Of a stretch of 52,332 bases of DNA, positions 1 through 52,332 are shown one piece after another; position 1 is the stretch's first letter, and the number at the start of each line of letters is the position of its first letter. The position numbers and the translations under genes were made by a program. The stretch lies in the NCBI GenBank assembly GCA_030528355.1, contig JAUMZA010000007.1:1-52332 (forward strand), read 5' to 3'. The DNA comes from Candidatus Saccharimonadota bacterium. Lineage in GTDB: Bacteria; Patescibacteriota; Saccharimonadia; Saccharimonadales; Saccharimonadaceae. Below the pieces are notes generated by a model, which was not told where the DNA came from, made no database searches, and was given only the letters and a program-made list of their open reading frames with translations.

Positions 1-30
1 CAGCTGCCGCTCAAGAGTCTTTATGTTCAT
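1..30 (-). CDS. 5' end of a gene that continues past the left edge
   Basis: An ATG on the minus strand at 28-30 opens a frame (MNIKTLERQL) that stays open to the window edge. A -10-like hexamer TACAAT (plus positions 37-42) lies 6 bases upstream of the ATG and a TGGCAC -35-like hexamer lies 17 bases above that (60-65). The same tight promoter-to-start spacing recurs elsewhere in the window, which supports a real start. Only ten residues are visible, so no function can be given. Confidence 0.4.
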   Translation of the reverse strand, partial: MNIKTLERQL

Positions 31-70
31 AGATATATTGTAGCAAATCACCCCTTAAAGTGCCACGGAA

Positions 71-718
71 TTACAGGATACTTACATAGTCATTTTTCGT
101 GATGATAATATGGTCGTTTAGCATAATACCAAGAATCTTTCCCGCTTCAGCCAGCCTATCAGTGACAGCTTTGTCCGCCTCACTCGGACGCAAACTCCCG
201 CTCGGATGATTGTGCGCTACGATGATACTGGCAGCTCGGTCGGCGATGGCGGGAGCGAAGACTTCGCGCGGATGCACCAGGCTGGCGGTGAGGGTGCCTA
301 TAGAAATCACATGCTTGTTAATCAACCGATTTGCACCGTCTAGCGTCAAGCAGACAAAATATTCTTGTTGTTTGTCGCGAATATCTACCAATTGCTCGGC
401 CGCCTTGTCGGGCGAATCAATCACCGGGCGGTCAGGCTCCAGCAAATGTCGCCGCGCCAGCTCAAAACTCGCCAAAATCACCGGAATTTTGGCCGCACCC
501 AAACCCCCAACTTGCCGCAAGTCATCATACAATACGTCTGCGCCTTTTGCCTGCAGCACCTTTAGCACCCGCCGGGCGATCACACTTACATCCGCCTGTT
601 TATTGCCACTGCCGATAATCGCCATCAATAACTCAAGATCGGACAGTCTGGCCGCACCATAGAGTGCCAGCTTTTCACGCGGACGCTCATTGGGGCGACG
701 ATCATGCATTTTCATCAT
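71..718 (-). CDS. radC: RadC-family JAB/MPN domain protein
   Basis: A 215-residue protein with the RadC layout. The N-terminus has the family opening RPNERPREKL and DLELLMAIIGSG, followed by a helix-hairpin-helix-like segment (VGGLGAAKI, about residues 66-74) and a C-terminal JAB/MPN domain. The JAMM zinc motif is intact: H169-N-H171-P-S-G and D182. RadC proteins are near-universal and their cellular role is unsettled; the old link to DNA repair is weak, and a metal-dependent nuclease or peptidase fold is what the domain predicts. The length is normal. The gene starts 15 bases after a small membrane protein gene, with a purine-rich GAGAGGTAAGG in the gap, so the two probably share an mRNA. 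ATG at 718 or 709 could be the start. Confidence 0.93.
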   Translation of the reverse strand: MMKMHDRRPNERPREKLALYGAARLSDLELLMAIIGSGNKQADVSVIARRVLKVLQAKGADVLYDDLRQVGGLGAAKIPVILASFELARRHLLEPDRPVIDSPDKAAEQLVDIRDKQQEYFVCLTLDGANRLINKHVISIGTLTASLVHPREVFAPAIADRAASIIVAHNHPSGSLRPSEADKAVTDRLAEAGKILGIMLNDHIIITKNDYVSIL

Positions 719-733
719 AGCCCTATCAACACC

Positions 734-1192
734 TTACCTCTCCTCTCTTATAAATAGATCTATCTCGAACACATCTCTACCATCTCGACTTTTATCGGCA
801 TATACCTGGAAGCGATAACCATCCCGCACCCCGCTTGTGACACACGAATCAACACTAGTCCCATCACTATAGGTACATCTAAACTCACTTAGCGAAGTAT
901 TTTTCAAATCGCCCAAAAAACCCTTTATCTTACTCTCGGTTATCTTATCTGTCATCCAGGACTGAGTGAAATCAGGACACCTGCCACTTAAACAAACCAG
1001 TCTAGGAGGCTCGACTATATATCGTGTCTGTTTCCAACCCTCCCCTGGCTTAAATGTTTTTGCAACCGACTCAATTGGCTCGGTACTACCAGTCCACATC
1101 GCAAGACCAATAAGTGTCACTAGTAGCACGCCACACACCGCCACACTCCACAGCACTATTCTTTGTAAACGTTTTTTTGTAGCTGCTGGCAT
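734..1192 (-). CDS. small single-pass membrane protein, unknown function
   Basis: A 152-residue protein I do not recognise. Residues 1-10 are basic, and residues about 12-32 form one hydrophobic segment (SVAVCGVLLVTLIGLAMW), so it is either membrane-anchored or has an uncleaved signal. The remaining 120 residues would lie outside the cell and contain four cysteines (in VCLSGRC, FRCTY and DSCVT), enough for two disulfides. A strong Shine-Dalgarno AGGGGGAGG precedes the ATG. It is upstream of radC in the same direction. A 45-base inverted repeat lies just above the start (1218-1262). Confidence 0.7.
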   Translation of the reverse strand: MPAATKKRLQRIVLWSVAVCGVLLVTLIGLAMWTGSTEPIESVAKTFKPGEGWKQTRYIVEPPRLVCLSGRCPDFTQSWMTDKITESKIKGFLGDLKNTSLSEFRCTYSDGTSVDSCVTSGVRDGYRFQVYADKSRDGRDVFEIDLFIREER

Positions 1193-1217
1193 GCGGCGCC
1201 CTCCCCCTTACAACACA

Positions 1218-1262
1218 AAAGCACAGCACGTTATACTACTATATATACGTTGACTGTGCTTT
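1218..1262. promoter_or_regulatory. inverted repeat upstream of the 152-residue membrane protein gene
   Basis: Nine-base arms AAAGCACAG (1218-1226) and CTGTGCTTT (1254-1262) are perfect inverted copies separated by 27 AT-rich bases. The site sits 26 bases upstream of a minus-strand start codon. It could be an operator, or a hairpin in a 5' leader. There is no T-run, so a terminator is unlikely. Confidence 0.35.
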
Positions 1263-1419
1263 ATATTATTCATATCTACCCTATGAATGAATTACTATTT
1301 ATATCTATAATAGCCTTCGCTAGCACACATGGCAAGCCGCTTATTCAATTGTGGCAGCCAGCAAAACCAGTACCACTAAAACCCTAGCTGCACTTCACCA
1401 CCCTGACCGCCTCCACGTC
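1263..1419. other. gene-poor stretch
   Basis: No convincing ORF, tRNA or repeat is seen here. It belongs to the roughly 520-base gap between the leftward 734-1192 gene and the leftward broken kinase gene. The rest of that gap holds the promoter, hairpins and small ORF listed separately. Confidence 0.5.
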
Positions 1420-1448
1420 TTTACATATTGAAGTTAGCCTGCTATATT
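1420..1448 (+). promoter_or_regulatory. candidate sigma70-type promoter
   Basis: TTTACA at 1420-1425 and TATATT at 1443-1448 are separated by exactly 17 bases. Transcription would begin near 1455, at the first base of a GC-rich hairpin. No protein-coding gene follows on the plus strand, so the likely product is an RNA. Confidence 0.45.
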
Positions 1449-1454
1449 GACGAT

Positions 1455-1590
1455 AGAATCCCCACGCCAGGTGAGCCGTTAGGTTTGCAAGGGGGATTCT
1501 TTCGTAGCGTTAACATCTTACATAAAATCGCTACGTTAACTTATAAAAAGCATCCCCAAAATATCCCAGAAGGGTTGGGGATGCTTCTTA
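1455..1590 (+). ncRNA. candidate small structured RNA
   Basis: Downstream of the promoter at 1420-1448 come three inverted repeats in a row. The first has arms AGAATCCCC (1455-1463) and GGGGATTCT (1492-1500); the second has CGTAGCG (1503-1509) and CGCTACG (1529-1535); the third is a 12-bp GC-rich stem at 1548-1586 that can end transcription. No ORF of note runs through on the plus strand. It lacks the SRP tetraloop region and does not look like tmRNA, RNase P or a tRNA. The 3' end could be near 1503 or 1590. The gene is inferred, not demonstrated. Confidence 0.35.
1545..1590 (-). terminator. rho-independent terminator of the broken-kinase operon
   Basis: Arms AAGCATCCCCAA (1548-1559) and TTGGGGATGCTT (1575-1586) form a 12-bp stem, with an inner CCC-AGAA-GGG stem. 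On the minus strand the hairpin is followed by TTTTTATAAG, so it mainly serves leftward transcripts. On the plus strand the tail is weaker (CTTATT). Confidence 0.75.
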
Positions 1591-1671
1591 TTCATGATTA
1601 ATAGTTGGCAAGATAACCGTAATAAGCTCCTCGTCTCGCTCTTGTTGTTCTCTTGTGTCGTTATCATTCAT
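1588..1671 (-). CDS. 27-residue ORF at the end of the kinase operon
   Basis: This short frame (MNDNDTREQQERDEELITVI and seven more residues) runs from an ATG 40 bases after the broken kinase gene to a TAA that abuts the terminator hairpin. It is highly acidic at the N-terminus and hydrophobic near the C-terminus. The ribosome site (AAAGAG) is weak. It may be a real micro-protein or chance; no family is recognised. Confidence 0.3.
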   Translation of the reverse strand: MNDNDTREQQERDEELITVILPTINHE

Positions 1672-1710
1672 GTACACACTCTTTTCTGATGATTTTTATT
1701 AAAATTTCCG

Positions 1711-2020
1711 CTAGTTTAGCAAATTACGGCGTAGTTTGGCAACAATCTCAGCTTGCGATAGTGTTTCATCGATATCATACTCACCTTTTATACCCAGCCT
1801 ATCCTGATCTTTCCACCATTGGCGTAGTTCAGCTTCACCAAATTCATGGGCGTTTGGTTTAGTTGCCTGGCGTATCTTTTACATGCAACATCTCTCGCCG
1901 CACCACGTCTTGCGACACTAACATAGTGTGCGGACCAAGTTCTTGTTGCAATAATTTTGCGGTGGATGTTTTGCCGCTACCAGAATTACCGCGCAAAATA
2001 ATTAGTTTTGATTTTACCAT
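1711..2020 (-). pseudogene. broken P-loop (AAA/zeta-like) kinase gene with internal deletion
   Basis: The 5' part encodes 53 residues with an intact Walker A motif, GNSGSGKTS, followed by LVSQDVVRREML, and then stops at 1859-1861. Directly after it, in another frame, come about 50 codons reading ATKPNAHEFGEAELRQWW and on to KDQDRLGIKGEYDIDETLSQ, ending at TAG 1711-1713. These are recognisable as the N- and C-terminal ends of one small kinase family. The middle, probably 60-70 residues in a full protein of about 170, is missing, and the joint shifts the frame. A strong Shine-Dalgarno, GGAGGAG, remains before the ATG. The decay looks recent because both ends are still well preserved. Confidence 0.75.
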
Positions 2021-2091
2021 CCAATCTCCTCCAAAAGTTCGTAGGCGGTGGCGGCAAGCTGCAGGGCTTTGTTAATGAGAGTGTGTATCAT
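2014..2091 (-). CDS. 25-residue ORF coupled to both neighbours
   Basis: The frame MIHTLINKALQLAATAYELL (25 residues in all) starts in an ATGA overlap with the stop of the 97-residue gene upstream. It ends just inside the start of the kinase gene, and its last codons carry the kinase Shine-Dalgarno. It could be a translational coupling ORF, a micro-protein with one amphipathic helix, or a leftover of a larger gene. No function is recognised. Confidence 0.35.
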   Translation of the reverse strand: MIHTLINKALQLAATAYELLEEIGW

Positions 2092-2381
2092 AATGAATCA
2101 ATTAGCTCTAGTAGCTTTTCCCAAGATGCTCTATCTGTGTGATTATTCTCAAGCAGATAGACACACATAATAATGATATATAGCTGAGGAGTCTCCTCTT
2201 TATTGATCCACTCTTGCATTTCAAGCGGATAAAAATAAACGTCTAAAAGGTTAGTGGCTGCACCGTAATCCGAAACAAACACGTCAACACCCTCGGCACG
2301 TATTTCTTTAGCACACTCCTTACAAAATGTAACTACTTGATTATACGTCATTTGAGGATAACTTACTTCGAACTGCACCAT
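2088..2381 (-). CDS. 97-residue acidic protein, unknown function
   Basis: A small acidic cytoplasmic protein with no signal peptide or membrane segment that I recognise from no family. It ends in an ATGA overlap with the next tiny ORF. A TATAAT hexamer (plus positions 2393-2398) lies 11 bases before the ATG and overlaps the tail of the upstream terminator, so it has its own promoter and an almost leaderless mRNA. Because it follows the coiled-coil protein at 2451-3560 and is small and acidic, an immunity- or antidote-like role is possible, but nothing in the sequence proves it. The terminator between them argues against a simple two-gene operon. Confidence 0.65.
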   Translation of the reverse strand: MVQFEVSYPQMTYNQVVTFCKECAKEIRAEGVDVFVSDYGAATNLLDVYFYPLEMQEWINKEETPQLYIIIMCVYLLENNHTDRASWEKLLELIDSL

Positions 2382-2405
2382 AGTTACTAATTATTATATT
2401 AAAAA

Positions 2406-2437
2406 GCCCAAGGTTATCAAAATAGATAGCCTTGGGC
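2406..2437 (-). terminator. rho-independent terminator after the coiled-coil protein gene
   Basis: Arms at 2406-2418 and 2425-2437 (GCCCAAGGTTATC pairing with GATAGCCTTGGGC, one G-T pair) form a long stem with a 6-base loop. On the minus strand it is followed by TTTTTAATA. It ends the transcript of the gene at 2451-3560. Confidence 0.85.
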
Positions 2438-2450
2438 AGCAACCTCCTTA

Positions 2451-3560
2451 CTATTCAGGCGTGGTGTAGCGGTCAGGATGTCCTGGAGGATAATTTTGGT
2501 CGATCAGATGCTTACCTCTATCATCAACCCCATCGGTATCCCAAGATACTCGCACGTTATCCTCATATACCTGGGTAATATGAAGATCAATCGGGCGATT
2601 TCGATCATAAAAAACCCCATCACGAGACTTCGTTTCATTGTCCCGAGAACTAACTCTATTAGGAGCAAAGCCGGGTCGAGCCGAACGATCATATAACGTT
2701 CCACCTCTGCCGTTGTCTGTGAAGTTGTGGGATCCATGTTCACGATACGGATCTCGCCTATATGTTACCGTACCAAGCTTATCCAAAACATAATGCCCAT
2801 GACCTTCTCCATCGGGCTTACCAATACCACCAAAATAAATATTAGTACTACCGCCATGACCCTTTGAGATACGCACACTACCCCTGTAGCGAAGGGGGAT
2901 GCCAGCCTTATCTAAAATAGCCTCTACATCCTTGTGCCGCTTCTCATTCTCGGTCTTGACCTTTTCAAGTCGAGACCGAAAGGCGTCAGCAGCCCGATTG
3001 AATTCTGCCTTAGCACACTTAAACTCAGTCTGAATGCGTTCATGTTCAGCTTTTGCCAAATCAAACACACCCTTGGCAGCACTAAACTCATCTTTCGCCT
3101 GTAAGAATGCAGACCTCGATACCTCATGCTGTGCCCGTGCTCTACGAATTTCTTCAACCAGACGACGACGTTCAGCAACATACCGCTGCGACTCTTCCTT
3201 GTAGCGACGACCTTCGGCCGCATAGCTACTAGCCGACGCACCATCTCGACGATCATATGCAGACGATGCTGCATCATACGAGCGCTTCATATTCTCAAAC
3301 GCCTGCTCCTGCTGTGCATTGAGTGAATCAATCCGAGGGCTATTTGAATCTCGAACACTTCGAAAGTGATGCCATGTTCGATTCTGTTCTTCATACGCAG
3401 ATTGCTTAGCTTCATACGCACGATTCATGCTGTCTCGTGCGGCAGAGCGACGCTCCCATGCACGCTGCTGTGCCTGATATGCATCCTGCTTACGCTGAAA
3501 CGCAGCGTCTTGCTCAACCTTCAAACGGTCAAGTTCGGCATCTTTTGCCATTTCCATCAC
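2451..3560 (-). CDS. long coiled-coil protein with a conserved-looking C-terminal domain
   Basis: A 369-residue protein. Residues about 5-215 are almost entirely charged and Ala-rich helix with recurring A-Y-x-A and R-x-x-A patterns, typical of a long coiled coil. Residues about 220-369 are quite different: Gly-, His- and Asp-rich, with FGGIGKPDGEGHGHYVLD, VTYRRDP and a proline-rich tail. It has no signal peptide or membrane segment. The layout, a helical stalk plus a compact polar C-terminal domain, resembles polymorphic toxins and phage or tape-like proteins, but I cannot name the domain. The start is GTG 3560 or ATG 3557; the Shine-Dalgarno is poor. A promoter and a terminator flank it, so it is transcribed alone. 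Confidence 0.75.
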   Translation of the reverse strand: MMEMAKDAELDRLKVEQDAAFQRKQDAYQAQQRAWERRSAARDSMNRAYEAKQSAYEEQNRTWHHFRSVRDSNSPRIDSLNAQQEQAFENMKRSYDAASSAYDRRDGASASSYAAEGRRYKEESQRYVAERRRLVEEIRRARAQHEVSRSAFLQAKDEFSAAKGVFDLAKAEHERIQTEFKCAKAEFNRAADAFRSRLEKVKTENEKRHKDVEAILDKAGIPLRYRGSVRISKGHGGSTNIYFGGIGKPDGEGHGHYVLDKLGTVTYRRDPYREHGSHNFTDNGRGGTLYDRSARPGFAPNRVSSRDNETKSRDGVFYDRNRPIDLHITQVYEDNVRVSWDTDGVDDRGKHLIDQNYPPGHPDRYTTPE

Positions 3561-3610
3561 CTGTCTCTGTAAAGGAACGAATGCTACGACAAATATCGCA
3601 ACTAAGCTTG

Positions 3611-3638
3611 ATTATACAGCTCTTCTCAGAAATAGCAA
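3611..3638 (-). promoter_or_regulatory. promoter of the coiled-coil protein gene
   Basis: On the minus strand TTGCTA (plus 3633-3638) and TATAAT (plus 3611-3616) are separated by 16 bases. It lies just downstream of the tRNA terminator and leaves a leader of about 50 bases before the GTG at 3560. Confidence 0.6.
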
Positions 3639-3639
3639 T

Positions 3640-3665
3640 AAAAATCGCCCTTCTGGACGATTTTT
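3640..3665 (-). terminator. terminator downstream of tRNA-Asn
   Basis: AAAAATCG and CGATTTTT arms enclose a short GC-rich loop. The hairpin lies 14 bases beyond the tRNA 3' end and ends the tRNA transcript. Confidence 0.65.
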
Positions 3666-3678
3666 CATAATAATCTCT

Positions 3679-3753
3679 TGGCTCCCGCGACTGGGCTCGA
3701 ACCAGTGACCTATTGGTTAACAGCCAACCGCTCTACCACTGAGCTACGCGGGA
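3679..3753 (-). tRNA. tRNA-Asn(GTT)
   Basis: The minus strand folds into a standard cloverleaf. The acceptor stem TCCCGCG/CGCGGGA has a G discriminator and an encoded CCA. The D-arm begins AGCTCAGTGG, the anticodon loop is CTGTTAA with GTT at the anticodon, and the T-arm carries GGTTCGAGCC. The anticodon and G73 both fit asparagine. It has its own strong promoter and terminator. Confidence 0.97.
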
Positions 3754-3764
3754 ATACTAGATGT

Positions 3765-3793
3765 AGTATACAGGAATCTGGCTACGCAGTCAA
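3765..3793 (-). promoter_or_regulatory. strong promoter of tRNA-Asn
   Basis: On the minus strand TTGACT (plus 3788-3793) and TATACT (plus 3765-3770) are separated by exactly 17 bases. The -10 ends 11 bases before the mature tRNA. This is the closest match to the sigma70 consensus in the window. Confidence 0.85.
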
Positions 3794-3847
3794 TATATTG
3801 CCCAGCAAGTCTAGGCTACTTTCGCTCGCTCCGGTATACTACATAGC

Positions 3848-4312
3848 ATGGATCGAAAAAAGCTTACAGTATTAATTATAATTGGAGCTGTACTTATTGG
3901 CGGCTTGTGGCTTGGTAGTCAGTCTGGGCGTGATACCTCTGTTTACATTCCACAGGAACCCGCCGCTACAGCTTCACCTGCCGCACATACAGCCACCCCG
4001 CACGGCAGCTACATCACCCACCAAGAATATCTTGCAAACCCCGACACCTACAAGAACCATAAACGAATTTATTTCTTCCGCACAGATTGGTGTTTTATTT
4101 GTAAAGTTATCGCCGCCGAAGCCCGTGCTAATCTAACTCTCACTCCTGAAAATGTTGCCATTATTGAGGTAGATTTTGACACTCAAATCGATCTTCGCAA
4201 CAAGTACAACGTAACCAGCCAAACTACTTTTGTGCAAGTTGCCACGGATGGCACAAAGCTAGGGCAGTGGCATGCTCAAAATTTTCGTGAGGCCGTTGCT
4301 CAAATTCGCTAG
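3848..4312 (+). CDS. membrane-anchored thioredoxin-like protein
   Basis: A 154-residue protein. After a basic start, residues about 6-24 form a transmembrane helix or uncleaved signal (LTVLIIIGAVLIGGLWLG). A Pro/Ala/Thr-rich linker follows to about residue 52, and then a thioredoxin fold with the redox pair C82-F-I-C85 in TDWCFICK and the cis-Pro region replaced by TSQTTFVQV. It would sit on the outer face of the membrane and handle disulfides or thiol reduction of exported proteins, several of which in this window are cysteine-rich. The usual cis-proline after the CxxC is not evident (Thr-Thr instead), which may affect substrate choice. TATACT at 3835-3840 lies 7 bases before the ATG, so the mRNA is probably leaderless. 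Confidence 0.85.
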   Translation: MDRKKLTVLIIIGAVLIGGLWLGSQSGRDTSVYIPQEPAATASPAAHTATPHGSYITHQEYLANPDTYKNHKRIYFFRTDWCFICKVIAAEARANLTLTPENVAIIEVDFDTQIDLRNKYNVTSQTTFVQVATDGTKLGQWHAQNFREAVAQIR

Positions 4313-4320
4313 TTTGTAGC

Positions 4321-6516
4321 TTATCGTTGTTTTAGGTTGTTTTTTTCGGTACGAAGTTTTTCAATTGCCGAAATAAACTTTAGAGCTATTTTTGGATCTT
4401 TATTGTCTGCAAGGTATGAAATCATATATTTACCCCTATAAGTTACCACTGCAGCCTCGCCATAGCCGGTATCGCTCATGCCAGCCCCAGAGTAAATATT
4501 CGACATGCCTTGCACCATCCCTTCGCGCAAGCGATTATCTCGTAGTAGTTTTTCGATTGCATCATACTTCTTAATTGGCAGCGTATGCGTTGCGAGGCCT
4601 CGTATCATAGTTAACATATCCTCGGCCGTGGTGATATTTGCCTCACCCGACAGTGACGTGCGAGTAATGCCCGCTTGCTGCAAATATTGGTGAACGACCG
4701 AGTTGCCCACCTTCTTTAGTAGTGCTTCAATGCAGTCCTTGTCCTGACGCTCAATTGCCACTTCCATACAGTCGGTGATAGACTGGCCGCCGCTGATTGT
4801 GTCGGTTGGCTGCAGAGAGCCATTTTCAATACCGACTTGGGCTGCATAAGCCACATACACACCCTCAAAGCCGCTAGCTGGCAGCTGCAACTGTGCATTA
4901 GCCGCAACATGCATTAGCGGCTTTTTACCTGTCTCCTCCCGGAACGCTACACCAATTTTACCAGGATTGTCATGCACAAATTGCTCTACCAACGCTCTAA
5001 AACCAACTTCACTTGGCGTATAGGTACGCTTATACTGCACCTCTGGGCCAACCGCTTTTGTTACGACAATAATCGTACTACTTTTATCTTGTAAAATAGC
5101 ATAGATACTTGGGAGAGTTTGCGGCACATCAATCACTACGCCAGATGCACCCTGTAGGTGTGATGTAACAGTAAAATCACGAGTCGAAATCACCGTTTTA
5201 CCAGGCTTTTTTTCTACTTTATTTGCCACCGAAGCAGTGAGATATTTTTGCACACGATCAGGCTCAACCACTGGCACAAGATGCGGCTTCTCTTTACTGG
5301 TATCCTCTGGGATGACCGCCTTAAACGAGAGCCAGTTTTTCACTGTACGGCTTGGTACTTTTGCGGTGTAACTACCTGCCTGTAGGGCTAAATCACGGTT
5401 GAGCGCATGGTTGAGTGAATCTGCCAGTTTTTGAGCAGACTCATTACTAACAGCCGCCCCCACCTCATTAAGTGATGTGCGAATCGTAATCTTGCCATCT
5501 TTACCAGGGCGAGCTTTCTGTACGGCCGCAATAAATTCGTTAATATTACAAGTGCCGCCCGGCACGGATTTTACCACCGTAAAGCGATCATCTTCAAGCT
5601 TAAGGGTTGGATTTTTAGGTTCAATCTTACAGTCAGAACCTAGTTCTTTGAGAGTATACTTATCGATTGTTACCTTATCATAATTATATACAGGTGGATC
5701 AACCTTCACCATGCCAGCCGCCCACCAGATAGAGGTTGGCACCAAGCGTAGCCATAGCGGATACTCGGCATGCTTTAAGCGATTAGCATTATCTACCTGA
5801 ATGCCGACTTCCTTAGCGGTTGGCACCTTGTGTGGCACAGTTGCACTACCAAAATAAATCTCTACCTTGATTGCATCATAGGTCTCGTTTAGTTTTTTAA
5901 CGATTTCAGCCTTTGGGGCACTGCCCGGCGCAATACCATCTACCACCACACCTGGCGGCAAGGCCTGCGATGGATACGCCACCTGATACACAATATTGGC
6001 GGCAACTATTAGGATCAGTACGCCCACTACCGGTGCCCACCAATTTCGCTTCACCCAATCCATCATGCGAATCGGCAGCGGCGGCTTGTCATACCGACGC
6101 ATACGTGGTGGCGGCACAGCAGCCCCTCCCCCTACCACTGGCGGCGTGCGACGACGTGGTGGTACCGCAGGCGTGCCCTGTGGCGGCACTGGTTGTGGAG
6201 GATAGGGGGCAGTTGGCGACATCACACCAGGCTGCGGCGATGCACCCCAGCCACCTGGCGGCATTGGCGAATAATTCTGCCCTGGTGCTATTGATGGCGG
6301 TGCGACAGCTGGCTGAGAAGTAGGGTATGGTGACATATTGGTTGGTGGAGTTGACACGCCCGGCTGAGCCGCCTGCGATGACCCAGTCCAGTTTGGAGAT
6401 GGCATTGGCGAATAATTCTGCCCCGATACGCCTGGCACCGATGAACCACCACCCTGCGGCTGCGGTGGCTGTGGCGGCATAGTACCCTGTGGTTGATACG
6501 GGTTGTTCGGATCCAT
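4321..6516 (-). CDS. membrane protein with PG-binding-like region and degenerate beta-lactamase-like domain
   Basis: A 731-residue protein. Residues 1-145 are Pro/Gln/Gly-rich and cytoplasmic, with a twice-repeated GQNYSPMP motif. A transmembrane helix at about 160-180 follows (VVGVLILIVAANIVYQVA). Residues about 185-440 look like two copies of the PG_binding_4/VanW-associated domain. The C-terminal 240 residues align by eye with class A beta-lactamase-like serine hydrolases, but the catalytic motifs are gone: S-x-x-K is SGFE in ASGFEGVYVAYA, the SDN region is RQDKD, and KTG is absent (YSGAGMSD). It is therefore probably a non-enzymatic wall-binding or sensing protein. It follows the LexA-like gene by 35 bases. 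Confidence 0.75.
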   Translation of the reverse strand: MDPNNPYQPQGTMPPQPPQPQGGGSSVPGVSGQNYSPMPSPNWTGSSQAAQPGVSTPPTNMSPYPTSQPAVAPPSIAPGQNYSPMPPGGWGASPQPGVMSPTAPYPPQPVPPQGTPAVPPRRRTPPVVGGGAAVPPPRMRRYDKPPLPIRMMDWVKRNWWAPVVGVLILIVAANIVYQVAYPSQALPPGVVVDGIAPGSAPKAEIVKKLNETYDAIKVEIYFGSATVPHKVPTAKEVGIQVDNANRLKHAEYPLWLRLVPTSIWWAAGMVKVDPPVYNYDKVTIDKYTLKELGSDCKIEPKNPTLKLEDDRFTVVKSVPGGTCNINEFIAAVQKARPGKDGKITIRTSLNEVGAAVSNESAQKLADSLNHALNRDLALQAGSYTAKVPSRTVKNWLSFKAVIPEDTSKEKPHLVPVVEPDRVQKYLTASVANKVEKKPGKTVISTRDFTVTSHLQGASGVVIDVPQTLPSIYAILQDKSSTIIVVTKAVGPEVQYKRTYTPSEVGFRALVEQFVHDNPGKIGVAFREETGKKPLMHVAANAQLQLPASGFEGVYVAYAAQVGIENGSLQPTDTISGGQSITDCMEVAIERQDKDCIEALLKKVGNSVVHQYLQQAGITRTSLSGEANITTAEDMLTMIRGLATHTLPIKKYDAIEKLLRDNRLREGMVQGMSNIYSGAGMSDTGYGEAAVVTYRGKYMISYLADNKDPKIALKFISAIEKLRTEKNNLKQR

Positions 6517-6551
6517 AGTTGTTATGTTAATAATACCAGCCTTCAGGTGGG

Positions 6552-6911
6552 CTATTCAAGCCCTAAAAGCTCAGCAGCACGTGTTAATACCGCCTCATCC
6601 TTGAGGGCTTGCGGCGTTGCTTCTGCGGCAAGCTGTTGTCGTTTACGGGCGAGAGTACGAGCCAACCATGCCTTGTGGGTATCAGCGGCAGATGGCGGCG
6701 GCACCACCTCTAGAGTACGAATCCCGTCCTTCCCCTTTTTTAGATAGCCCCGGGCAATTAAATTATTGACATGCGTTGCGACGGTTGATACTGATTTATA
6801 GCCCATTGCCTGCATAATTTCTCGGTAACTTGGGGCAAAATTATTTGTTGTAATAAATTCATCAAGATAGCGTAACAATTCACGCTGTTTTTTGGTAGTG
6901 CGTTCTCGCAT
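6552..6911 (-). CDS. LexA-like DNA-binding domain protein without the S24 protease
   Basis: A 119-residue protein. Residues 4-66 match the LexA winged helix closely: TKKQRELLRYLDEFI, then NFAPSYREIMQAMGYKS, STVATHVNNLIARGYLKK and IRTLEV. In LexA this would be followed by the autocleavage domain with its Ser-Lys pair. Here there is only an Ala/Leu-rich helical tail of about 45 residues (about 72-119). It can bind DNA but cannot be cleaved by RecA-stimulated self-proteolysis, so it is either a constitutive repressor or responds to another signal. It overlaps the 3' end of the upstream O-antigen ligase-like gene by 32 bases and has the Shine-Dalgarno AAGGAG, so it is part of that operon. Confidence 0.85.
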   Translation of the reverse strand: MRERTTKKQRELLRYLDEFITTNNFAPSYREIMQAMGYKSVSTVATHVNNLIARGYLKKGKDGIRTLEVVPPPSAADTHKAWLARTLARKRQQLAAEATPQALKDEAVLTRAAELLGLE

Positions 6912-8214
6912 GGTTATTCTCCTTTCTGCTCTGCCCTGCTATCGACCCAAGTGCAATACCAGCCAATACCCACCAGGTCATACCTACTGTGTCATCTGCC
7001 CATACGGGCAGCACCAGTCCAACTATCGCCATACCCATGCCGGCCACTGCGACACCCAAGGCCAATGCGTCATCTCTACACTGCCACAATCGCCATATCA
7101 CATAACCGAACAATATTAGATACAGTAGCAGTCCGAGCCAGCCAGCTTCTGCAGCAATATAAAAATATTGATTCTCCACAATGCGTGGTGAATCAGTTAG
7201 CAATGAAGGCGAGCCGACACTACCCAAGCCTGTACCGAGTGGATAGGCCAATGTATGAGCCACCCCAGACTGCAATGAGTCTAAATGCTCATGATCCGAC
7301 TTAATTGCTGTTGGGCTAGCTGGATTAGTATGAAATACTACATGCTGCACAAAATCTGACTGCAACGCATACAGTCCACCTAACACCACCACGGCTAGCA
7401 CCAACCCCGCTAGCCCTAGCGTACGTCGTGATAGCGTGCGAAATCCGACTATGCCGCCCAATACTACTGCCACTAGCGCCATTGCTAGCCAAGCACTGCG
7501 CGAATAACTAGACCATAATGCCACCAGTAGCCCGGTAGCCACCACGCCGCCAATGACATATTGCCACCGTGCGAACAACACTCTTCTTACCAATAATGCA
7601 GCAATTAAACTCAGGCCGATCACCGCCATCGCACCAAGCGGGTTTGGCCCCCGCAAAGTACTATTAATCCGCACAAAATCCGGGTTTTGATCAACTGTAA
7701 GGTACGGCTGGATTGTTGCCGATGAATAACCGATATGTTGCAAAATATCCTTCGGTAGCACTGCAACTTGCAACAACGCAAATACTCCCACAATTGCCAT
7801 ACCGGCCGCTACCGAACCAAGTAGTTTTTGTCGCATATCCGGCCACAGCAGCACTGCACTATACCCCAAGGCCGCCACTAAATAAATGCGTAACGTTACT
7901 AACAAAGCAGCCGACTCACCCGCTGGATGATTTGCAAACCCATACAGCGTTGCCATATAGACTCCTGCTATCGCCACAGAAAGCCAGACTGCTGGCTCAC
8001 GCCGCAACACTTGCCATTTGCCAGACTGCCACAGTGCCACTGCTATCAACACACCGGCCAACCCCAGGCACAGCTCCTTCCACGACTTTAACAGCAACGC
8101 ATAGGCCGGCAGCTGCGTATCCGCTACGACTGAGATTGGAGCCTGCATACACACTCCACATAGCACCACACACAGTAGCGTAACACTAGTTATTTGCAAC
8201 AATTTTTGCCACAT
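6880..8214 (-). CDS. O-antigen ligase/polymerase-like membrane protein
   Basis: A 444-residue polytopic protein (about 11-12 membrane segments) with the Wzy_C/WaaL family features. These are SSYSRSAWLA in a central helix, a long outward loop, and then the motif VENQYFYIAAEAGWLGLLLY ahead of the last helices. Such proteins link sugar-repeat units from an undecaprenyl carrier or transfer glycans to an acceptor on the outer face of the membrane. A longer frame opens at a TTG at 8268, but that lies inside the divergent gene. ATG 8214 is preferred because it places the hydrophobic helix at the N-terminus and follows TGAAGAT and a -10-like sequence. It diverges from the initiating transferase gene, so both probably serve one glycan. 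Confidence 0.85.
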   Translation of the reverse strand: MWQKLLQITSVTLLCVVLCGVCMQAPISVVADTQLPAYALLLKSWKELCLGLAGVLIAVALWQSGKWQVLRREPAVWLSVAIAGVYMATLYGFANHPAGESAALLVTLRIYLVAALGYSAVLLWPDMRQKLLGSVAAGMAIVGVFALLQVAVLPKDILQHIGYSSATIQPYLTVDQNPDFVRINSTLRGPNPLGAMAVIGLSLIAALLVRRVLFARWQYVIGGVVATGLLVALWSSYSRSAWLAMALVAVVLGGIVGFRTLSRRTLGLAGLVLAVVVLGGLYALQSDFVQHVVFHTNPASPTAIKSDHEHLDSLQSGVAHTLAYPLGTGLGSVGSPSLLTDSPRIVENQYFYIAAEAGWLGLLLYLILFGYVIWRLWQCRDDALALGVAVAGMGMAIVGLVLPVWADDTVGMTWWVLAGIALGSIAGQSRKENNHARTHYQKTA

Positions 8215-8217
8215 ATC

Positions 8218-8254
8218 TTCAGTATACGGGAAAAGATGGTATAATAACAGCACG
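8218..8254. promoter_or_regulatory. divergent promoter region between ligase and transferase genes
   Basis: Plus strand: TATAAT at 8240-8245 with TTCAGT at 8218-8223 (16-base spacer), 9 bases before the ATG at 8255. The minus strand carries TATACC and TATACT hexamers in the same 40 bases for the ligase-like gene. The two genes share this short region. Confidence 0.5.
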
Positions 8255-9691
8255 ATGCTTGGACGCAATTCTCATTATTACAGTCTTTTTCTACTTTTAG
8301 TTGACAGTTTAGTGATTTTAGTTGCCCTGGGGCTTGCCTACGTGTTGCGAGTACAGTACGACGCTCGCCCACTCGTAACCGATGTATATGCACTCGATTA
8401 TCTCATTGGCTTATTTACCATTATTCCATTTTGGTTAGCTTCGTTTGCACTGCTAGGGCTGTACCGCGCCGAAGTTTACAATCGTCGCTTGCTTGAATGG
8501 AGCCGCATCGCCGCCGGCTCGCTGATTGGCGTATTATTGATTTTAGGCTGGGAATTTATCACCGAAAACACCCTATTCCCCGCCCGACTTGTTGCCGTAT
8601 ATGCATTAATTGGCAGCTTTACTTTGGTGCTGTTTGAGCGTGAGTGTCTGCGTTTTCTACGTTCGCAACTATTTAAGTATAAAATTGGCACTAGTCGAGT
8701 TTTGTTGATTGGCTCATCATCTGCCGTCGCCGACCTCGCCACTCATCTTGCCGACACTAAAAAAAGCGGCTATGAAATTGTAGCGATTGCCGGGCCTAAA
8801 AAAGTTGTGCCGCCACATATGAATGTCCTGCATTATCCACAGGTTGAATCAGCCCTTAAATTTATTGATTCCAACCATATTACCACCATCATCCAAACAG
8901 ACCTCTACGACAATCACGAACGTAATCAAAAAATTCTTTCTGCCGCCCAAGCCCGCCACATTAGTTATAATTTCATCCCTGGCGAGCCAGAGTTTTATTC
9001 TGGCAAAAACACCGTTGATGTCTTTATGGGTTACCCAATGATTTCGGTCAGCCAAACGCCACTGGTGGGTTGGGGTGAGATTGTGAAGCTACTGTTTGAT
9101 ACCGTTGTTAGTTTTGTTGCAATTATCCTCCTCTCGCCTGTCTTCTTACTGCTGTACATCTTGCAAAAAATCCTTAATCCCGGCCCGGCGTTTTATGTGT
9201 CAAAACGGCTCAGTAAGTTTTCTGAACCGGTGCAGCTGTACAAATTCCGTAGCATGGCAGCCAAATACGGCAAAAAAGATGCCGCCGATGAATTTGAAGA
9301 AATGGGGCGGCCAGATTTGGCGGCAGAATATCGCCAGCATCATAAGGTCGAAAACGACCCGCGCATTACCAAATTTGGCAAGTTTTTGCGTGACACTTCG
9401 CTTGATGAACTGCCGCAGCTATTTAATGTATTAAAGGGTGATTTAAGCCTGGTTGGCCCGCGCCCAATTTTGCCCCAAGAAGCTAAATTTAATCGCAATA
9501 AAACCGCCTTACTACATAGCGTGAAATCCGGCGTGACCGGCCTATGGCAAGTATCAGGCCGTAGCAATTTAAGTTTTGAAGAGCGTATTGAGCTTGAACT
9601 CTTTTACGCCCAAAACTGGAGCTTTTGGCTGGATATAAAAATCCTCTTCAAGACCATTATGGTGGTAGTGCGTAAAACAGGGGCAAAATAA
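8255..9691 (+). CDS. polyprenyl-phosphate sugar-1-phosphate transferase (initiating enzyme)
   Basis: A 478-residue protein of the PHPT/WbaP type. Four membrane helices come first (about residues 8-130). A Rossmann-like middle domain follows (about 140-250; VLLIGSSSAVADLA), then a fifth hydrophobic segment (about 272-300) and the C-terminal bacterial sugar transferase domain. That domain has KFRSM, DELPQLFNVLKGDLSLVGPR and GLWQVSGR. The enzyme moves a sugar-1-phosphate from a nucleotide sugar to undecaprenyl phosphate, starting glycan assembly on the inner face of the membrane. The sugar cannot be told from sequence. The stop overlaps the next ATG (TAATG), so it is translationally coupled to the following glycosyltransferase. 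Confidence 0.93.
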   Translation: MLGRNSHYYSLFLLLVDSLVILVALGLAYVLRVQYDARPLVTDVYALDYLIGLFTIIPFWLASFALLGLYRAEVYNRRLLEWSRIAAGSLIGVLLILGWEFITENTLFPARLVAVYALIGSFTLVLFERECLRFLRSQLFKYKIGTSRVLLIGSSSAVADLATHLADTKKSGYEIVAIAGPKKVVPPHMNVLHYPQVESALKFIDSNHITTIIQTDLYDNHERNQKILSAAQARHISYNFIPGEPEFYSGKNTVDVFMGYPMISVSQTPLVGWGEIVKLLFDTVVSFVAIILLSPVFLLLYILQKILNPGPAFYVSKRLSKFSEPVQLYKFRSMAAKYGKKDAADEFEEMGRPDLAAEYRQHHKVENDPRITKFGKFLRDTSLDELPQLFNVLKGDLSLVGPRPILPQEAKFNRNKTALLHSVKSGVTGLWQVSGRSNLSFEERIELELFYAQNWSFWLDIKILFKTIMVVVRKTGAK

Positions 9692-10827
9692 TGAACCATC
9701 AACCTCGCATTGCGATTGTTTGTGATTTTTTAGCCACCATGGGCGGTGCCGAAAATGTCGTGCTTGCCTTGCATCGTATTTTTCCGGATGCGCCCATCTA
9801 CACCGCCATTTACAACCCCAAAAAGGTACCGGCGTTTGATGGCTTAGATGTTCGCACCTCATCGCTTCAAAAGCTACCCGGCTGGCTGCGTAAATACAAC
9901 AAGCTGTTCCCGACTATGGCGGTCAAGGCTATGCGGAAGCTCGATCTTTCGGAGTTTGATATTATTATCACCAGCTCGTATCTACATGGGCATCAAGTCA
10001 CAAAAACTCGCTCAAACCAAGTAGTGATTAACTATTGCCACACGCCGCCACGCTACTATTGGAGCCACTACGAGGAGTACTTGAAGGATCCAGGCTACGG
10101 CAAACTTAACCCGCTGGTGCGATTTTTAATGCCGCTACTCGTGCCACGACAACGCAAACTCGACCTTGAAGCCGCCAAGCAGGTTGATATTTTTATCGCC
10201 AACTCCACCGAAACACAGCGACGCATTAAACAATTTTATGACCGCCCAGCTACTGTCGTACACCCGCCTGTCAGCACCAACCGTTTTACACCGAGCAAAG
10301 AGCGGGGTGATCACTACGTCACAATTGGGCGACAGCTCCCCTACAAACGCTATGATTTAGCAGTTGCCGCCGCCACAAAACTTGGCAAAAAGCTACTCGT
10401 ATTTGGTAGCGGACCAGCACACGGTACGCTTGAAAAGCTTGCTGGGCCAACTATCGAATTTCGCACCGACCGTTTTGGCGATGCAAGCGATGCGGAGTAC
10501 GAAAAAGCCATCACCACCGCCCGTGGCTTTATTTATGCCGCCGAAGAAGATTTTGGTATTGTCACTGTTGAAGCTCTGGCCGCTGGCACGCCGGTCATTG
10601 GCTTTGGCAAAGCCGGCACGCTTGATATCGTGCAAGATGGCGAAAGTGGCGTATTATTTACCGAGCAAACGGTTGATGCTGTGGCGGAAGCCATCAATAA
10701 ACGTGAACAACTTACCTTTCACCCAAGCGATTTGCAACGCAAAGCTAAACGCTTCGATGAAGGCCTGTTTGCCACCAAAATCCGCAAACTCGTAAGCGAT
10801 GTTGCACAGCAAATTCGTACAAAATAA
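9691..10827 (+). CDS. GT4-family glycosyltransferase
   Basis: A 378-residue GT-B enzyme. The N-terminal domain starts IAIVCDFLATMGGAENVV, the Gly-rich acceptor-side loop. The C-terminal donor domain has the retaining E-x7-E motif in AEEDFGIVTVEALAAGTPVI (about residues 286-306), followed by GKAGTLDIV. It probably adds an early sugar (a mannosyltransferase-like enzyme) to the lipid-linked unit made by the transferase upstream, to which it is coupled by a one-base overlap. Confidence 0.9.
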   Translation: MNHQPRIAIVCDFLATMGGAENVVLALHRIFPDAPIYTAIYNPKKVPAFDGLDVRTSSLQKLPGWLRKYNKLFPTMAVKAMRKLDLSEFDIIITSSYLHGHQVTKTRSNQVVINYCHTPPRYYWSHYEEYLKDPGYGKLNPLVRFLMPLLVPRQRKLDLEAAKQVDIFIANSTETQRRIKQFYDRPATVVHPPVSTNRFTPSKERGDHYVTIGRQLPYKRYDLAVAAATKLGKKLLVFGSGPAHGTLEKLAGPTIEFRTDRFGDASDAEYEKAITTARGFIYAAEEDFGIVTVEALAAGTPVIGFGKAGTLDIVQDGESGVLFTEQTVDAVAEAINKREQLTFHPSDLQRKAKRFDEGLFATKIRKLVSDVAQQIRTK

Positions 10828-10841
10828 GCTATACTAGATAT

Positions 10842-11855
10842 ATGAACACGATACTTGTCACAGGTGGAGCTGGCTATATTGGTAGCCATACTATTATTGA
10901 ACTAATTGAAAGCGGCTTTGCAGTTGTCGTGGCCGATAATCTTGTAAACGCTAGCCAAGAAAGTTTGCGGCGGGTTGAAAAAATCACCAATACCCAAATT
11001 CCGTTTTATGAAGTTGATGTGTGCGATCAGTCAGCCCTTGAGGAAATTTTTACCGAACACACCATTGATGCCGTGATTCATTTTGCTGGCCTAAAAGCAG
11101 TTGGCGAATCGGTCGCAAAGCCGCTTGAATATTACCGCAATAACCTTGTATCCACCCTCAGCCTCCTTGCTGCCATGGAAGCTCATGGTGTGAATCGATT
11201 GGTGTTTTCGAGCTCGGCAACAGTGTATGGCACGCCGGAATCATTGCCGCTTACCGAAACCTCACGAGTTGGCATTGGCATTACCAATCCGTATGGGCAA
11301 ACAAAGTATATGCTTGAACAAATCATTACCGACTATGCAGCCGCTCATCCTGCGTTTGAAGCAACGATTCTACGCTACTTTAACCCAGTTGGTGCCCATA
11401 AATCTGGCTTGATCGGTGAAGATCCAAATGGCATCCCAAACAACCTATTACCGTTTGTTGCTCAGGTGGCGGTTGGTAAGCTACAGGAAGTTGGTGTATT
11501 TGGTGATGATTACGACACGCCAGATGGCACCGGTGTGCGAGACTATATCCACGTGGTTGACCTAGCTCGTGGCCATGTTGCCGCCCTGCAGCACATGAAG
11601 CCGGGTGCAGCTGTCTATAACCTTGGCACCGGACAGGGTACATCAGTGCTTGAGATTATTAATGCGTTTGGAGCTGCGTGTGGTCATGAGGTGCCATACG
11701 CAATAAAAGCTCGCCGCCCAGGCGATATCGGTGCCTGCTACGCAAATTGTGACAAAGCTACCAAGGAGCTTAAGTGGCGTGCTACTCATACAATTGCCGA
11801 AGCCTGCGAGGATGCCTGGCGCTGGCAATCGCAGAATCCGGAGGGGTTTAGGTAA
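10842..11855 (+). CDS. galE: UDP-glucose 4-epimerase
   Basis: A 337-residue extended short-chain dehydrogenase of normal GalE length. The NAD site is GGAGYIGS near residue 7. The catalytic SSSATVYG and YGQTK (Y-x-x-x-K) are present, along with NLGTGQG and RRPGDIG in the substrate half. It interconverts UDP-glucose and UDP-galactose (or the GlcNAc forms), supplying donors for the glycan genes around it. TATACT at 10830-10835 ends only 6 bases before the ATG, so it probably has its own leaderless mRNA. A terminator follows at 11878-11909. Confidence 0.95.
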   Translation: MNTILVTGGAGYIGSHTIIELIESGFAVVVADNLVNASQESLRRVEKITNTQIPFYEVDVCDQSALEEIFTEHTIDAVIHFAGLKAVGESVAKPLEYYRNNLVSTLSLLAAMEAHGVNRLVFSSSATVYGTPESLPLTETSRVGIGITNPYGQTKYMLEQIITDYAAAHPAFEATILRYFNPVGAHKSGLIGEDPNGIPNNLLPFVAQVAVGKLQEVGVFGDDYDTPDGTGVRDYIHVVDLARGHVAALQHMKPGAAVYNLGTGQGTSVLEIINAFGAACGHEVPYAIKARRPGDIGACYANCDKATKELKWRATHTIAEACEDAWRWQSQNPEGFR

Positions 11856-11877
11856 AATCTACCCCTCAAAACATACC

Positions 11878-11911
11878 AAAAACACCCAGATCATCACCGG
11901 GGTGTTTTTAC
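11878..11911 (+). terminator. rho-independent terminator after galE
   Basis: AAAAACACCC and GGGTGTTTTT form a 10-bp stem with an 11-12-base loop and a T-run within the 3' arm. It is symmetrical enough to work for the converging gene at 11938-12375 too. Confidence 0.85.
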
Positions 11912-11937
11912 GTTAGTGCAACTAAATGCTGGCAACT

Positions 11938-12375
11938 CTACTTTTTATATCCCAACGCTTGATTAATGCGGGTTGATGAATCCGCCTTCGTGTCGCCGCC
12001 AACACCAAACTTCATTTCGATACCATATTCTTCACAGACGGCTGTTTCTGGCACTACCGCAGTTGAATGGCGGTCGCCGCCATTTGCAAAGACGAGCTCG
12101 TCACCAGGATGCTGCTTGGCGATATGTGCTAGCGACTCGCTCACAGTCATATCTTTATCGATCGCAAGCATGACTTCGTCTACTGGCTTTAGAGCACGAA
12201 TCACCCGCAAGCGATTTGCCTCGTTCAAAATAATCTGCTCTTTTTTTACTAGCTGCTGCTGATCATTATTTACAATCACAATTAGCTTATCACCTATCTC
12301 TTTTGCCGCCTCAATCATATCAAGATGCCCGCCGTGGAGGGGGTTAAAAAAGCCGCTTACGATTATGATTTTCAT
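11938..12375 (-). CDS. nucleotidyltransferase (cytidylyltransferase-like)
   Basis: A 145-residue protein of the HIGH-type nucleotidyltransferase superfamily. FFNPLHGGHLDMIEAAKEIG holds the H-x-G-H active site (HGGH, about residues 14-17), and NGGDR and SSTRINQ occupy the later family positions. Members join CMP or AMP to a phosphorylated alcohol or sugar, for example glycerol-3-phosphate or heptose-1-phosphate. It may make an activated precursor for the glycan, or act in cofactor synthesis. It has a good Shine-Dalgarno (AAGGAG) and converges on galE. Confidence 0.85.
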   Translation of the reverse strand: MKIIIVSGFFNPLHGGHLDMIEAAKEIGDKLIVIVNNDQQQLVKKEQIILNEANRLRVIRALKPVDEVMLAIDKDMTVSESLAHIAKQHPGDELVFANGGDRHSTAVVPETAVCEEYGIEMKFGVGGDTKADSSTRINQALGYKK

Positions 12376-12434
12376 CTATGTTACTCCTTGTTATTCCTAT
12401 CTATAGTATACCATCTCCTGTATAATGGATACAC

Positions 12435-12836
12435 ATGAGCAACAAAGAAAAACTCTCCCGTCTTACTACACAATTTATGAAATACTTTTCGGCCGCCCTG
12501 ATTGGATATATGTTTGATTTTGGTACACTTATCCTTTGCACCGAATTACTAAAACTACACTACCTAGTTGGCGCAACTGCTGGCTTTATAATTGGGTTGA
12601 TAGTAATCTACCTACTGAGTAACCGCTATGTATTCGGCAAGTCAAAGATTACTTCACGCAAAAAAGAATTTACCCTCTTTGCTGTTATTGGCGTAATAGG
12701 CCTAGGCATCCTCAATATTATTATGTGGCTACTGACAGACCTACTTGCTATGAATTATGTCCTTTCAAAGATAGCTGCTACCGTTGTCGTATACGCCTGG
12801 AATTTTCTTGCACGACGAGCGTTATATCACGACTAA
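12435..12836 (+). CDS. GtrA-family membrane protein
   Basis: A 133-residue protein with four transmembrane helices and the GtrA pattern: FMKYFSAALIGYMFDFGTL at the start, LSNRYVFG between helices 2 and 3, and YAWNFLARRALYH at the end. GtrA proteins accompany glycosyltransferases and are thought to help polyprenyl-linked sugars cross the membrane. TATAAT at 12421-12426 is 8 bases before the ATG, pointing to a leaderless message. Its stop overlaps the converging gene by four bases. Confidence 0.88.
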   Translation: MSNKEKLSRLTTQFMKYFSAALIGYMFDFGTLILCTELLKLHYLVGATAGFIIGLIVIYLLSNRYVFGKSKITSRKKEFTLFAVIGVIGLGILNIIMWLLTDLLAMNYVLSKIAATVVVYAWNFLARRALYHD

Positions 12837-13651
12837 ACTGCATATACCGACCGAACAAACTGCAGGGCTTCTTCGACCCGCTGCAAGTTTTCACCAGCCT
12901 CAGCAGGTCGCATCTCTATCGATATAACACCGTCATACGCAATCTGGGCCAAGCCTCGAGCAGCGGCAGCATGATCAACACCATCATCCGTTCGTACGTC
13001 ACCCAGCATTGGTGCACTGACATGGAAGTGATGAAGTGTGTCGCCAGCTGCGACGATTGACTGTTCGATATCGTCACCCGCCAAGGTCATACAGGCCGTA
13101 TCAAGATGCAGACTCACACCTTTAGTATTAAGGCTTTTCACAAACTCTAGACCTTCATGGGCATTTGTAATAAAATCGCAAGCGTATTGTGGAGCATTTG
13201 GTTCAATACATACTTCTGTACTGCAAGCAGATGCCGCCTTTGCAAGCCGGCCAAAATACTCCGCTGCAATCTCCGTCGCCTGTATTAATGACATATCGCC
13301 ACGCTGGCGATTCTTTGGCGAACCAAACACCATACGACTCACACCCATTGCACCAGCCAGTGCAATAAATTTCTCCATGTAAACCGCAGCCTCTTCACAC
13401 AGCTCGGCCGAATCAAACAGCTTTAGATCTGGGCGATTAAATAGCATTGATTGAAATGCTACTGGTGTAATGCCATATTGCTGCCACCACGCAACTTTTT
13501 GACGAGCCTCCTCATCGCTCACTGCAGTTGGATCCTGCCAGTATTTAGTTGGAGCAAGCTCGATATATTTCACCCCTAGCTCCTGCAAGCGAGCTGCAAC
13601 AATAGGCTCTTCTTCGGGGGTCCATGCAATGTTCGATACAGCTAGCTTCAC
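12833..13651 (-). CDS. sugar phosphate isomerase/epimerase-like TIM barrel protein
   Basis: A 272-residue protein of the AP-endonuclease-2/xylose isomerase-like superfamily. It has an IELAPTKYW strand early, CIEPNAPQYA at about residue 148, SLHLDTACM at about 180, HFHVSAP at about 207 and ISIEMRP near the end. The Glu, Asp, His and Glu of these strands are the usual metal ligands. It probably isomerises or epimerises a sugar or sugar derivative used in the surface glycan; the substrate is unknown. It starts with GTG after AAAGGAGC, which lies in the stop region of the upstream dehydratase-like gene, so the two are coupled. Confidence 0.85.
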   Translation of the reverse strand: MKLAVSNIAWTPEEEPIVAARLQELGVKYIELAPTKYWQDPTAVSDEEARQKVAWWQQYGITPVAFQSMLFNRPDLKLFDSAELCEEAAVYMEKFIALAGAMGVSRMVFGSPKNRQRGDMSLIQATEIAAEYFGRLAKAASACSTEVCIEPNAPQYACDFITNAHEGLEFVKSLNTKGVSLHLDTACMTLAGDDIEQSIVAAGDTLHHFHVSAPMLGDVRTDDGVDHAAAARGLAQIAYDGVISIEMRPAEAGENLQRVEEALQFVRSVYAV

Positions 13652-13654
13652 TAT

Positions 13655-14419
13655 TTAGCTCCTTTCACGTGCGACAAAATCTTTAATGTCTTGTAGTTCT
13701 TGTGCCTTGGTGTAGAGATACACACCTTCACCACCGTATGCATCGGCATATTTACTATGCATATCCCAGTAGGCAGGCGTTACGTCGGCCGGTGTATTGG
13801 TAAATTCAATGCCGAACGCCTCACGTGCCACCTCCTCCGTACTAACTGGCGGCGTCGCAAGATTGACAAGTGGCAGATTATTATCAAGTGCAGTCTGAAT
13901 ATCCTTCCAAATATTGTCTAGATTGTAATACTGATACACTCCATCTTTATGAATACGATCAACATTATTATCATGTAGCAAGTCAAAGATAACATTCTTC
14001 TTCAAGCCATCACCAAACAAACCCGGCAGGCGGACAATAGTCGTATCAAAATTATCCCGGCAGAACTGCTCAAGCATGTAGCGATTTGCCCCGTACGGCA
14101 GCAGACCGTCCGTTTCGATTGGCGTATCTTCGTTCGCTCCGTTTGGATTTTTATATACCCCAACAGTTGAAATAAGTACCAATTTGCCAATTTTTACCTT
14201 ACGGATATGACTAATATATTCCTCGATTTCCGCCAGATCCTTTTCAGGCTCTTGATTGATTCGCCACATTTCAGCACGATTAGCGGCACTCACCACTAAA
14301 TCATACTCCTTACCTTCAATGTCTGCGATATTTTTACTGTTATAGTAATCATTAAACTCGTGCTGAGCTTTAATATTACCACCCACAAAACCCGTGTATC
14401 CAATAAGTGCTGTTTTCAT
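13655..14419 (-). CDS. NAD(P)-dependent epimerase/dehydratase-like protein
   Basis: A 254-residue extended short-chain dehydrogenase. The nucleotide-binding loop is GYTGFVGG at residue 7, then come VSAANRAEM, a LISTVGVYK strand with the catalytic Ser/Thr, and YGANRYMLE, where the usual Y-x-x-x-K is Y-x-x-x-R. That Lys-to-Arg change may mean altered chemistry. A longer frame reaches back to 14614 but runs into the divergent gene. ATG 14419 is chosen because TATAAT (plus 14427-14432) lies 7 bases before it and the Rossmann strand begins there. The downstream isomerase-like gene suggests a two-step sugar conversion. Confidence 0.82.
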   Translation of the reverse strand: MKTALIGYTGFVGGNIKAQHEFNDYYNSKNIADIEGKEYDLVVSAANRAEMWRINQEPEKDLAEIEEYISHIRKVKIGKLVLISTVGVYKNPNGANEDTPIETDGLLPYGANRYMLEQFCRDNFDTTIVRLPGLFGDGLKKNVIFDLLHDNNVDRIHKDGVYQYYNLDNIWKDIQTALDNNLPLVNLATPPVSTEEVAREAFGIEFTNTPADVTPAYWDMHSKYADAYGGEGVYLYTKAQELQDIKDFVARERS

Positions 14420-14480
14420 ATAATTTATTATAACCCATCTAGACATTTTAAACACAATCATGCTAGTATTATCTGTATCT

Positions 14481-16652
14481 ATGTATTTTAAAAAGGCCTT
14501 CTCGTACAGCAAAAAATACCCCCTGCTGGCAGCCCTATCTGCTGCATCTCTTGTGTACTTATTAGTTATGGCGATATACTTTTCGCTACTCGCCCTAAAT
14601 CTTGCATTACACATGGATACCTATGCTACCAACGGCACTTTTCAACTCTATAATCCACTACTCCGCATAGCCGAAGGTCAGATTATTGCAAAAGATTTTC
14701 CTTTTTTTCATGGAGTAGGCATCCCGCTACTACACTACCCTCTCTTTGCAATGATGGGCAAGGGTGTTTTCGCAGCTGAATTTGTTAAGAATTTTGTATC
14801 GACAGCAGTCTTCCTACTGGCCACCCTCTTGTTTTTTTATGCATACTTCAAAAACGCACAAAAAGCTACAATTGCAAGTGCTGCATTTACAATTCTAGCC
14901 TTGTGCTGTGTAGAGGTGGTACTTCCTGGTAACTCATTAATAGGATTGCGAACAGCCATGCCTATTCTAGCAGCTGCCTTTATGTTATGGCGGCCAGACT
15001 GGTCTATTACCGTAAAGGGGCGTAGAGTCAAGCTTTATTATTCCATTCTTTCCATTTTATTGGGCCTTGGTGTTGCGTGCGGCACCGAACAGGGGCTTGC
15101 GGCAAGTGTTGCCTTTGGCCTAGTAGAGCTTACTGCATATATGAAACACTGGCGTGACATACGCAAATGGTGGTGGAGATATCTCGTTAAAATAGGCCTG
15201 GTTGGCATATCCATTTATACCGTACTCACAATCTTAACACTTGGGCACGCCCAAGAAGCTCTTCGCTATGCCCTATTGGACGTTCCAAAAGATCAAGGCT
15301 GGTATTTTGGCATGAGCCCAAATGACTTCTTATCTCCTAGGACCTGGCACTGGCTACTAGATGAGTTGCCGTATGGAATACTGTGTCTATCAGTAGTGCT
15401 ATACGCCACGGTACGTAACCACATCTCAAGTAGGCAAAAGTATGCTGCAGGCTTTCTAGCTACCTATGGCTTGATTGTATTTCTAGTAAGTGCAACTGGA
15501 TATTGGTTCCCAAAAGCACAACTACAACCACTGTATCGTGTACTTAGCATGCTCCTCGTTGCCTATATAATATCCTGTCTTTTCTACTTCGCCACTAACA
15601 TCAGGGTAATAAAGGTAAAGAAGAAAATTCACCTTGTACAGAGCGGTGTTACATCAATTGCTACCATAATCCTCACAATCATTATCATGTGGTCTATGGT
15701 TAATCACCTCAAAATGGCTAAATCCCTCCACCCAGTGGCAACTCTTACACATGCCAAAGAAGCTCGCCATAGTAACGATGACGCATACATAAGCTCTATA
15801 TGGCAAAAACGCCTCGCTGCATTTAAGCCCTATATAACACAGGCAGATACCATATGGGAGACTTATGGCAGTATTTATAGTACAACTCTTGGCAGGCGCA
15901 TAGGGCCTATAGGCGGCGAAGACTATATCATTCATGCCCTAGGTAAAGACAGGCGAGCAAGTTATGCGAATGATTTTATACACTCCAACGCACAGTTTGC
16001 CATTACTCTAAAGCCCACTTATTTTTACTATGAGGAATGGCTATGGATACGCCACTGGGACTTCTACAAACACCTTTTCACAAATTATGAGATTATTGCC
16101 GATAATGATGCACACATCCTCTGGAAAAGACAGCCTTCTGCAAACCAGGCACAGAGCGAGGTGCCATTAGATATTAAACATAAACCTGGCCAAGTGTATC
16201 GTATTGACGCACCCCAATCAAACACCCCGCAACTACTCGAAATAGAACTACACTACAAGCCACAGCAAACAATACCGGTGGTATCATCCAAGCTCTCTCG
16301 CTATAGTGTATCCATAGAAGGATCTTCAGCACAACGATACCTCGTATCGCTACCGCCATACGAAACAATTTGGCGATTCCCGGTTATTGTCATGCCTGGT
16401 GATTCACACATCGACATACGCCCAGCTGTTGAAGGCTTCGTTGCAAAAAGTGAAAATCTTTCAATTAAATCAATAACCGCAAAGAAAATCAATACCACCC
16501 CACCGCAAAACTTATTCGCTATCTACAATAATTTCTGCTCTTTCGGAGGCAGCTACAACTACACAAAATCTCATGGCGGCCAGTATAAAAATCTTCGGTG
16601 CACCATAGATGAAATCTCACTAAAGCATTACCAAAAACATATTCAAAAGTAA
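14481..16652 (+). CDS. large polytopic membrane protein with extracytoplasmic C-terminal domain
   Basis: A 723-residue protein with about ten membrane helices in residues 10-400 and a soluble region of about 320 residues afterwards. The layout matches integral-membrane GT-C glycosyltransferases (family 39-like arabinosyl/mannosyl enzymes): an early outward loop (MDTYATNGTFQLYNPLLRIA) followed by regular helices and a globular tail. I do not see a definitive catalytic motif. It would use a polyprenyl-linked sugar on the outer face of the membrane. ATG 14460 is possible, but 14481 is preferred because TATTAT (14467-14472) stands 8 bases before it. A terminator follows. Confidence 0.72.
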   Translation: MYFKKAFSYSKKYPLLAALSAASLVYLLVMAIYFSLLALNLALHMDTYATNGTFQLYNPLLRIAEGQIIAKDFPFFHGVGIPLLHYPLFAMMGKGVFAAEFVKNFVSTAVFLLATLLFFYAYFKNAQKATIASAAFTILALCCVEVVLPGNSLIGLRTAMPILAAAFMLWRPDWSITVKGRRVKLYYSILSILLGLGVACGTEQGLAASVAFGLVELTAYMKHWRDIRKWWWRYLVKIGLVGISIYTVLTILTLGHAQEALRYALLDVPKDQGWYFGMSPNDFLSPRTWHWLLDELPYGILCLSVVLYATVRNHISSRQKYAAGFLATYGLIVFLVSATGYWFPKAQLQPLYRVLSMLLVAYIISCLFYFATNIRVIKVKKKIHLVQSGVTSIATIILTIIIMWSMVNHLKMAKSLHPVATLTHAKEARHSNDDAYISSIWQKRLAAFKPYITQADTIWETYGSIYSTTLGRRIGPIGGEDYIIHALGKDRRASYANDFIHSNAQFAITLKPTYFYYEEWLWIRHWDFYKHLFTNYEIIADNDAHILWKRQPSANQAQSEVPLDIKHKPGQVYRIDAPQSNTPQLLEIELHYKPQQTIPVVSSKLSRYSVSIEGSSAQRYLVSLPPYETIWRFPVIVMPGDSHIDIRPAVEGFVAKSENLSIKSITAKKINTTPPQNLFAIYNNFCSFGGSYNYTKSHGGQYKNLRCTIDEISLKHYQKHIQK

Positions 16653-16667
16653 GACACTCTACTAAAA

Positions 16668-16694
16668 AGCCCTCTCGCAAGATTGAGAGGGCTT
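16668..16694. terminator. rho-independent terminator between converging genes
   Basis: AAGCCCTCTC (16668-16677) and GAGAGGGCTT (16685-16694) form a perfect 10-bp stem with a 7-base loop. A-runs precede and the gene at 16716-17528 converges, so it can serve both strands; the leftward tail (TTTTTAG) is the better one. Confidence 0.8.
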
Positions 16695-16715
16695 CAGGCT
16701 ATCAGCAGAATCTAC

Positions 16716-17528
16716 TCACTTCTTTTTATACCTACCCGCTACCGCCTTTAGTAATACACCCATCACATGCATATTGCCTTTGATTGGACTAATCTTTGTT
16801 GGGGTTTTGCCAGTTTTAGGATAGACACGAGTAACTGGTGTTTCTGCAGTTTTATACTGCTTACGGCGTGAGCTTTCGATAGCCAGGTAGTAATGAATTT
16901 CATACGTCTGGAAGATATCACGGAAGACATCAATATCGGTATCTTCGAGCAAACGACGGCTGTATGCACGGAAGCCGTTGGTTGTATCGGTGTGACGCTG
17001 CCCCGCAGCCAGGCTAATAAGTGGCACATGGATAAGATGTAAGCCGATTTCTCGAGAAAGCGGCGTATTTACCGCCTTGCCACCAGGAATAAAGCGAGAA
17101 CCCTGTACGTGATCGTAACCTTCATCAAGCAGTTTAATGAAATTAGGGATATCTTCGATACTATCTTTACCGTTACCATCCACAACCACAACACCCTCGT
17201 AGCCTTCATGCAACGCCCATGCAAAGGCCATACGCATTTGTGCACTCAACTTACCTGGACCTTTCTTTGTAAGCAAGGCGCGGACCTTTTGCCCTTTCAA
17301 GAAATCTAGCTCGAGGGAACCATCGGTACTGCCGCCATCTGCCACCACAATATCAATCTGCTCAGCCAGTGGCTTCATTCGCTGAAGCTGCTTTTGAATA
17401 CGTTCACCTTCGTTAATCACAAAGACACATACGCAGTATTTCTGCTTCTTCTTATGTACTTCATCAAAAGTGAAGTCAGGAAACTGCCAATCTGGATGGG
17501 CGTTTCGTATCTTTTCTACATAGGTCAT
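16716..17528 (-). CDS. GT2-family glycosyltransferase (dolichol-phosphate-mannose-synthase-like)
   Basis: A 270-residue GT-A enzyme. VFVINEGERIQKQL is the first strand, VVADGGSTDGSL the nucleotide-binding segment and VVVVDGNGKDSIEDIP the metal-binding region, followed by GSRFIPGG and TNGFRAYS. There are no membrane helices, so it is a soluble or peripheral DPM1-like enzyme that loads a sugar on a polyprenyl phosphate or adds it to a glycan. Shine-Dalgarno GGAGGG precedes the ATG. It is last in a four-gene leftward operon (21028 to 16716). Confidence 0.88.
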   Translation of the reverse strand: MTYVEKIRNAHPDWQFPDFTFDEVHKKKQKYCVCVFVINEGERIQKQLQRMKPLAEQIDIVVADGGSTDGSLELDFLKGQKVRALLTKKGPGKLSAQMRMAFAWALHEGYEGVVVVDGNGKDSIEDIPNFIKLLDEGYDHVQGSRFIPGGKAVNTPLSREIGLHLIHVPLISLAAGQRHTDTTNGFRAYSRRLLEDTDIDVFRDIFQTYEIHYYLAIESSRRKQYKTAETPVTRVYPKTGKTPTKISPIKGNMHVMGVLLKAVAGRYKKK

Positions 17529-17540
17529 ATCTTTCCCTCC

Positions 17541-18539
17541 TTATTCTGAAAGATTTTTACGTTTAGTATCAGCAATTGCAACAGTACTGCTTAATTCGTC
17601 CATGACAATATATGGTGCATCATTGCGAGCTTCTTTCAGAATTTTACCAATATATTCTGCCAATATAACCATAAACATAAACAACAAGAAGAACATACCA
17701 GAAAGCTGCAATGACATAGTCGTCCAGCCGGCTGCAATATCTTGCTTAAATAATGCCACACAAACAACATAGATGGCATACAGCAGGTTAACCACGCTTG
17801 CCAGTACGCCAATCCACGACATTACCCGTAGCGGCTGCGTTGAGTGGCTAGTCACCACATCTATCGCCTCAAGCACACCTGTCTTTAGACCCCGGCTGCG
17901 AGTAGGGTCTTCTTTGGTTTCATACTCATGCTCTACGCAACTATAGCCAATCTGCCGAATCAAGTGGCGAATATGACCATCATGCCGATTGGTAGTAGCA
18001 ACCGAGCGTACCGCTCGCCGGCTTAGTGCGATAAAATAGGTAGCCGTTGCAGGGATATTTACGCCCAAATGGCGACGATTATACCAATAAAACAGCTGAC
18101 GACCAACACCGGATTGGATCATAGTAGTCTCAGCAACAGCCGCTACACCATTTACAATATCGTATGTCTTATTTTTTTCGACCATGGCAGGAATTTCTGA
18201 AATCGGATCAAGTGATGGATTAACCAGCACAACATAATCACCAATTGCACCCTGAATACCTGCCATCAGGGCCGTGTCGTAACTATATTCACGAGATAAG
18301 CGAATTAAGCGTATACATGGCAATTCGCCAAGCAAAGCCACCACCTTTTGCACAGTAGCACTACTCAGCGCGTTATCTATCACGATAATTTCGTAATTTT
18401 CGTACTTACTTGCAAGCAATTCTGAAAGTTCGGTAATATAAGTGTCGAGTGAGTCATACTCCACCCGCGCCCCTACAACCACCGATACAAAAATATCCTC
18501 ACGCACCGCTTTTTTGCTACTTTGCTTCCTTTTGGCCAT
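17541..18539 (-). CDS. GT2-family protein with two C-terminal membrane helices, altered catalytic motifs
   Basis: A 332-residue protein with the architecture of ArnC/GtrB-type polyprenyl-phosphate glycosyltransferases: a GT-A domain (about 10-230) and two membrane helices (about 232-300). The strands and SREYSYDTALMAGIQGAIGDYV are conserved. The donor motif, usually DDGSTD, reads IDNALSSA, and the metal motif, usually DADLQDP, reads NPSLDP, so two key acids are missing. It may be inactive, metal-independent, or a partner of the intact GT2 just downstream (12 bases away). The start overlaps the end of the FAD-protein gene by 23 bases and has the SD GGGAGG. Confidence 0.82.
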   Translation of the reverse strand: MAKRKQSSKKAVREDIFVSVVVGARVEYDSLDTYITELSELLASKYENYEIIVIDNALSSATVQKVVALLGELPCIRLIRLSREYSYDTALMAGIQGAIGDYVVLVNPSLDPISEIPAMVEKNKTYDIVNGVAAVAETTMIQSGVGRQLFYWYNRRHLGVNIPATATYFIALSRRAVRSVATTNRHDGHIRHLIRQIGYSCVEHEYETKEDPTRSRGLKTGVLEAIDVVTSHSTQPLRVMSWIGVLASVVNLLYAIYVVCVALFKQDIAAGWTTMSLQLSGMFFLLFMFMVILAEYIGKILKEARNDAPYIVMDELSSTVAIADTKRKNLSE

Positions 18540-19656
18540 ATATCCTCCCTAACTCCTCAAATGCGTCGTAAATATTATCTAATTTTCCACCCATAATGCA
18601 CACATAGCCATCATTGCCAAAATCATTTCGAAAGAGAATTGGCCGACTGTCGTCATCCTCACTCTTCACTAGTACTGTCTTTACCTCTACGATTGACTCT
18701 CGATATTTCATGTCTTTCAATGCAGGGATAAACCGTACTACATCATTATACATCTGATTATAGTTTGAATGAAATGGGCGATTTTTTAGATACTCGTGCG
18801 TCTTAATACGCTCCTCGCTCGTATGCTCATCATCAATCCACGATTCATGCGGCGTATACCGCACATGCGACAATGTATATAGCTGCTTTGAAGGAAATGG
18901 CATAATCGAAAAGAATGGACCGTCCATCATAGTAATGCTAAAATCTTTTAATTTTTGCGGCAGCTCGACCAAGCACATTTCCGTAATTTCATGCTTTAAG
19001 CCCACTAGTGGCAAGCCAGAGGCACGATGCAGCGTATTGATATTTGAGTAGGTGCAATTGAGCACAAAGTTACCTGTATGCGTGGCCTTATCTGTAACAA
19101 CCGCAATTTCTCCGCCCTGTGTTTTTGGTAGTTGGATTTTCTGCACTGATTCACCCAGGCTAATAGTAATGCCTTTGTGCTTCTTGATACGCTCGAGTAG
19201 TAAGGTGCGTAGTTTACGAGAATCAAATGCATACTCCTTCACCTTGAACACTTCTTCCACCAGCGAAGGGTTAAACATTGCCTGAATATCCGCTGAGGCC
19301 GGATGCACTTCTGCACCAATTTTTTCACAAAAGCCCTTAAACTGGCGAGCGTTAACTTTTGAAAGGTGCTTGGCAACACCATAATATTTCTCAAAATCAG
19401 CCACCACCGCCGGGCCATATTCGTCAACAAATACCGGAAAGTTCACCGCCGAGCGATAGCCCGTCAGCACACTACGTGGATAGTGGTAGCCATTATGCAC
19501 CCTCGCCTGATTCACATATGATGCCCTATCCATAAGCGATGTTTCTTTTTCGATAATAGTAATGTCATCTACGCCCAGCCGCTCGTACAAGTACAGTGCG
19601 ATACGCAGGCCATAAAAGCCACCGCCGATAATGATCGTCTTATTTGCGTGCACCAC
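18517..19656 (-). CDS. FAD-dependent oxidoreductase (DAO superfamily)
   Basis: A 379-residue flavoprotein. The N-terminal Rossmann motif is IIIGGGFYGLRIALYLYERL, followed by an Asp/Glu-containing strand (ITIIEKE), RVHNGYHYPRS in the family position for substrate contact, and CIMGGKLDNIYDAFEELG at the C-terminus for FAD closure. Related enzymes in glycan clusters oxidise a sugar or a small metabolite, but the substrate cannot be read from sequence. It starts at GTG 19656 or 19653 after AGGAAGGGC and overlaps the upstream membrane protein gene by 17 bases, so it belongs to the same operon. Confidence 0.83.
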   Translation of the reverse strand: MVHANKTIIIGGGFYGLRIALYLYERLGVDDITIIEKETSLMDRASYVNQARVHNGYHYPRSVLTGYRSAVNFPVFVDEYGPAVVADFEKYYGVAKHLSKVNARQFKGFCEKIGAEVHPASADIQAMFNPSLVEEVFKVKEYAFDSRKLRTLLLERIKKHKGITISLGESVQKIQLPKTQGGEIAVVTDKATHTGNFVLNCTYSNINTLHRASGLPLVGLKHEITEMCLVELPQKLKDFSITMMDGPFFSIMPFPSKQLYTLSHVRYTPHESWIDDEHTSEERIKTHEYLKNRPFHSNYNQMYNDVVRFIPALKDMKYRESIVEVKTVLVKSEDDDSRPILFRNDFGNDGYVCIMGGKLDNIYDAFEELGRIYGQKEAK

Positions 19657-21028
19657 TTTTGCCCTTCCTGTGCTTTATCATCTCCGCCACTACACAGCCA
19701 ATTGCCATATAGCAAATAAACAGCATTGGTAAGTAGAATATAATCGCATTAAGATGTGCATGCGGATACACATGCCCCGGCATGAGTACAATCCACGTCA
19801 TCCACGCCAGCACCGAAACCCAAAAGCCATACAGTAAGCTACGGTAGTACTTTTTATACTGCTTACTGTGTTTAATGCGACGGATCGCCAAAAATCCATA
19901 CACCATAAACGCCGCTACAGATTGCAACACCACCCCAAACACACCAGCAATACTAATCGGCAGAGTGACGGCAGGCAAGAGTAGGTAGTTAATAGCTGAA
20001 ATGGCCGCATACTTGACTGGTGAGCCGTTGCCGTCCTTAAGAAACTCAAGATCGGTGAATCTATCTATGAATGCATATACATCTGGCAGAGTAACTTGCG
20101 TGCCAAGAATAACGTACGGCTGCATACGTTGCAACCCTGCGACAGAGCGCTCACTCGAACGCTCACGAAGCCGTGCAGTGGCCTCATCCCAAGACCCGTA
20201 GTGCTGACTGAGTGTACCAAGGTGCGTAGCGATTGCGCCGCCTAGAGCAATCACACTAATACCTGCAACAATCATCGCTTGCTTCCAGTACTTCCACAGC
20301 GGAGCCGTTGATTTGATTGCCTCATACATCACCACTGGAACAAGGACTGATACCGCCACCACTGTTACATGCTCATATCCGTTTAGTAGTTTTACATACA
20401 AAAGCACCGCCTCGATACCATAAAACACCCGCGATAGCCCCCTGCCCTTAAACCATGGGTACGCCAATAGTGCAAAGGCGAACGGCAATAGCATCATCCA
20501 TTCAAACCAGTACAAATTGCGTGCATACCCTACAATCCACGGGCTCACTGCCGCCAGGGTATACATTACCGATGTCGGTACTAGACCAACTAGTCGATAC
20601 ACCGCCACAATAATCATCATTACTACTGCCGCAGAGAGCATAGAAAGTAGCAGCTCCACCTTGCGAAGATAGCGATCGATATCACTCTTTTCTTGAGGTG
20701 CAAAAGCTGCAACAACTCTCGCCTGTGCTCCATATTGCGAGTCATACGGCACCATCGCTTTATCATGACAAAACTGCTCTTTTGCCATATTGGCATTAAA
20801 AAATGAAAGTGCAACCTTATCTGTACCTTTTTGGTACACTGGGCCATCGTATTTATGCAAACCCTTGCACACAGCTGCATTTTCTACAATCACCCGAGAG
20901 TCGGCCTGAAACCCATCAAACCAATCCTTATTCAACCCCACCTGAAAAAAGTTGCCATGAAATGACACAACCAACAAAAGCCATGCCAAAAAAATAGTAA
21001 TATATTTTCTCTTTCCCTCTAACCACAT
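19640..21028 (-). CDS. polytopic membrane protein, probably glycan-related
   Basis: A 462-residue protein with about nine to ten membrane helices and one sizeable outward loop after the first helix (FQADSRVIVENAAVCKGLHK and beyond). The helix pattern resembles GT-C enzymes or YfhO-like proteins, but no diagnostic motif is visible. It heads a four-gene operon with the FAD protein and two GT2 proteins. ATG 21040 lies within a TATAAT hexamer (plus 21039-21044). If that is the promoter, translation starts at ATG 21028, 10 bases downstream, which is the start chosen here. Confidence 0.7.
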   Translation of the reverse strand: MWLEGKRKYITIFLAWLLLVVSFHGNFFQVGLNKDWFDGFQADSRVIVENAAVCKGLHKYDGPVYQKGTDKVALSFFNANMAKEQFCHDKAMVPYDSQYGAQARVVAAFAPQEKSDIDRYLRKVELLLSMLSAAVVMMIIVAVYRLVGLVPTSVMYTLAAVSPWIVGYARNLYWFEWMMLLPFAFALLAYPWFKGRGLSRVFYGIEAVLLYVKLLNGYEHVTVVAVSVLVPVVMYEAIKSTAPLWKYWKQAMIVAGISVIALGGAIATHLGTLSQHYGSWDEATARLRERSSERSVAGLQRMQPYVILGTQVTLPDVYAFIDRFTDLEFLKDGNGSPVKYAAISAINYLLLPAVTLPISIAGVFGVVLQSVAAFMVYGFLAIRRIKHSKQYKKYYRSLLYGFWVSVLAWMTWIVLMPGHVYPHAHLNAIIFYLPMLFICYMAIGCVVAEMIKHRKGKSGARK

Positions 21029-21088
21029 ATTGTTACTCATTATACAATAAAAACCAGCTTTTTACCTATTATCACCCACTCCAGGTGT

Positions 21089-21120
21089 TATAATAAACAA
21101 AAAGAGGGAGTTGTTACATA
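21089..21120 (+). promoter_or_regulatory. promoter and ribosome site of the two-domain glycosyltransferase gene
   Basis: TATAAT at 21089-21094 is followed by a roughly 20-base leader that contains AGAGGGAG. This gene, unlike many others here, has a normal led message. The leftward promoter for the gene ending at 19640 lies 45 bases away. Confidence 0.55.
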
Positions 21121-23280
21121 ATGAGAACCGACTTATCAATCGTTATTACCGCCCACAACGAGGGCTTAATCGCACATAAAACTATGCGTTCGGTACAGGC
21201 AGCTATCGACGAACTAGAAAAGAAATCTGTTTCGTACGAAGTGATCATCTCTGTCGATAATGGTGATGCTGACACTCTTGCCTACTTTGCACGCTATGCA
21301 TCCAAAAAACACTACCGAGTACTTGAAGTCTCGTTCCGAGACCTGTCTGCCTCACGCAACAATGCAGCGGTAAATGCAAAGGGTGAGTTTATTGCATTTC
21401 TTGATGCTGACGATCTTGTTTCAAAAGAGTGGTACCTTAAAGGGTACCTGCTTGCCCGTAAGTATAAAAAGGATGTTATTGTACATCCAGAAGTTTCTAT
21501 CACCTTTGGCGACGACCATCTAGCCTGGAAGAAGCGGGATTCAGGCAATGCCACTCATGACACTTTGTGTTTTGTTGATAATAACTTATGGGATTCACCA
21601 TGTCTTGCTCGACGCTCCGTATTTTTGCAACATCCGTATCACCCAAATGGTCAAGGACTTGGGTTTGAAGATAAACAATTTAACAGTCAGACGTTTGCAG
21701 CCGGTATTGCACACAAAGTGGCTCCGCAAACTGTTTTGTTTGTGCGACGAAAAGTCAGCGGCTCAATGCTGATGCAAGCTACAACTGATCGAGTAACTAT
21801 GGCTCCTAGCGACTTGCTTTCGTTTGAATCGATTAGCAAGCTCGACATCACTCCATACCTTCAGCAGCCAATTTATCAGCCACCAACCGCTACTCGTCGA
21901 CTACTTTCTTATACCACCCAAAAAGCCCGGCACGTTGCAAAAAAAGTGCACACACACGGCAAAAAGTACGAGCTATACCGCAAGGCCATGCATCCTCTGC
22001 GAGAAAAGCGTCAAGCTGCTATTCTAGAGGCATTAATGGAACGTTACCCTGCCCGGCTAGTGACCGCCTGGCGAGAAGCACATATTATCGATAATCAGCT
22101 ATTCCCTGCAAAGGCGCTCCTGAGGGGCTTGTGGTGGTACAACGCCGAAAACATCACACCAGGTGTACGCTACACCCAGCTAGTGCAAAGTCTACAACAA
22201 AAGCCAGACACCCTCTTCTTTGTACCGCATATTATTAAGGGCGGTGCAGACAAGCTCTTCATTAATTATTCGGCTGAACTTGCAGCTACCCATAAAGATT
22301 GGCACATTGCAATGTTGCAAACCGAAGCTAAAACAAGCGTCTGGCGAGATAAGATTTCGCCAGCGGTTGAGTTTATTGATTTATATAAACTATTTGCCGA
22401 TCTTGATAGAGATACACAGTATCGACTGCTCGCCACTTTTATTACACAAAATCACATTAAGCGAATTATTATTGGCAACTCTCAGCTAGCCTATGATTTC
22501 GTGAGCATTCATCAAACGCTAATTAAAAAGCTTGATATTGCAGTGTACTGCTTTGCCTTTGGTGAAGAATTTGATGAAGAGGGTCGATTGTGGGGTCATA
22601 TTCACACAGGTATCCCTCGTATTTACCCGGTTATACACCGTATCATTACCGATAACACTAATACAGTCAATAAGCTCGAACATGAATATGCCTTTGACAG
22701 AAACCGCTTCGCAGTACACTACCAACCAACCGACGTGACAGTACAGTCGCCTGCCGAACATAGCCACACTCCGCTAAAGGTATTATGGGCAAGCCGTGTC
22801 TGCAAGCAGAAGCGTCCGGACATTCTCAAGGCAGTTTCCCGCAAGCTCGACCCTTCACTCTATAGCATAACAGCCTACGGACAGCTAGAAGAAGGCTTGA
22901 CGGCTGATTACTTTGCCGATTCCCAGGTAAAGTACAAGGGTGCGTTTAACGGGATGAATAATCTACCGACTAACGAGTACGATATCTTCCTCTACACCTC
23001 TGAGGGTGATGGCGTGCCAAATATCCTACAAGAAATCACCGCAAGCGGCCTGCCGATTGTCGCATCAAACGTTGGCGGTATTCGAGAGTTCATTATGACA
23101 AACAAGACCGGCTACCTGATCGAGGATCATAATGATATTGACGCCTATGTCGCCGCCATTACTACTCTGGCTGATGCAAAGTTGCGTAAAAAGCTAGTGA
23201 AGGGAGCCCAGAAGCTACTGGCTACACAATTTTCACACAATACTTGGCATGAAGCAATCGCACGTGATTTTGATAAGTAA
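21121..23280 (+). CDS. two-domain glycosyltransferase, GT2 plus GT4
   Basis: A 719-residue fusion. Residues 1-300 are a GT2 domain: SIVITAHNEG, EVIISVDNGDAD, and the D-x-D motif in FLDADDLVSKEWY. Residues about 345-719 are a GT4/GT-B enzyme with PHIIKGGADKLFINY early, a donor site VLWASRVCKQKRPD, and EGDGVPNILQEITASGLPIV carrying E-x7-E. One polypeptide therefore holds an inverting and a retaining transferase, which suggests that it adds two sugars in turn. It is a single-gene unit, converging on the large secreted protein gene. Confidence 0.88.
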   Translation: MRTDLSIVITAHNEGLIAHKTMRSVQAAIDELEKKSVSYEVIISVDNGDADTLAYFARYASKKHYRVLEVSFRDLSASRNNAAVNAKGEFIAFLDADDLVSKEWYLKGYLLARKYKKDVIVHPEVSITFGDDHLAWKKRDSGNATHDTLCFVDNNLWDSPCLARRSVFLQHPYHPNGQGLGFEDKQFNSQTFAAGIAHKVAPQTVLFVRRKVSGSMLMQATTDRVTMAPSDLLSFESISKLDITPYLQQPIYQPPTATRRLLSYTTQKARHVAKKVHTHGKKYELYRKAMHPLREKRQAAILEALMERYPARLVTAWREAHIIDNQLFPAKALLRGLWWYNAENITPGVRYTQLVQSLQQKPDTLFFVPHIIKGGADKLFINYSAELAATHKDWHIAMLQTEAKTSVWRDKISPAVEFIDLYKLFADLDRDTQYRLLATFITQNHIKRIIIGNSQLAYDFVSIHQTLIKKLDIAVYCFAFGEEFDEEGRLWGHIHTGIPRIYPVIHRIITDNTNTVNKLEHEYAFDRNRFAVHYQPTDVTVQSPAEHSHTPLKVLWASRVCKQKRPDILKAVSRKLDPSLYSITAYGQLEEGLTADYFADSQVKYKGAFNGMNNLPTNEYDIFLYTSEGDGVPNILQEITASGLPIVASNVGGIREFIMTNKTGYLIEDHNDIDAYVAAITTLADAKLRKKLVKGAQKLLATQFSHNTWHEAIARDFDK

Positions 23281-23316
23281 ATCCTGCTAGCCGCTCAAAT
23301 CCAGTTCTGCTGCAGT

Positions 23317-25938
23317 TTACCGAATCGTAAATTGCAGTTTTGCTGGTTCAGCACCCGTTGCGAGTGCAGGCGTCCAGTTATCGTACCAATGCTTGCCGTC
23401 AAACATTGAGAAGAATGCACGATAGGTGCCAGCAGGGAAGTGGCGACTGCGAGAGAAGGTTTTTACTTCGTGCGGTGCAAGCGTCTGCAAGTCAAGACAG
23501 CCGATATCGTAGTTTCGCTGATCACCCCCACGCACAATGTAGCAAAGTTTTTTGTTAACTACTCGAGGAAAGGGCGAGTCGTTCTTTACAGCAAATGAGC
23601 CAGTTGCAATACCGTTGATTGCGGGGGTGATTGCGAGACCTTGCGACAATAGTGGGTTATCTCGAACAGTAAACTGCAGCTGAGTTGGCTCGCTACCGGT
23701 CTCACGGTCAAACGTCCAGTTATCGTACCAATATTTGCCGTCAAACATTGAGAAGAATGCACGATAGGTGCCAGCCTCCACAATCGAACGTGAACCTTTG
23801 TAGGCAAGCTCCTGACCCGGCTGCAGCACCCCGATATCCAAGCAGCCGAAATCATTATTTGCACCCCTGTCACTGCGTACAATGTAGCAAAGTTTTTTAT
23901 TGACCGTAACTGCCCTATTACTGCCGTTACGCACCTTAAAACTACCAGTTAGTACATTACCCGCAGAAATTAATGGATTGTCAATCATCAACCCTTGAGA
24001 TAGCGTAGGATTATCCTTTACCGCAACCGCCAGCTGAGTTGGCTCGCTACCGGTCTCACGGTCAAACGTCCAGTTATCGTACCAATGCTTGCCGTCAAAC
24101 ATTGAGAAGAATGCACGATAGGTGCCTTTTTTATCAAACGTCCTTGAACCACGGTATGTAAGCTCTTCACCAGGCTTCATAGTGCCTATATCTAAACAAC
24201 CAAGGTCGTAATTGCCGCCAAAATCAGGACGCACAATGTAGCAAAGTTTTTTATTGACCGTAACTGCCCTGTTACCAAAATTCTTAATAGTAAACGATCC
24301 GGTTACTTTGTCGCCAGCGTAGATGCGATCGCTATGTAATGTAATACCTTTGATAAGTGTTGGACTACCCTTTACAACAAAACTGGTACGGTTAGTTGCA
24401 CCAGGTGCAGGTGCAGGCAGTGCGCCAAGCGACCACACCTTGCGATTATCCAAGGTTGCACTTACCATAGCATTATAGCGACCACTTTCCTGCGGAGTAA
24501 ATGGCTTTATATAGTTGTATTCTTGACCAGCAGCTAACGATGTAACTGTATCGAATGGCACATCGGCATTTTTCCCGCTCGGGCTACCTATGCCAAGTCC
24601 AAAATATCCAAGATTTACCGGATGTGCACTATTGTTTTTAACAGTAAATCGCACATTGGTCGTCTGCCCAACATGGAGACTTTCGGCATTATCCACCACA
24701 GGATCACCAACCACTGTAGGCGTCTGCTTTACTTGTGTCATACCAATCTTTCGACTCACCCCTGCGATGGCGGATGGGTATGTATTATTCCAACCATAAT
24801 GCGAAGTATAGTTAACAACCTCAAAACTATAGGTGTCCTCTTTATCGAACGTACGGTAGGCTTCGTAACGATACTCTTGCCACGGGGAAAGCACTACGTG
24901 TCGAGCACCAAAATCATAGTTCTTCCCTGCACTATCACGTGCTGCAATAGCGATAGTACCTAAATCAATACTGGTGCCGCTGTTATTCTTTACTACGAAC
25001 GAGGCTTTGGTTGGGATTGAGGTGTATAGTTCACTATTGTAGTCATTGCTAATTTTTAAGGATGAGCTCATGACCGCTGTGCCGTGCGAAGAGCCAAACC
25101 AATCAGAAAAATACAAGAAGAAGTTTCGATTACCATAAGCACTACAGCCATCGCCAGTACCATACTGGGCGTTTAGAGCGGCTTGATTTGGGCGGTACGG
25201 AGTATAGGTATACAGAGCCACTGTTGCACGATTTTCGATATACACACTACTTGAGCCACAGCTGGCATTAGGACTCCACTGAATTGTGTTCCAGCCAGTA
25301 TTAAATGACACATACCAGCCAGGCTTATTATCCATGTAACCACGGAAGTGTCGAGCAGCCTGGTACACCTGAGAAGCAAAACTTTTATAGGCAGGGTCAC
25401 ATACTGGTGCACCTGGGGCGACATTATCCGGGCAGCCAAAGCCCATTGCTTCGGTGAATTGTCGGAACATTGGCCACTGATCTGTCACTAGTCCGTTTTC
25501 TTTTTGCAGTGTAGCGATGATCACCTGCGGATTAATATTAAATTGCCGAGAATAATTGTAGATAATCTGTGCTGCACTAATCGCCCCGGCTGGCGTACCC
25601 TTACTGTAATTATTTTCACCTGTTACCGGATTTTCCATGTAATCAGTAAGGCAGCGATATGGTGGGTAATTTCTCCTCGATTCTAGCCACTGACGGCGGG
25701 TGCCTCCGCCCAGCTCGGAACGCTTTTCGCCCCATGTGTCGCAGGTGCCAATTTTACTATTAAGAAAGTTTTGAATCTCTTGCACCGACATAGAATTCGC
25801 ATTAGTAAAAATTGCATCATCAATAATCCTGCCAGGATTAAACTGGCGAGCATCAGCCGCATAGCTTAGCTGTGCAATCGCACCCGCAGCCACAAGAGCA
25901 ACTAGCCCAGCCCGCAAACCATACTGCAATAGCCTCAT
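23317..25938 (-). CDS. secreted lysozyme-like protein with Ig-like repeats
   Basis: An 873-residue exported protein. A signal peptide (about 1-28, ending SYAAD) leads to a module of about 270 residues with ISAAQIIYNYSRQFNINPQV and LQKENGL. This is the helix-plus-Glu arrangement of lysozyme-like or glucosaminidase-type peptidoglycan hydrolases, followed by FFLYFSDWFG. Then come five Ig/CARDB-like domains of 110-120 residues; the last three are close copies with VNKKLCYIV, GCLDIG and GTYRAFFSMFDGKHWYDNWT (residues 604-623, 722-741, 836-855). No LPXTG or membrane anchor is visible, so surface attachment may be through the repeats. The start overlaps the upstream stop (ATGA). Confidence 0.82.
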   Translation of the reverse strand: MRLLQYGLRAGLVALVAAGAIAQLSYAADARQFNPGRIIDDAIFTNANSMSVQEIQNFLNSKIGTCDTWGEKRSELGGGTRRQWLESRRNYPPYRCLTDYMENPVTGENNYSKGTPAGAISAAQIIYNYSRQFNINPQVIIATLQKENGLVTDQWPMFRQFTEAMGFGCPDNVAPGAPVCDPAYKSFASQVYQAARHFRGYMDNKPGWYVSFNTGWNTIQWSPNASCGSSSVYIENRATVALYTYTPYRPNQAALNAQYGTGDGCSAYGNRNFFLYFSDWFGSSHGTAVMSSSLKISNDYNSELYTSIPTKASFVVKNNSGTSIDLGTIAIAARDSAGKNYDFGARHVVLSPWQEYRYEAYRTFDKEDTYSFEVVNYTSHYGWNNTYPSAIAGVSRKIGMTQVKQTPTVVGDPVVDNAESLHVGQTTNVRFTVKNNSAHPVNLGYFGLGIGSPSGKNADVPFDTVTSLAAGQEYNYIKPFTPQESGRYNAMVSATLDNRKVWSLGALPAPAPGATNRTSFVVKGSPTLIKGITLHSDRIYAGDKVTGSFTIKNFGNRAVTVNKKLCYIVRPDFGGNYDLGCLDIGTMKPGEELTYRGSRTFDKKGTYRAFFSMFDGKHWYDNWTFDRETGSEPTQLAVAVKDNPTLSQGLMIDNPLISAGNVLTGSFKVRNGSNRAVTVNKKLCYIVRSDRGANNDFGCLDIGVLQPGQELAYKGSRSIVEAGTYRAFFSMFDGKYWYDNWTFDRETGSEPTQLQFTVRDNPLLSQGLAITPAINGIATGSFAVKNDSPFPRVVNKKLCYIVRGGDQRNYDIGCLDLQTLAPHEVKTFSRSRHFPAGTYRAFFSMFDGKHWYDNWTPALATGAEPAKLQFTIR
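23372..24126 (-). repeat. three near-identical 59-bp coding repeats
   Basis: Copies at 23372-23430, 23714-23772 and 24068-24126 are almost base-identical and encode the same WYDNW-containing block in each of the last three Ig-like domains. Wider similarity extends upstream of each copy. The nucleotide conservation, not just protein conservation, points to recent duplication or gene conversion. Confidence 0.9.
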
Positions 25939-26519
25939 GGGATTGCCACCACCTTGTCCGCCCGGCCAGCTCCAGCATTACCTGAATATAGCACCGCCAC
26001 CTGCCATTCACCTTTGGCAAGTGATGCGGCATCAATATCAAACCCTTTGCAAATAAAATATGAGTTCATTGCCATCAATTCAGCCTGGCGAACAACCTCA
26101 GCTTGTCCGGCTTTAGTCATTCTCAAGCGGCATTGCCCTTCGGCCGTAGCAGCCGATACAATTGCCCGCACCTGCAGCGTACCTTCTTGTACCGCCGCAG
26201 AGGTAATAGTAACCGGTACGGCAGCGGAAGTAGCACCGGAGCCGGTTGATGGTACTTCTGGAGTATCTGGTTTTGCCGGCTGAGATTCGACCCGTTTTGC
26301 AAAGTCCTCCTTTGCCTGCAGGCCAGCTGTTTTTTCTTGCTCGGTAGCTGTGTCGTAATTCACAGTATTTTCCGGCTTCGTCTCCTTGCTGGTTGGCGTA
26401 TTTGTTTTCGACTGTTGCTGATGCACATACCATGCACCACACACAGGTGCAGCAATTAGCACAATCGCACCAATCACTACTATTTTTTTGTAGGTTTTAC
26501 TTGATTTGTTTATTTTCAT
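25935..26519 (-). CDS. membrane-anchored extracytoplasmic protein, unknown function
   Basis: A 194-residue protein with a basic N-terminus, one membrane helix (about 12-30, IVVIGAIVLIAAPVCGAWYV), a Thr/Pro/Glu-rich linker (35-100), and a small beta-rich domain (about 100-194) with two cysteines (GQCRLR, FICKGF). Not recognised as a known family. Its stop overlaps the start of the lysozyme-like repeat protein gene (ATGA), so the two are made together and may interact outside the cell. Confidence 0.72.
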   Translation of the reverse strand: MKINKSSKTYKKIVVIGAIVLIAAPVCGAWYVHQQQSKTNTPTSKETKPENTVNYDTATEQEKTAGLQAKEDFAKRVESQPAKPDTPEVPSTGSGATSAAVPVTITSAAVQEGTLQVRAIVSAATAEGQCRLRMTKAGQAEVVRQAELMAMNSYFICKGFDIDAASLAKGEWQVAVLYSGNAGAGRADKVVAIP

Positions 26520-26601
26520 ATTGCTTATCTATATAATATACTACTTACATAGTGTTTGTCTATATTTTGTGATAAAACAATAAATATTGTACAATAAATA
26601 A

Positions 26602-27621
26602 ATGATGAAGAACACAAACCGACCGCTTGTTTCTGTAATTATGCCGGTATACAACGCCGAAGCATATCTGGCAGAGGCACTTGACAGCCTCTTGCGTCAA
26701 ACCTATAAAAATTTTGAACTTATTATTGTAAATGATGGCTCAAAGGACAATTCTCAGGCAATTATCGATACCTACGCAGCTTGCGATGATCGCATTATCG
26801 CCTTATATCAAACAAACAAAGGGGTAGTCGCTGCAGCTAATCGTGCTGCCAGCAAGGCATGTGGTGAGTATATTATCCGCACTGATTCAGATGACATTTC
26901 CTTCAATACCCGGCTTGAAGATTTGGTGGCCTGTGCCCTTTCACACCCTGAAGCAGTGGTTATCTCTGGCAACATAGAAGTGATTAATGAGCGCAGTGAG
27001 TTCGTGTATCGCCACATCATCCCTCCATATACGGAAGAAATTAAACGAGCCATGTACCTACGAAATCCGCTTCCAAATGGAGCAACCCTTATTCGACGTG
27101 ATGCCTTTGAAGAGGCTGGTCGCTACAGTGATGTGTTTGCTGAGGATTTTCATCTTTGGGTAAAATTATTTGATAAGGGTGACTTTGTTGCAACTGATAG
27201 CTTTGTCTACCGCTGGCGCATTAATTCAACTGGGCTTACTATGTCAAACAACGAGAAATCTATCGCAAAAGAAAAGGAATATGCCGCTATTCTGTGGGAT
27301 AACCACACAATCGACTACCTGCCGCGCAAAGCTGTGCTAGAGCGAGCTAATGCATATTATCAAACATTTGAACGACACGGTATCGAATATAAACATATCT
27401 TCTTATTCGACCTAGCTCGCGCTTCTATACACCTTATAAAGCGAGGCAAGCTAGCTCAAGGTGTGAAGCAGCTTTTTGCCATCGCTTCAACTGGACGCAC
27501 AGGCTTAAAGATTGTATGGCAACGACTTTGGTTAGCAACACACGGAGCAAGCCAGCAAGCACTTAAAAAAGCCCGCCGCCAACCACAGAGTGATAATACA
27601 ACCTCTCACCCTGCCACCTAA
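26602..27621 (+). CDS. GT2-family glycosyltransferase
   Basis: A 339-residue GT-A enzyme. VSVIMPVYNAEAYLAEALDS opens it, ELIIVNDGSKDNSQ is the nucleotide site, and IRTDSDDISF carries the metal-binding D-x-D. EDFHLWVKL is the likely catalytic-base region. All key acids are present, unlike the GT2 at 17541. It has TACAAT (26590-26595) just 6 bases before the ATG and a TTGTGA -35 with a 17-base spacer, so transcription would start at the initiator codon. It ends in a terminator within the converging ABC gene. Confidence 0.93.
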   Translation: MMKNTNRPLVSVIMPVYNAEAYLAEALDSLLRQTYKNFELIIVNDGSKDNSQAIIDTYAACDDRIIALYQTNKGVVAAANRAASKACGEYIIRTDSDDISFNTRLEDLVACALSHPEAVVISGNIEVINERSEFVYRHIIPPYTEEIKRAMYLRNPLPNGATLIRRDAFEEAGRYSDVFAEDFHLWVKLFDKGDFVATDSFVYRWRINSTGLTMSNNEKSIAKEKEYAAILWDNHTIDYLPRKAVLERANAYYQTFERHGIEYKHIFLFDLARASIHLIKRGKLAQGVKQLFAIASTGRTGLKIVWQRLWLATHGASQQALKKARRQPQSDNTTSHPAT

Positions 27622-27628
27622 TAGTATA

Positions 27629-28822
27629 TTATTGCCGCCATGTGTGCGGCAATTTTTGTAAACCGCTCCAGTCAATACCCTCTGCTTCTGGAGTAATAAT
27701 AAAGCTTGGCCCGTCAAATTCAACTGGGTAAGCCTTGCCTGGTTCGTGAAACGCTTCCGCATAAATAAAGTACTTGCCCGGTGTCATATTGAGTGTAAAT
27801 TCAATCGTAATGCTATTTTGCTTGGCAATATCGAAATCAGGGATAAAGCGAGTATTTTGGCCAGTAATATGTTCACCGCTCCGCTTAAAGATATTTACTC
27901 CGATACTTTCGAGCTTATCAAGCTGCTTCCAGGTGATCTCTGCCCGTAGTGTCTCACCATATTTAAAAGCTCGCTTCTTACCCTCTGTATCAGTAATGGT
28001 AATAGTAAAGATATCTTCGGTTTCGCTTTTCCCTTGCTTTTCATTTTGCTGCTGAGTTTCTTTGTCGATCTGCGCCTGATTAAGCTCAGAGTACAGCTGA
28101 GCAACTTTACGAGCACTGCCAACTTCAATCAGTTTACCATCACCAATCAACGCAGCTCGATTACAAAACTGCTCGACCGTTTTCATATCGTGCGTTACCA
28201 ACACGACTGTCTGTCCGGATGCCTTGTATGACTCAAATACATCGAGACATTTACGCTGAAACGCCTCATCCCCAACTGCCAGCACTTCATCAAAAATAAG
28301 AATATCATTTCTTGCCTTGATTGCAATCGAAAAGGCAAGCCGCACCTGCATACCAGAAGAATAATTCTTTAGCTTTTGCCCCATGAATGGCTCAAGCTCA
28401 GCAAACTCTACAATCTCGTCGTACATTGCATCCATTTGAGCACGACTAAAACCAAGTAGTGCCCCGTTAAGGTATACATTATCCCGCCCAGATAGTTCTG
28501 GGTTAAACCCAACACCCAGCTCAATAAATGGCGTCAGTCCGCCGTGCAGAGTGATATTACCCTTGGTTGGATAGTATACACCTGCAATCAACTTTAGAAG
28601 AGTGCTCTTACCAGAGCCATTGCGTCCAACAATCCCAAAAAAATCACCTTTATTAATAGTGAACGATACACCATCGAGCACCTTTTGTGTAACCTTATTG
28701 TTACGTTTTACAATATTGACCGCCGCCTGTTTCATTGAAGTATTTTTATTTTGCGGCAAAATAAATTCTTTATGAATATTTTTTATTTCAATAGCTGGTG
28801 TAATTTTATCACTCTTCTTCAT
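27629..28822 (-). CDS. polysaccharide ABC exporter, ATP-binding protein (Wzt-like)
   Basis: A 397-residue ATPase. The nucleotide domain (about 1-245) has Walker A GRNGSGKST, the signature YSSGMQVRL and Walker B ILIFDEVLAVGD, with the H-loop in VTHD. About 150 more residues at the C-terminus (from FTITITDTEGKK) resemble the carbohydrate-binding domain of Wzt, which recognises the finished glycan end. With the permease upstream (its ATG directly follows the permease stop) it forms a Wzm/Wzt-type exporter of undecaprenyl-linked polysaccharide. Confidence 0.93.
   Translation of the reverse strand: MKKSDKITPAIEIKNIHKEFILPQNKNTSMKQAAVNIVKRNNKVTQKVLDGVSFTINKGDFFGIVGRNGSGKSTLLKLIAGVYYPTKGNITLHGGLTPFIELGVGFNPELSGRDNVYLNGALLGFSRAQMDAMYDEIVEFAELEPFMGQKLKNYSSGMQVRLAFSIAIKARNDILIFDEVLAVGDEAFQRKCLDVFESYKASGQTVVLVTHDMKTVEQFCNRAALIGDGKLIEVGSARKVAQLYSELNQAQIDKETQQQNEKQGKSETEDIFTITITDTEGKKRAFKYGETLRAEITWKQLDKLESIGVNIFKRSGEHITGQNTRFIPDFDIAKQNSITIEFTLNMTPGKYFIYAEAFHEPGKAYPVEFDGPSFIITPEAEGIDWSGLQKLPHTWRQ
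27631..27658 (+). terminator. terminator of the GT2 gene, inside the ABC gene 3' end
   Basis: ATTGCCGC (27631-27638) and GCGGCAAT (27646-27653) form an 8-bp stem followed by TTTTTG. It ends the rightward transcript and also encodes the last codons of the leftward ABC protein. Confidence 0.75.
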
Positions 28823-29620
28823 TTATATATCCTCGGCAAAATACTTTGCACGACTACGGAAATACCACGCACCGGTCGCACAAATTAGTGTAATTATTGC
28901 AAACGGCACCAATCGCACCAAGAACGAATCTACCGTGTTCCATATGGTAATATCATTTGCACTGTTAAGTAGCAAGTGGCGAGCATCCTGGACAATCTGT
29001 ACAATTGGATTCATAAAGAACCAATCGTGCAAGTTACGTGAAATAATTGTCATTGGGATAATAATCGCACTGGCATAAAATCCAACCTGCAGGGCAACTT
29101 CCCAGATGTATGTTACGTCACGGAATCGTACATAGGCAGTTGCAAGCACAAACGCAACACCAATCGAAAGAATAAATAATTCTATTATCACTAGCGGAAG
29201 TAGCAACCAGGTCCATTGCGGCGTAATGCCGTTAAGGAAAACAAACAGAAAAACGACAATCAAGCTAAGACCAAGATTAATCAAAGCTGATATCGAACTA
29301 GCCACTACAACCAGGTAGCGCGGAATACTAATCTTACGCATTAAATCACCATGTGCCACCACTGAACTTGCCCCGACCATAGTGGTCTCTGAAAAGAAAT
29401 TCCATAGCACAATACCGACCAGCAGGCTCACGCCGTAATGCTCAACATCCTTACCGATTGGTGCAATATAGGTAAACAATACATATAGTACTGCAAATAG
29501 CAATAATGGCTTCAGTACAGACCATACATACCCCAATACAGACCCTTGGTAACGCACCTTAAAGTCTGTTCTCACCATTTCTCGCAATATGGTGATATTT
29601 TTCTCCGTTACGTATCTCAT
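28823..29620 (-). CDS. polysaccharide ABC exporter, permease (Wzm-like)
   Basis: A 265-residue ABC-2 family permease with six membrane helices. It shows the family start (DFKVRYQGSVLGYVWSVLKP), which is the amphipathic gate helix of TagG/Wzm proteins, and a conserved NPIVQIVQDARHLL segment before the last helices. It forms the membrane channel with the ATPase at 27629-28822. TATAAT (plus 29638-29643) lies 17 bases before the start, giving a leader of about ten bases. Confidence 0.93.
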   Translation of the reverse strand: MRYVTEKNITILREMVRTDFKVRYQGSVLGYVWSVLKPLLLFAVLYVLFTYIAPIGKDVEHYGVSLLVGIVLWNFFSETTMVGASSVVAHGDLMRKISIPRYLVVVASSISALINLGLSLIVVFLFVFLNGITPQWTWLLLPLVIIELFILSIGVAFVLATAYVRFRDVTYIWEVALQVGFYASAIIIPMTIISRNLHDWFFMNPIVQIVQDARHLLLNSANDITIWNTVDSFLVRLVPFAIITLICATGAWYFRSRAKYFAEDI

Positions 29621-29677
29621 AATCGTCTTACTTCTATATTATACCAGGTTTATCTAGTATAATATAATACTGTGAAT
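29621..29677. promoter_or_regulatory. divergent promoter between the exporter and a glycosyltransferase operon
   Basis: Minus strand: TATAAT at plus 29638-29643 for the permease. Plus strand: two overlapping TATAAT hexamers at 29658-29663 and 29663-29668, the second 9 bases before ATG 29678. Both operons start from a 57-base gap, so they are likely co-regulated. Confidence 0.55.
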
Positions 29678-30823
29678 ATGCCTATTATTATGCTTATACG
29701 TAATGCATATCCTTATGATTTTGGTGGTGGTGAACGTTTTCCTGTACACACTGCAATGCTCCTACAGGAAAAGGACTACACGCCAATCGTCATGTCTCGC
29801 TCGAAGGCGATTAAAGACTATGCCGCATCTTGCAAGGTTCGGTTTTTACAGTCACCGTGGTGGAGCCAGCAAAACTGGAGTGGTTATCGAGTGGTGTTTG
29901 TGCCGGTGTATATACTGTGGCAATTACTCTTATGTATGTGGTACATAGCGGTATTTCTATGGTACCGACCAGCCGCCGTTCACGTGCAGAGTAAGGATGA
30001 CTTTATTGCGGCAACGATTGCAGGGCGACTAACTGGCAGGCGAGTCATCTGGACAGATCACGCCGACCTAAAACATATTTGGCTTCATATCCAAACATGG
30101 TATAAAAATCCGGTTGGTAAACTTGTTTATTTGGCAGCACACCTATGTCATGCAATCACGGTCGTAAGTGAAAGTGAATTCCGTGAAGTAACTGCTCACA
30201 TTAAAAAAAGTTCGTCGGTCTATCGAAAAATAACGGTAGTATATAACGGCTGTGCAGACACACCTACACACAACAAGCCTGCTATGCCTAAAGGTTTTAT
30301 CTTTTGCCTGGCTGGGCGACTCGTGACCGATAAAGGCATTGGCGAGGCAATCGCCGCATTCACCCGCATTCAACGCCACGCACCTGATGCCTGGCTGTAT
30401 ATCATTGGGGATGGCCCAGAAAAAGACACCTTCCAACAGCATGCCGGCGGCAATGAGCGAATTATATTTGCCGGCCACAAAAAGAATCCTCTACCTTACA
30501 TGGCAGCAAGTGATGTCTTTTTACAGCCTACCTACCATGAAGGTTTCAGCATCGTGCTGGTTGAAGCATCAATGCTCGGCCTGCCGATTATTGCAACAAA
30601 TGTTGGCGGTAATAAAGAGATTATTTTTCACGAAAAGACTGGCCTATTAATTGAAGCAAAACACAGCCAGCAACTTGCTGATGCTATGATGCGTTTATAT
30701 AAAGATGCCGCCCTCCGAACAAAGCTAGCAACCCAGGCGAGAGTGCAATACGAGCAGTCGTTTGTATTTGATAATATTATCGCCCGTAAGTTTATTCCAC
30801 TTTACAAAGGAGACGCTGCATGA
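29678..30823 (+). CDS. GT4-family glycosyltransferase
   Basis: A 381-residue GT-B enzyme. MLIRNAYPYDFGGGERFPVH holds the N-terminal Gly-rich loop, FCLAGRLVTDKGIGEAIAAF the donor-site strand, and EGFSIVLVEASMLGLPIIAT the E-x7-E motif. GTG at 29672 is an alternative start; ATG 29678 is preferred for its spacing to the -10. It leads a five-gene run (two GT4, sucC, sucD, then a third GT4 with its own promoter). Its stop overlaps the next ATG (ATGA). Confidence 0.92.
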   Translation: MPIIMLIRNAYPYDFGGGERFPVHTAMLLQEKDYTPIVMSRSKAIKDYAASCKVRFLQSPWWSQQNWSGYRVVFVPVYILWQLLLCMWYIAVFLWYRPAAVHVQSKDDFIAATIAGRLTGRRVIWTDHADLKHIWLHIQTWYKNPVGKLVYLAAHLCHAITVVSESEFREVTAHIKKSSSVYRKITVVYNGCADTPTHNKPAMPKGFIFCLAGRLVTDKGIGEAIAAFTRIQRHAPDAWLYIIGDGPEKDTFQQHAGGNERIIFAGHKKNPLPYMAASDVFLQPTYHEGFSIVLVEASMLGLPIIATNVGGNKEIIFHEKTGLLIEAKHSQQLADAMMRLYKDAALRTKLATQARVQYEQSFVFDNIIARKFIPLYKGDAA

Positions 30824-31932
30824 ACATTCGTGTTGAAGTAAGCTGCACTGCACTGCAGCAAAAATCTGGCGTAGGTCGCTACACAGAACTACTTACTAAC
30901 GCCCTAGCTACACAGACTACTGTGTATGGACACTATTTTAATTTTTTAGGACGACAATCCACTCCACAACTCGATTCGCTCATAAAGCTAGAAGAAAATC
31001 GTCTTGTACCTTTGCGTATCTACAATAAGCTTTCCAGCATCGGCATCCCGCTACCCGCTTTTGACCACTTACTGCCAAAGGTAGACCTCACCATCCATCC
31101 AAATTTTGCCACCTGGCCAACCCATCATAGCCAGCGTATCGCCACCGTGGTGCATGATCTGACCTATCTATATCACCCAGAGCTAGTTGAGAAGAAAAAC
31201 CTTGCCCATCTACGAAGGGTGGTGCCAGTTTCACTTAAAAAGGCAGACTTCATCATCACCGTGTCAGAGGCGGTTAAGGCGGAGCTGGTGAAAGAATTTC
31301 ATCTCCCGCCAGAAAAATGTGTCGTCACCACCATCCCTCCATCATCATCATTCACAGATATCAGCCAACCGCTACAAGATATACATACAAAGTACAAGCT
31401 CCCTACTAAAAAGTTTATTCTTTTTATTGGTAATCTTGAGCCTCGCAAAAACCTCGCCACACTTATTCGTGCCTACCGTCTTTTACCTGTAAACCTGCAA
31501 AAAGAATACTCGCTGATTATTGGCGGCGGGCAAGGCTGGAACTTTCAAGAGACAGAAGCAATCCTGCAAGAGGGTGGTGAAGTCGGTAAAATCTGCCGAA
31601 TTGGCTATATTGATCAGGCTGACCTTGCGTCCTTCTATCGACTCGCTTCGCTTTTTGTAATGCCATCGCTATATGAAGGGTTTGGTATGCCAGTACTGGA
31701 AGCGATTAGTAGCCATTGCCCTATTGTATGTGCGGATATCCCCGTTTTACGAGAGGCTGGTGGCGATATTGCTAGTTATGCACGCCCGCTTGATCCGCAA
31801 GATTTCGCTCACCATATCACTAGACAACTCGACAGAAAGCTCTCCAAAGAATCAGTTACGCAACATCTTAGGCAGTTTTCCTGGGAACGTAATGCACAGT
31901 GTATCATCGCTAAAACGAAAGAACTGTTATGA
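30820..31932 (+). CDS. GT4-family glycosyltransferase
   Basis: A 370-residue GT-B enzyme, mannosyltransferase-like. SGVGRYTELLTNAL is the acceptor-side loop, TVVHDLTYL the central strand, FIGNLEPRKNLATLIRAY the donor-site segment, and EGFGMPVLEAISSHCPIV the E-x7-E motif. The Shine-Dalgarno AAAGGAG lies within the end of the upstream gene, and its own stop overlaps the sucC start (ATGA), so translation is coupled on both sides. Confidence 0.92.
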   Translation: MNIRVEVSCTALQQKSGVGRYTELLTNALATQTTVYGHYFNFLGRQSTPQLDSLIKLEENRLVPLRIYNKLSSIGIPLPAFDHLLPKVDLTIHPNFATWPTHHSQRIATVVHDLTYLYHPELVEKKNLAHLRRVVPVSLKKADFIITVSEAVKAELVKEFHLPPEKCVVTTIPPSSSFTDISQPLQDIHTKYKLPTKKFILFIGNLEPRKNLATLIRAYRLLPVNLQKEYSLIIGGGQGWNFQETEAILQEGGEVGKICRIGYIDQADLASFYRLASLFVMPSLYEGFGMPVLEAISSHCPIVCADIPVLREAGGDIASYARPLDPQDFAHHITRQLDRKLSKESVTQHLRQFSWERNAQCIIAKTKELL

Positions 31933-33002
31933 AACTCCTCGAACACGAAGCTAAGCAGTTACTTGCTGCCAGTGGCATTGCAGTGCCACGTGGCCAGCTG
32001 GTGCAGCCAGGTGATACTACAGCCATCACCACCCCAGTTGTGTTGAAGGCTCAGGTATTGCCTGGCCGTCGTAATCAATTTGGCGGCATACGCATTGTAA
32101 CGGATGTAAACGAGATTGCCACGGCAACTAAAGCTGTATTCGCTGCCACGATTGATGGTCTGCAAGCTGATAGCTTACTCGCCGAAGAGCTGCTGGCCAT
32201 TAGCCAGGAATACTACCTTAGTCTATTTATCGACCGTAAAACTGCCGCCACTACCCTGCTGGCCCATAAAGATGGCGGGGTAGAGATTGAATCGCACAAT
32301 GCAGATGAATTTTTCCGCACACCACTCTCGCCTCACACAATCACTGCCGCTGCCCGCCAATTGGCAGACTATCTAGACCTTCATTCGCACGAGTTTATCC
32401 TTGAAGAATTACTAACTAATCTACTCAAATGCTTTCGCACCAACGATGCCACTCTGCTTGAAATCAATCCACTCGTTCTCACAAATAGCGACACGCTAGT
32501 AGCGGCCGATTGCAAACTCACCCTTGATGATGCGGCCTCATTTCGCCACCCGGAATGGAGCAGCTACTACGACAAGCCTGCCTCGCACAATTTTGTCACC
32601 CTTGCAGCAAACGGCACCGTGGCGACCATTGCCAATGGAGCGGGGCTTGCTATGGCAACAGTTGACGCCGTTGAGGCTGCTGGTTTACAGGCTGCGAACT
32701 TTTTAGATATTGGCGGCGGGGCAACGCAAGCTACCATTCTTGCGGCGTTCACTCGCCTCGCTGCATTTTCGCAAGTGCAAGCCATTGTGATTAATATCTT
32801 TGCTGGCATTACTCGGGCAGATGAAGTAGCAAATGCTATTATTGCTGCTCGTCAATCAATACCAGACCTGCCAGCCTTGTATATTAGGATTGACGGCAGT
32901 CGGGCCGATATTGCCGCCACACTCCTTGCAAAAGCCTCAATTCCGCTCTACCCCACACTGAGTACAGCCATTGCGGCCGTAAAGGAGGCGAGCGATGTAT
33001 AA
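31929..33002 (+). CDS. sucC: succinyl-CoA synthetase (ADP-forming) beta-subunit-like protein
   Basis: A 357-residue ATP-grasp protein with the SucC layout: MKLLEHEAKQLLAASGI at the start, VVLKAQVLPGRRNQFGGI in the ATP-grasp half, LLEINPLVLT, then ANGAGLAMATVDAVEAAG and NFLDIGGGAT in the CoA-ligase half. It is a little shorter than the usual 385-400 residues. With SucD it interconverts succinyl-CoA plus ADP (or GDP) and succinate plus ATP; related pairs act on other acids. It is tightly coupled to a glycosyltransferase before and to sucD after. No other citric acid cycle gene is in the window, so its role here is unclear. Confidence 0.88.
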   Translation: MKLLEHEAKQLLAASGIAVPRGQLVQPGDTTAITTPVVLKAQVLPGRRNQFGGIRIVTDVNEIATATKAVFAATIDGLQADSLLAEELLAISQEYYLSLFIDRKTAATTLLAHKDGGVEIESHNADEFFRTPLSPHTITAAARQLADYLDLHSHEFILEELLTNLLKCFRTNDATLLEINPLVLTNSDTLVAADCKLTLDDAASFRHPEWSSYYDKPASHNFVTLAANGTVATIANGAGLAMATVDAVEAAGLQAANFLDIGGGATQATILAAFTRLAAFSQVQAIVINIFAGITRADEVANAIIAARQSIPDLPALYIRIDGSRADIAATLLAKASIPLYPTLSTAIAAVKEASDV

Positions 33003-33843
33003 CCCAAAGCGAGTAATAGTGCAGGGGATAACTGGCACTCACGGCAGCTTTCATACTGCTGCTATGCAGGCATACGGTACCAATATTGTCGCCGGCACGT
33101 CGCCTCGTACTAATCAACCGTCGGTGCATGGGGTACCTGTCTACCGTACGATTGCTGATATCCAACACACGCATGGCACAATTAATACTTCGGTGATTTT
33201 TGTCCCCGCCCCACACGCCAAAGCTGCAATTTTTGAAGCAATTGACGCCGCTATTCCGTTAGTCATTTGTATTACTGAGGGTATTCCAGTGCACGACATG
33301 TTAGCAATCTCAGCCAAGCTTGCTCGCAGTAACACTCAACTCATTGGCCCTAACTGCCCTGGCGTTATCACACCTGGCGAGTCTCTACTGGGCATTATTC
33401 CCGCTCGCATTACCACACCAGGCTCAGTAGCGATTGTGAGCCGCAGCGGCACACTCACCTACGAGGCTGCCGCCGAACTCACCCGGCAAGGCATTGGACA
33501 GCGGTATATCGTTGGTATTGGCGGCGACCCAGTCAGCGGCACAAGCTTTGTCGATTGCCTACAAACCTTCGCACACGACCCATCGGTTAGTGACATTATT
33601 TTGATCGGTGAAATTGGCGGCACTGCCGAATGCGACGCAGCCGACTACATTGCCGCACACGTCACCAAGCCGGTCTATGCCTATATCGCCGGCCATGCTG
33701 CACCACCTGGGGTGCAAATGGGGCACGCTGGAGCAATCTTGGGCTCTAGTGCTGAATCCGCTGCCGCTAAAACCGCCTATTTAGCAGACCGAGGCATTAC
33801 TACCGCCGCTGCCATTACCGAACTGGCTCGTATGCTACAATAA
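32995..33843 (+). CDS. sucD: succinyl-CoA synthetase alpha-subunit-like protein
   Basis: A 282-residue protein of near-normal length. GITGTHGSFHT is the CoA-binding loop, LIGPNCPGVITPGES and IVSRSGTLTYEAA are the conserved central motifs, and MGHAGAILG carries the phosphorylated histidine, His244. The active site is complete. It overlaps sucC by 8 bases with AAGGAGG inside sucC, as expected for a heterodimer made in equal amounts. The substrate may be succinate or another small acid. Confidence 0.93.
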   Translation: MYNPKRVIVQGITGTHGSFHTAAMQAYGTNIVAGTSPRTNQPSVHGVPVYRTIADIQHTHGTINTSVIFVPAPHAKAAIFEAIDAAIPLVICITEGIPVHDMLAISAKLARSNTQLIGPNCPGVITPGESLLGIIPARITTPGSVAIVSRSGTLTYEAAAELTRQGIGQRYIVGIGGDPVSGTSFVDCLQTFAHDPSVSDIILIGEIGGTAECDAADYIAAHVTKPVYAYIAGHAAPPGVQMGHAGAILGSSAESAAAKTAYLADRGITTAAAITELARMLQ

Positions 33844-33848
33844 AAGAT

Positions 33849-34961
33849 ATGGATACCGCCCCAAAACACATCGCTATCGATGCTCGTATTATCAACTCTT
33901 CGACTGGCCGCTATGTTGAACGGCTGATTCATTATCTTGAAGAAATTGATACCACTAATCGCTACACTATTTTAGTACCCTCAAAAGACCTGCAGTTTTA
34001 CACACCACGCAATCCGCACTTTACTGTTACGGCGGCTGATTTTGCGAATTACTCGCTCGCTGAGCAAACATCATTTTTACGGTTCCTTAACAAGCTTAAC
34101 GCTGATCTGGTGCATTTTTGCATGCCGCAGCAGCCAATCCTCTACCGCAAACCACACATCACCACCATACACGACCTCACCTTACTAAAAACCTACAACT
34201 CCGATAAAAATTGGCTTGTATACCATCTCAAGCAGCGTATTGGCAAGTTTGTTTTTGCTCGTGTATGTCATACAAGCGACCGGATTCTTGTGCCTACAGC
34301 ACATACCAAGCAAGAACTAGAGGAGTTTTGCACGGCTGCGATTGGTAAAACTATCGTTACCTACGAAGCCGCTGATAAGCTGCATGCCGGCAAAACCGTG
34401 CCGTATCCACACACATACGACAAGTTTCTTTTATATGTCGGGCAGCAAAGCGATTATAAAAACCTAGTACGACTCGCCGAAGCACATCAGCAGCTCCTTG
34501 CTACACACCCAAAGCTGGGGCTGATTTTTGTTGGCAAACTCAATACTGCAGCTCGCAAAAATAAAACGCTCTTTGCTAAGCGTGGCTACAAAAATATCAC
34601 CTTCACCGATTTTATTGATGATGCACAGCGTGATTGGCTATACGAACATTGTGCGGCTTATGTTTTCCCAAGCCTCATGGAGGGGTTTGGCCTGCCAGGG
34701 CTCGAGGCAATGCTGTACGATGCACCAGTCGTAAGTAGTAATGCTACCTGTCTACCCGAAGTATACGGAGAAGCGGCCCATTACTTTAACCCGCTTGATA
34801 CCGCAGATATGGCTCGGGCTATTTCAGATGTACTAACCAACGAAACACTACGGAGCTCGCTTATTGCCAAAGGTCGCACACAAGTAGGGAAGTATTCGTG
34901 GCGACGCATGGCAATGCAGACTCATCAAGCCTATATCGATATCGTCTCAACGAGAACCTAG
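33849..34961 (+). CDS. GT4-family glycosyltransferase
   Basis: A 370-residue GT-B enzyme. IAIDARIINSSTGRYVERLI is the N-terminal domain start, TTIHDLTLLKTY the central segment, LYVGQQSDYKNLVRLAEAH the donor-site strand, and EGFGLPGLEAMLYDAPVV the E-x7-E motif. It closely resembles the GT4 at 30820. An extended -10 (TGCTACAAT, hexamer 33836-33841) lies in the last codons of sucD, 7 bases before the ATG, so it can also be transcribed alone as a leaderless message. Confidence 0.92.
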   Translation: MDTAPKHIAIDARIINSSTGRYVERLIHYLEEIDTTNRYTILVPSKDLQFYTPRNPHFTVTAADFANYSLAEQTSFLRFLNKLNADLVHFCMPQQPILYRKPHITTIHDLTLLKTYNSDKNWLVYHLKQRIGKFVFARVCHTSDRILVPTAHTKQELEEFCTAAIGKTIVTYEAADKLHAGKTVPYPHTYDKFLLYVGQQSDYKNLVRLAEAHQQLLATHPKLGLIFVGKLNTAARKNKTLFAKRGYKNITFTDFIDDAQRDWLYEHCAAYVFPSLMEGFGLPGLEAMLYDAPVVSSNATCLPEVYGEAAHYFNPLDTADMARAISDVLTNETLRSSLIAKGRTQVGKYSWRRMAMQTHQAYIDIVSTRT

Positions 34962-34965
34962 CTAC

Positions 34966-35430
34966 TTAGGCCGATTCAGCACGAGAGATAATTAGTACAC
35001 GCTCACGACCTTCACCTTCAGAATGAGTTTCAATATCTTGGTAGGTGGTCGCAACTTGGTGCACCGTGCGGCGATCAGCTGCATTAAGATGTGCTGTGTA
35101 TGGGCGACCCGTCTCCCGCACACGCGCAATCCACTCTTCCGCCTTATGAGCCAATTTTTCCGCACGCTGCTTTTTGTAATCAGCGATATCAAGGTGGACT
35201 CGAGTAAGTTCAGCCCCTTGATTATGTAGCATGTGTGAAATAAGCGTTTGAAATGAACGTAGTGTGTCAGCATTACGACCAATAAGCAGGCTGTTCGCCT
35301 CGCTCGAGCCCACTGCAATCGTAATCACCTCACCTTCAATATGGCTTTCGATGGCTGGGTTTACTTCAAAAAATGATACGATATCCTGCACCGCCTTAAC
35401 GGCAAATGCAAGTGACTCATCTCGGTTCAT
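34966..35430 (-). CDS. KhpB/Jag-like RNA-binding protein (KH plus R3H)
   Basis: A 154-residue protein. The KH domain contains SLLIGRNADTLRSFQTLISH (about residues 48-68), a GRNG-type loop where one Gly is replaced. The R3H domain contains RPYTAHLNAADRRTVHQVA (about 112-131), the usual R-x-x-x-H pattern. The N-terminal Jag_N domain of the Firmicutes proteins is missing. Family members bind many RNAs and affect cell division and wall growth. The start overlaps the yidC stop (TAATG) with AAAGGAGG ahead, the classic yidC-jag order near the origin. Confidence 0.92.
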   Translation of the reverse strand: MNRDESLAFAVKAVQDIVSFFEVNPAIESHIEGEVITIAVGSSEANSLLIGRNADTLRSFQTLISHMLHNQGAELTRVHLDIADYKKQRAEKLAHKAEEWIARVRETGRPYTAHLNAADRRTVHQVATTYQDIETHSEGEGRERVLIISRAESA

Positions 35431-36431
35431 TATTTACCTCCTTTTTTAGTTGAGGTTACCACACGAACAGTGGCCTTCGCTGTAGCCTTCTTGCCTGTTT
35501 TGGTTTTCTTTTTTGCTGCTACTTTTTTTGTAGGACGCTCAGCCGCAACTGCCAGAGCGGGCTCTGCAACTACCTTCGCCTTTTTTGCCTTACGAACTCG
35601 TGATTCTGCCATACGCTGCAAATCATCTTCGTCTCGCTTTAGTAAAATATGTTGCTGCCACACCGCTACAATCGTAAAGACACATTGATACAAGGCAATC
35701 GCACCCGGCAGATTAATCATAATCAGTGTGATCATCACCGGCATAATTTTAATCATTTTTTGCATGACAGCCGCATTCATTTCAGCCTGATCGGCTTCTT
35801 TGCCCTCAGCAGCTTCTGCCATGATTTGTCGCAAACCCTTTTTAGTTTCGTTTTGTGGCATAGTTTGCTTACTTGAAATATACTGCAGCACACCCGCAGC
35901 TACGGCCAGCAATAGCAAGAACGGGCTTACGCCAGCCTTATCAACCGCATGGCGAGTCAAATCAACAATACCAAACAAGTGCTGATTGAAGTTATCAGGG
36001 TTTTGAATAAGCTGCGCAACGGCCGGTAGCTTTTCAACCACATCGTACGAATATTTTGCAAGTTCATCACGGTGCATGGTGAAAATCTGAATCACGCGAT
36101 ACAGCCCAATAAAGATTGGTAGCTGAATCAGCAACAGCCCGAGCGAACGGAATGGATTGACGTTATGCTTTTTATACAGCTCTAGCATCAACATGCCTTG
36201 CATTTGCTTATTACCCTTGGCTTGGGTTTTAATCTTGGCAAGCTCTGGCTGCAATTTACGCATTGCTTTTACTTGATGTAGCTGCTTGACTACTAGCGGC
36301 CACATCAAGACTCGCATTATTACTGTAAAGATAATTACCGCAATACCAAAATCACCACCAGGTACGACGCTGTAGAGCGTCATCAAGAGGTTAAAGATTG
36401 GCTGCACCACCAGTATGTCAAAAATATTCAC
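35430..36431 (-). CDS. yidC: YidC/Oxa1-family membrane protein insertase
   Basis: A 333-residue insertase of the short Gram-positive type. Helix 1 is at about residues 5-25, the core Oxa1 domain runs from about 20 to 260 with VIMRVLMWPLVVKQLHQVKA and LLLIQLPIFIGLYRVI, and a Lys/Ala-rich tail (about 270-333) would bind ribosomes. It inserts proteins in the cytoplasmic membrane, which suits a genome with so many polytopic proteins. It starts at GTG 36431 after CGAGGAA, with TATAAT at plus 36468-36473, so it is transcribed separately from rnpA. Confidence 0.95.
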   Translation of the reverse strand: MNIFDILVVQPIFNLLMTLYSVVPGGDFGIAVIIFTVIMRVLMWPLVVKQLHQVKAMRKLQPELAKIKTQAKGNKQMQGMLMLELYKKHNVNPFRSLGLLLIQLPIFIGLYRVIQIFTMHRDELAKYSYDVVEKLPAVAQLIQNPDNFNQHLFGIVDLTRHAVDKAGVSPFLLLLAVAAGVLQYISSKQTMPQNETKKGLRQIMAEAAEGKEADQAEMNAAVMQKMIKIMPVMITLIMINLPGAIALYQCVFTIVAVWQQHILLKRDEDDLQRMAESRVRKAKKAKVVAEPALAVAAERPTKKVAAKKKTKTGKKATAKATVRVVTSTKKGGK

Positions 36432-36488
36432 CGATATATTCCTCGTTACGTATTAGTTCTTCCTTTTATTATACCAGATACACTACTG

Positions 36489-36842
36489 TTACGACAGCAT
36501 ACCGGCCGCCTTACACTGGCTGCGTATAATTGTACGCAGTTCATCGTGCGGCATCGTTGCCACCTCGCTCGAAAATACCAACACTGCCACGTCATAGGTA
36601 CCGGTTGCGTCTAATGATGGCAGCAACTCTCGCATCACTTCATACACCCGACGACGAATCCGATTTCGCCCAACTGCGCTTTTCATCACCTTTTTACTTA
36701 CCACCACACTAATGCGAGAATGCCGCCTGCGTGGATTAGTGGTGTATTTGAGTGAAATCACCCTACCACGCACCGACTCGCCATGCTTATACACGTATCG
36801 CAAGCTACCATGACCATGAAACCGATGCCTTTGGGATAACAT
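36489..36842 (-). CDS. rnpA: ribonuclease P protein component
   Basis: A 117-residue basic protein. GRVISLKYTTNPRRRHSRIS and VVSKKVMKSAVGRNRIRRRV contain the conserved RNR motif that contacts the RNA subunit. It assists RNase P RNA in trimming tRNA 5' ends. The longer frame from 36863 is rejected. ATG 36842 (MLSQRHRFHG) fits the family start, and TACAAT (plus 36852-36857) lies 9 bases before it, inside what would be coding sequence. A terminator separates it from rpmH. Confidence 0.95.
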   Translation of the reverse strand: MLSQRHRFHGHGSLRYVYKHGESVRGRVISLKYTTNPRRRHSRISVVVSKKVMKSAVGRNRIRRRVYEVMRELLPSLDATGTYDVAVLVFSSEVATMPHDELRTIIRSQCKAAGMLS

Positions 36843-36865
36843 ATGTGCTTTATTGTAGCACATAA

Positions 36866-36897
36866 AAAATAGCCCTGTCGTACGACCTGGCTATTTT
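36866..36897 (-). terminator. terminator between rpmH and rnpA
   Basis: AAAATAGCC (36866-36874) and GGCTATTTT (36889-36897) form a 9-bp stem; the leftward tail is TTTTTTATG. It ends most rpmH transcripts, and the rnpA promoter follows directly. Confidence 0.7.
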
Positions 36898-36912
36898 GCA
36901 ACTCCACAACGC

Positions 36913-37050
36913 TTATACAGCTAGTTTTGCACGTCCCTTAATACGGCGACGTTTCAGTACTGCGCGACCACCTTTTGATGATACACGAGCACGAAACCCG
37001 TGAGTACGAGCGCGATGGCGTTTATGTGGTTGATGTGTTCGCTTTGGCAT
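36913..37050 (-). CDS. rpmH: 50S ribosomal protein L34
   Basis: A 45-residue very basic protein reading [20 protein letters not shown], then [20 protein letters not shown]. All are hallmarks of L34, including the HGFRAR and GR-x-VLxxRRxKGR motifs. It is a structural protein of the large ribosomal subunit and is nearly always found next to rnpA and the origin. The promoter is described separately. Confidence 0.97.
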
Positions 37051-37059
37051 ATCTCTAGT

Positions 37060-37088
37060 AATATAGCATAGCTAGGCTTTTTTTGCAA
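37060..37088 (-). promoter_or_regulatory. rpmH promoter
   Basis: On the minus strand TTGCAA (plus 37083-37088) and TATATT (plus 37060-37065) have a 17-base spacer. The -10 ends 9 bases before the rpmH ATG, so the leader is at most two or three bases. Confidence 0.7.
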
Positions 37089-37402
37089 CCAAACCTCTGT
37101 GTTTACGAAAATTTCCATCACCACACTACCCACTACCCTTTTTGCTACCAAAACGCTTGCATATGATGTAAATTATTCTCTAGCTAGCGTAGTTTTCCCC
37201 GATTCGCTTGGGATTTTCCACAGATTAACAGAGGCGGTTCATAAATGTGGAAAACTCACCCCCTTTTGTGTGTCGCATTTTACATCACCTTGCTACTTGT
37301 GGAAAACTCGGTTTTTTTATATAGTAAAACATAGAGACAAACGGAGGGAATCTGCGGGCTCATGCGGCCTACAGACTCATAACAACAAGAGGAGTATTTG
37401 CT
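37089..37402. other. predicted origin of replication (left half) and dnaA leader
   Basis: This non-coding gap separates leftward rpmH from rightward dnaA. It holds three DnaA-box-like 9-mers: TTTTCCACA at 37214-37222 and its complement TGTGGAAAA at 37246-37254 and 37298-37306. AT-rich stretches lie nearby (37150-37180, 37311-37330). The gene order rnpA-rpmH-gap-dnaA-dnaN is the standard chromosomal origin. A hairpin with GAATCTG and CAGACTC arms (37348-37378, one mismatch) lies in the dnaA leader, and AGAGGAG precedes the GTG. Origin firing is inferred from this layout. Confidence 0.8.
37297..37325 (+). promoter_or_regulatory. dnaA promoter overlapping a DnaA box
   Basis: TTGTGG (37297-37302) and TATAGT (37320-37325) have a 17-base spacer. 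The -35 overlaps the DnaA-box-like 9-mer at 37298-37306, which would let DnaA block its own promoter. The leader to the GTG is about 70 bases. Confidence 0.55.
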
Positions 37403-38776
37403 GTGCACGCACTTTGGCAGAGTGTCTTAGGAGAGATCGAATTATCAGTACCGCACGCCGCATTCGTGACCTGGCTGCGTCCGAGTGAGCTAATTGATGA
37501 TAATGAAGAACACGTTCGCATTGCAGTTCCTAACGTATTTGCGATCAATCAGTTCGAGGCCAAGTATGACACGCAAATTCGCGATATCTTAAAAAAGAAC
37601 GGGGTAAATGCTAAAAAAATTAGCTACGTAGTGAATCGTACTGGCAAGCGCACGGTAGTGAATCGTGAAACAACCCGTCGCACACCCACTAGCAGCCGTG
37701 CCGAGCAGCTCATCGCCCCTAGCCGAGCTGTACCCGCTGCCACATCACACGCATCTACTAAAACTGCCCTTAATCCAAAGTATACTTTTGACACCTTTAT
37801 TGTGGGCTCGAGCAACGACCTTGCCTACACTGCCTGCCAAGCAGCGGCTGCTCATCCCGGTGAAAAATACAATCCGCTCTTTTTATATGGCGGTGTTGGA
37901 CTAGGTAAAACTCACCTAATGCAGGCGGTTGGTAACGAAATTCTCAAGCACAACCCGGACGCTCGTATCCTCTATGCCACCACCGAAGGATTTGTGAAGG
38001 ATTTTCTTGAAAGTATTCGCTTTAAAAAGCAAGGCTTTGCCGATAAGTATCGTAATGTAGATGTGTTGATTGTGGATGACATGCAGTTTATTGCTGGCAA
38101 AGAAAAAACGCAAGAAGAATTCTTCCACACCTTTAACGAGCTGCATCAAAACAACAAGCAAATCATTATTAGTTCTGATAAGCCACCTAAAAGCATCCCA
38201 ACCCTTACCGAGCGTCTGCGTAGCCGCTTTGAATGGGGTATGGCAATTGACATCCAAATGCCAGATTTTGAAACTCGCTGTGCCATTATTGAAGCTAAAG
38301 CAGCCTTAAGTAATGTAGAACTTCGCCGTGAAACGGTTGAATATCTTGCCCAAAACATTAAAACCAATATTCGTGAGCTTGAAGGTGCCTTAAATCAACT
38401 GCTCGCCTACGCCGAAATGCGTGGCGTTGAGCCAGATTTGCAAATTGCAGAAGGACTCATTGGCAATGTTCGACAAACCCGCCCGCAGCACATCACTCCT
38501 AAACAAATTGTTGACAAAACAGCCAAATACTTCCAGCTGCAAGCCAGCGAAATCTGCAGTGCAAAACGTGATAAGCATATTGCCTTGCCACGTCAAATTG
38601 CTATGTACTTACTACGGAGCGAGTTACATCTCAGCTTTCCTAAAATTGCCAGCGAACTTGGGCGTAAAGATCACACGACCGCCATCCACTCTATCAACAA
38701 AATAGAAAAAGCCATCAAGCTCGACTACACCATTCGTGAGCAAGTTGGCGAAATTAAGGAGAAATTGTATGCCTAG
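37403..38776 (+). CDS. dnaA: chromosomal replication initiator DnaA
   Basis: A 457-residue protein with the four DnaA domains. Domain I is about 1-80, a Ser/Thr/Ala-rich linker spans about 85-120, and the AAA+ domain follows with GGVGLGKTHLMQAVGNE (Walker A, about residue 163 on) and VLIVDDMQFIAGKEKTQEEF (Walker B). The C-terminal DNA-binding domain has the signature GRKDHTTAIHSINKI. It binds DnaA boxes and opens the origin. The start is GTG 37403 with AGAGGAG eight bases upstream. The length is normal. Confidence 0.98.
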   Translation: MHALWQSVLGEIELSVPHAAFVTWLRPSELIDDNEEHVRIAVPNVFAINQFEAKYDTQIRDILKKNGVNAKKISYVVNRTGKRTVVNRETTRRTPTSSRAEQLIAPSRAVPAATSHASTKTALNPKYTFDTFIVGSSNDLAYTACQAAAAHPGEKYNPLFLYGGVGLGKTHLMQAVGNEILKHNPDARILYATTEGFVKDFLESIRFKKQGFADKYRNVDVLIVDDMQFIAGKEKTQEEFFHTFNELHQNNKQIIISSDKPPKSIPTLTERLRSRFEWGMAIDIQMPDFETRCAIIEAKAALSNVELRRETVEYLAQNIKTNIRELEGALNQLLAYAEMRGVEPDLQIAEGLIGNVRQTRPQHITPKQIVDKTAKYFQLQASEICSAKRDKHIALPRQIAMYLLRSELHLSFPKIASELGRKDHTTAIHSINKIEKAIKLDYTIREQVGEIKEKLYA

Positions 38777-39040
38777 CTGTGGACAACTTGTGCAGTACCT
38801 GCGAATAGTGCAGGGCAAAATCTGTGAGCGACTTTCCACATTCCCGCACTTCCCTGCTTCACTACACCAAAAGCTTGTGGATGCAATCCTCGATTTACCC
38901 AGTATTGTCCCCGTCTTTTCAGCTACTTCTGCACATGGGCTAGCCACCTACTTACCAGAGGCGTCCGCTCACTTTTCCCCATTATCCACACTGCCTATTA
39001 CTACTCACCACAAGAAAGAAAGTAAGAAAGGATTATAATA
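38777..39040. other. dnaA-dnaN gap with DnaA boxes (right half of origin region)
   Basis: This 264-base gap carries a perfect DnaA box TTATCCACA at 38982-38990, a complementary TTGTCCACA-type site at 38778-38786, and CTTTCCACA at 38832-38840. A frame of 90-100 codons runs through it, but it is probably chance (see the rejected list). The end provides the dnaN ribosome site AAGAAAGGA. In several bacteria the duplex-unwinding region lies here; which side is used cannot be told. Confidence 0.65.
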
Positions 39041-40141
39041 ATGGAACTTTCTGTATTACAAGAACATTTTACAAAAGCACTAGGTGCAGCTAGTCGGGTG
39101 GCATCAAGCCGCACTCAACTACCGATCCTTAATAATATTCTGTTGCGAACAGACGGCAATCGCCTGCTAGTTGCTGCTATGAATATGGAAATTGCCTCGA
39201 TGCAATATGTGGGTGCGAAAATTGCAAAGCCAGGAGCTATTACGGTGCCAGCCCGTCTAATTACCGATTTTGTAAGTAGTTTGCCAAAGGGTCAGATTGA
39301 TATTATGGTCAAAGGTGCCCAGCTACACATCAGTGCAGGCAAATATAAGTCAGTTATTCACGGGGTGGTGGCGGATGAGTTTCCGGAGTTGCCAACGATC
39401 GATGAAGAAGCGGCGATTCAGTATCAGATTACACCGCATGATTTTAAGCAAGCGGTTGGGCAAACAATTATCGCCACCAGTAATGATACCACTCGCCCAA
39501 CACTAACTGGGGTATATTGGCATTCGCACGAAGGCCATCTATATCTGGCTGGCACGGATGGCTATCGCCTGGCTGAGCGACGATTAGTGGCAACCGAAAG
39601 CGAGGTAGCGGCAATTATCCCTACCACTTCCCTGCAGGAGGTGCTTCGTACGATGACGGAAGATACCGAGGAGGTGGTGATTTTGTTTGATGAGTCGCAA
39701 GTGCGGTTTCGTATTGATGATGCAGAAATTACCAGCCAGCTGATTGATGGCAATTTTCCTCCGTATCGGCAGCTAATTCCGCAGTCGAACGAGGTGGCGG
39801 CGCATATCAAAAAAGATGAATTTGTACGTATTACAAAGATTGCCGGATTATTTGCTCGTGATTCTGGCGGGAGTGTCACAATTACAGCTGATGGCGAGGC
39901 GGATACACTTTCGCTACATTCGGTTGCTTCGGAATTGGGTGAAAATACCTCGGAGGCAGCAGCAAAAGTAGAAGGCAGTGGTACTATCACTCTTAACTCT
40001 CGCTATGTAAGTGAGGCGTTGAATGTGATTGATGCCGCTGAAGTGCAATTCAGTTTTAGTGGCAAGCTAGCCCCAACCGTACTGCAGGCAGATGATGCTA
40101 AGGCGGATTATAAACATATCATCATGCCACTTAAGAGCTAA
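39041..40141 (+). CDS. dnaN: DNA polymerase III beta subunit (sliding clamp)
   Basis: A 366-residue protein with the usual three-domain clamp pattern: LSRTQLPILNNILLRT-type segment near residue 23 (SSRTQLPILNNILLR), TRPTLTGVYWH near 150, LAGTDGYRLAERR near 170 and DGNFPPYRQLIP near 240. It forms a ring round DNA and tethers the polymerase. It begins after AAAGGA and its stop is one base before recF. Confidence 0.97.
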   Translation: MELSVLQEHFTKALGAASRVASSRTQLPILNNILLRTDGNRLLVAAMNMEIASMQYVGAKIAKPGAITVPARLITDFVSSLPKGQIDIMVKGAQLHISAGKYKSVIHGVVADEFPELPTIDEEAAIQYQITPHDFKQAVGQTIIATSNDTTRPTLTGVYWHSHEGHLYLAGTDGYRLAERRLVATESEVAAIIPTTSLQEVLRTMTEDTEEVVILFDESQVRFRIDDAEITSQLIDGNFPPYRQLIPQSNEVAAHIKKDEFVRITKIAGLFARDSGGSVTITADGEADTLSLHSVASELGENTSEAAAKVEGSGTITLNSRYVSEALNVIDAAEVQFSFSGKLAPTVLQADDAKADYKHIIMPLKS

Positions 40142-40142
40142 T

Positions 40143-41183
40143 ATGGATATCACCCGTCTAAAAGTGCAGTTTTTACGCACGCACGCCTGCGAGGAGCGTG
40201 CCATTACTGCTCGTGTGACGGTAATCGTGGGAAAAAATGGCAGCGGAAAAACCACCCTACTGGAGGCACTGCACATTGCATTGCGAGGCACCTCGTTTCG
40301 TGGCAGTGATGCAGAGGTGTTGCAGCATCAACAGCCTTGGTGGCGAGTGGACATGGCGACAAGTGATGGTATGCGATCGGTGGCATGTGATATGTCAACT
40401 GGTACCGCCAAAAAGAAAATTATGGTAGATGATCGCCAGTTTTTGCGAATGCCACACAGCAAAAAGTTCCCCGTGGTTGTATTTGAGCCTGACGACCTGC
40501 GATTGCTGCATGGTTCGCCATCACGCCGCCGGACGTTTATTGACACGTTTATTGGCCATATTAACCCCCTGTATGGTACGATAGTGCGTAAATATGAACG
40601 AGCTCTGAAGCAGCGTAATGCTCTGCTGAAGCAGCCTGGCATTACTCGTGATGATATGTTTGCATGGGATATGGCGCTAGCTGAATACGGTGCGGATATT
40701 ATTACTCAGCGAATTCAAGTGATTGAACGTATCAACCAGTCACTCACCGATACCTATCGTAGCATTGCTGGTACGGATGACACAGTGCAGCTGCACTACT
40801 CGCATACGCTGATTGATTCTGTTCAGCAAAAACTCGTCAATGAACTGCACGCCTCGTTTGCCCGTGATGTATTACTGGGATTTACCTCGGTAGGGCCACA
40901 TCGGCACGATGTGCTGTGTACGTTTAATGGGCAGCCATCCGCAAAAGTTGCATCACGTGGCGAGGTGCGATCAATTATTTTGGCACTAAAGTTTATCGAG
41001 GTAGATATCACCAGTGATACAACCGGAGTAAGCCCGGTGATTTTACTCGATGATGTATTTGCCGAGCTTGATGAAACCCGGCAGCGTCGTTTGGCAGAAA
41101 AATGCCGACATAATCAAATGTTTATCACCAGTACCAATGCCTATACTGGTATCGATACCCGTTCGGTTATTCGCCTAGATTAA
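40143..41183 (+). CDS. recF: DNA replication and repair protein RecF
   Basis: A 346-residue SMC-like ATPase. TVIVGKNGSGKTTLLEALHI is Walker A, FVTS/VGPHRHD (here TSVGPHRHDV) and SRGEVRSIILALKFIE form the signature region, and VILLDDVFAELDETRQRRL holds Walker B. It loads RecA at gapped DNA. A longer frame begins at 40092 inside dnaN; ATG 40143 is preferred as it gives the standard N-terminus MDITRLKVQFLRTH. It overlaps the converging gene at 41167 by 17 bases. Confidence 0.96.
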   Translation: MDITRLKVQFLRTHACEERAITARVTVIVGKNGSGKTTLLEALHIALRGTSFRGSDAEVLQHQQPWWRVDMATSDGMRSVACDMSTGTAKKKIMVDDRQFLRMPHSKKFPVVVFEPDDLRLLHGSPSRRRTFIDTFIGHINPLYGTIVRKYERALKQRNALLKQPGITRDDMFAWDMALAEYGADIITQRIQVIERINQSLTDTYRSIAGTDDTVQLHYSHTLIDSVQQKLVNELHASFARDVLLGFTSVGPHRHDVLCTFNGQPSAKVASRGEVRSIILALKFIEVDITSDTTGVSPVILLDDVFAELDETRQRRLAEKCRHNQMFITSTNAYTGIDTRSVIRLD

Positions 41184-41781
41184 TGGCTCGCAGAATATCA
41201 ATTGGGATATCTGGATAGTGCGGTGCCGATAGTACTGGCACGGGCGGGGTTGAACGCACCTGCCAGGTGTTACCTTGCTTTTGCAGGAGGATATGTAGCG
41301 TGTCTCGCTGATCGGAGGTGGTGTCGATAAAGCGTAAAGTCGCGCCGTAAATATCTCCCTTACCGTACAATGCCTCGTGATGGATGGTGTAGAGCGTCGG
41401 CAGAGTCGGATAGGTATCAGTAATAGTGCGGTCGATAGCATCCTTTTCTTCGGCAAGCAGGGCTTGTAAACGGGTGGTGGTTAATGAAAAGTGAACAGGA
41501 ATAGTGCGGCTGGTATCGATAGTGAGTTCTTGTGCTGTGGCTGCAAAGCCATCGCCGCCAGTTGCAAGCGTGTAGGTACCCTTCTTTAATTTTGTAGGAG
41601 TGTTAGGGGTGATGTGCTGAGTATTGCCTTGCGGGTGGATAAGTCGTGCACTGCCTTGTGGTGTGTCAAAGGTGAAGGTGACAGTTGCAAACGAGTTGAC
41701 CTGGCTCCAGATTTGCCACACGATTGCTATAATTGCGAGTATTCCCGCAAGGCCAACTAATAGCCAATGAATTCTTTGCAT
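41167..41781 (-). CDS. membrane-anchored PEGA-like protein
   Basis: A 204-residue protein with one N-terminal helix (about 6-26, LLVGLAGILAIIAIVWQIW) and an outer domain. Residues about 32-80 have a PEGA-like beta repeat: TPTKLKKGTYTLATGGDGF matches the K-x-G-x-Y-x-L-x-x-x-x-x-GF pattern. The C-terminal part (95-204) has an IDRTITDTYPTLPTLYTI segment and is not recognised. It is the last gene of the block starting at 46555. ATG 41781 is preferred over GTG 41784 because the AGGAGG spacing is better. Its start overlaps the stop of the similar protein upstream (TGATG). Confidence 0.72.
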   Translation of the reverse strand: MQRIHWLLVGLAGILAIIAIVWQIWSQVNSFATVTFTFDTPQGSARLIHPQGNTQHITPNTPTKLKKGTYTLATGGDGFAATAQELTIDTSRTIPVHFSLTTTRLQALLAEEKDAIDRTITDTYPTLPTLYTIHHEALYGKGDIYGATLRFIDTTSDQRDTLHILLQKQGNTWQVRSTPPVPVLSAPHYPDIPIDILRAINLGE

Positions 41782-42437
41782 CACTGCCTCCTCTCTTCTA
41801 GCGGATTGGCAAATCCGCTAAATTCAATTGCATATTCGGTTGGATCAAACCCTTTTTTACGTAACTGCGATAACGCAAACATGCGGTAGCGTGGTGACGT
41901 GCCTTTGATACTAAGGGTGATGCTTTCATCGGGGTTGTGACGGTAGCTAATGGTGTAGTACGGATCTTTAATAGGTAAAGATTTGACGATTGGCCAGCGT
42001 TCTTGAAACTTTTCACCATAAGCTTGTGCCTCCCGAAAGCCAATACGTTCAAGCTCGGCATATTGTGTACGATGTTGATTGTACCAGCGCTTGGCTTCAT
42101 CTGATTGCGGAGCGAGCCCAATGTACTGGCGTGGTACATGGTTTTGGTGGGCATAAAAGGTGTTAGTGGTGGTGGCAAAGCCCGGGGCTGAGACGGTAAT
42201 TGTATGAGTGCCTGGGGTGACGTAGCGAGTGCCTGGTTTTACGGGTGTGTTATCGATGGTGATAGTTGCATGGCCAGGCACGGCTTTTACTTGCACTGGC
42301 AATTTACCGCGCTGTTCGTCTTGTTGTTGCTGCCATATGCTAAAGCCAATAAAGCTCATCACTCCTATTATGCACATCCCCCAGCCAAGTAGGTGCCATT
42401 TATATTTTTTGAAGTAATAAATTGGGTCGTAGGTCAT
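41781..42437 (-). CDS. membrane-anchored PEGA-domain protein
   Basis: A 218-residue protein. One helix at about 14-34 (LLGWGMCIIGVMSFIGFSI) is followed by a PEGA domain (about 45-95): VPGHATITIDNTPVKPGTRY then VTPGTHTITVSAPGFATTTN. The C-terminal 115 residues, with YAELERIGFREAQAYGEKF and DPYYTISYRH, resemble in outline the matching part of the next protein, so the two genes look like diverged duplicates. PEGA domains occur on bacterial surface proteins. It has AGGAG ahead of its ATG, 9 bases after the lysozyme-like gene. Confidence 0.8.
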   Translation of the reverse strand: MTYDPIYYFKKYKWHLLGWGMCIIGVMSFIGFSIWQQQQDEQRGKLPVQVKAVPGHATITIDNTPVKPGTRYVTPGTHTITVSAPGFATTTNTFYAHQNHVPRQYIGLAPQSDEAKRWYNQHRTQYAELERIGFREAQAYGEKFQERWPIVKSLPIKDPYYTISYRHNPDESITLSIKGTSPRYRMFALSQLRKKGFDPTEYAIEFSGFANPLEERRQ

Positions 42438-42446
42438 ACCTTACTC

Positions 42447-43682
42447 CTATTTTTTACGATACCAATTAAATCCTGGTTGGGTCGGCTGTTGGCGGGTGTC
42501 GGCCATGGGGGCACGTTCATCAAGCGAGGCGGAGGCAATCTTTGCTTCAAAACCTGGCACCTCACCTACGTAGATAAAGGTGTGCTGTGCATTGACTGCA
42601 ACATCGCCGGGCTGTAGGCTACTTGGGTCGATACTGCTGCTTGGGCCGAGGGTTTGCCAGTTCTCCTTCATCCACTGCTCTTGAATAGGTGTGTAGCCGC
42701 CCTTGCCGTCGTAATTGTACCCTTTATCGAAGCCGCTGTCGCGCACCAGTAGTGTGACAAATCCGCCGCAATCAATCCCCGGATGTGCGATACCGCCAAT
42801 ATACAACCCCTGTGCCTTGGCGGCCTTATAAGCTTCGGTGTATTCGGGGCGAGCTTCTATAGTAAGCCCTTTCCATTCACTCCAAGCGTAATGTTTTAGC
42901 GTTTCGTTAAAGTTGCCACCACTAAAGCCGCTGCCACTACACTCTTTGCGTTTTTGGGTGCTTGGCGGTTTTTGGCTGTTGTCTGGGTTGTCACCATCGG
43001 GTGAGCCGCCTGGATTTTGTAATGCGTCATCGGCCGATTCACCAGCTAGTGCATCGGCATCTTTATATTTATCGTAGACTTCTTGTGCGTTTTTGCCACG
43101 AGTAGCTCGCACCTGTGCGGCGGATTGAGCGGAAACTTCATATTCATTATGAACGATAATAGCTGCCTCAACCGGGTCGTCGGTGGCACGTAGTTTATTA
43201 AGTGTTGGTAGCCATTTGCCGTTAAGCTCCTCCCATACGAAACTCAACTGCCCGCCAAGATCAGTGATTGGCACACCAAGGCCTTGAATATGAGCAACTA
43301 ATGGCTTTTGCCGAGCATCAAAGGTCCATTGCACCAACCCGAATCCAACGCCGTTTTCCGGCACATAGTCCTCTCCTACTAGCTGGCCACCTTCACGAAT
43401 ATTAGGCTGCAAGCGAGATTCAACCATCATATTACCAACAATACCGGCTGCCTGTGCAAGCGAGAGGCCTTTACGCATAAAGAAGTTGAGGATTTTTTGC
43501 TCGTTATCATCGCCGGCCAGCTGCATGGATTCGCCAGATGTGCCTGGTTTGCACTCATCATCATAAAAAAGGATATCATTGCCGATGAAGAAGCGAGGGT
43601 CGGTGATAGCTTGCACGGGCGAAATAAACGTTGCACTAGCCAGTAGTGCGGCGAACAGTAGATGGCGTAGTTTATGCTTCAT
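42447..43682 (-). CDS. secreted two-domain peptidoglycan hydrolase (phage-tail lysozyme plus NlpC/P60-like)
   Basis: A 411-residue exported protein. Signal peptide about 1-25 (ending PVQAIT). Next is the motif NDILFYDDEC (about 35-44), also found in the protein at 48196. Residues about 58-200 match the phage tail lysozyme domain: LNFFMRKGLSLAQAAGIVGN then MMVESRLQPN with the likely catalytic Glu, and GFGLVQWT. After a Pro/Asp/Ser linker, residues about 255-405 form an NlpC/P60- or CHAP-like domain with HPGIDCGGFVTLLVRDSGF (Cys) and GDVAVNAQHTFIYVG (His). It would cut both glycan and peptide. Its ATG overlaps the stop of the large M23 protein gene (TAATG). Confidence 0.85.
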   Translation of the reverse strand: MKHKLRHLLFAALLASATFISPVQAITDPRFFIGNDILFYDDECKPGTSGESMQLAGDDNEQKILNFFMRKGLSLAQAAGIVGNMMVESRLQPNIREGGQLVGEDYVPENGVGFGLVQWTFDARQKPLVAHIQGLGVPITDLGGQLSFVWEELNGKWLPTLNKLRATDDPVEAAIIVHNEYEVSAQSAAQVRATRGKNAQEVYDKYKDADALAGESADDALQNPGGSPDGDNPDNSQKPPSTQKRKECSGSGFSGGNFNETLKHYAWSEWKGLTIEARPEYTEAYKAAKAQGLYIGGIAHPGIDCGGFVTLLVRDSGFDKGYNYDGKGGYTPIQEQWMKENWQTLGPSSSIDPSSLQPGDVAVNAQHTFIYVGEVPGFEAKIASASLDERAPMADTRQQPTQPGFNWYRKK

Positions 43683-46555
43683 TATACTCCACCTCCGTGT
43701 GAGGCTCGAATAATCGGCGCAGGGTCAATCGCCGAGCCACCACCAAAATTACGATGTCCGCCATCCCAAATTTCAAAATGTAAGTGCGGGCCGGTGCTCT
43801 GCCCGTTATTGCCAATTTTACCAATCTCCTGCCCCGCCTTCACGCTGTCGCCGAGCTTTGCAAATACGCCATCATCAAACATGTGGCCATATACGCTGTC
43901 GTAGCGTTTGCCGTCAACTTCGTGCTGAATCACAATCCAGTTGCCAAATCCGCTGGCTGGCCCCGAGGCAATCACCTTACCATCACGGGCGGCAAAAATC
44001 GGCTTATTTAAGGCAGAGCCAGGTTGTGCAATGTCAAGGCCATTGTGCGGCTGGCCGCCACGCATACCAAACGGGCTAGTTACAATGCCGTCTTTGGTGG
44101 TGGGATATGCCCAGCCATCGGCACTTACTTCGCCCTGTTGTCCGCTACCAAAGCCTTCGCTGTCGGTGCCGTCAAGTCCTGGAGTGTCACCGTCAAGTGT
44201 GTCGTTCCAGGTTTTGCTGACAGTGTATTTTGCGTAACGCCAATTCTTTTCAAAGTTTTCTGGGGCGGCACAGGCGTAGCCATTATCAGGACTTTCTTCT
44301 GGGTTTTCATGAGCACCAGGCTCTTGATTGACGCAATCTTCAAGGAATTTTTTATAATTCCACTCCTGCTCGTTATCTTTTGGCTCGCCCGTGTCCGATT
44401 CGGGGTCGATTTCGCCATTAGCGGCCATCCACTCCGCCACCTCTACTGGGTCGGCATCCATCGCTTCTTTTGGTAGACCAAATAATAGATTGCAGCTACT
44501 ATCAGCGGCGACATTCATTTCTTTGTAGGTTTCATCATTACACTGTTGATAGCGTTCTGGCTTAATTTTGGCTGATTGGAGTGCATGGGCCGATGGTAAT
44601 ATTGCCTGCCCGGTTTGTGCAAATAGGGTTGGCAGGGCGGCAATTATTCGCACTCCGTCGGTATGCTGCAGGGTGTGATGAACCGGTAGCAATTGACGGC
44701 CAAGCGAGCCAATAAATGAAAACCGATTATGTACATTGAATGGCTCATGGCTAGCCAAACGACGCTCATCGGCCTCGTAGGCTACCTCTACCTGGCGGTT
44801 GGCGTTCTGGTATTCTACCATTTTTTCTGGCGATAGCGGAATCATGCCTTGTTGCCGGGCAACGCCATTAAACATGCCCGATGCCCCCACGCCAATTGCA
44901 TTGACTGCATCAACGCCAGCCAGCTCTGGCCCGGTAACACGGCCAGCAACAATATCACCCAGCTGTGAAATAAGATACGGCATCGCAAATGCTAATGCAG
45001 CCGAGCCAGCAATGCTGATGGCGGTGCTCGTACCAAAACTACCCAATCCTACCAAAATACCAACCACAAGCGAGCCACCCCGTACGACTGGATTTTGAAT
45101 AATGCCGCAACGCTCAGTTAATTCTTTTGGGCTATTGGTGCCAAGGAGCGAGGCAATTGTTTGATTCACCGAATCAAGCGTACCGGTTAAGCCGCCGCCA
45201 GCCATAAAACGTTGCGAGCTAATATCAAGACGAGGCACATCCTGATAGGCGGATTGCTTATAAAAAGCGGCATCTAGCCCAGATTTGCGGTAGTTGGGAT
45301 TGGTAATCATCGGTAGTGTATCGCTTGAAGATAACATGCTAAGTTTGCGTTCATCAGCTACCTTTTCACGTAAGTCAACTTCGGTAATTTTTTTGCTGAG
45401 ATATTCAACCTGCTCGGGTGTGGCATCGTCTTTCTTCATGGCACTGTAGGTGTTGGCAAAAATCATAAAATAACGAATTGTTTCCGCTTTGCGGGCGACT
45501 TTAGCAGCAAAGCTGACCGCTCGACTAGCATTATAGACACTACAGGCGGTGTCGGCGGCACCGGTAATCAATACGCCTTTGCTGATGTTTTTGACAACAC
45601 TGCTAGAAGTCGGTGCGGCGGTGATTTTTGCCTCAGTGTCTTTGATAGCTGCTGCTTCTTCTGGAGTGTAAAGTTTGCCATCTTCATCAACCATCTTGCC
45701 AGTTTCGTTGCCATTCTCGTCTTTGTGCGGGGTGAGATTTTTTGAGCCAAGCTGCAGTTTTGAGCTAGTGGCTTTTTCTAGTTCGCCATCAAGTTCTTTG
45801 GGGGTCTTGCCGGTAAGCTTTTTGGCGTAGTTAGTTTTAATTTTTGCAAGAAACTTCATGGTTGGCCCATTTTTGAGTGTTAAAAATTTAGGGCTACGAG
45901 CATTAATGACGGCCGTCCGAAAATGAGGATGCTCACGCATACGAGCGGTAAATTCTTCGGCACTGTTAATGGTCACGACATCACCCGGTTTAAGGGGGTT
46001 TTTGTAGGTCATTTTTGTAATGCGACCCCTCCCCTTACCAAAGCCTTCGTTGGCATCAAACTCAACCTCAATCCCCATGGTTTTGTAGGCCGAGCGAGTC
46101 TTTTCGATATTAACCGTCTTAAAGCGGCAGGCAATCTTTACTTTGCCACACGATCCGGCGGTAGTTTGTTTTAACTTTGTACGCATCAGCTGCATATGGG
46201 TGCGATCCATGCCAGCCAGTGAGCTATTAAGATCCTTCGTGAAGGTTTCTACTAATTGCGATAAGGCAAAGCCTGGTGCGAGGATGGTATACAGCAGCGA
46301 ACCCCCGCCAATAAGGGTGATAATGCCAGCGATAAGCGGCCCCTTTTTACCCAGATGGCGAGCCGTAATTCGCTGCAAAAAAGGCTTTTTGGCTGCAGCC
46401 GGTGTGGTAGTAGTGGCGGTGTCTTCGGCGGTGCGAAGTGCTTCGGTGGTGGCGACGGCTTGTGGGGCGGTAGCGACTTTTTCAGCCTGCGAGAGATGAG
46501 CCGCCCGAGGGGCAGCTGATATCCCAAACAACTTCTCTTCACCAGAAGCACGCAT
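43682..46555 (-). CDS. large polytopic membrane protein with C-terminal M23 peptidase
   Basis: A 957-residue protein. The N-terminal 75 residues are Ala/Thr-rich and cytoplasmic, a helix lies at about 85-110 (GPLIAGIITLIGGGSLLYTI), and a long mixed region follows. A hydrophobic segment at about 490-540 (GGSLVVGILVGLGSFGTSTA and beyond) recalls VirB6/TrbL-like proteins of type IV secretion. The C-terminus (about 815-957) is a complete M23 endopeptidase: SPFGMRGGQPHNGLD with H837 and D841, YGHM, and GPHLHFE (924-926). Its middle third is clearly related to the protein at 49696. It leads the operon with the lysozyme-like and PEGA genes. TATAAT lies 9 bases before its ATG. Confidence 0.85.
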   Translation of the reverse strand: MRASGEEKLFGISAAPRAAHLSQAEKVATAPQAVATTEALRTAEDTATTTTPAAAKKPFLQRITARHLGKKGPLIAGIITLIGGGSLLYTILAPGFALSQLVETFTKDLNSSLAGMDRTHMQLMRTKLKQTTAGSCGKVKIACRFKTVNIEKTRSAYKTMGIEVEFDANEGFGKGRGRITKMTYKNPLKPGDVVTINSAEEFTARMREHPHFRTAVINARSPKFLTLKNGPTMKFLAKIKTNYAKKLTGKTPKELDGELEKATSSKLQLGSKNLTPHKDENGNETGKMVDEDGKLYTPEEAAAIKDTEAKITAAPTSSSVVKNISKGVLITGAADTACSVYNASRAVSFAAKVARKAETIRYFMIFANTYSAMKKDDATPEQVEYLSKKITEVDLREKVADERKLSMLSSSDTLPMITNPNYRKSGLDAAFYKQSAYQDVPRLDISSQRFMAGGGLTGTLDSVNQTIASLLGTNSPKELTERCGIIQNPVVRGGSLVVGILVGLGSFGTSTAISIAGSAALAFAMPYLISQLGDIVAGRVTGPELAGVDAVNAIGVGASGMFNGVARQQGMIPLSPEKMVEYQNANRQVEVAYEADERRLASHEPFNVHNRFSFIGSLGRQLLPVHHTLQHTDGVRIIAALPTLFAQTGQAILPSAHALQSAKIKPERYQQCNDETYKEMNVAADSSCNLLFGLPKEAMDADPVEVAEWMAANGEIDPESDTGEPKDNEQEWNYKKFLEDCVNQEPGAHENPEESPDNGYACAAPENFEKNWRYAKYTVSKTWNDTLDGDTPGLDGTDSEGFGSGQQGEVSADGWAYPTTKDGIVTSPFGMRGGQPHNGLDIAQPGSALNKPIFAARDGKVIASGPASGFGNWIVIQHEVDGKRYDSVYGHMFDDGVFAKLGDSVKAGQEIGKIGNNGQSTGPHLHFEIWDGGHRNFGGGSAIDPAPIIRASHGGGV

Positions 46556-46564
46556 TATCTTTTT

Positions 46565-46593
46565 ATTATAACATAAAAATGGTTTTAGAACAA
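46565..46593 (-). promoter_or_regulatory. promoter of the M23 membrane protein operon
   Basis: On the minus strand TTGTTC (plus 46588-46593) and TATAAT (plus 46565-46570) have a 17-base spacer. The -10 ends 9 bases before the ATG at 46555. No Shine-Dalgarno is visible. Confidence 0.65.
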
Positions 46594-46612
46594 GATTACT
46601 ACCCTGTCAACA

Positions 46613-48199
46613 CTACCGATCGGTCAGAATTTCTATCTGCGAAAAAGCTTCATCCGATACAATACGTTTTAGACGCTTTTTTACGTCATCAAGGGCTCGT
46701 GCTTTTTCAACCGTATCAACAATCAGCTTGCCAGTCTGCTTATCTGATATAACGGGAGTGTTTAGCCGTAGGAAGATGGTGTTGCCTTGGTAATCTACCT
46801 CGCTAATAAAGCGAGAATTTTCGAGTGATAACACCTCTTCTGGTAGCAATGGCACTTCTTGTTGTGTGGTGTAGAAGTAGTTGGTTTTATTGAATTTATT
46901 GCCATATTTTTTATTATTAAGCATAGAGAGTAGCGGCTGGTCATTTAGTGTACGCAAACTTGAAAGTGTCATTGCTCCATCCATACCTAATACTGCTTGC
47001 GAAGCATCACCGTTAGGCAGTAGCTTGTAAAGGGTATTATCGGCGATGGCGTATAATGTTTTACCAGCGGCGACGGCAGTTGTGGTTCGCAGAATGAGTC
47101 GCAGCTTGCCGTTTTCTTGCACTTCTACAATGTCACCATTACTGAGCTGCAAATATATCTTATTGCCTGGCAATCGATAAATGTGGTTAGCATACAGGTT
47201 AGCTGGTAGTGCAAGCTTTTTATTTTGGTCATCACCTTCAAGCGAGAAGCTGTACACATATGAATGGCGTCGTTGGTAGGCATGATTTTTTTGTGCATCG
47301 GGGTTTTCAAGATAGGTGGAGCTTTTCCCGATATAGCAGCTAGCTTGCCTATCAAGAAGACTGCAAAAAATGGCATCTTGTGTGCTGTAGTACTCTTCAG
47401 GGAGGGTGATCTGCTTTGAAGATTCTGGACTATCAACATTAAATACAAGTAGCGAATTGCTTTTAGTGAAAGAAAGCAATACTTCCCCGTCCTGTTTAGT
47501 TGTATCGACAGTCAGTGAAATCAACTGTGAATTCTTTGGTACGAATTTTTCAGGAATCCGAATGGTATGTTGTGTTTGCTTTTTAATATCAACATAAGAA
47601 AGGCTAGCAATGCCTCTGATACCTTTTGGTGGCAGCCAGATGCCAAGTAATCCATCACGATATGGCACTAGATTACTCATGCCTGCCAGGCTGATCTTCT
47701 TAATCATGGTAGGATTCCACAATGGATCATCTACGGTATTATGGGTGAAGATTCGCTTAGGATTGAGACAATTATACGAATGGAATGTCTCATCTAGTAA
47801 TACCGGGCAGTTTTGCGAGCTTGTGAGTAGCTTTTTTTCTTTTTGCTGTGCTTCCACGCCCGCTTCAACCGATTGTACAAGGCTGTAAATCGGGATATGC
47901 TGCTCGGCAACAACAGTAGCACCTTTCTTGGTTTTAATCTCAAAAAACGACACATTGCGGCTTACTAAATTAATTCCCTCGTGTAGTTCAACGGGGCGGG
48001 TTTTTTGCGTAGTAGTATCGTAGCCGGCGATTACGAGCCCCTGCTTATCCTTCGTAACAACGGTAATGTCAACTAGCTTGTAATTAATCCATAGTAGTAG
48101 TAAAACAAGCAGGACAACAAAGGTAATTACCAGCTTGTAGTGTCGCCCTAATTGTCGCAAGAAACGCAGTAGTGGTTCGGTGAAAGATTCATATATCAT
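46613..48199 (-). CDS. single-pass membrane protein with large extracytoplasmic domain, unknown function
   Basis: A 528-residue protein. One helix at about 20-42 (LVITFVVLLVLLLLWINYKL) follows a basic cytoplasmic start. The outer 480 residues are beta-rich, with repeating segments such as NGDIVEVQENGKLRLILRTT and AGKTLYAIADNTLYKLLPNG. These look like blades of a beta-propeller, a common scaffold for protein contacts. Not recognised as a known family. ATG 48199 is chosen over 48217 because AAGGAG stands eight bases before it and it overlaps the upstream stop (ATGA). It probably works with the transglycosylase-M23 protein made from the same message. Confidence 0.72.
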   Translation of the reverse strand: MIYESFTEPLLRFLRQLGRHYKLVITFVVLLVLLLLWINYKLVDITVVTKDKQGLVIAGYDTTTQKTRPVELHEGINLVSRNVSFFEIKTKKGATVVAEQHIPIYSLVQSVEAGVEAQQKEKKLLTSSQNCPVLLDETFHSYNCLNPKRIFTHNTVDDPLWNPTMIKKISLAGMSNLVPYRDGLLGIWLPPKGIRGIASLSYVDIKKQTQHTIRIPEKFVPKNSQLISLTVDTTKQDGEVLLSFTKSNSLLVFNVDSPESSKQITLPEEYYSTQDAIFCSLLDRQASCYIGKSSTYLENPDAQKNHAYQRRHSYVYSFSLEGDDQNKKLALPANLYANHIYRLPGNKIYLQLSNGDIVEVQENGKLRLILRTTTAVAAGKTLYAIADNTLYKLLPNGDASQAVLGMDGAMTLSSLRTLNDQPLLSMLNNKKYGNKFNKTNYFYTTQQEVPLLPEEVLSLENSRFISEVDYQGNTIFLRLNTPVISDKQTGKLIVDTVEKARALDDVKKRLKRIVSDEAFSQIEILTDR

Positions 48200-49659
48200 T
48201 CTGGTAACTCCTTCCAAAGACTATCCATAAGTGGTACAAAACTTGTGTCACGTGCACCAAGCACGCCGCCACCTCGACCTTTCGGCGAGCCTCTATCAAT
48301 GTGGAGGTGGCTCGGGGTGCTGTCAGCACACTCGGTAGGGCCAACTTCGCCAAGCTTGTCGCCCGCCTTCACTTTTTGACCTGACTGCACGGTAGGGTTT
48401 GTCATGTGTCCGTACCAATATCCCCAGCCATCATCACCAGTAAAGACAATGTCAATACAGTGCGAGTAGCCGTTGCGGTTGCTAATATTGGTAATGGTGC
48501 CATCGTAAATAGCAAATACAGCAGTACCAACGGAAGAGTTGGTCCCCCATTCTTTATTAGATAGGTCGAAGGCTGGGCTGCCATCGTGATGGTAGCAGAA
48601 GGTGTCTGACTTACAAGGGAATGATTGAGCGCTTGGTGATACGTCGTGTTTAGGAAGGCCAATTGGGAAGGCGTAGCCATCGGCGTTAACATTGGCCGAG
48701 CTGGAGCTTTTGCCGCCACTGCAGGCAGCTGCACCTGAATCACTAGTTACACCAATGTCGCTCGCAGTACCGCCTTCGGCTCCGGGGCCTCGAGTGGTGG
48801 CATCTATCACCTTATAGCCGTCATTGATATCAATTGACTCTCGAAAGCCGCTTGCAATTAGCCAGTACCCCATGCGAATATAGTCTGAGTTCTCTTTAAT
48901 CCATCCTTCAGGGTTTGGGTCGACTTTTGGCAGGTCATTGATGGGCATATTGTCTGGTGCTGCCGTACCGTTATAGCTAGCCACAAACGATATGGTATTC
49001 TTCCTATTTCTAAGGAAGATGGTTTTTTCATAGTCCTCTTTTATATTACCAGTGGCGTTATCAAGAATTGGCAGGCCTGCAGAGTTAGGGCTATGCTTAA
49101 ATGCGGCATGAACAGCATCTTTAGGGTTTTTAGGGTCTTTAATGCCATCACCGTCACCATCCTCGCCTAGTGCATCCCAGGTCGAGGGAATGAATTGCCA
49201 AAAGCCAAGTGCAGCGGCCTTGGAGAGTGTATCATTACTGTCGGCATACTTTGGCCAGCCACGGTTTTCTACCCATAGTGTGGCGGCTACAATGCGGCGG
49301 TCTGAATCTGGGTGCTTTTCGGCAGCGTTATTGATAAGTGTACGCCACGGTTCTGGTACGGTTGATGGCAGTGGCTCATCGGAGCTGCCGGCTGATGAAC
49401 TGGCGGCAGTGCCGCCGCTCACGCACTCTTCGTAATAAAGAATATTATTGCTAGCATAATCAAACGGCAGCTTGGCTTTTTTGCTGTTGTTTTTCTCGCC
49501 GTCCTTCTCTTCCTCGCCTTCTTTTTTCTCGGCTTCTTTAGCGGAGGTATCTTTGGTAGGTTTTTCTTGCGCAGCAGCTGGTATTGGTGAGCACACTAGC
49601 ATACAGACACTTGCAATAATGATGAACGATTTAATTAGCTGATACATATTCCTACCCAT
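48196..49659 (-). CDS. secreted lytic transglycosylase plus M23 peptidase
   Basis: A 487-residue exported protein. Signal peptide about 1-30 (IIIASVCMLVCSPIPAAAQE), then a Lys/Glu-rich stretch, and then NNILYYEEC (about 72-80), the motif shared with the protein at 42447. A transglycosylase-like domain follows (about 105-260; IVAATLWVENRGWPKYA with the Glu, then ALGFWQFIPSTWDALG). A C-terminal M23 domain (about 330-487) has HHDGSPAFD, YWYGHM and SHLHID, so all zinc ligands are present. TATAGT (plus 49667-49672) is 7 bases before ATG 49659; ATG 49647 is another possible start. Confidence 0.88.
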   Translation of the reverse strand: MGRNMYQLIKSFIIIASVCMLVCSPIPAAAQEKPTKDTSAKEAEKKEGEEEKDGEKNNSKKAKLPFDYASNNILYYEECVSGGTAASSSAGSSDEPLPSTVPEPWRTLINNAAEKHPDSDRRIVAATLWVENRGWPKYADSNDTLSKAAALGFWQFIPSTWDALGEDGDGDGIKDPKNPKDAVHAAFKHSPNSAGLPILDNATGNIKEDYEKTIFLRNRKNTISFVASYNGTAAPDNMPINDLPKVDPNPEGWIKENSDYIRMGYWLIASGFRESIDINDGYKVIDATTRGPGAEGGTASDIGVTSDSGAAACSGGKSSSSANVNADGYAFPIGLPKHDVSPSAQSFPCKSDTFCYHHDGSPAFDLSNKEWGTNSSVGTAVFAIYDGTITNISNRNGYSHCIDIVFTGDDGWGYWYGHMTNPTVQSGQKVKAGDKLGEVGPTECADSTPSHLHIDRGSPKGRGGGVLGARDTSFVPLMDSLWKELPE

Positions 49660-49695
49660 ATTACTTACTATATTACCAAAACTATACCACCCGCA

Positions 49696-52332
49696 CTAGC
49701 CGCCGCTCATTACCCCGATATGAAGGTGATTACAGGCATCGGTTACAAGTTTTGAATTTGGCACTGCACCTGCATTTAGTCCTGGAATGCCGCAGTTTGA
49801 TTGTCCTAATTCTAACTTCATGCCAGATTTGCCAGCCACGCCGTCAAGGAATTGGTAAAATTCAAAGTGGATTTGGCTAAATGGTGCATATGGAGAACTG
49901 CCCTCGCCCACCATACGCTGGAAATCTTCGCCTGGGCGTGAGACACCGTTAATATCAAGTGCCTTACCCTGCGGGTGGAAGCCGCCATCACAGTTGTGGC
50001 CAGCAGCCTGGGCACCAATTGTAAACTTAAAGTGTTTTGAGGCTTCTACAAACATGCCAAGCATTTTACCAGACATTGCAACCGGTGCACCAGAACAGCC
50101 AGCGTTGGTTGGGGTTTGGGTACCGTCGGCGGCGGTTTGCTCCATGTAGGTACGCTGTACAGGAATTTGGAAGTTGACATTAGGGCTATCGAGCAGCATT
50201 TGGGCGGCTTTTTTAGCATCATCAGTACCAACCGCATTTGCTTCGCTACAGTTCATGTCTACCTTTGGTACCCAGTCGTAATTGGTTGGGTGGACGTTGT
50301 CGCTACCGGCATCAAACCCGCCTGTAAAGGTAACGTTTGGATATTTTTCAGCCTCCTGCTTGAGCCAGTCGTTTAATTCTTTACCAGTTTTGCCGCCAAT
50401 ATTAAACTGGTTAGCTATGCCAAACAGGGTGATACTAACCCCTTCTTGCCCTGCCAATGTACTAATAGTTTTACTGGCGTGCTCGGTATCGTTTACGTCA
50501 TTAGATAAGCCAGTTGAAAGGTAAATGTGTGTACCGCCTTCAAAGGTTTTTGATTGAATGCTTTCGTAGATTTTCTTTGGATTTCTACCGACCTCTGTAA
50601 GCCCATCATCAAGCCCCGCTTGCTTGGCGTAGCCATTGGCGATAGAATCACCAACCACTTCTTCTGATTTAATTTCACACTCTACCGCCTTTTCTTCTAC
50701 TTCTTCCATGTCGTCGTGAATACGATTATCCATTGTGTAAGCAGAAAGCATGGCGAGCATTTCGGCATCGGTGTTAATATGGCTGTTTGGATTAGTGCAG
50801 TTAAAGCCAGACTGCCAGTCGTGCATCTCCCATTCTTCTAATAGTGTTTCACCTTCTGCATCGCTAGCTTCTCTATCTTCGGTGTAATCTTCTGGCTGAC
50901 TGCCGTTATTTGGAGCAACCGCTTCAGTGCTTTCTAATGAATTAGTAATAGCGCCATCTTCGCTACCGCCCGGATCAAGCTCACCCGGCGGCAAGGTGCG
51001 GCTTACGCAGAATTTATTAAAGCTGCGGAGGATTTTTCCGTTATCAGTTGTGAGAATACTACCATCATCCTTACTGATAAATTCCTTATCTTCCATATAT
51101 TTGATAAGATCGGCCGAATCAACGGTTAATCCTCTGGCGGCCATATGAGTGTACGGCACGCAGAATGGATCGCCTGCAAAATCGTCGGTTAGGATTGGGT
51201 CTGGACACTTGGCTTCACGATCATCGAACGGTGGCAAGGTGTGGAATATGCCACTAAGGGCACTAGCCTTATGATTGGCATTGGCCAGTTGTCGGGTGGC
51301 GGCCGGGATGGTTGCAAGCGAGGTGCCCAGTAGCTTGATAGGGTTGGCGCCACGGTAGTCGATGCCGGATTGGTGCATTGCTAGTGCGAGCGAACCAAGG
51401 AATGAATATTGGTTAGTTACATCTAGCGGGGTACCCTTGGCGTCAAATTTATGAGCGGCAATGTATTCGCTATATTCCTCGTTGGTGTTGCTGAGATATT
51501 GTCGGTAGCCGTTGATATCTGTTGCTACGAGGCCGCTCGACATAGCACTGTTTTGCAGCAGTAGGCCGGCTCCGGTTGCAAGTGCGTTACCGGCATCAAA
51601 GCCAGAGGTAGATTCATCAAGCGACATTTCGGCAGCCCATTCAGCAACTTTTTGTACCACTTTTTCGAGTATGCCGCCAACAATGTAATCAATTAAGTAG
51701 CCTAATGCGTAAATAATCGCTCCACAAATACCAGCACCGGCCGCTGCACCAATCAAGTTACCAATGACTGGTACTACAGAGCCAGCAGCAGTGAGAGGAC
51801 TACCAACCGTTGACCAACAGCGGGCAAAATCTCCAATTGATCCGCCGGCATCCATTGCCTTACATAGCTCGGTTAGCACCAACTCTCCTGTCTTACGAGC
51901 CGAGGTGGTTGAGCGGCCGGTTAGGTAGGCAAGCATGTCATTAATTTTATACTCGTATAGCGATGAGCCAACCGCTTCTTCGATTTTGACAATAATATCA
52001 TTCACATCACCAATCTTGCCGCCACCCACAACATATCGCTGAGCGTATTCACTGAGATTGCGAATATCACCGTGCAGCAACATGCGCATGCCTTCAGCGT
52101 CGGCAAAGGTGGTGTTATAAAAGCGGTTTGGCTTGCCGTCGGCATCTTTTTCATTATGTTCGCTATAGTTGAGGCGATTGCCGATATAGTTGGCGATTTC
52201 TGGGGTTGATTCGGTGGCTAGGGCGCGATCAAACTCGGTCAAAAATGCCATGGCAAAGCGTACAAGATTAAGGATTTGGATTGTTTTTGCTGCCGCCATG
52301 GTTGCCTTGGTGCCGTGATCGGCGGCACATAC
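49696..52332 (-). CDS. large membrane protein with SGNH and M15-like domains, 5' end outside the window
   Basis: At least 878 residues are visible; the frame stays open through the right edge (VCAADHGTKAT before the first Met). Comparison with the 957-residue relative suggests about 330 residues, including an N-terminal helix, lie beyond it. A hydrophobic segment (near 51650-51800; PVIGNLIGAAAGAGICGAII) matches the relative's membrane core. An SGNH hydrolase-like domain follows, with GDSIANGY (near 50650) and DNVHPTNY (near 50290). The C-terminus is M15-like: FHPQGKALDI (near 49960) and CNHLHIGV (near 49725), the H-x(6)-D and H-x-H zinc ligands of VanY-type or L-Ala-D-Glu peptidases. Confidence 0.85.
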   Translation of the reverse strand, partial: VCAADHGTKATMAAAKTIQILNLVRFAMAFLTEFDRALATESTPEIANYIGNRLNYSEHNEKDADGKPNRFYNTTFADAEGMRMLLHGDIRNLSEYAQRYVVGGGKIGDVNDIIVKIEEAVGSSLYEYKINDMLAYLTGRSTTSARKTGELVLTELCKAMDAGGSIGDFARCWSTVGSPLTAAGSVVPVIGNLIGAAAGAGICGAIIYALGYLIDYIVGGILEKVVQKVAEWAAEMSLDESTSGFDAGNALATGAGLLLQNSAMSSGLVATDINGYRQYLSNTNEEYSEYIAAHKFDAKGTPLDVTNQYSFLGSLALAMHQSGIDYRGANPIKLLGTSLATIPAATRQLANANHKASALSGIFHTLPPFDDREAKCPDPILTDDFAGDPFCVPYTHMAARGLTVDSADLIKYMEDKEFISKDDGSILTTDNGKILRSFNKFCVSRTLPPGELDPGGSEDGAITNSLESTEAVAPNNGSQPEDYTEDREASDAEGETLLEEWEMHDWQSGFNCTNPNSHINTDAEMLAMLSAYTMDNRIHDDMEEVEEKAVECEIKSEEVVGDSIANGYAKQAGLDDGLTEVGRNPKKIYESIQSKTFEGGTHIYLSTGLSNDVNDTEHASKTISTLAGQEGVSITLFGIANQFNIGGKTGKELNDWLKQEAEKYPNVTFTGGFDAGSDNVHPTNYDWVPKVDMNCSEANAVGTDDAKKAAQMLLDSPNVNFQIPVQRTYMEQTAADGTQTPTNAGCSGAPVAMSGKMLGMFVEASKHFKFTIGAQAAGHNCDGGFHPQGKALDINGVSRPGEDFQRMVGEGSSPYAPFSQIHFEFYQFLDGVAGKSGMKLELGQSNCGIPGLNAGAVPNSKLVTDACNHLHIGVMSGG

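Follow-up and report, generated by a model that had tools for sequence, protein, structure and literature searches.

A candidate wall-cutting module beside virB4 and dnaA in a Saccharibacterium genome

Gene organization and domains of the locus

The window, the whole stretch of 52,332 nucleotides analysed here, is the entire contig C12 of a Saccharibacterium genome of 835 kb (21 contigs, 96.6% complete). The seven consecutive leftward genes that the initial annotation had placed at 41167-52332 were confirmed, and are called W7, W6, W5, W4, W3, W2 and W1 in the order of transcription (Table 1). The run of ORFs spans from the contig end to recF and adjoins dnaA-dnaN-recF. As the window is a whole contig, W7 runs off the contig end; its start at 52299 in the ORF list was an artefact, and its N-terminal 318 residues were found on another contig, C5. 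The intergenic gaps from W7 to W1 were 36, about -4, 57, -1, 9 and -4 bases, as expected of a single leftward operon that is truncated where the contig stops. A scan for promoters and terminators gave a site count no higher than in shuffles. The start of W5 is most likely the ATG at 48199 behind GGAAGGAG, instead of the TTG in the ORF list.

Table 1. Coordinates of the genes at the locus (positions in the window) and of secretion genes on contigs C5 and C7 of the same genome
Feature	Position	Strand	Description
W7	49696..52332	-	second W4-family protein, truncated; C-terminal SGNH-hydrolase-like and M15-like domains
W6	48196..49659	-	Sec-signal protein with motif YASNNILYYEEC; transglycosylase SLT and M23, catalytic residues present
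W5	46613..48199	-	single-pass protein with large extracytoplasmic part
W4	43682..46555	-	cytosolic tail, one membrane helix, Cys-rich extracytoplasmic core, C-terminal M23
W3	42447..43682	-	Sec-signal protein with motif FFIGNDILFYDDEC; Phage_lysozyme2 and NlpC/P60-like
W2	41781..42437	-	N-terminal membrane helix, PEGA domain, conserved C-terminal domain
W1	41167..41784	-	N-terminal membrane helix, conserved extracytoplasmic domain; last gene, convergent with recF
dnaA-dnaN-recF	37403..41183	+	origin region; flank conserved in relatives
W7 N-terminal 318 aa	C5:2-955 (L076)		runs off contig
VirB4 ATPase	C5:965-2800		PF19044 E 9e-30, PF12846 1e-11
TrsD-like (VirB4 N-terminal-like)	C5:2800-3801		NF041427 E 1.2e-6, below curated cut-off; position as published
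PrgI/VirB3, adjoining VirB4	C5:3812-4723		PF12666 E 1.4e-14
VirB6/TrbL polytopic	C5:7611-10286		PF04610 E 1.8e-4, below cut-off
VirB6-like	C7:17395-19629		E 2e-7, over cut-off

The wall- and ester-acting domains named in the initial annotation were recovered to different degrees. Phage_lysozyme2 of W3 (E 3e-31), the M23 domains of W4 and W6 (8e-25 and 7e-15) and SLT of W6 (4e-6) exceeded their Pfam cut-offs. The NlpC/P60 match of W3 (0.013) fell below the cut-off, with the Cys and His present. W7 gave no Pfam match; its SGNH part was recognised by the motifs GDS, GLSND and DxxHP along with a weak PHROG match (7e-9), and its M15-like part by HPQGKALD (HPxGxAxD) and HLH along with 55% identity to a relative, and a sequence search with both parts against the PDB returned nothing. 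Active-site residues were present in all seven enzyme domains of the module, including H/D, YGH and HLH in the M23 of W4. When the genome was searched for the M23, SLT, NlpC/P60 and Phage_lysozyme2 families, the two M23 domains and the single SLT, NlpC/P60 and Phage_lysozyme2 matches found across the 835 kb all fell within this 11 kb locus, a concentration that is not due to chance.

The remaining proteins probably serve as further anchors facing outward (W1, W2 and W5). Two PEGA-like anchors had been proposed, and the domain was confirmed in W2 only: its PEGA match (9.5e-5) was over the Pfam cut-off and was shared by 13/13 members of the W2 alignment, and that of W1 (0.16) was not significant. 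Profile matches of W1 and W2 to VirB8 were likewise insignificant, and a VirB8 identity of these two is no more than a lead.

W4 and W7 had been described as polytopic proteins whose cores recall VirB6, which did not hold. In hydropathy analysis, a single membrane segment was clear, at the N-terminus, and a short hydrophobic stretch lay around residue 500. Identity with VirB6/TrbL was rejected, as PF04610 matched neither these two proteins nor any of 25 W4-family members, and the number of hydrophobic segments was 1-4 where at least 5 are expected. The true VirB6-like genes are separate and lie upstream, as described below.

Secretion genes across the assembly gap and their conserved order

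The VirB4 of a relative, used as a query, identified an 83% identical gene at C5:980-2800 in the same genome as the window. Read leftward to its end, C5 (L076) carries two VirB6-like genes with 8-9 hydrophobic segments, then PrgI, TrsD-like and VirB4 genes, and finally the 318-residue fragment of a W4/W7-family protein. Further along C5 comes a series of small membrane proteins, and the two that were scanned both matched T4SS_pilin. In the single-contig relative G035, one protein of 1059 aa matched the C5 fragment over residues 124-326 and W7 from residue 361 onward, indicating that a single assembly gap, lying within W7, separates C5 from the window. The stretch of W7 missing between C5 and C12 would be about 33 residues. 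The proposal in the initial annotation that these genes are part of a type IV secretion system (T4SS) was therefore borne out by the VirB4, TrsD-like, PrgI and VirB6-like genes directly upstream across this gap, with the secretion ATPase that it had suggested seeking beyond the contig located on C5.

Judging from the identity and location of VirB4, the system probably belongs to the MPF_FATA-type T4SSs of the Patescibacteria clade. VirD4-like genes sit on C14, C19 and C21, and are absent from the VirB4 neighbourhood on C5 and in the window; this is not disqualifying because a VirD4 away from VirB4 is usual for the T4SS clade of Patescibacteria (PMC12102498). No VirB8-like protein was found; the W4 core had no fold match in the PDB and the profiles of W1 and W2 had no significant PDB relative of this type. 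VirB8 is mostly missing in Patescibacteria T4SS (PMC12102498). No VirB10/TrbI was detected in the genome either. The T4SS is essential for the epibiotic growth of Southlakia epibionticum (PMC10633639), and the homologues of peptidases and lysozymes that lie downstream of virB4 are also essential (PMC12102498).

Synteny in other Saccharibacteria, another check suggested at the outset, was conserved in all the relatives examined, so that the outcome named there as refuting the proposal did not occur. The order VirB6-PrgI-TrsD-VirB4 ahead of the module was kept without an assembly gap, and a W4-family gene followed directly after VirB4 in 29/29 of them and was itself followed by a secreted W3-like hydrolase and usually then by one or two short single-pass proteins. 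The next genes were dnaA-dnaN, mostly with recF, in 27/29 relatives, and the remaining two were cut short. The genomes were picked for having a W4 match, so that the presence of the family among them is biased and the adjacency is not.

Two W4-family genes were located at the locus in eight genomes (that of the window and seven relatives), and in G078 and G047 the four-gene unit W4-W3-W2-W1 occurred twice in tandem. In the light of these arrangements, the set W7 W6 W5 + W4 W3 W2 W1 in the window is best read as a doubled module. In a tree of the cores, the downstream copies (W4) formed one clade (100/100), and the VirB4-proximal copies (W7) did not group as a single clade. A single early duplication as the source of all W7 copies was thus unsupported, and the history of the second copy must be more complex than one duplication.

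The W4/W7 family, its cargo and a shared motif

A profile search detected the W4 family in 93/121 genomes of the family to which the strain belongs as well as in two further families of the order Saccharimonadales, whereas the other genomes in a 192-genome sample of the phylum gave no match; the W4 family therefore appears confined to this order. A third paralogue was found on C7, adjoining another VirB6-like gene, and eight cysteines were invariant or nearly so among W4, W7 and the C7 paralogue. The structural model of the W4 core was of good confidence (pLDDT 77.5, pTM 0.79) and had no match in a fold search against the PDB and BFVD. Across the 25 family members, the C-terminal enzyme was M23 in 18, VanY in 2 and NlpC/P60 in 1, and the cores had no consistent Pfam match beyond this enzyme. 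Their sequences identify W4 and W7 as predicted carriers, anchored in the membrane, on which the C-terminal enzyme (M23, VanY, NlpC/P60 or M15-like) can be exchanged.

The cargo at the same positions in relatives included GH3, GDSL, beta-lactamase-like, Amidase_3, glucosaminidase, C39-like, VanY, Exo_endo_phos and other domains. A motif like FYSGNDILFYDP...C, located right after the signal peptide, was common to the secreted hydrolases including W3 and W6. A strict form of the pattern, which was written after viewing the set and whose numbers are therefore descriptive, matched 20/33 secreted hydrolases vs 0/623 of the remaining ORFs at these loci, where shuffles gave an expectation of 0.02. 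In the genome of the window, it was confined to W3 and W6 out of 866 predicted genes. As the motif preceded catalytic domains as different as lysozyme, GH3 and SLT+M23, it has been kept while the enzymes changed. W3 and W6 can accordingly be described, at the level of sequence, as putative Sec-signal hydrolases with a locus-specific shared motif. The proteins of the module have diverged fast: median identities to the window were 84% for VirB4, 66% for dnaN, 26% for W4 and 33% for W3.

Among the matches listed, the nearest to the M23 of W4 came from Rhodococcus (58-60% identity) and Nocardia (52-54%). These proteins combine M23 with a transglycosylase-like stretch and mostly NlpC/P60, and two of the Nocardia loci have VirB4-like ATPases nearby. 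A phage origin of this domain was rejected, as the best phage match (50% identity) was below the actinobacterial range of 52-60%. Cultivated Saccharibacteria are known to live on actinobacterial hosts (PMC10633639), so that exchange with the hosts or with their conjugative elements is possible.

Proposed function and comparison with known systems

We consider, with a probability of about 0.62, that these seven genes make up the outer, wall-cutting part of this Saccharibacterium's chromosomal MPF_FATA-type T4SS, opening the wall at host contact. By analogy, the simplest and best reading would be a muralytic module of VirB1/PrgK type that has been split, amplified and diversified. W4 and W7 would join the T4SS within the membrane and keep their enzymes on the outer side, and W3 and W6 would be exported by Sec and held at the T4SS site via the shared motif. 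Upon contact with the host, the enzymes would cut glycan strands and peptide crosslinks, perhaps also esters, and the local opening of the wall would allow the passage of the T4SS or a pilus. The set would act as VirB1/PrgK does in the conjugation systems of Gram-positive bacteria, with the task divided over several proteins. The device opening a partner's wall that had been hypothesised from the initial annotation is plausible.

Whether the host wall is the main target seems to us evenly balanced. The variety and turnover of the enzymes favour it; the detection of no other M23, SLT, NlpC or lysozyme in the genome means that they could serve the cell's own growth too, and the essentiality of T4SS genes fits either role. 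Clearance of the cell's own wall is the textbook role of VirB1/PrgK. Ordinary enzymes of this type might do only that, making holes in the epibiont peptidoglycan for assembly of the T4SS or pilus and leaving the host wall untouched, which would agree with the tethering of W4 and W7 by N-terminal membrane helices as well as with the lack of other such hydrolases in the genome. We regard this as rather unlikely, because the enzymes exceed those of other T4SSs in number and variety, and because the cargo varies between genera whose VirB4 stays 77-93% identical across the 29 relatives. The duplication of modules points the same way. A fixed own wall has no obvious need of any of these features, which is an argument only.

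General wall remodelling in growth and division, by genes that merely neighbour the T4SS, could likewise account for the sole matches to the four hydrolase families lying here, but it is improbable: the order with VirB4 was kept in every relative examined, the third W4 paralogue also lies beside a VirB6-like gene, divergence is fast, and the phylum sample gave no W4-family match beyond Saccharimonadales whereas wall growth is universal. It is very improbable that the hydrolases are substrates (effectors) sent by the T4SS into the host envelope and not parts of the machine, as their position beside the T4SS, the variable cargo and the naming of genes in the TM7x T4SS region as putative effectors (PMC10768705) would allow, since a T4SS substrate needs neither the Sec-type N-termini of W3 and W6 nor the membrane anchor of W4 and W7, and the W4 family keeps to a single conserved place behind VirB4, as expected of a part of the machine.

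Under the reading of a host-directed wall-cutting module, the locus provides a concrete and testable account of how Saccharibacteria may cross the walls of actinobacterial hosts, consisting of an enzyme set, an order-specific carrier and a short motif. As the cargo changes between genera, it could in time allow host range to be predicted from genomes. The W4 core is also a candidate functional counterpart of the VirB8 of other systems. Much more tentatively, the W4 family might be an unrecognised structural component of the Saccharimonadales T4SS, namely a disulfide-rich extracytoplasmic stalk of new fold on the VirB4/VirB6 machine that would present interchangeable wall-cutting heads and dock more hydrolases via their N-terminal motif, with the cargo matched to the host wall.

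Several known systems resemble the module. Phage wall-penetration proteins, such as phi29 gp13 (lysozyme + M23) and phage-tail lysozymes, use the same classes of enzyme in the tip of their injection apparatus, and phi29 morphogenesis protein 1 (3csq) was among the PDB matches of the M23 part. In contrast, the operon has no virion genes and the W4 core matched nothing in BFVD. The actinobacterial proteins closest to the W4 M23 among the matches listed (L008-L015) differ in lacking a W4-type core and in joining several hydrolases in one secreted protein, some at loci with VirB4-like ATPases.

The chromosomal T4SS of Patescibacteria (SEML1_0006-0019 of Southlakia epibionticum and the TM7x T4SS; Quinonero-Coronel 2025, Wang 2023) shares VirB4, TrsD, PrgI, VirB6 and VirB2-like pilins with the present one, as well as the place by dnaA and hydrolases directly downstream of virB4. 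The initial annotation knew of no description of this exact set, which is true only of its detail: the T4SS and its place by dnaA have been published (PMC10633639, PMC12102498, PMC12857230), as have the essential downstream hydrolases (PMC10633639, PMC12102498). The main texts consulted on this T4SS are silent on the W4 core family and its fold, on the swapping of hydrolase domains, on the motif common to the secreted proteins and on the doubling of the module; in freely accessible main texts generally, the W4 family, the cargo exchange and the motif seem undescribed.

The VirB1-like PrgK of pCF10 and the other VirB1-type hydrolases of Gram-positive bacteria are similar as membrane-anchored extracytoplasmic hydrolases of MPF_FATA T4SS. 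PrgK is one anchored protein with a degenerate M23, a muramidase nearest to phage tail lysozymes and a CHAP domain, of which only one of three is active (PMC11323569), and intact motifs in the present enzymes therefore do not prove activity. W3 and W4 jointly hold the same M23, phage-tail-lysozyme-like and CHAP/NlpC classes. Whereas PrgK has all its domains in one polypeptide and a degenerate M23, the domains here are spread over W3, W4, W6 and W7 with intact M23 motifs, along with a large Cys-rich core of their own and more enzyme classes in the relatives.

A motif common to the secreted hydrolases

The otherwise differing secreted hydrolases of the T4SS-linked locus had in common a conserved FYSGNDILFY[DN]P..C-type motif located just after the signal peptide. 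The motif was found in many relatives and, among the genes predicted in this genome itself, in W3 and W6 alone.

Coordinates of the features (L, DNA stretch; G, genome of a relative)
Feature	Source	Position
Motif carrier W3	window	42447-43682
Motif carrier W6	window	48196-49659
Second T4SS	contig C14, L077 (C14:10001-30000)	11309-18850
Probable DNA methyltransferase gene (read by eye)	L077	10195-11250
Third W4-family paralogue	contig C7, L016	14689-19629
W4-family protein, about 1510-1520 aa	G017, L067	6323-10894
W4-family protein, about 1510-1520 aa	G110, L083	5856-10385
W6-position protein	G112, L050	2547-5384

Additional T4SS-related genes in the genome

Besides the main system, a second T4SS adjoining the methyltransferase gene was detected on C14, where genes for VirB6-like (judged from size and hydropathy), PrgI-like and VirB4-like proteins and a VirD4-like coupling protein were grouped. 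The VirB4-like protein showed a 38% match to the main-system VirB4 of a relative. The W4-family paralogue on C7, lacking a hydrolase domain, directly followed a separate VirB6-like gene, and no VirB4 match was found anywhere on this contig.

Domain combinations in relatives and actinobacteria

The W6-position protein of G112 combined GDSL, beta-lactamase-like and SLT domains. The W4-family proteins of G017 and G110 harbored two Exo_endo_phos (nuclease/phosphodiesterase-type) domains N-terminal to M23; this cargo may act on something other than the wall, for example as a nuclease outside the cell. The actinobacterial stretches L008-L015 encoded proteins combining M23, transglycosylase-like and NlpC/P60 domains, with VirB4-like ATPases nearby in two Nocardia loci; these proteins are likely hydrolases belonging to actinobacterial conjugative elements.
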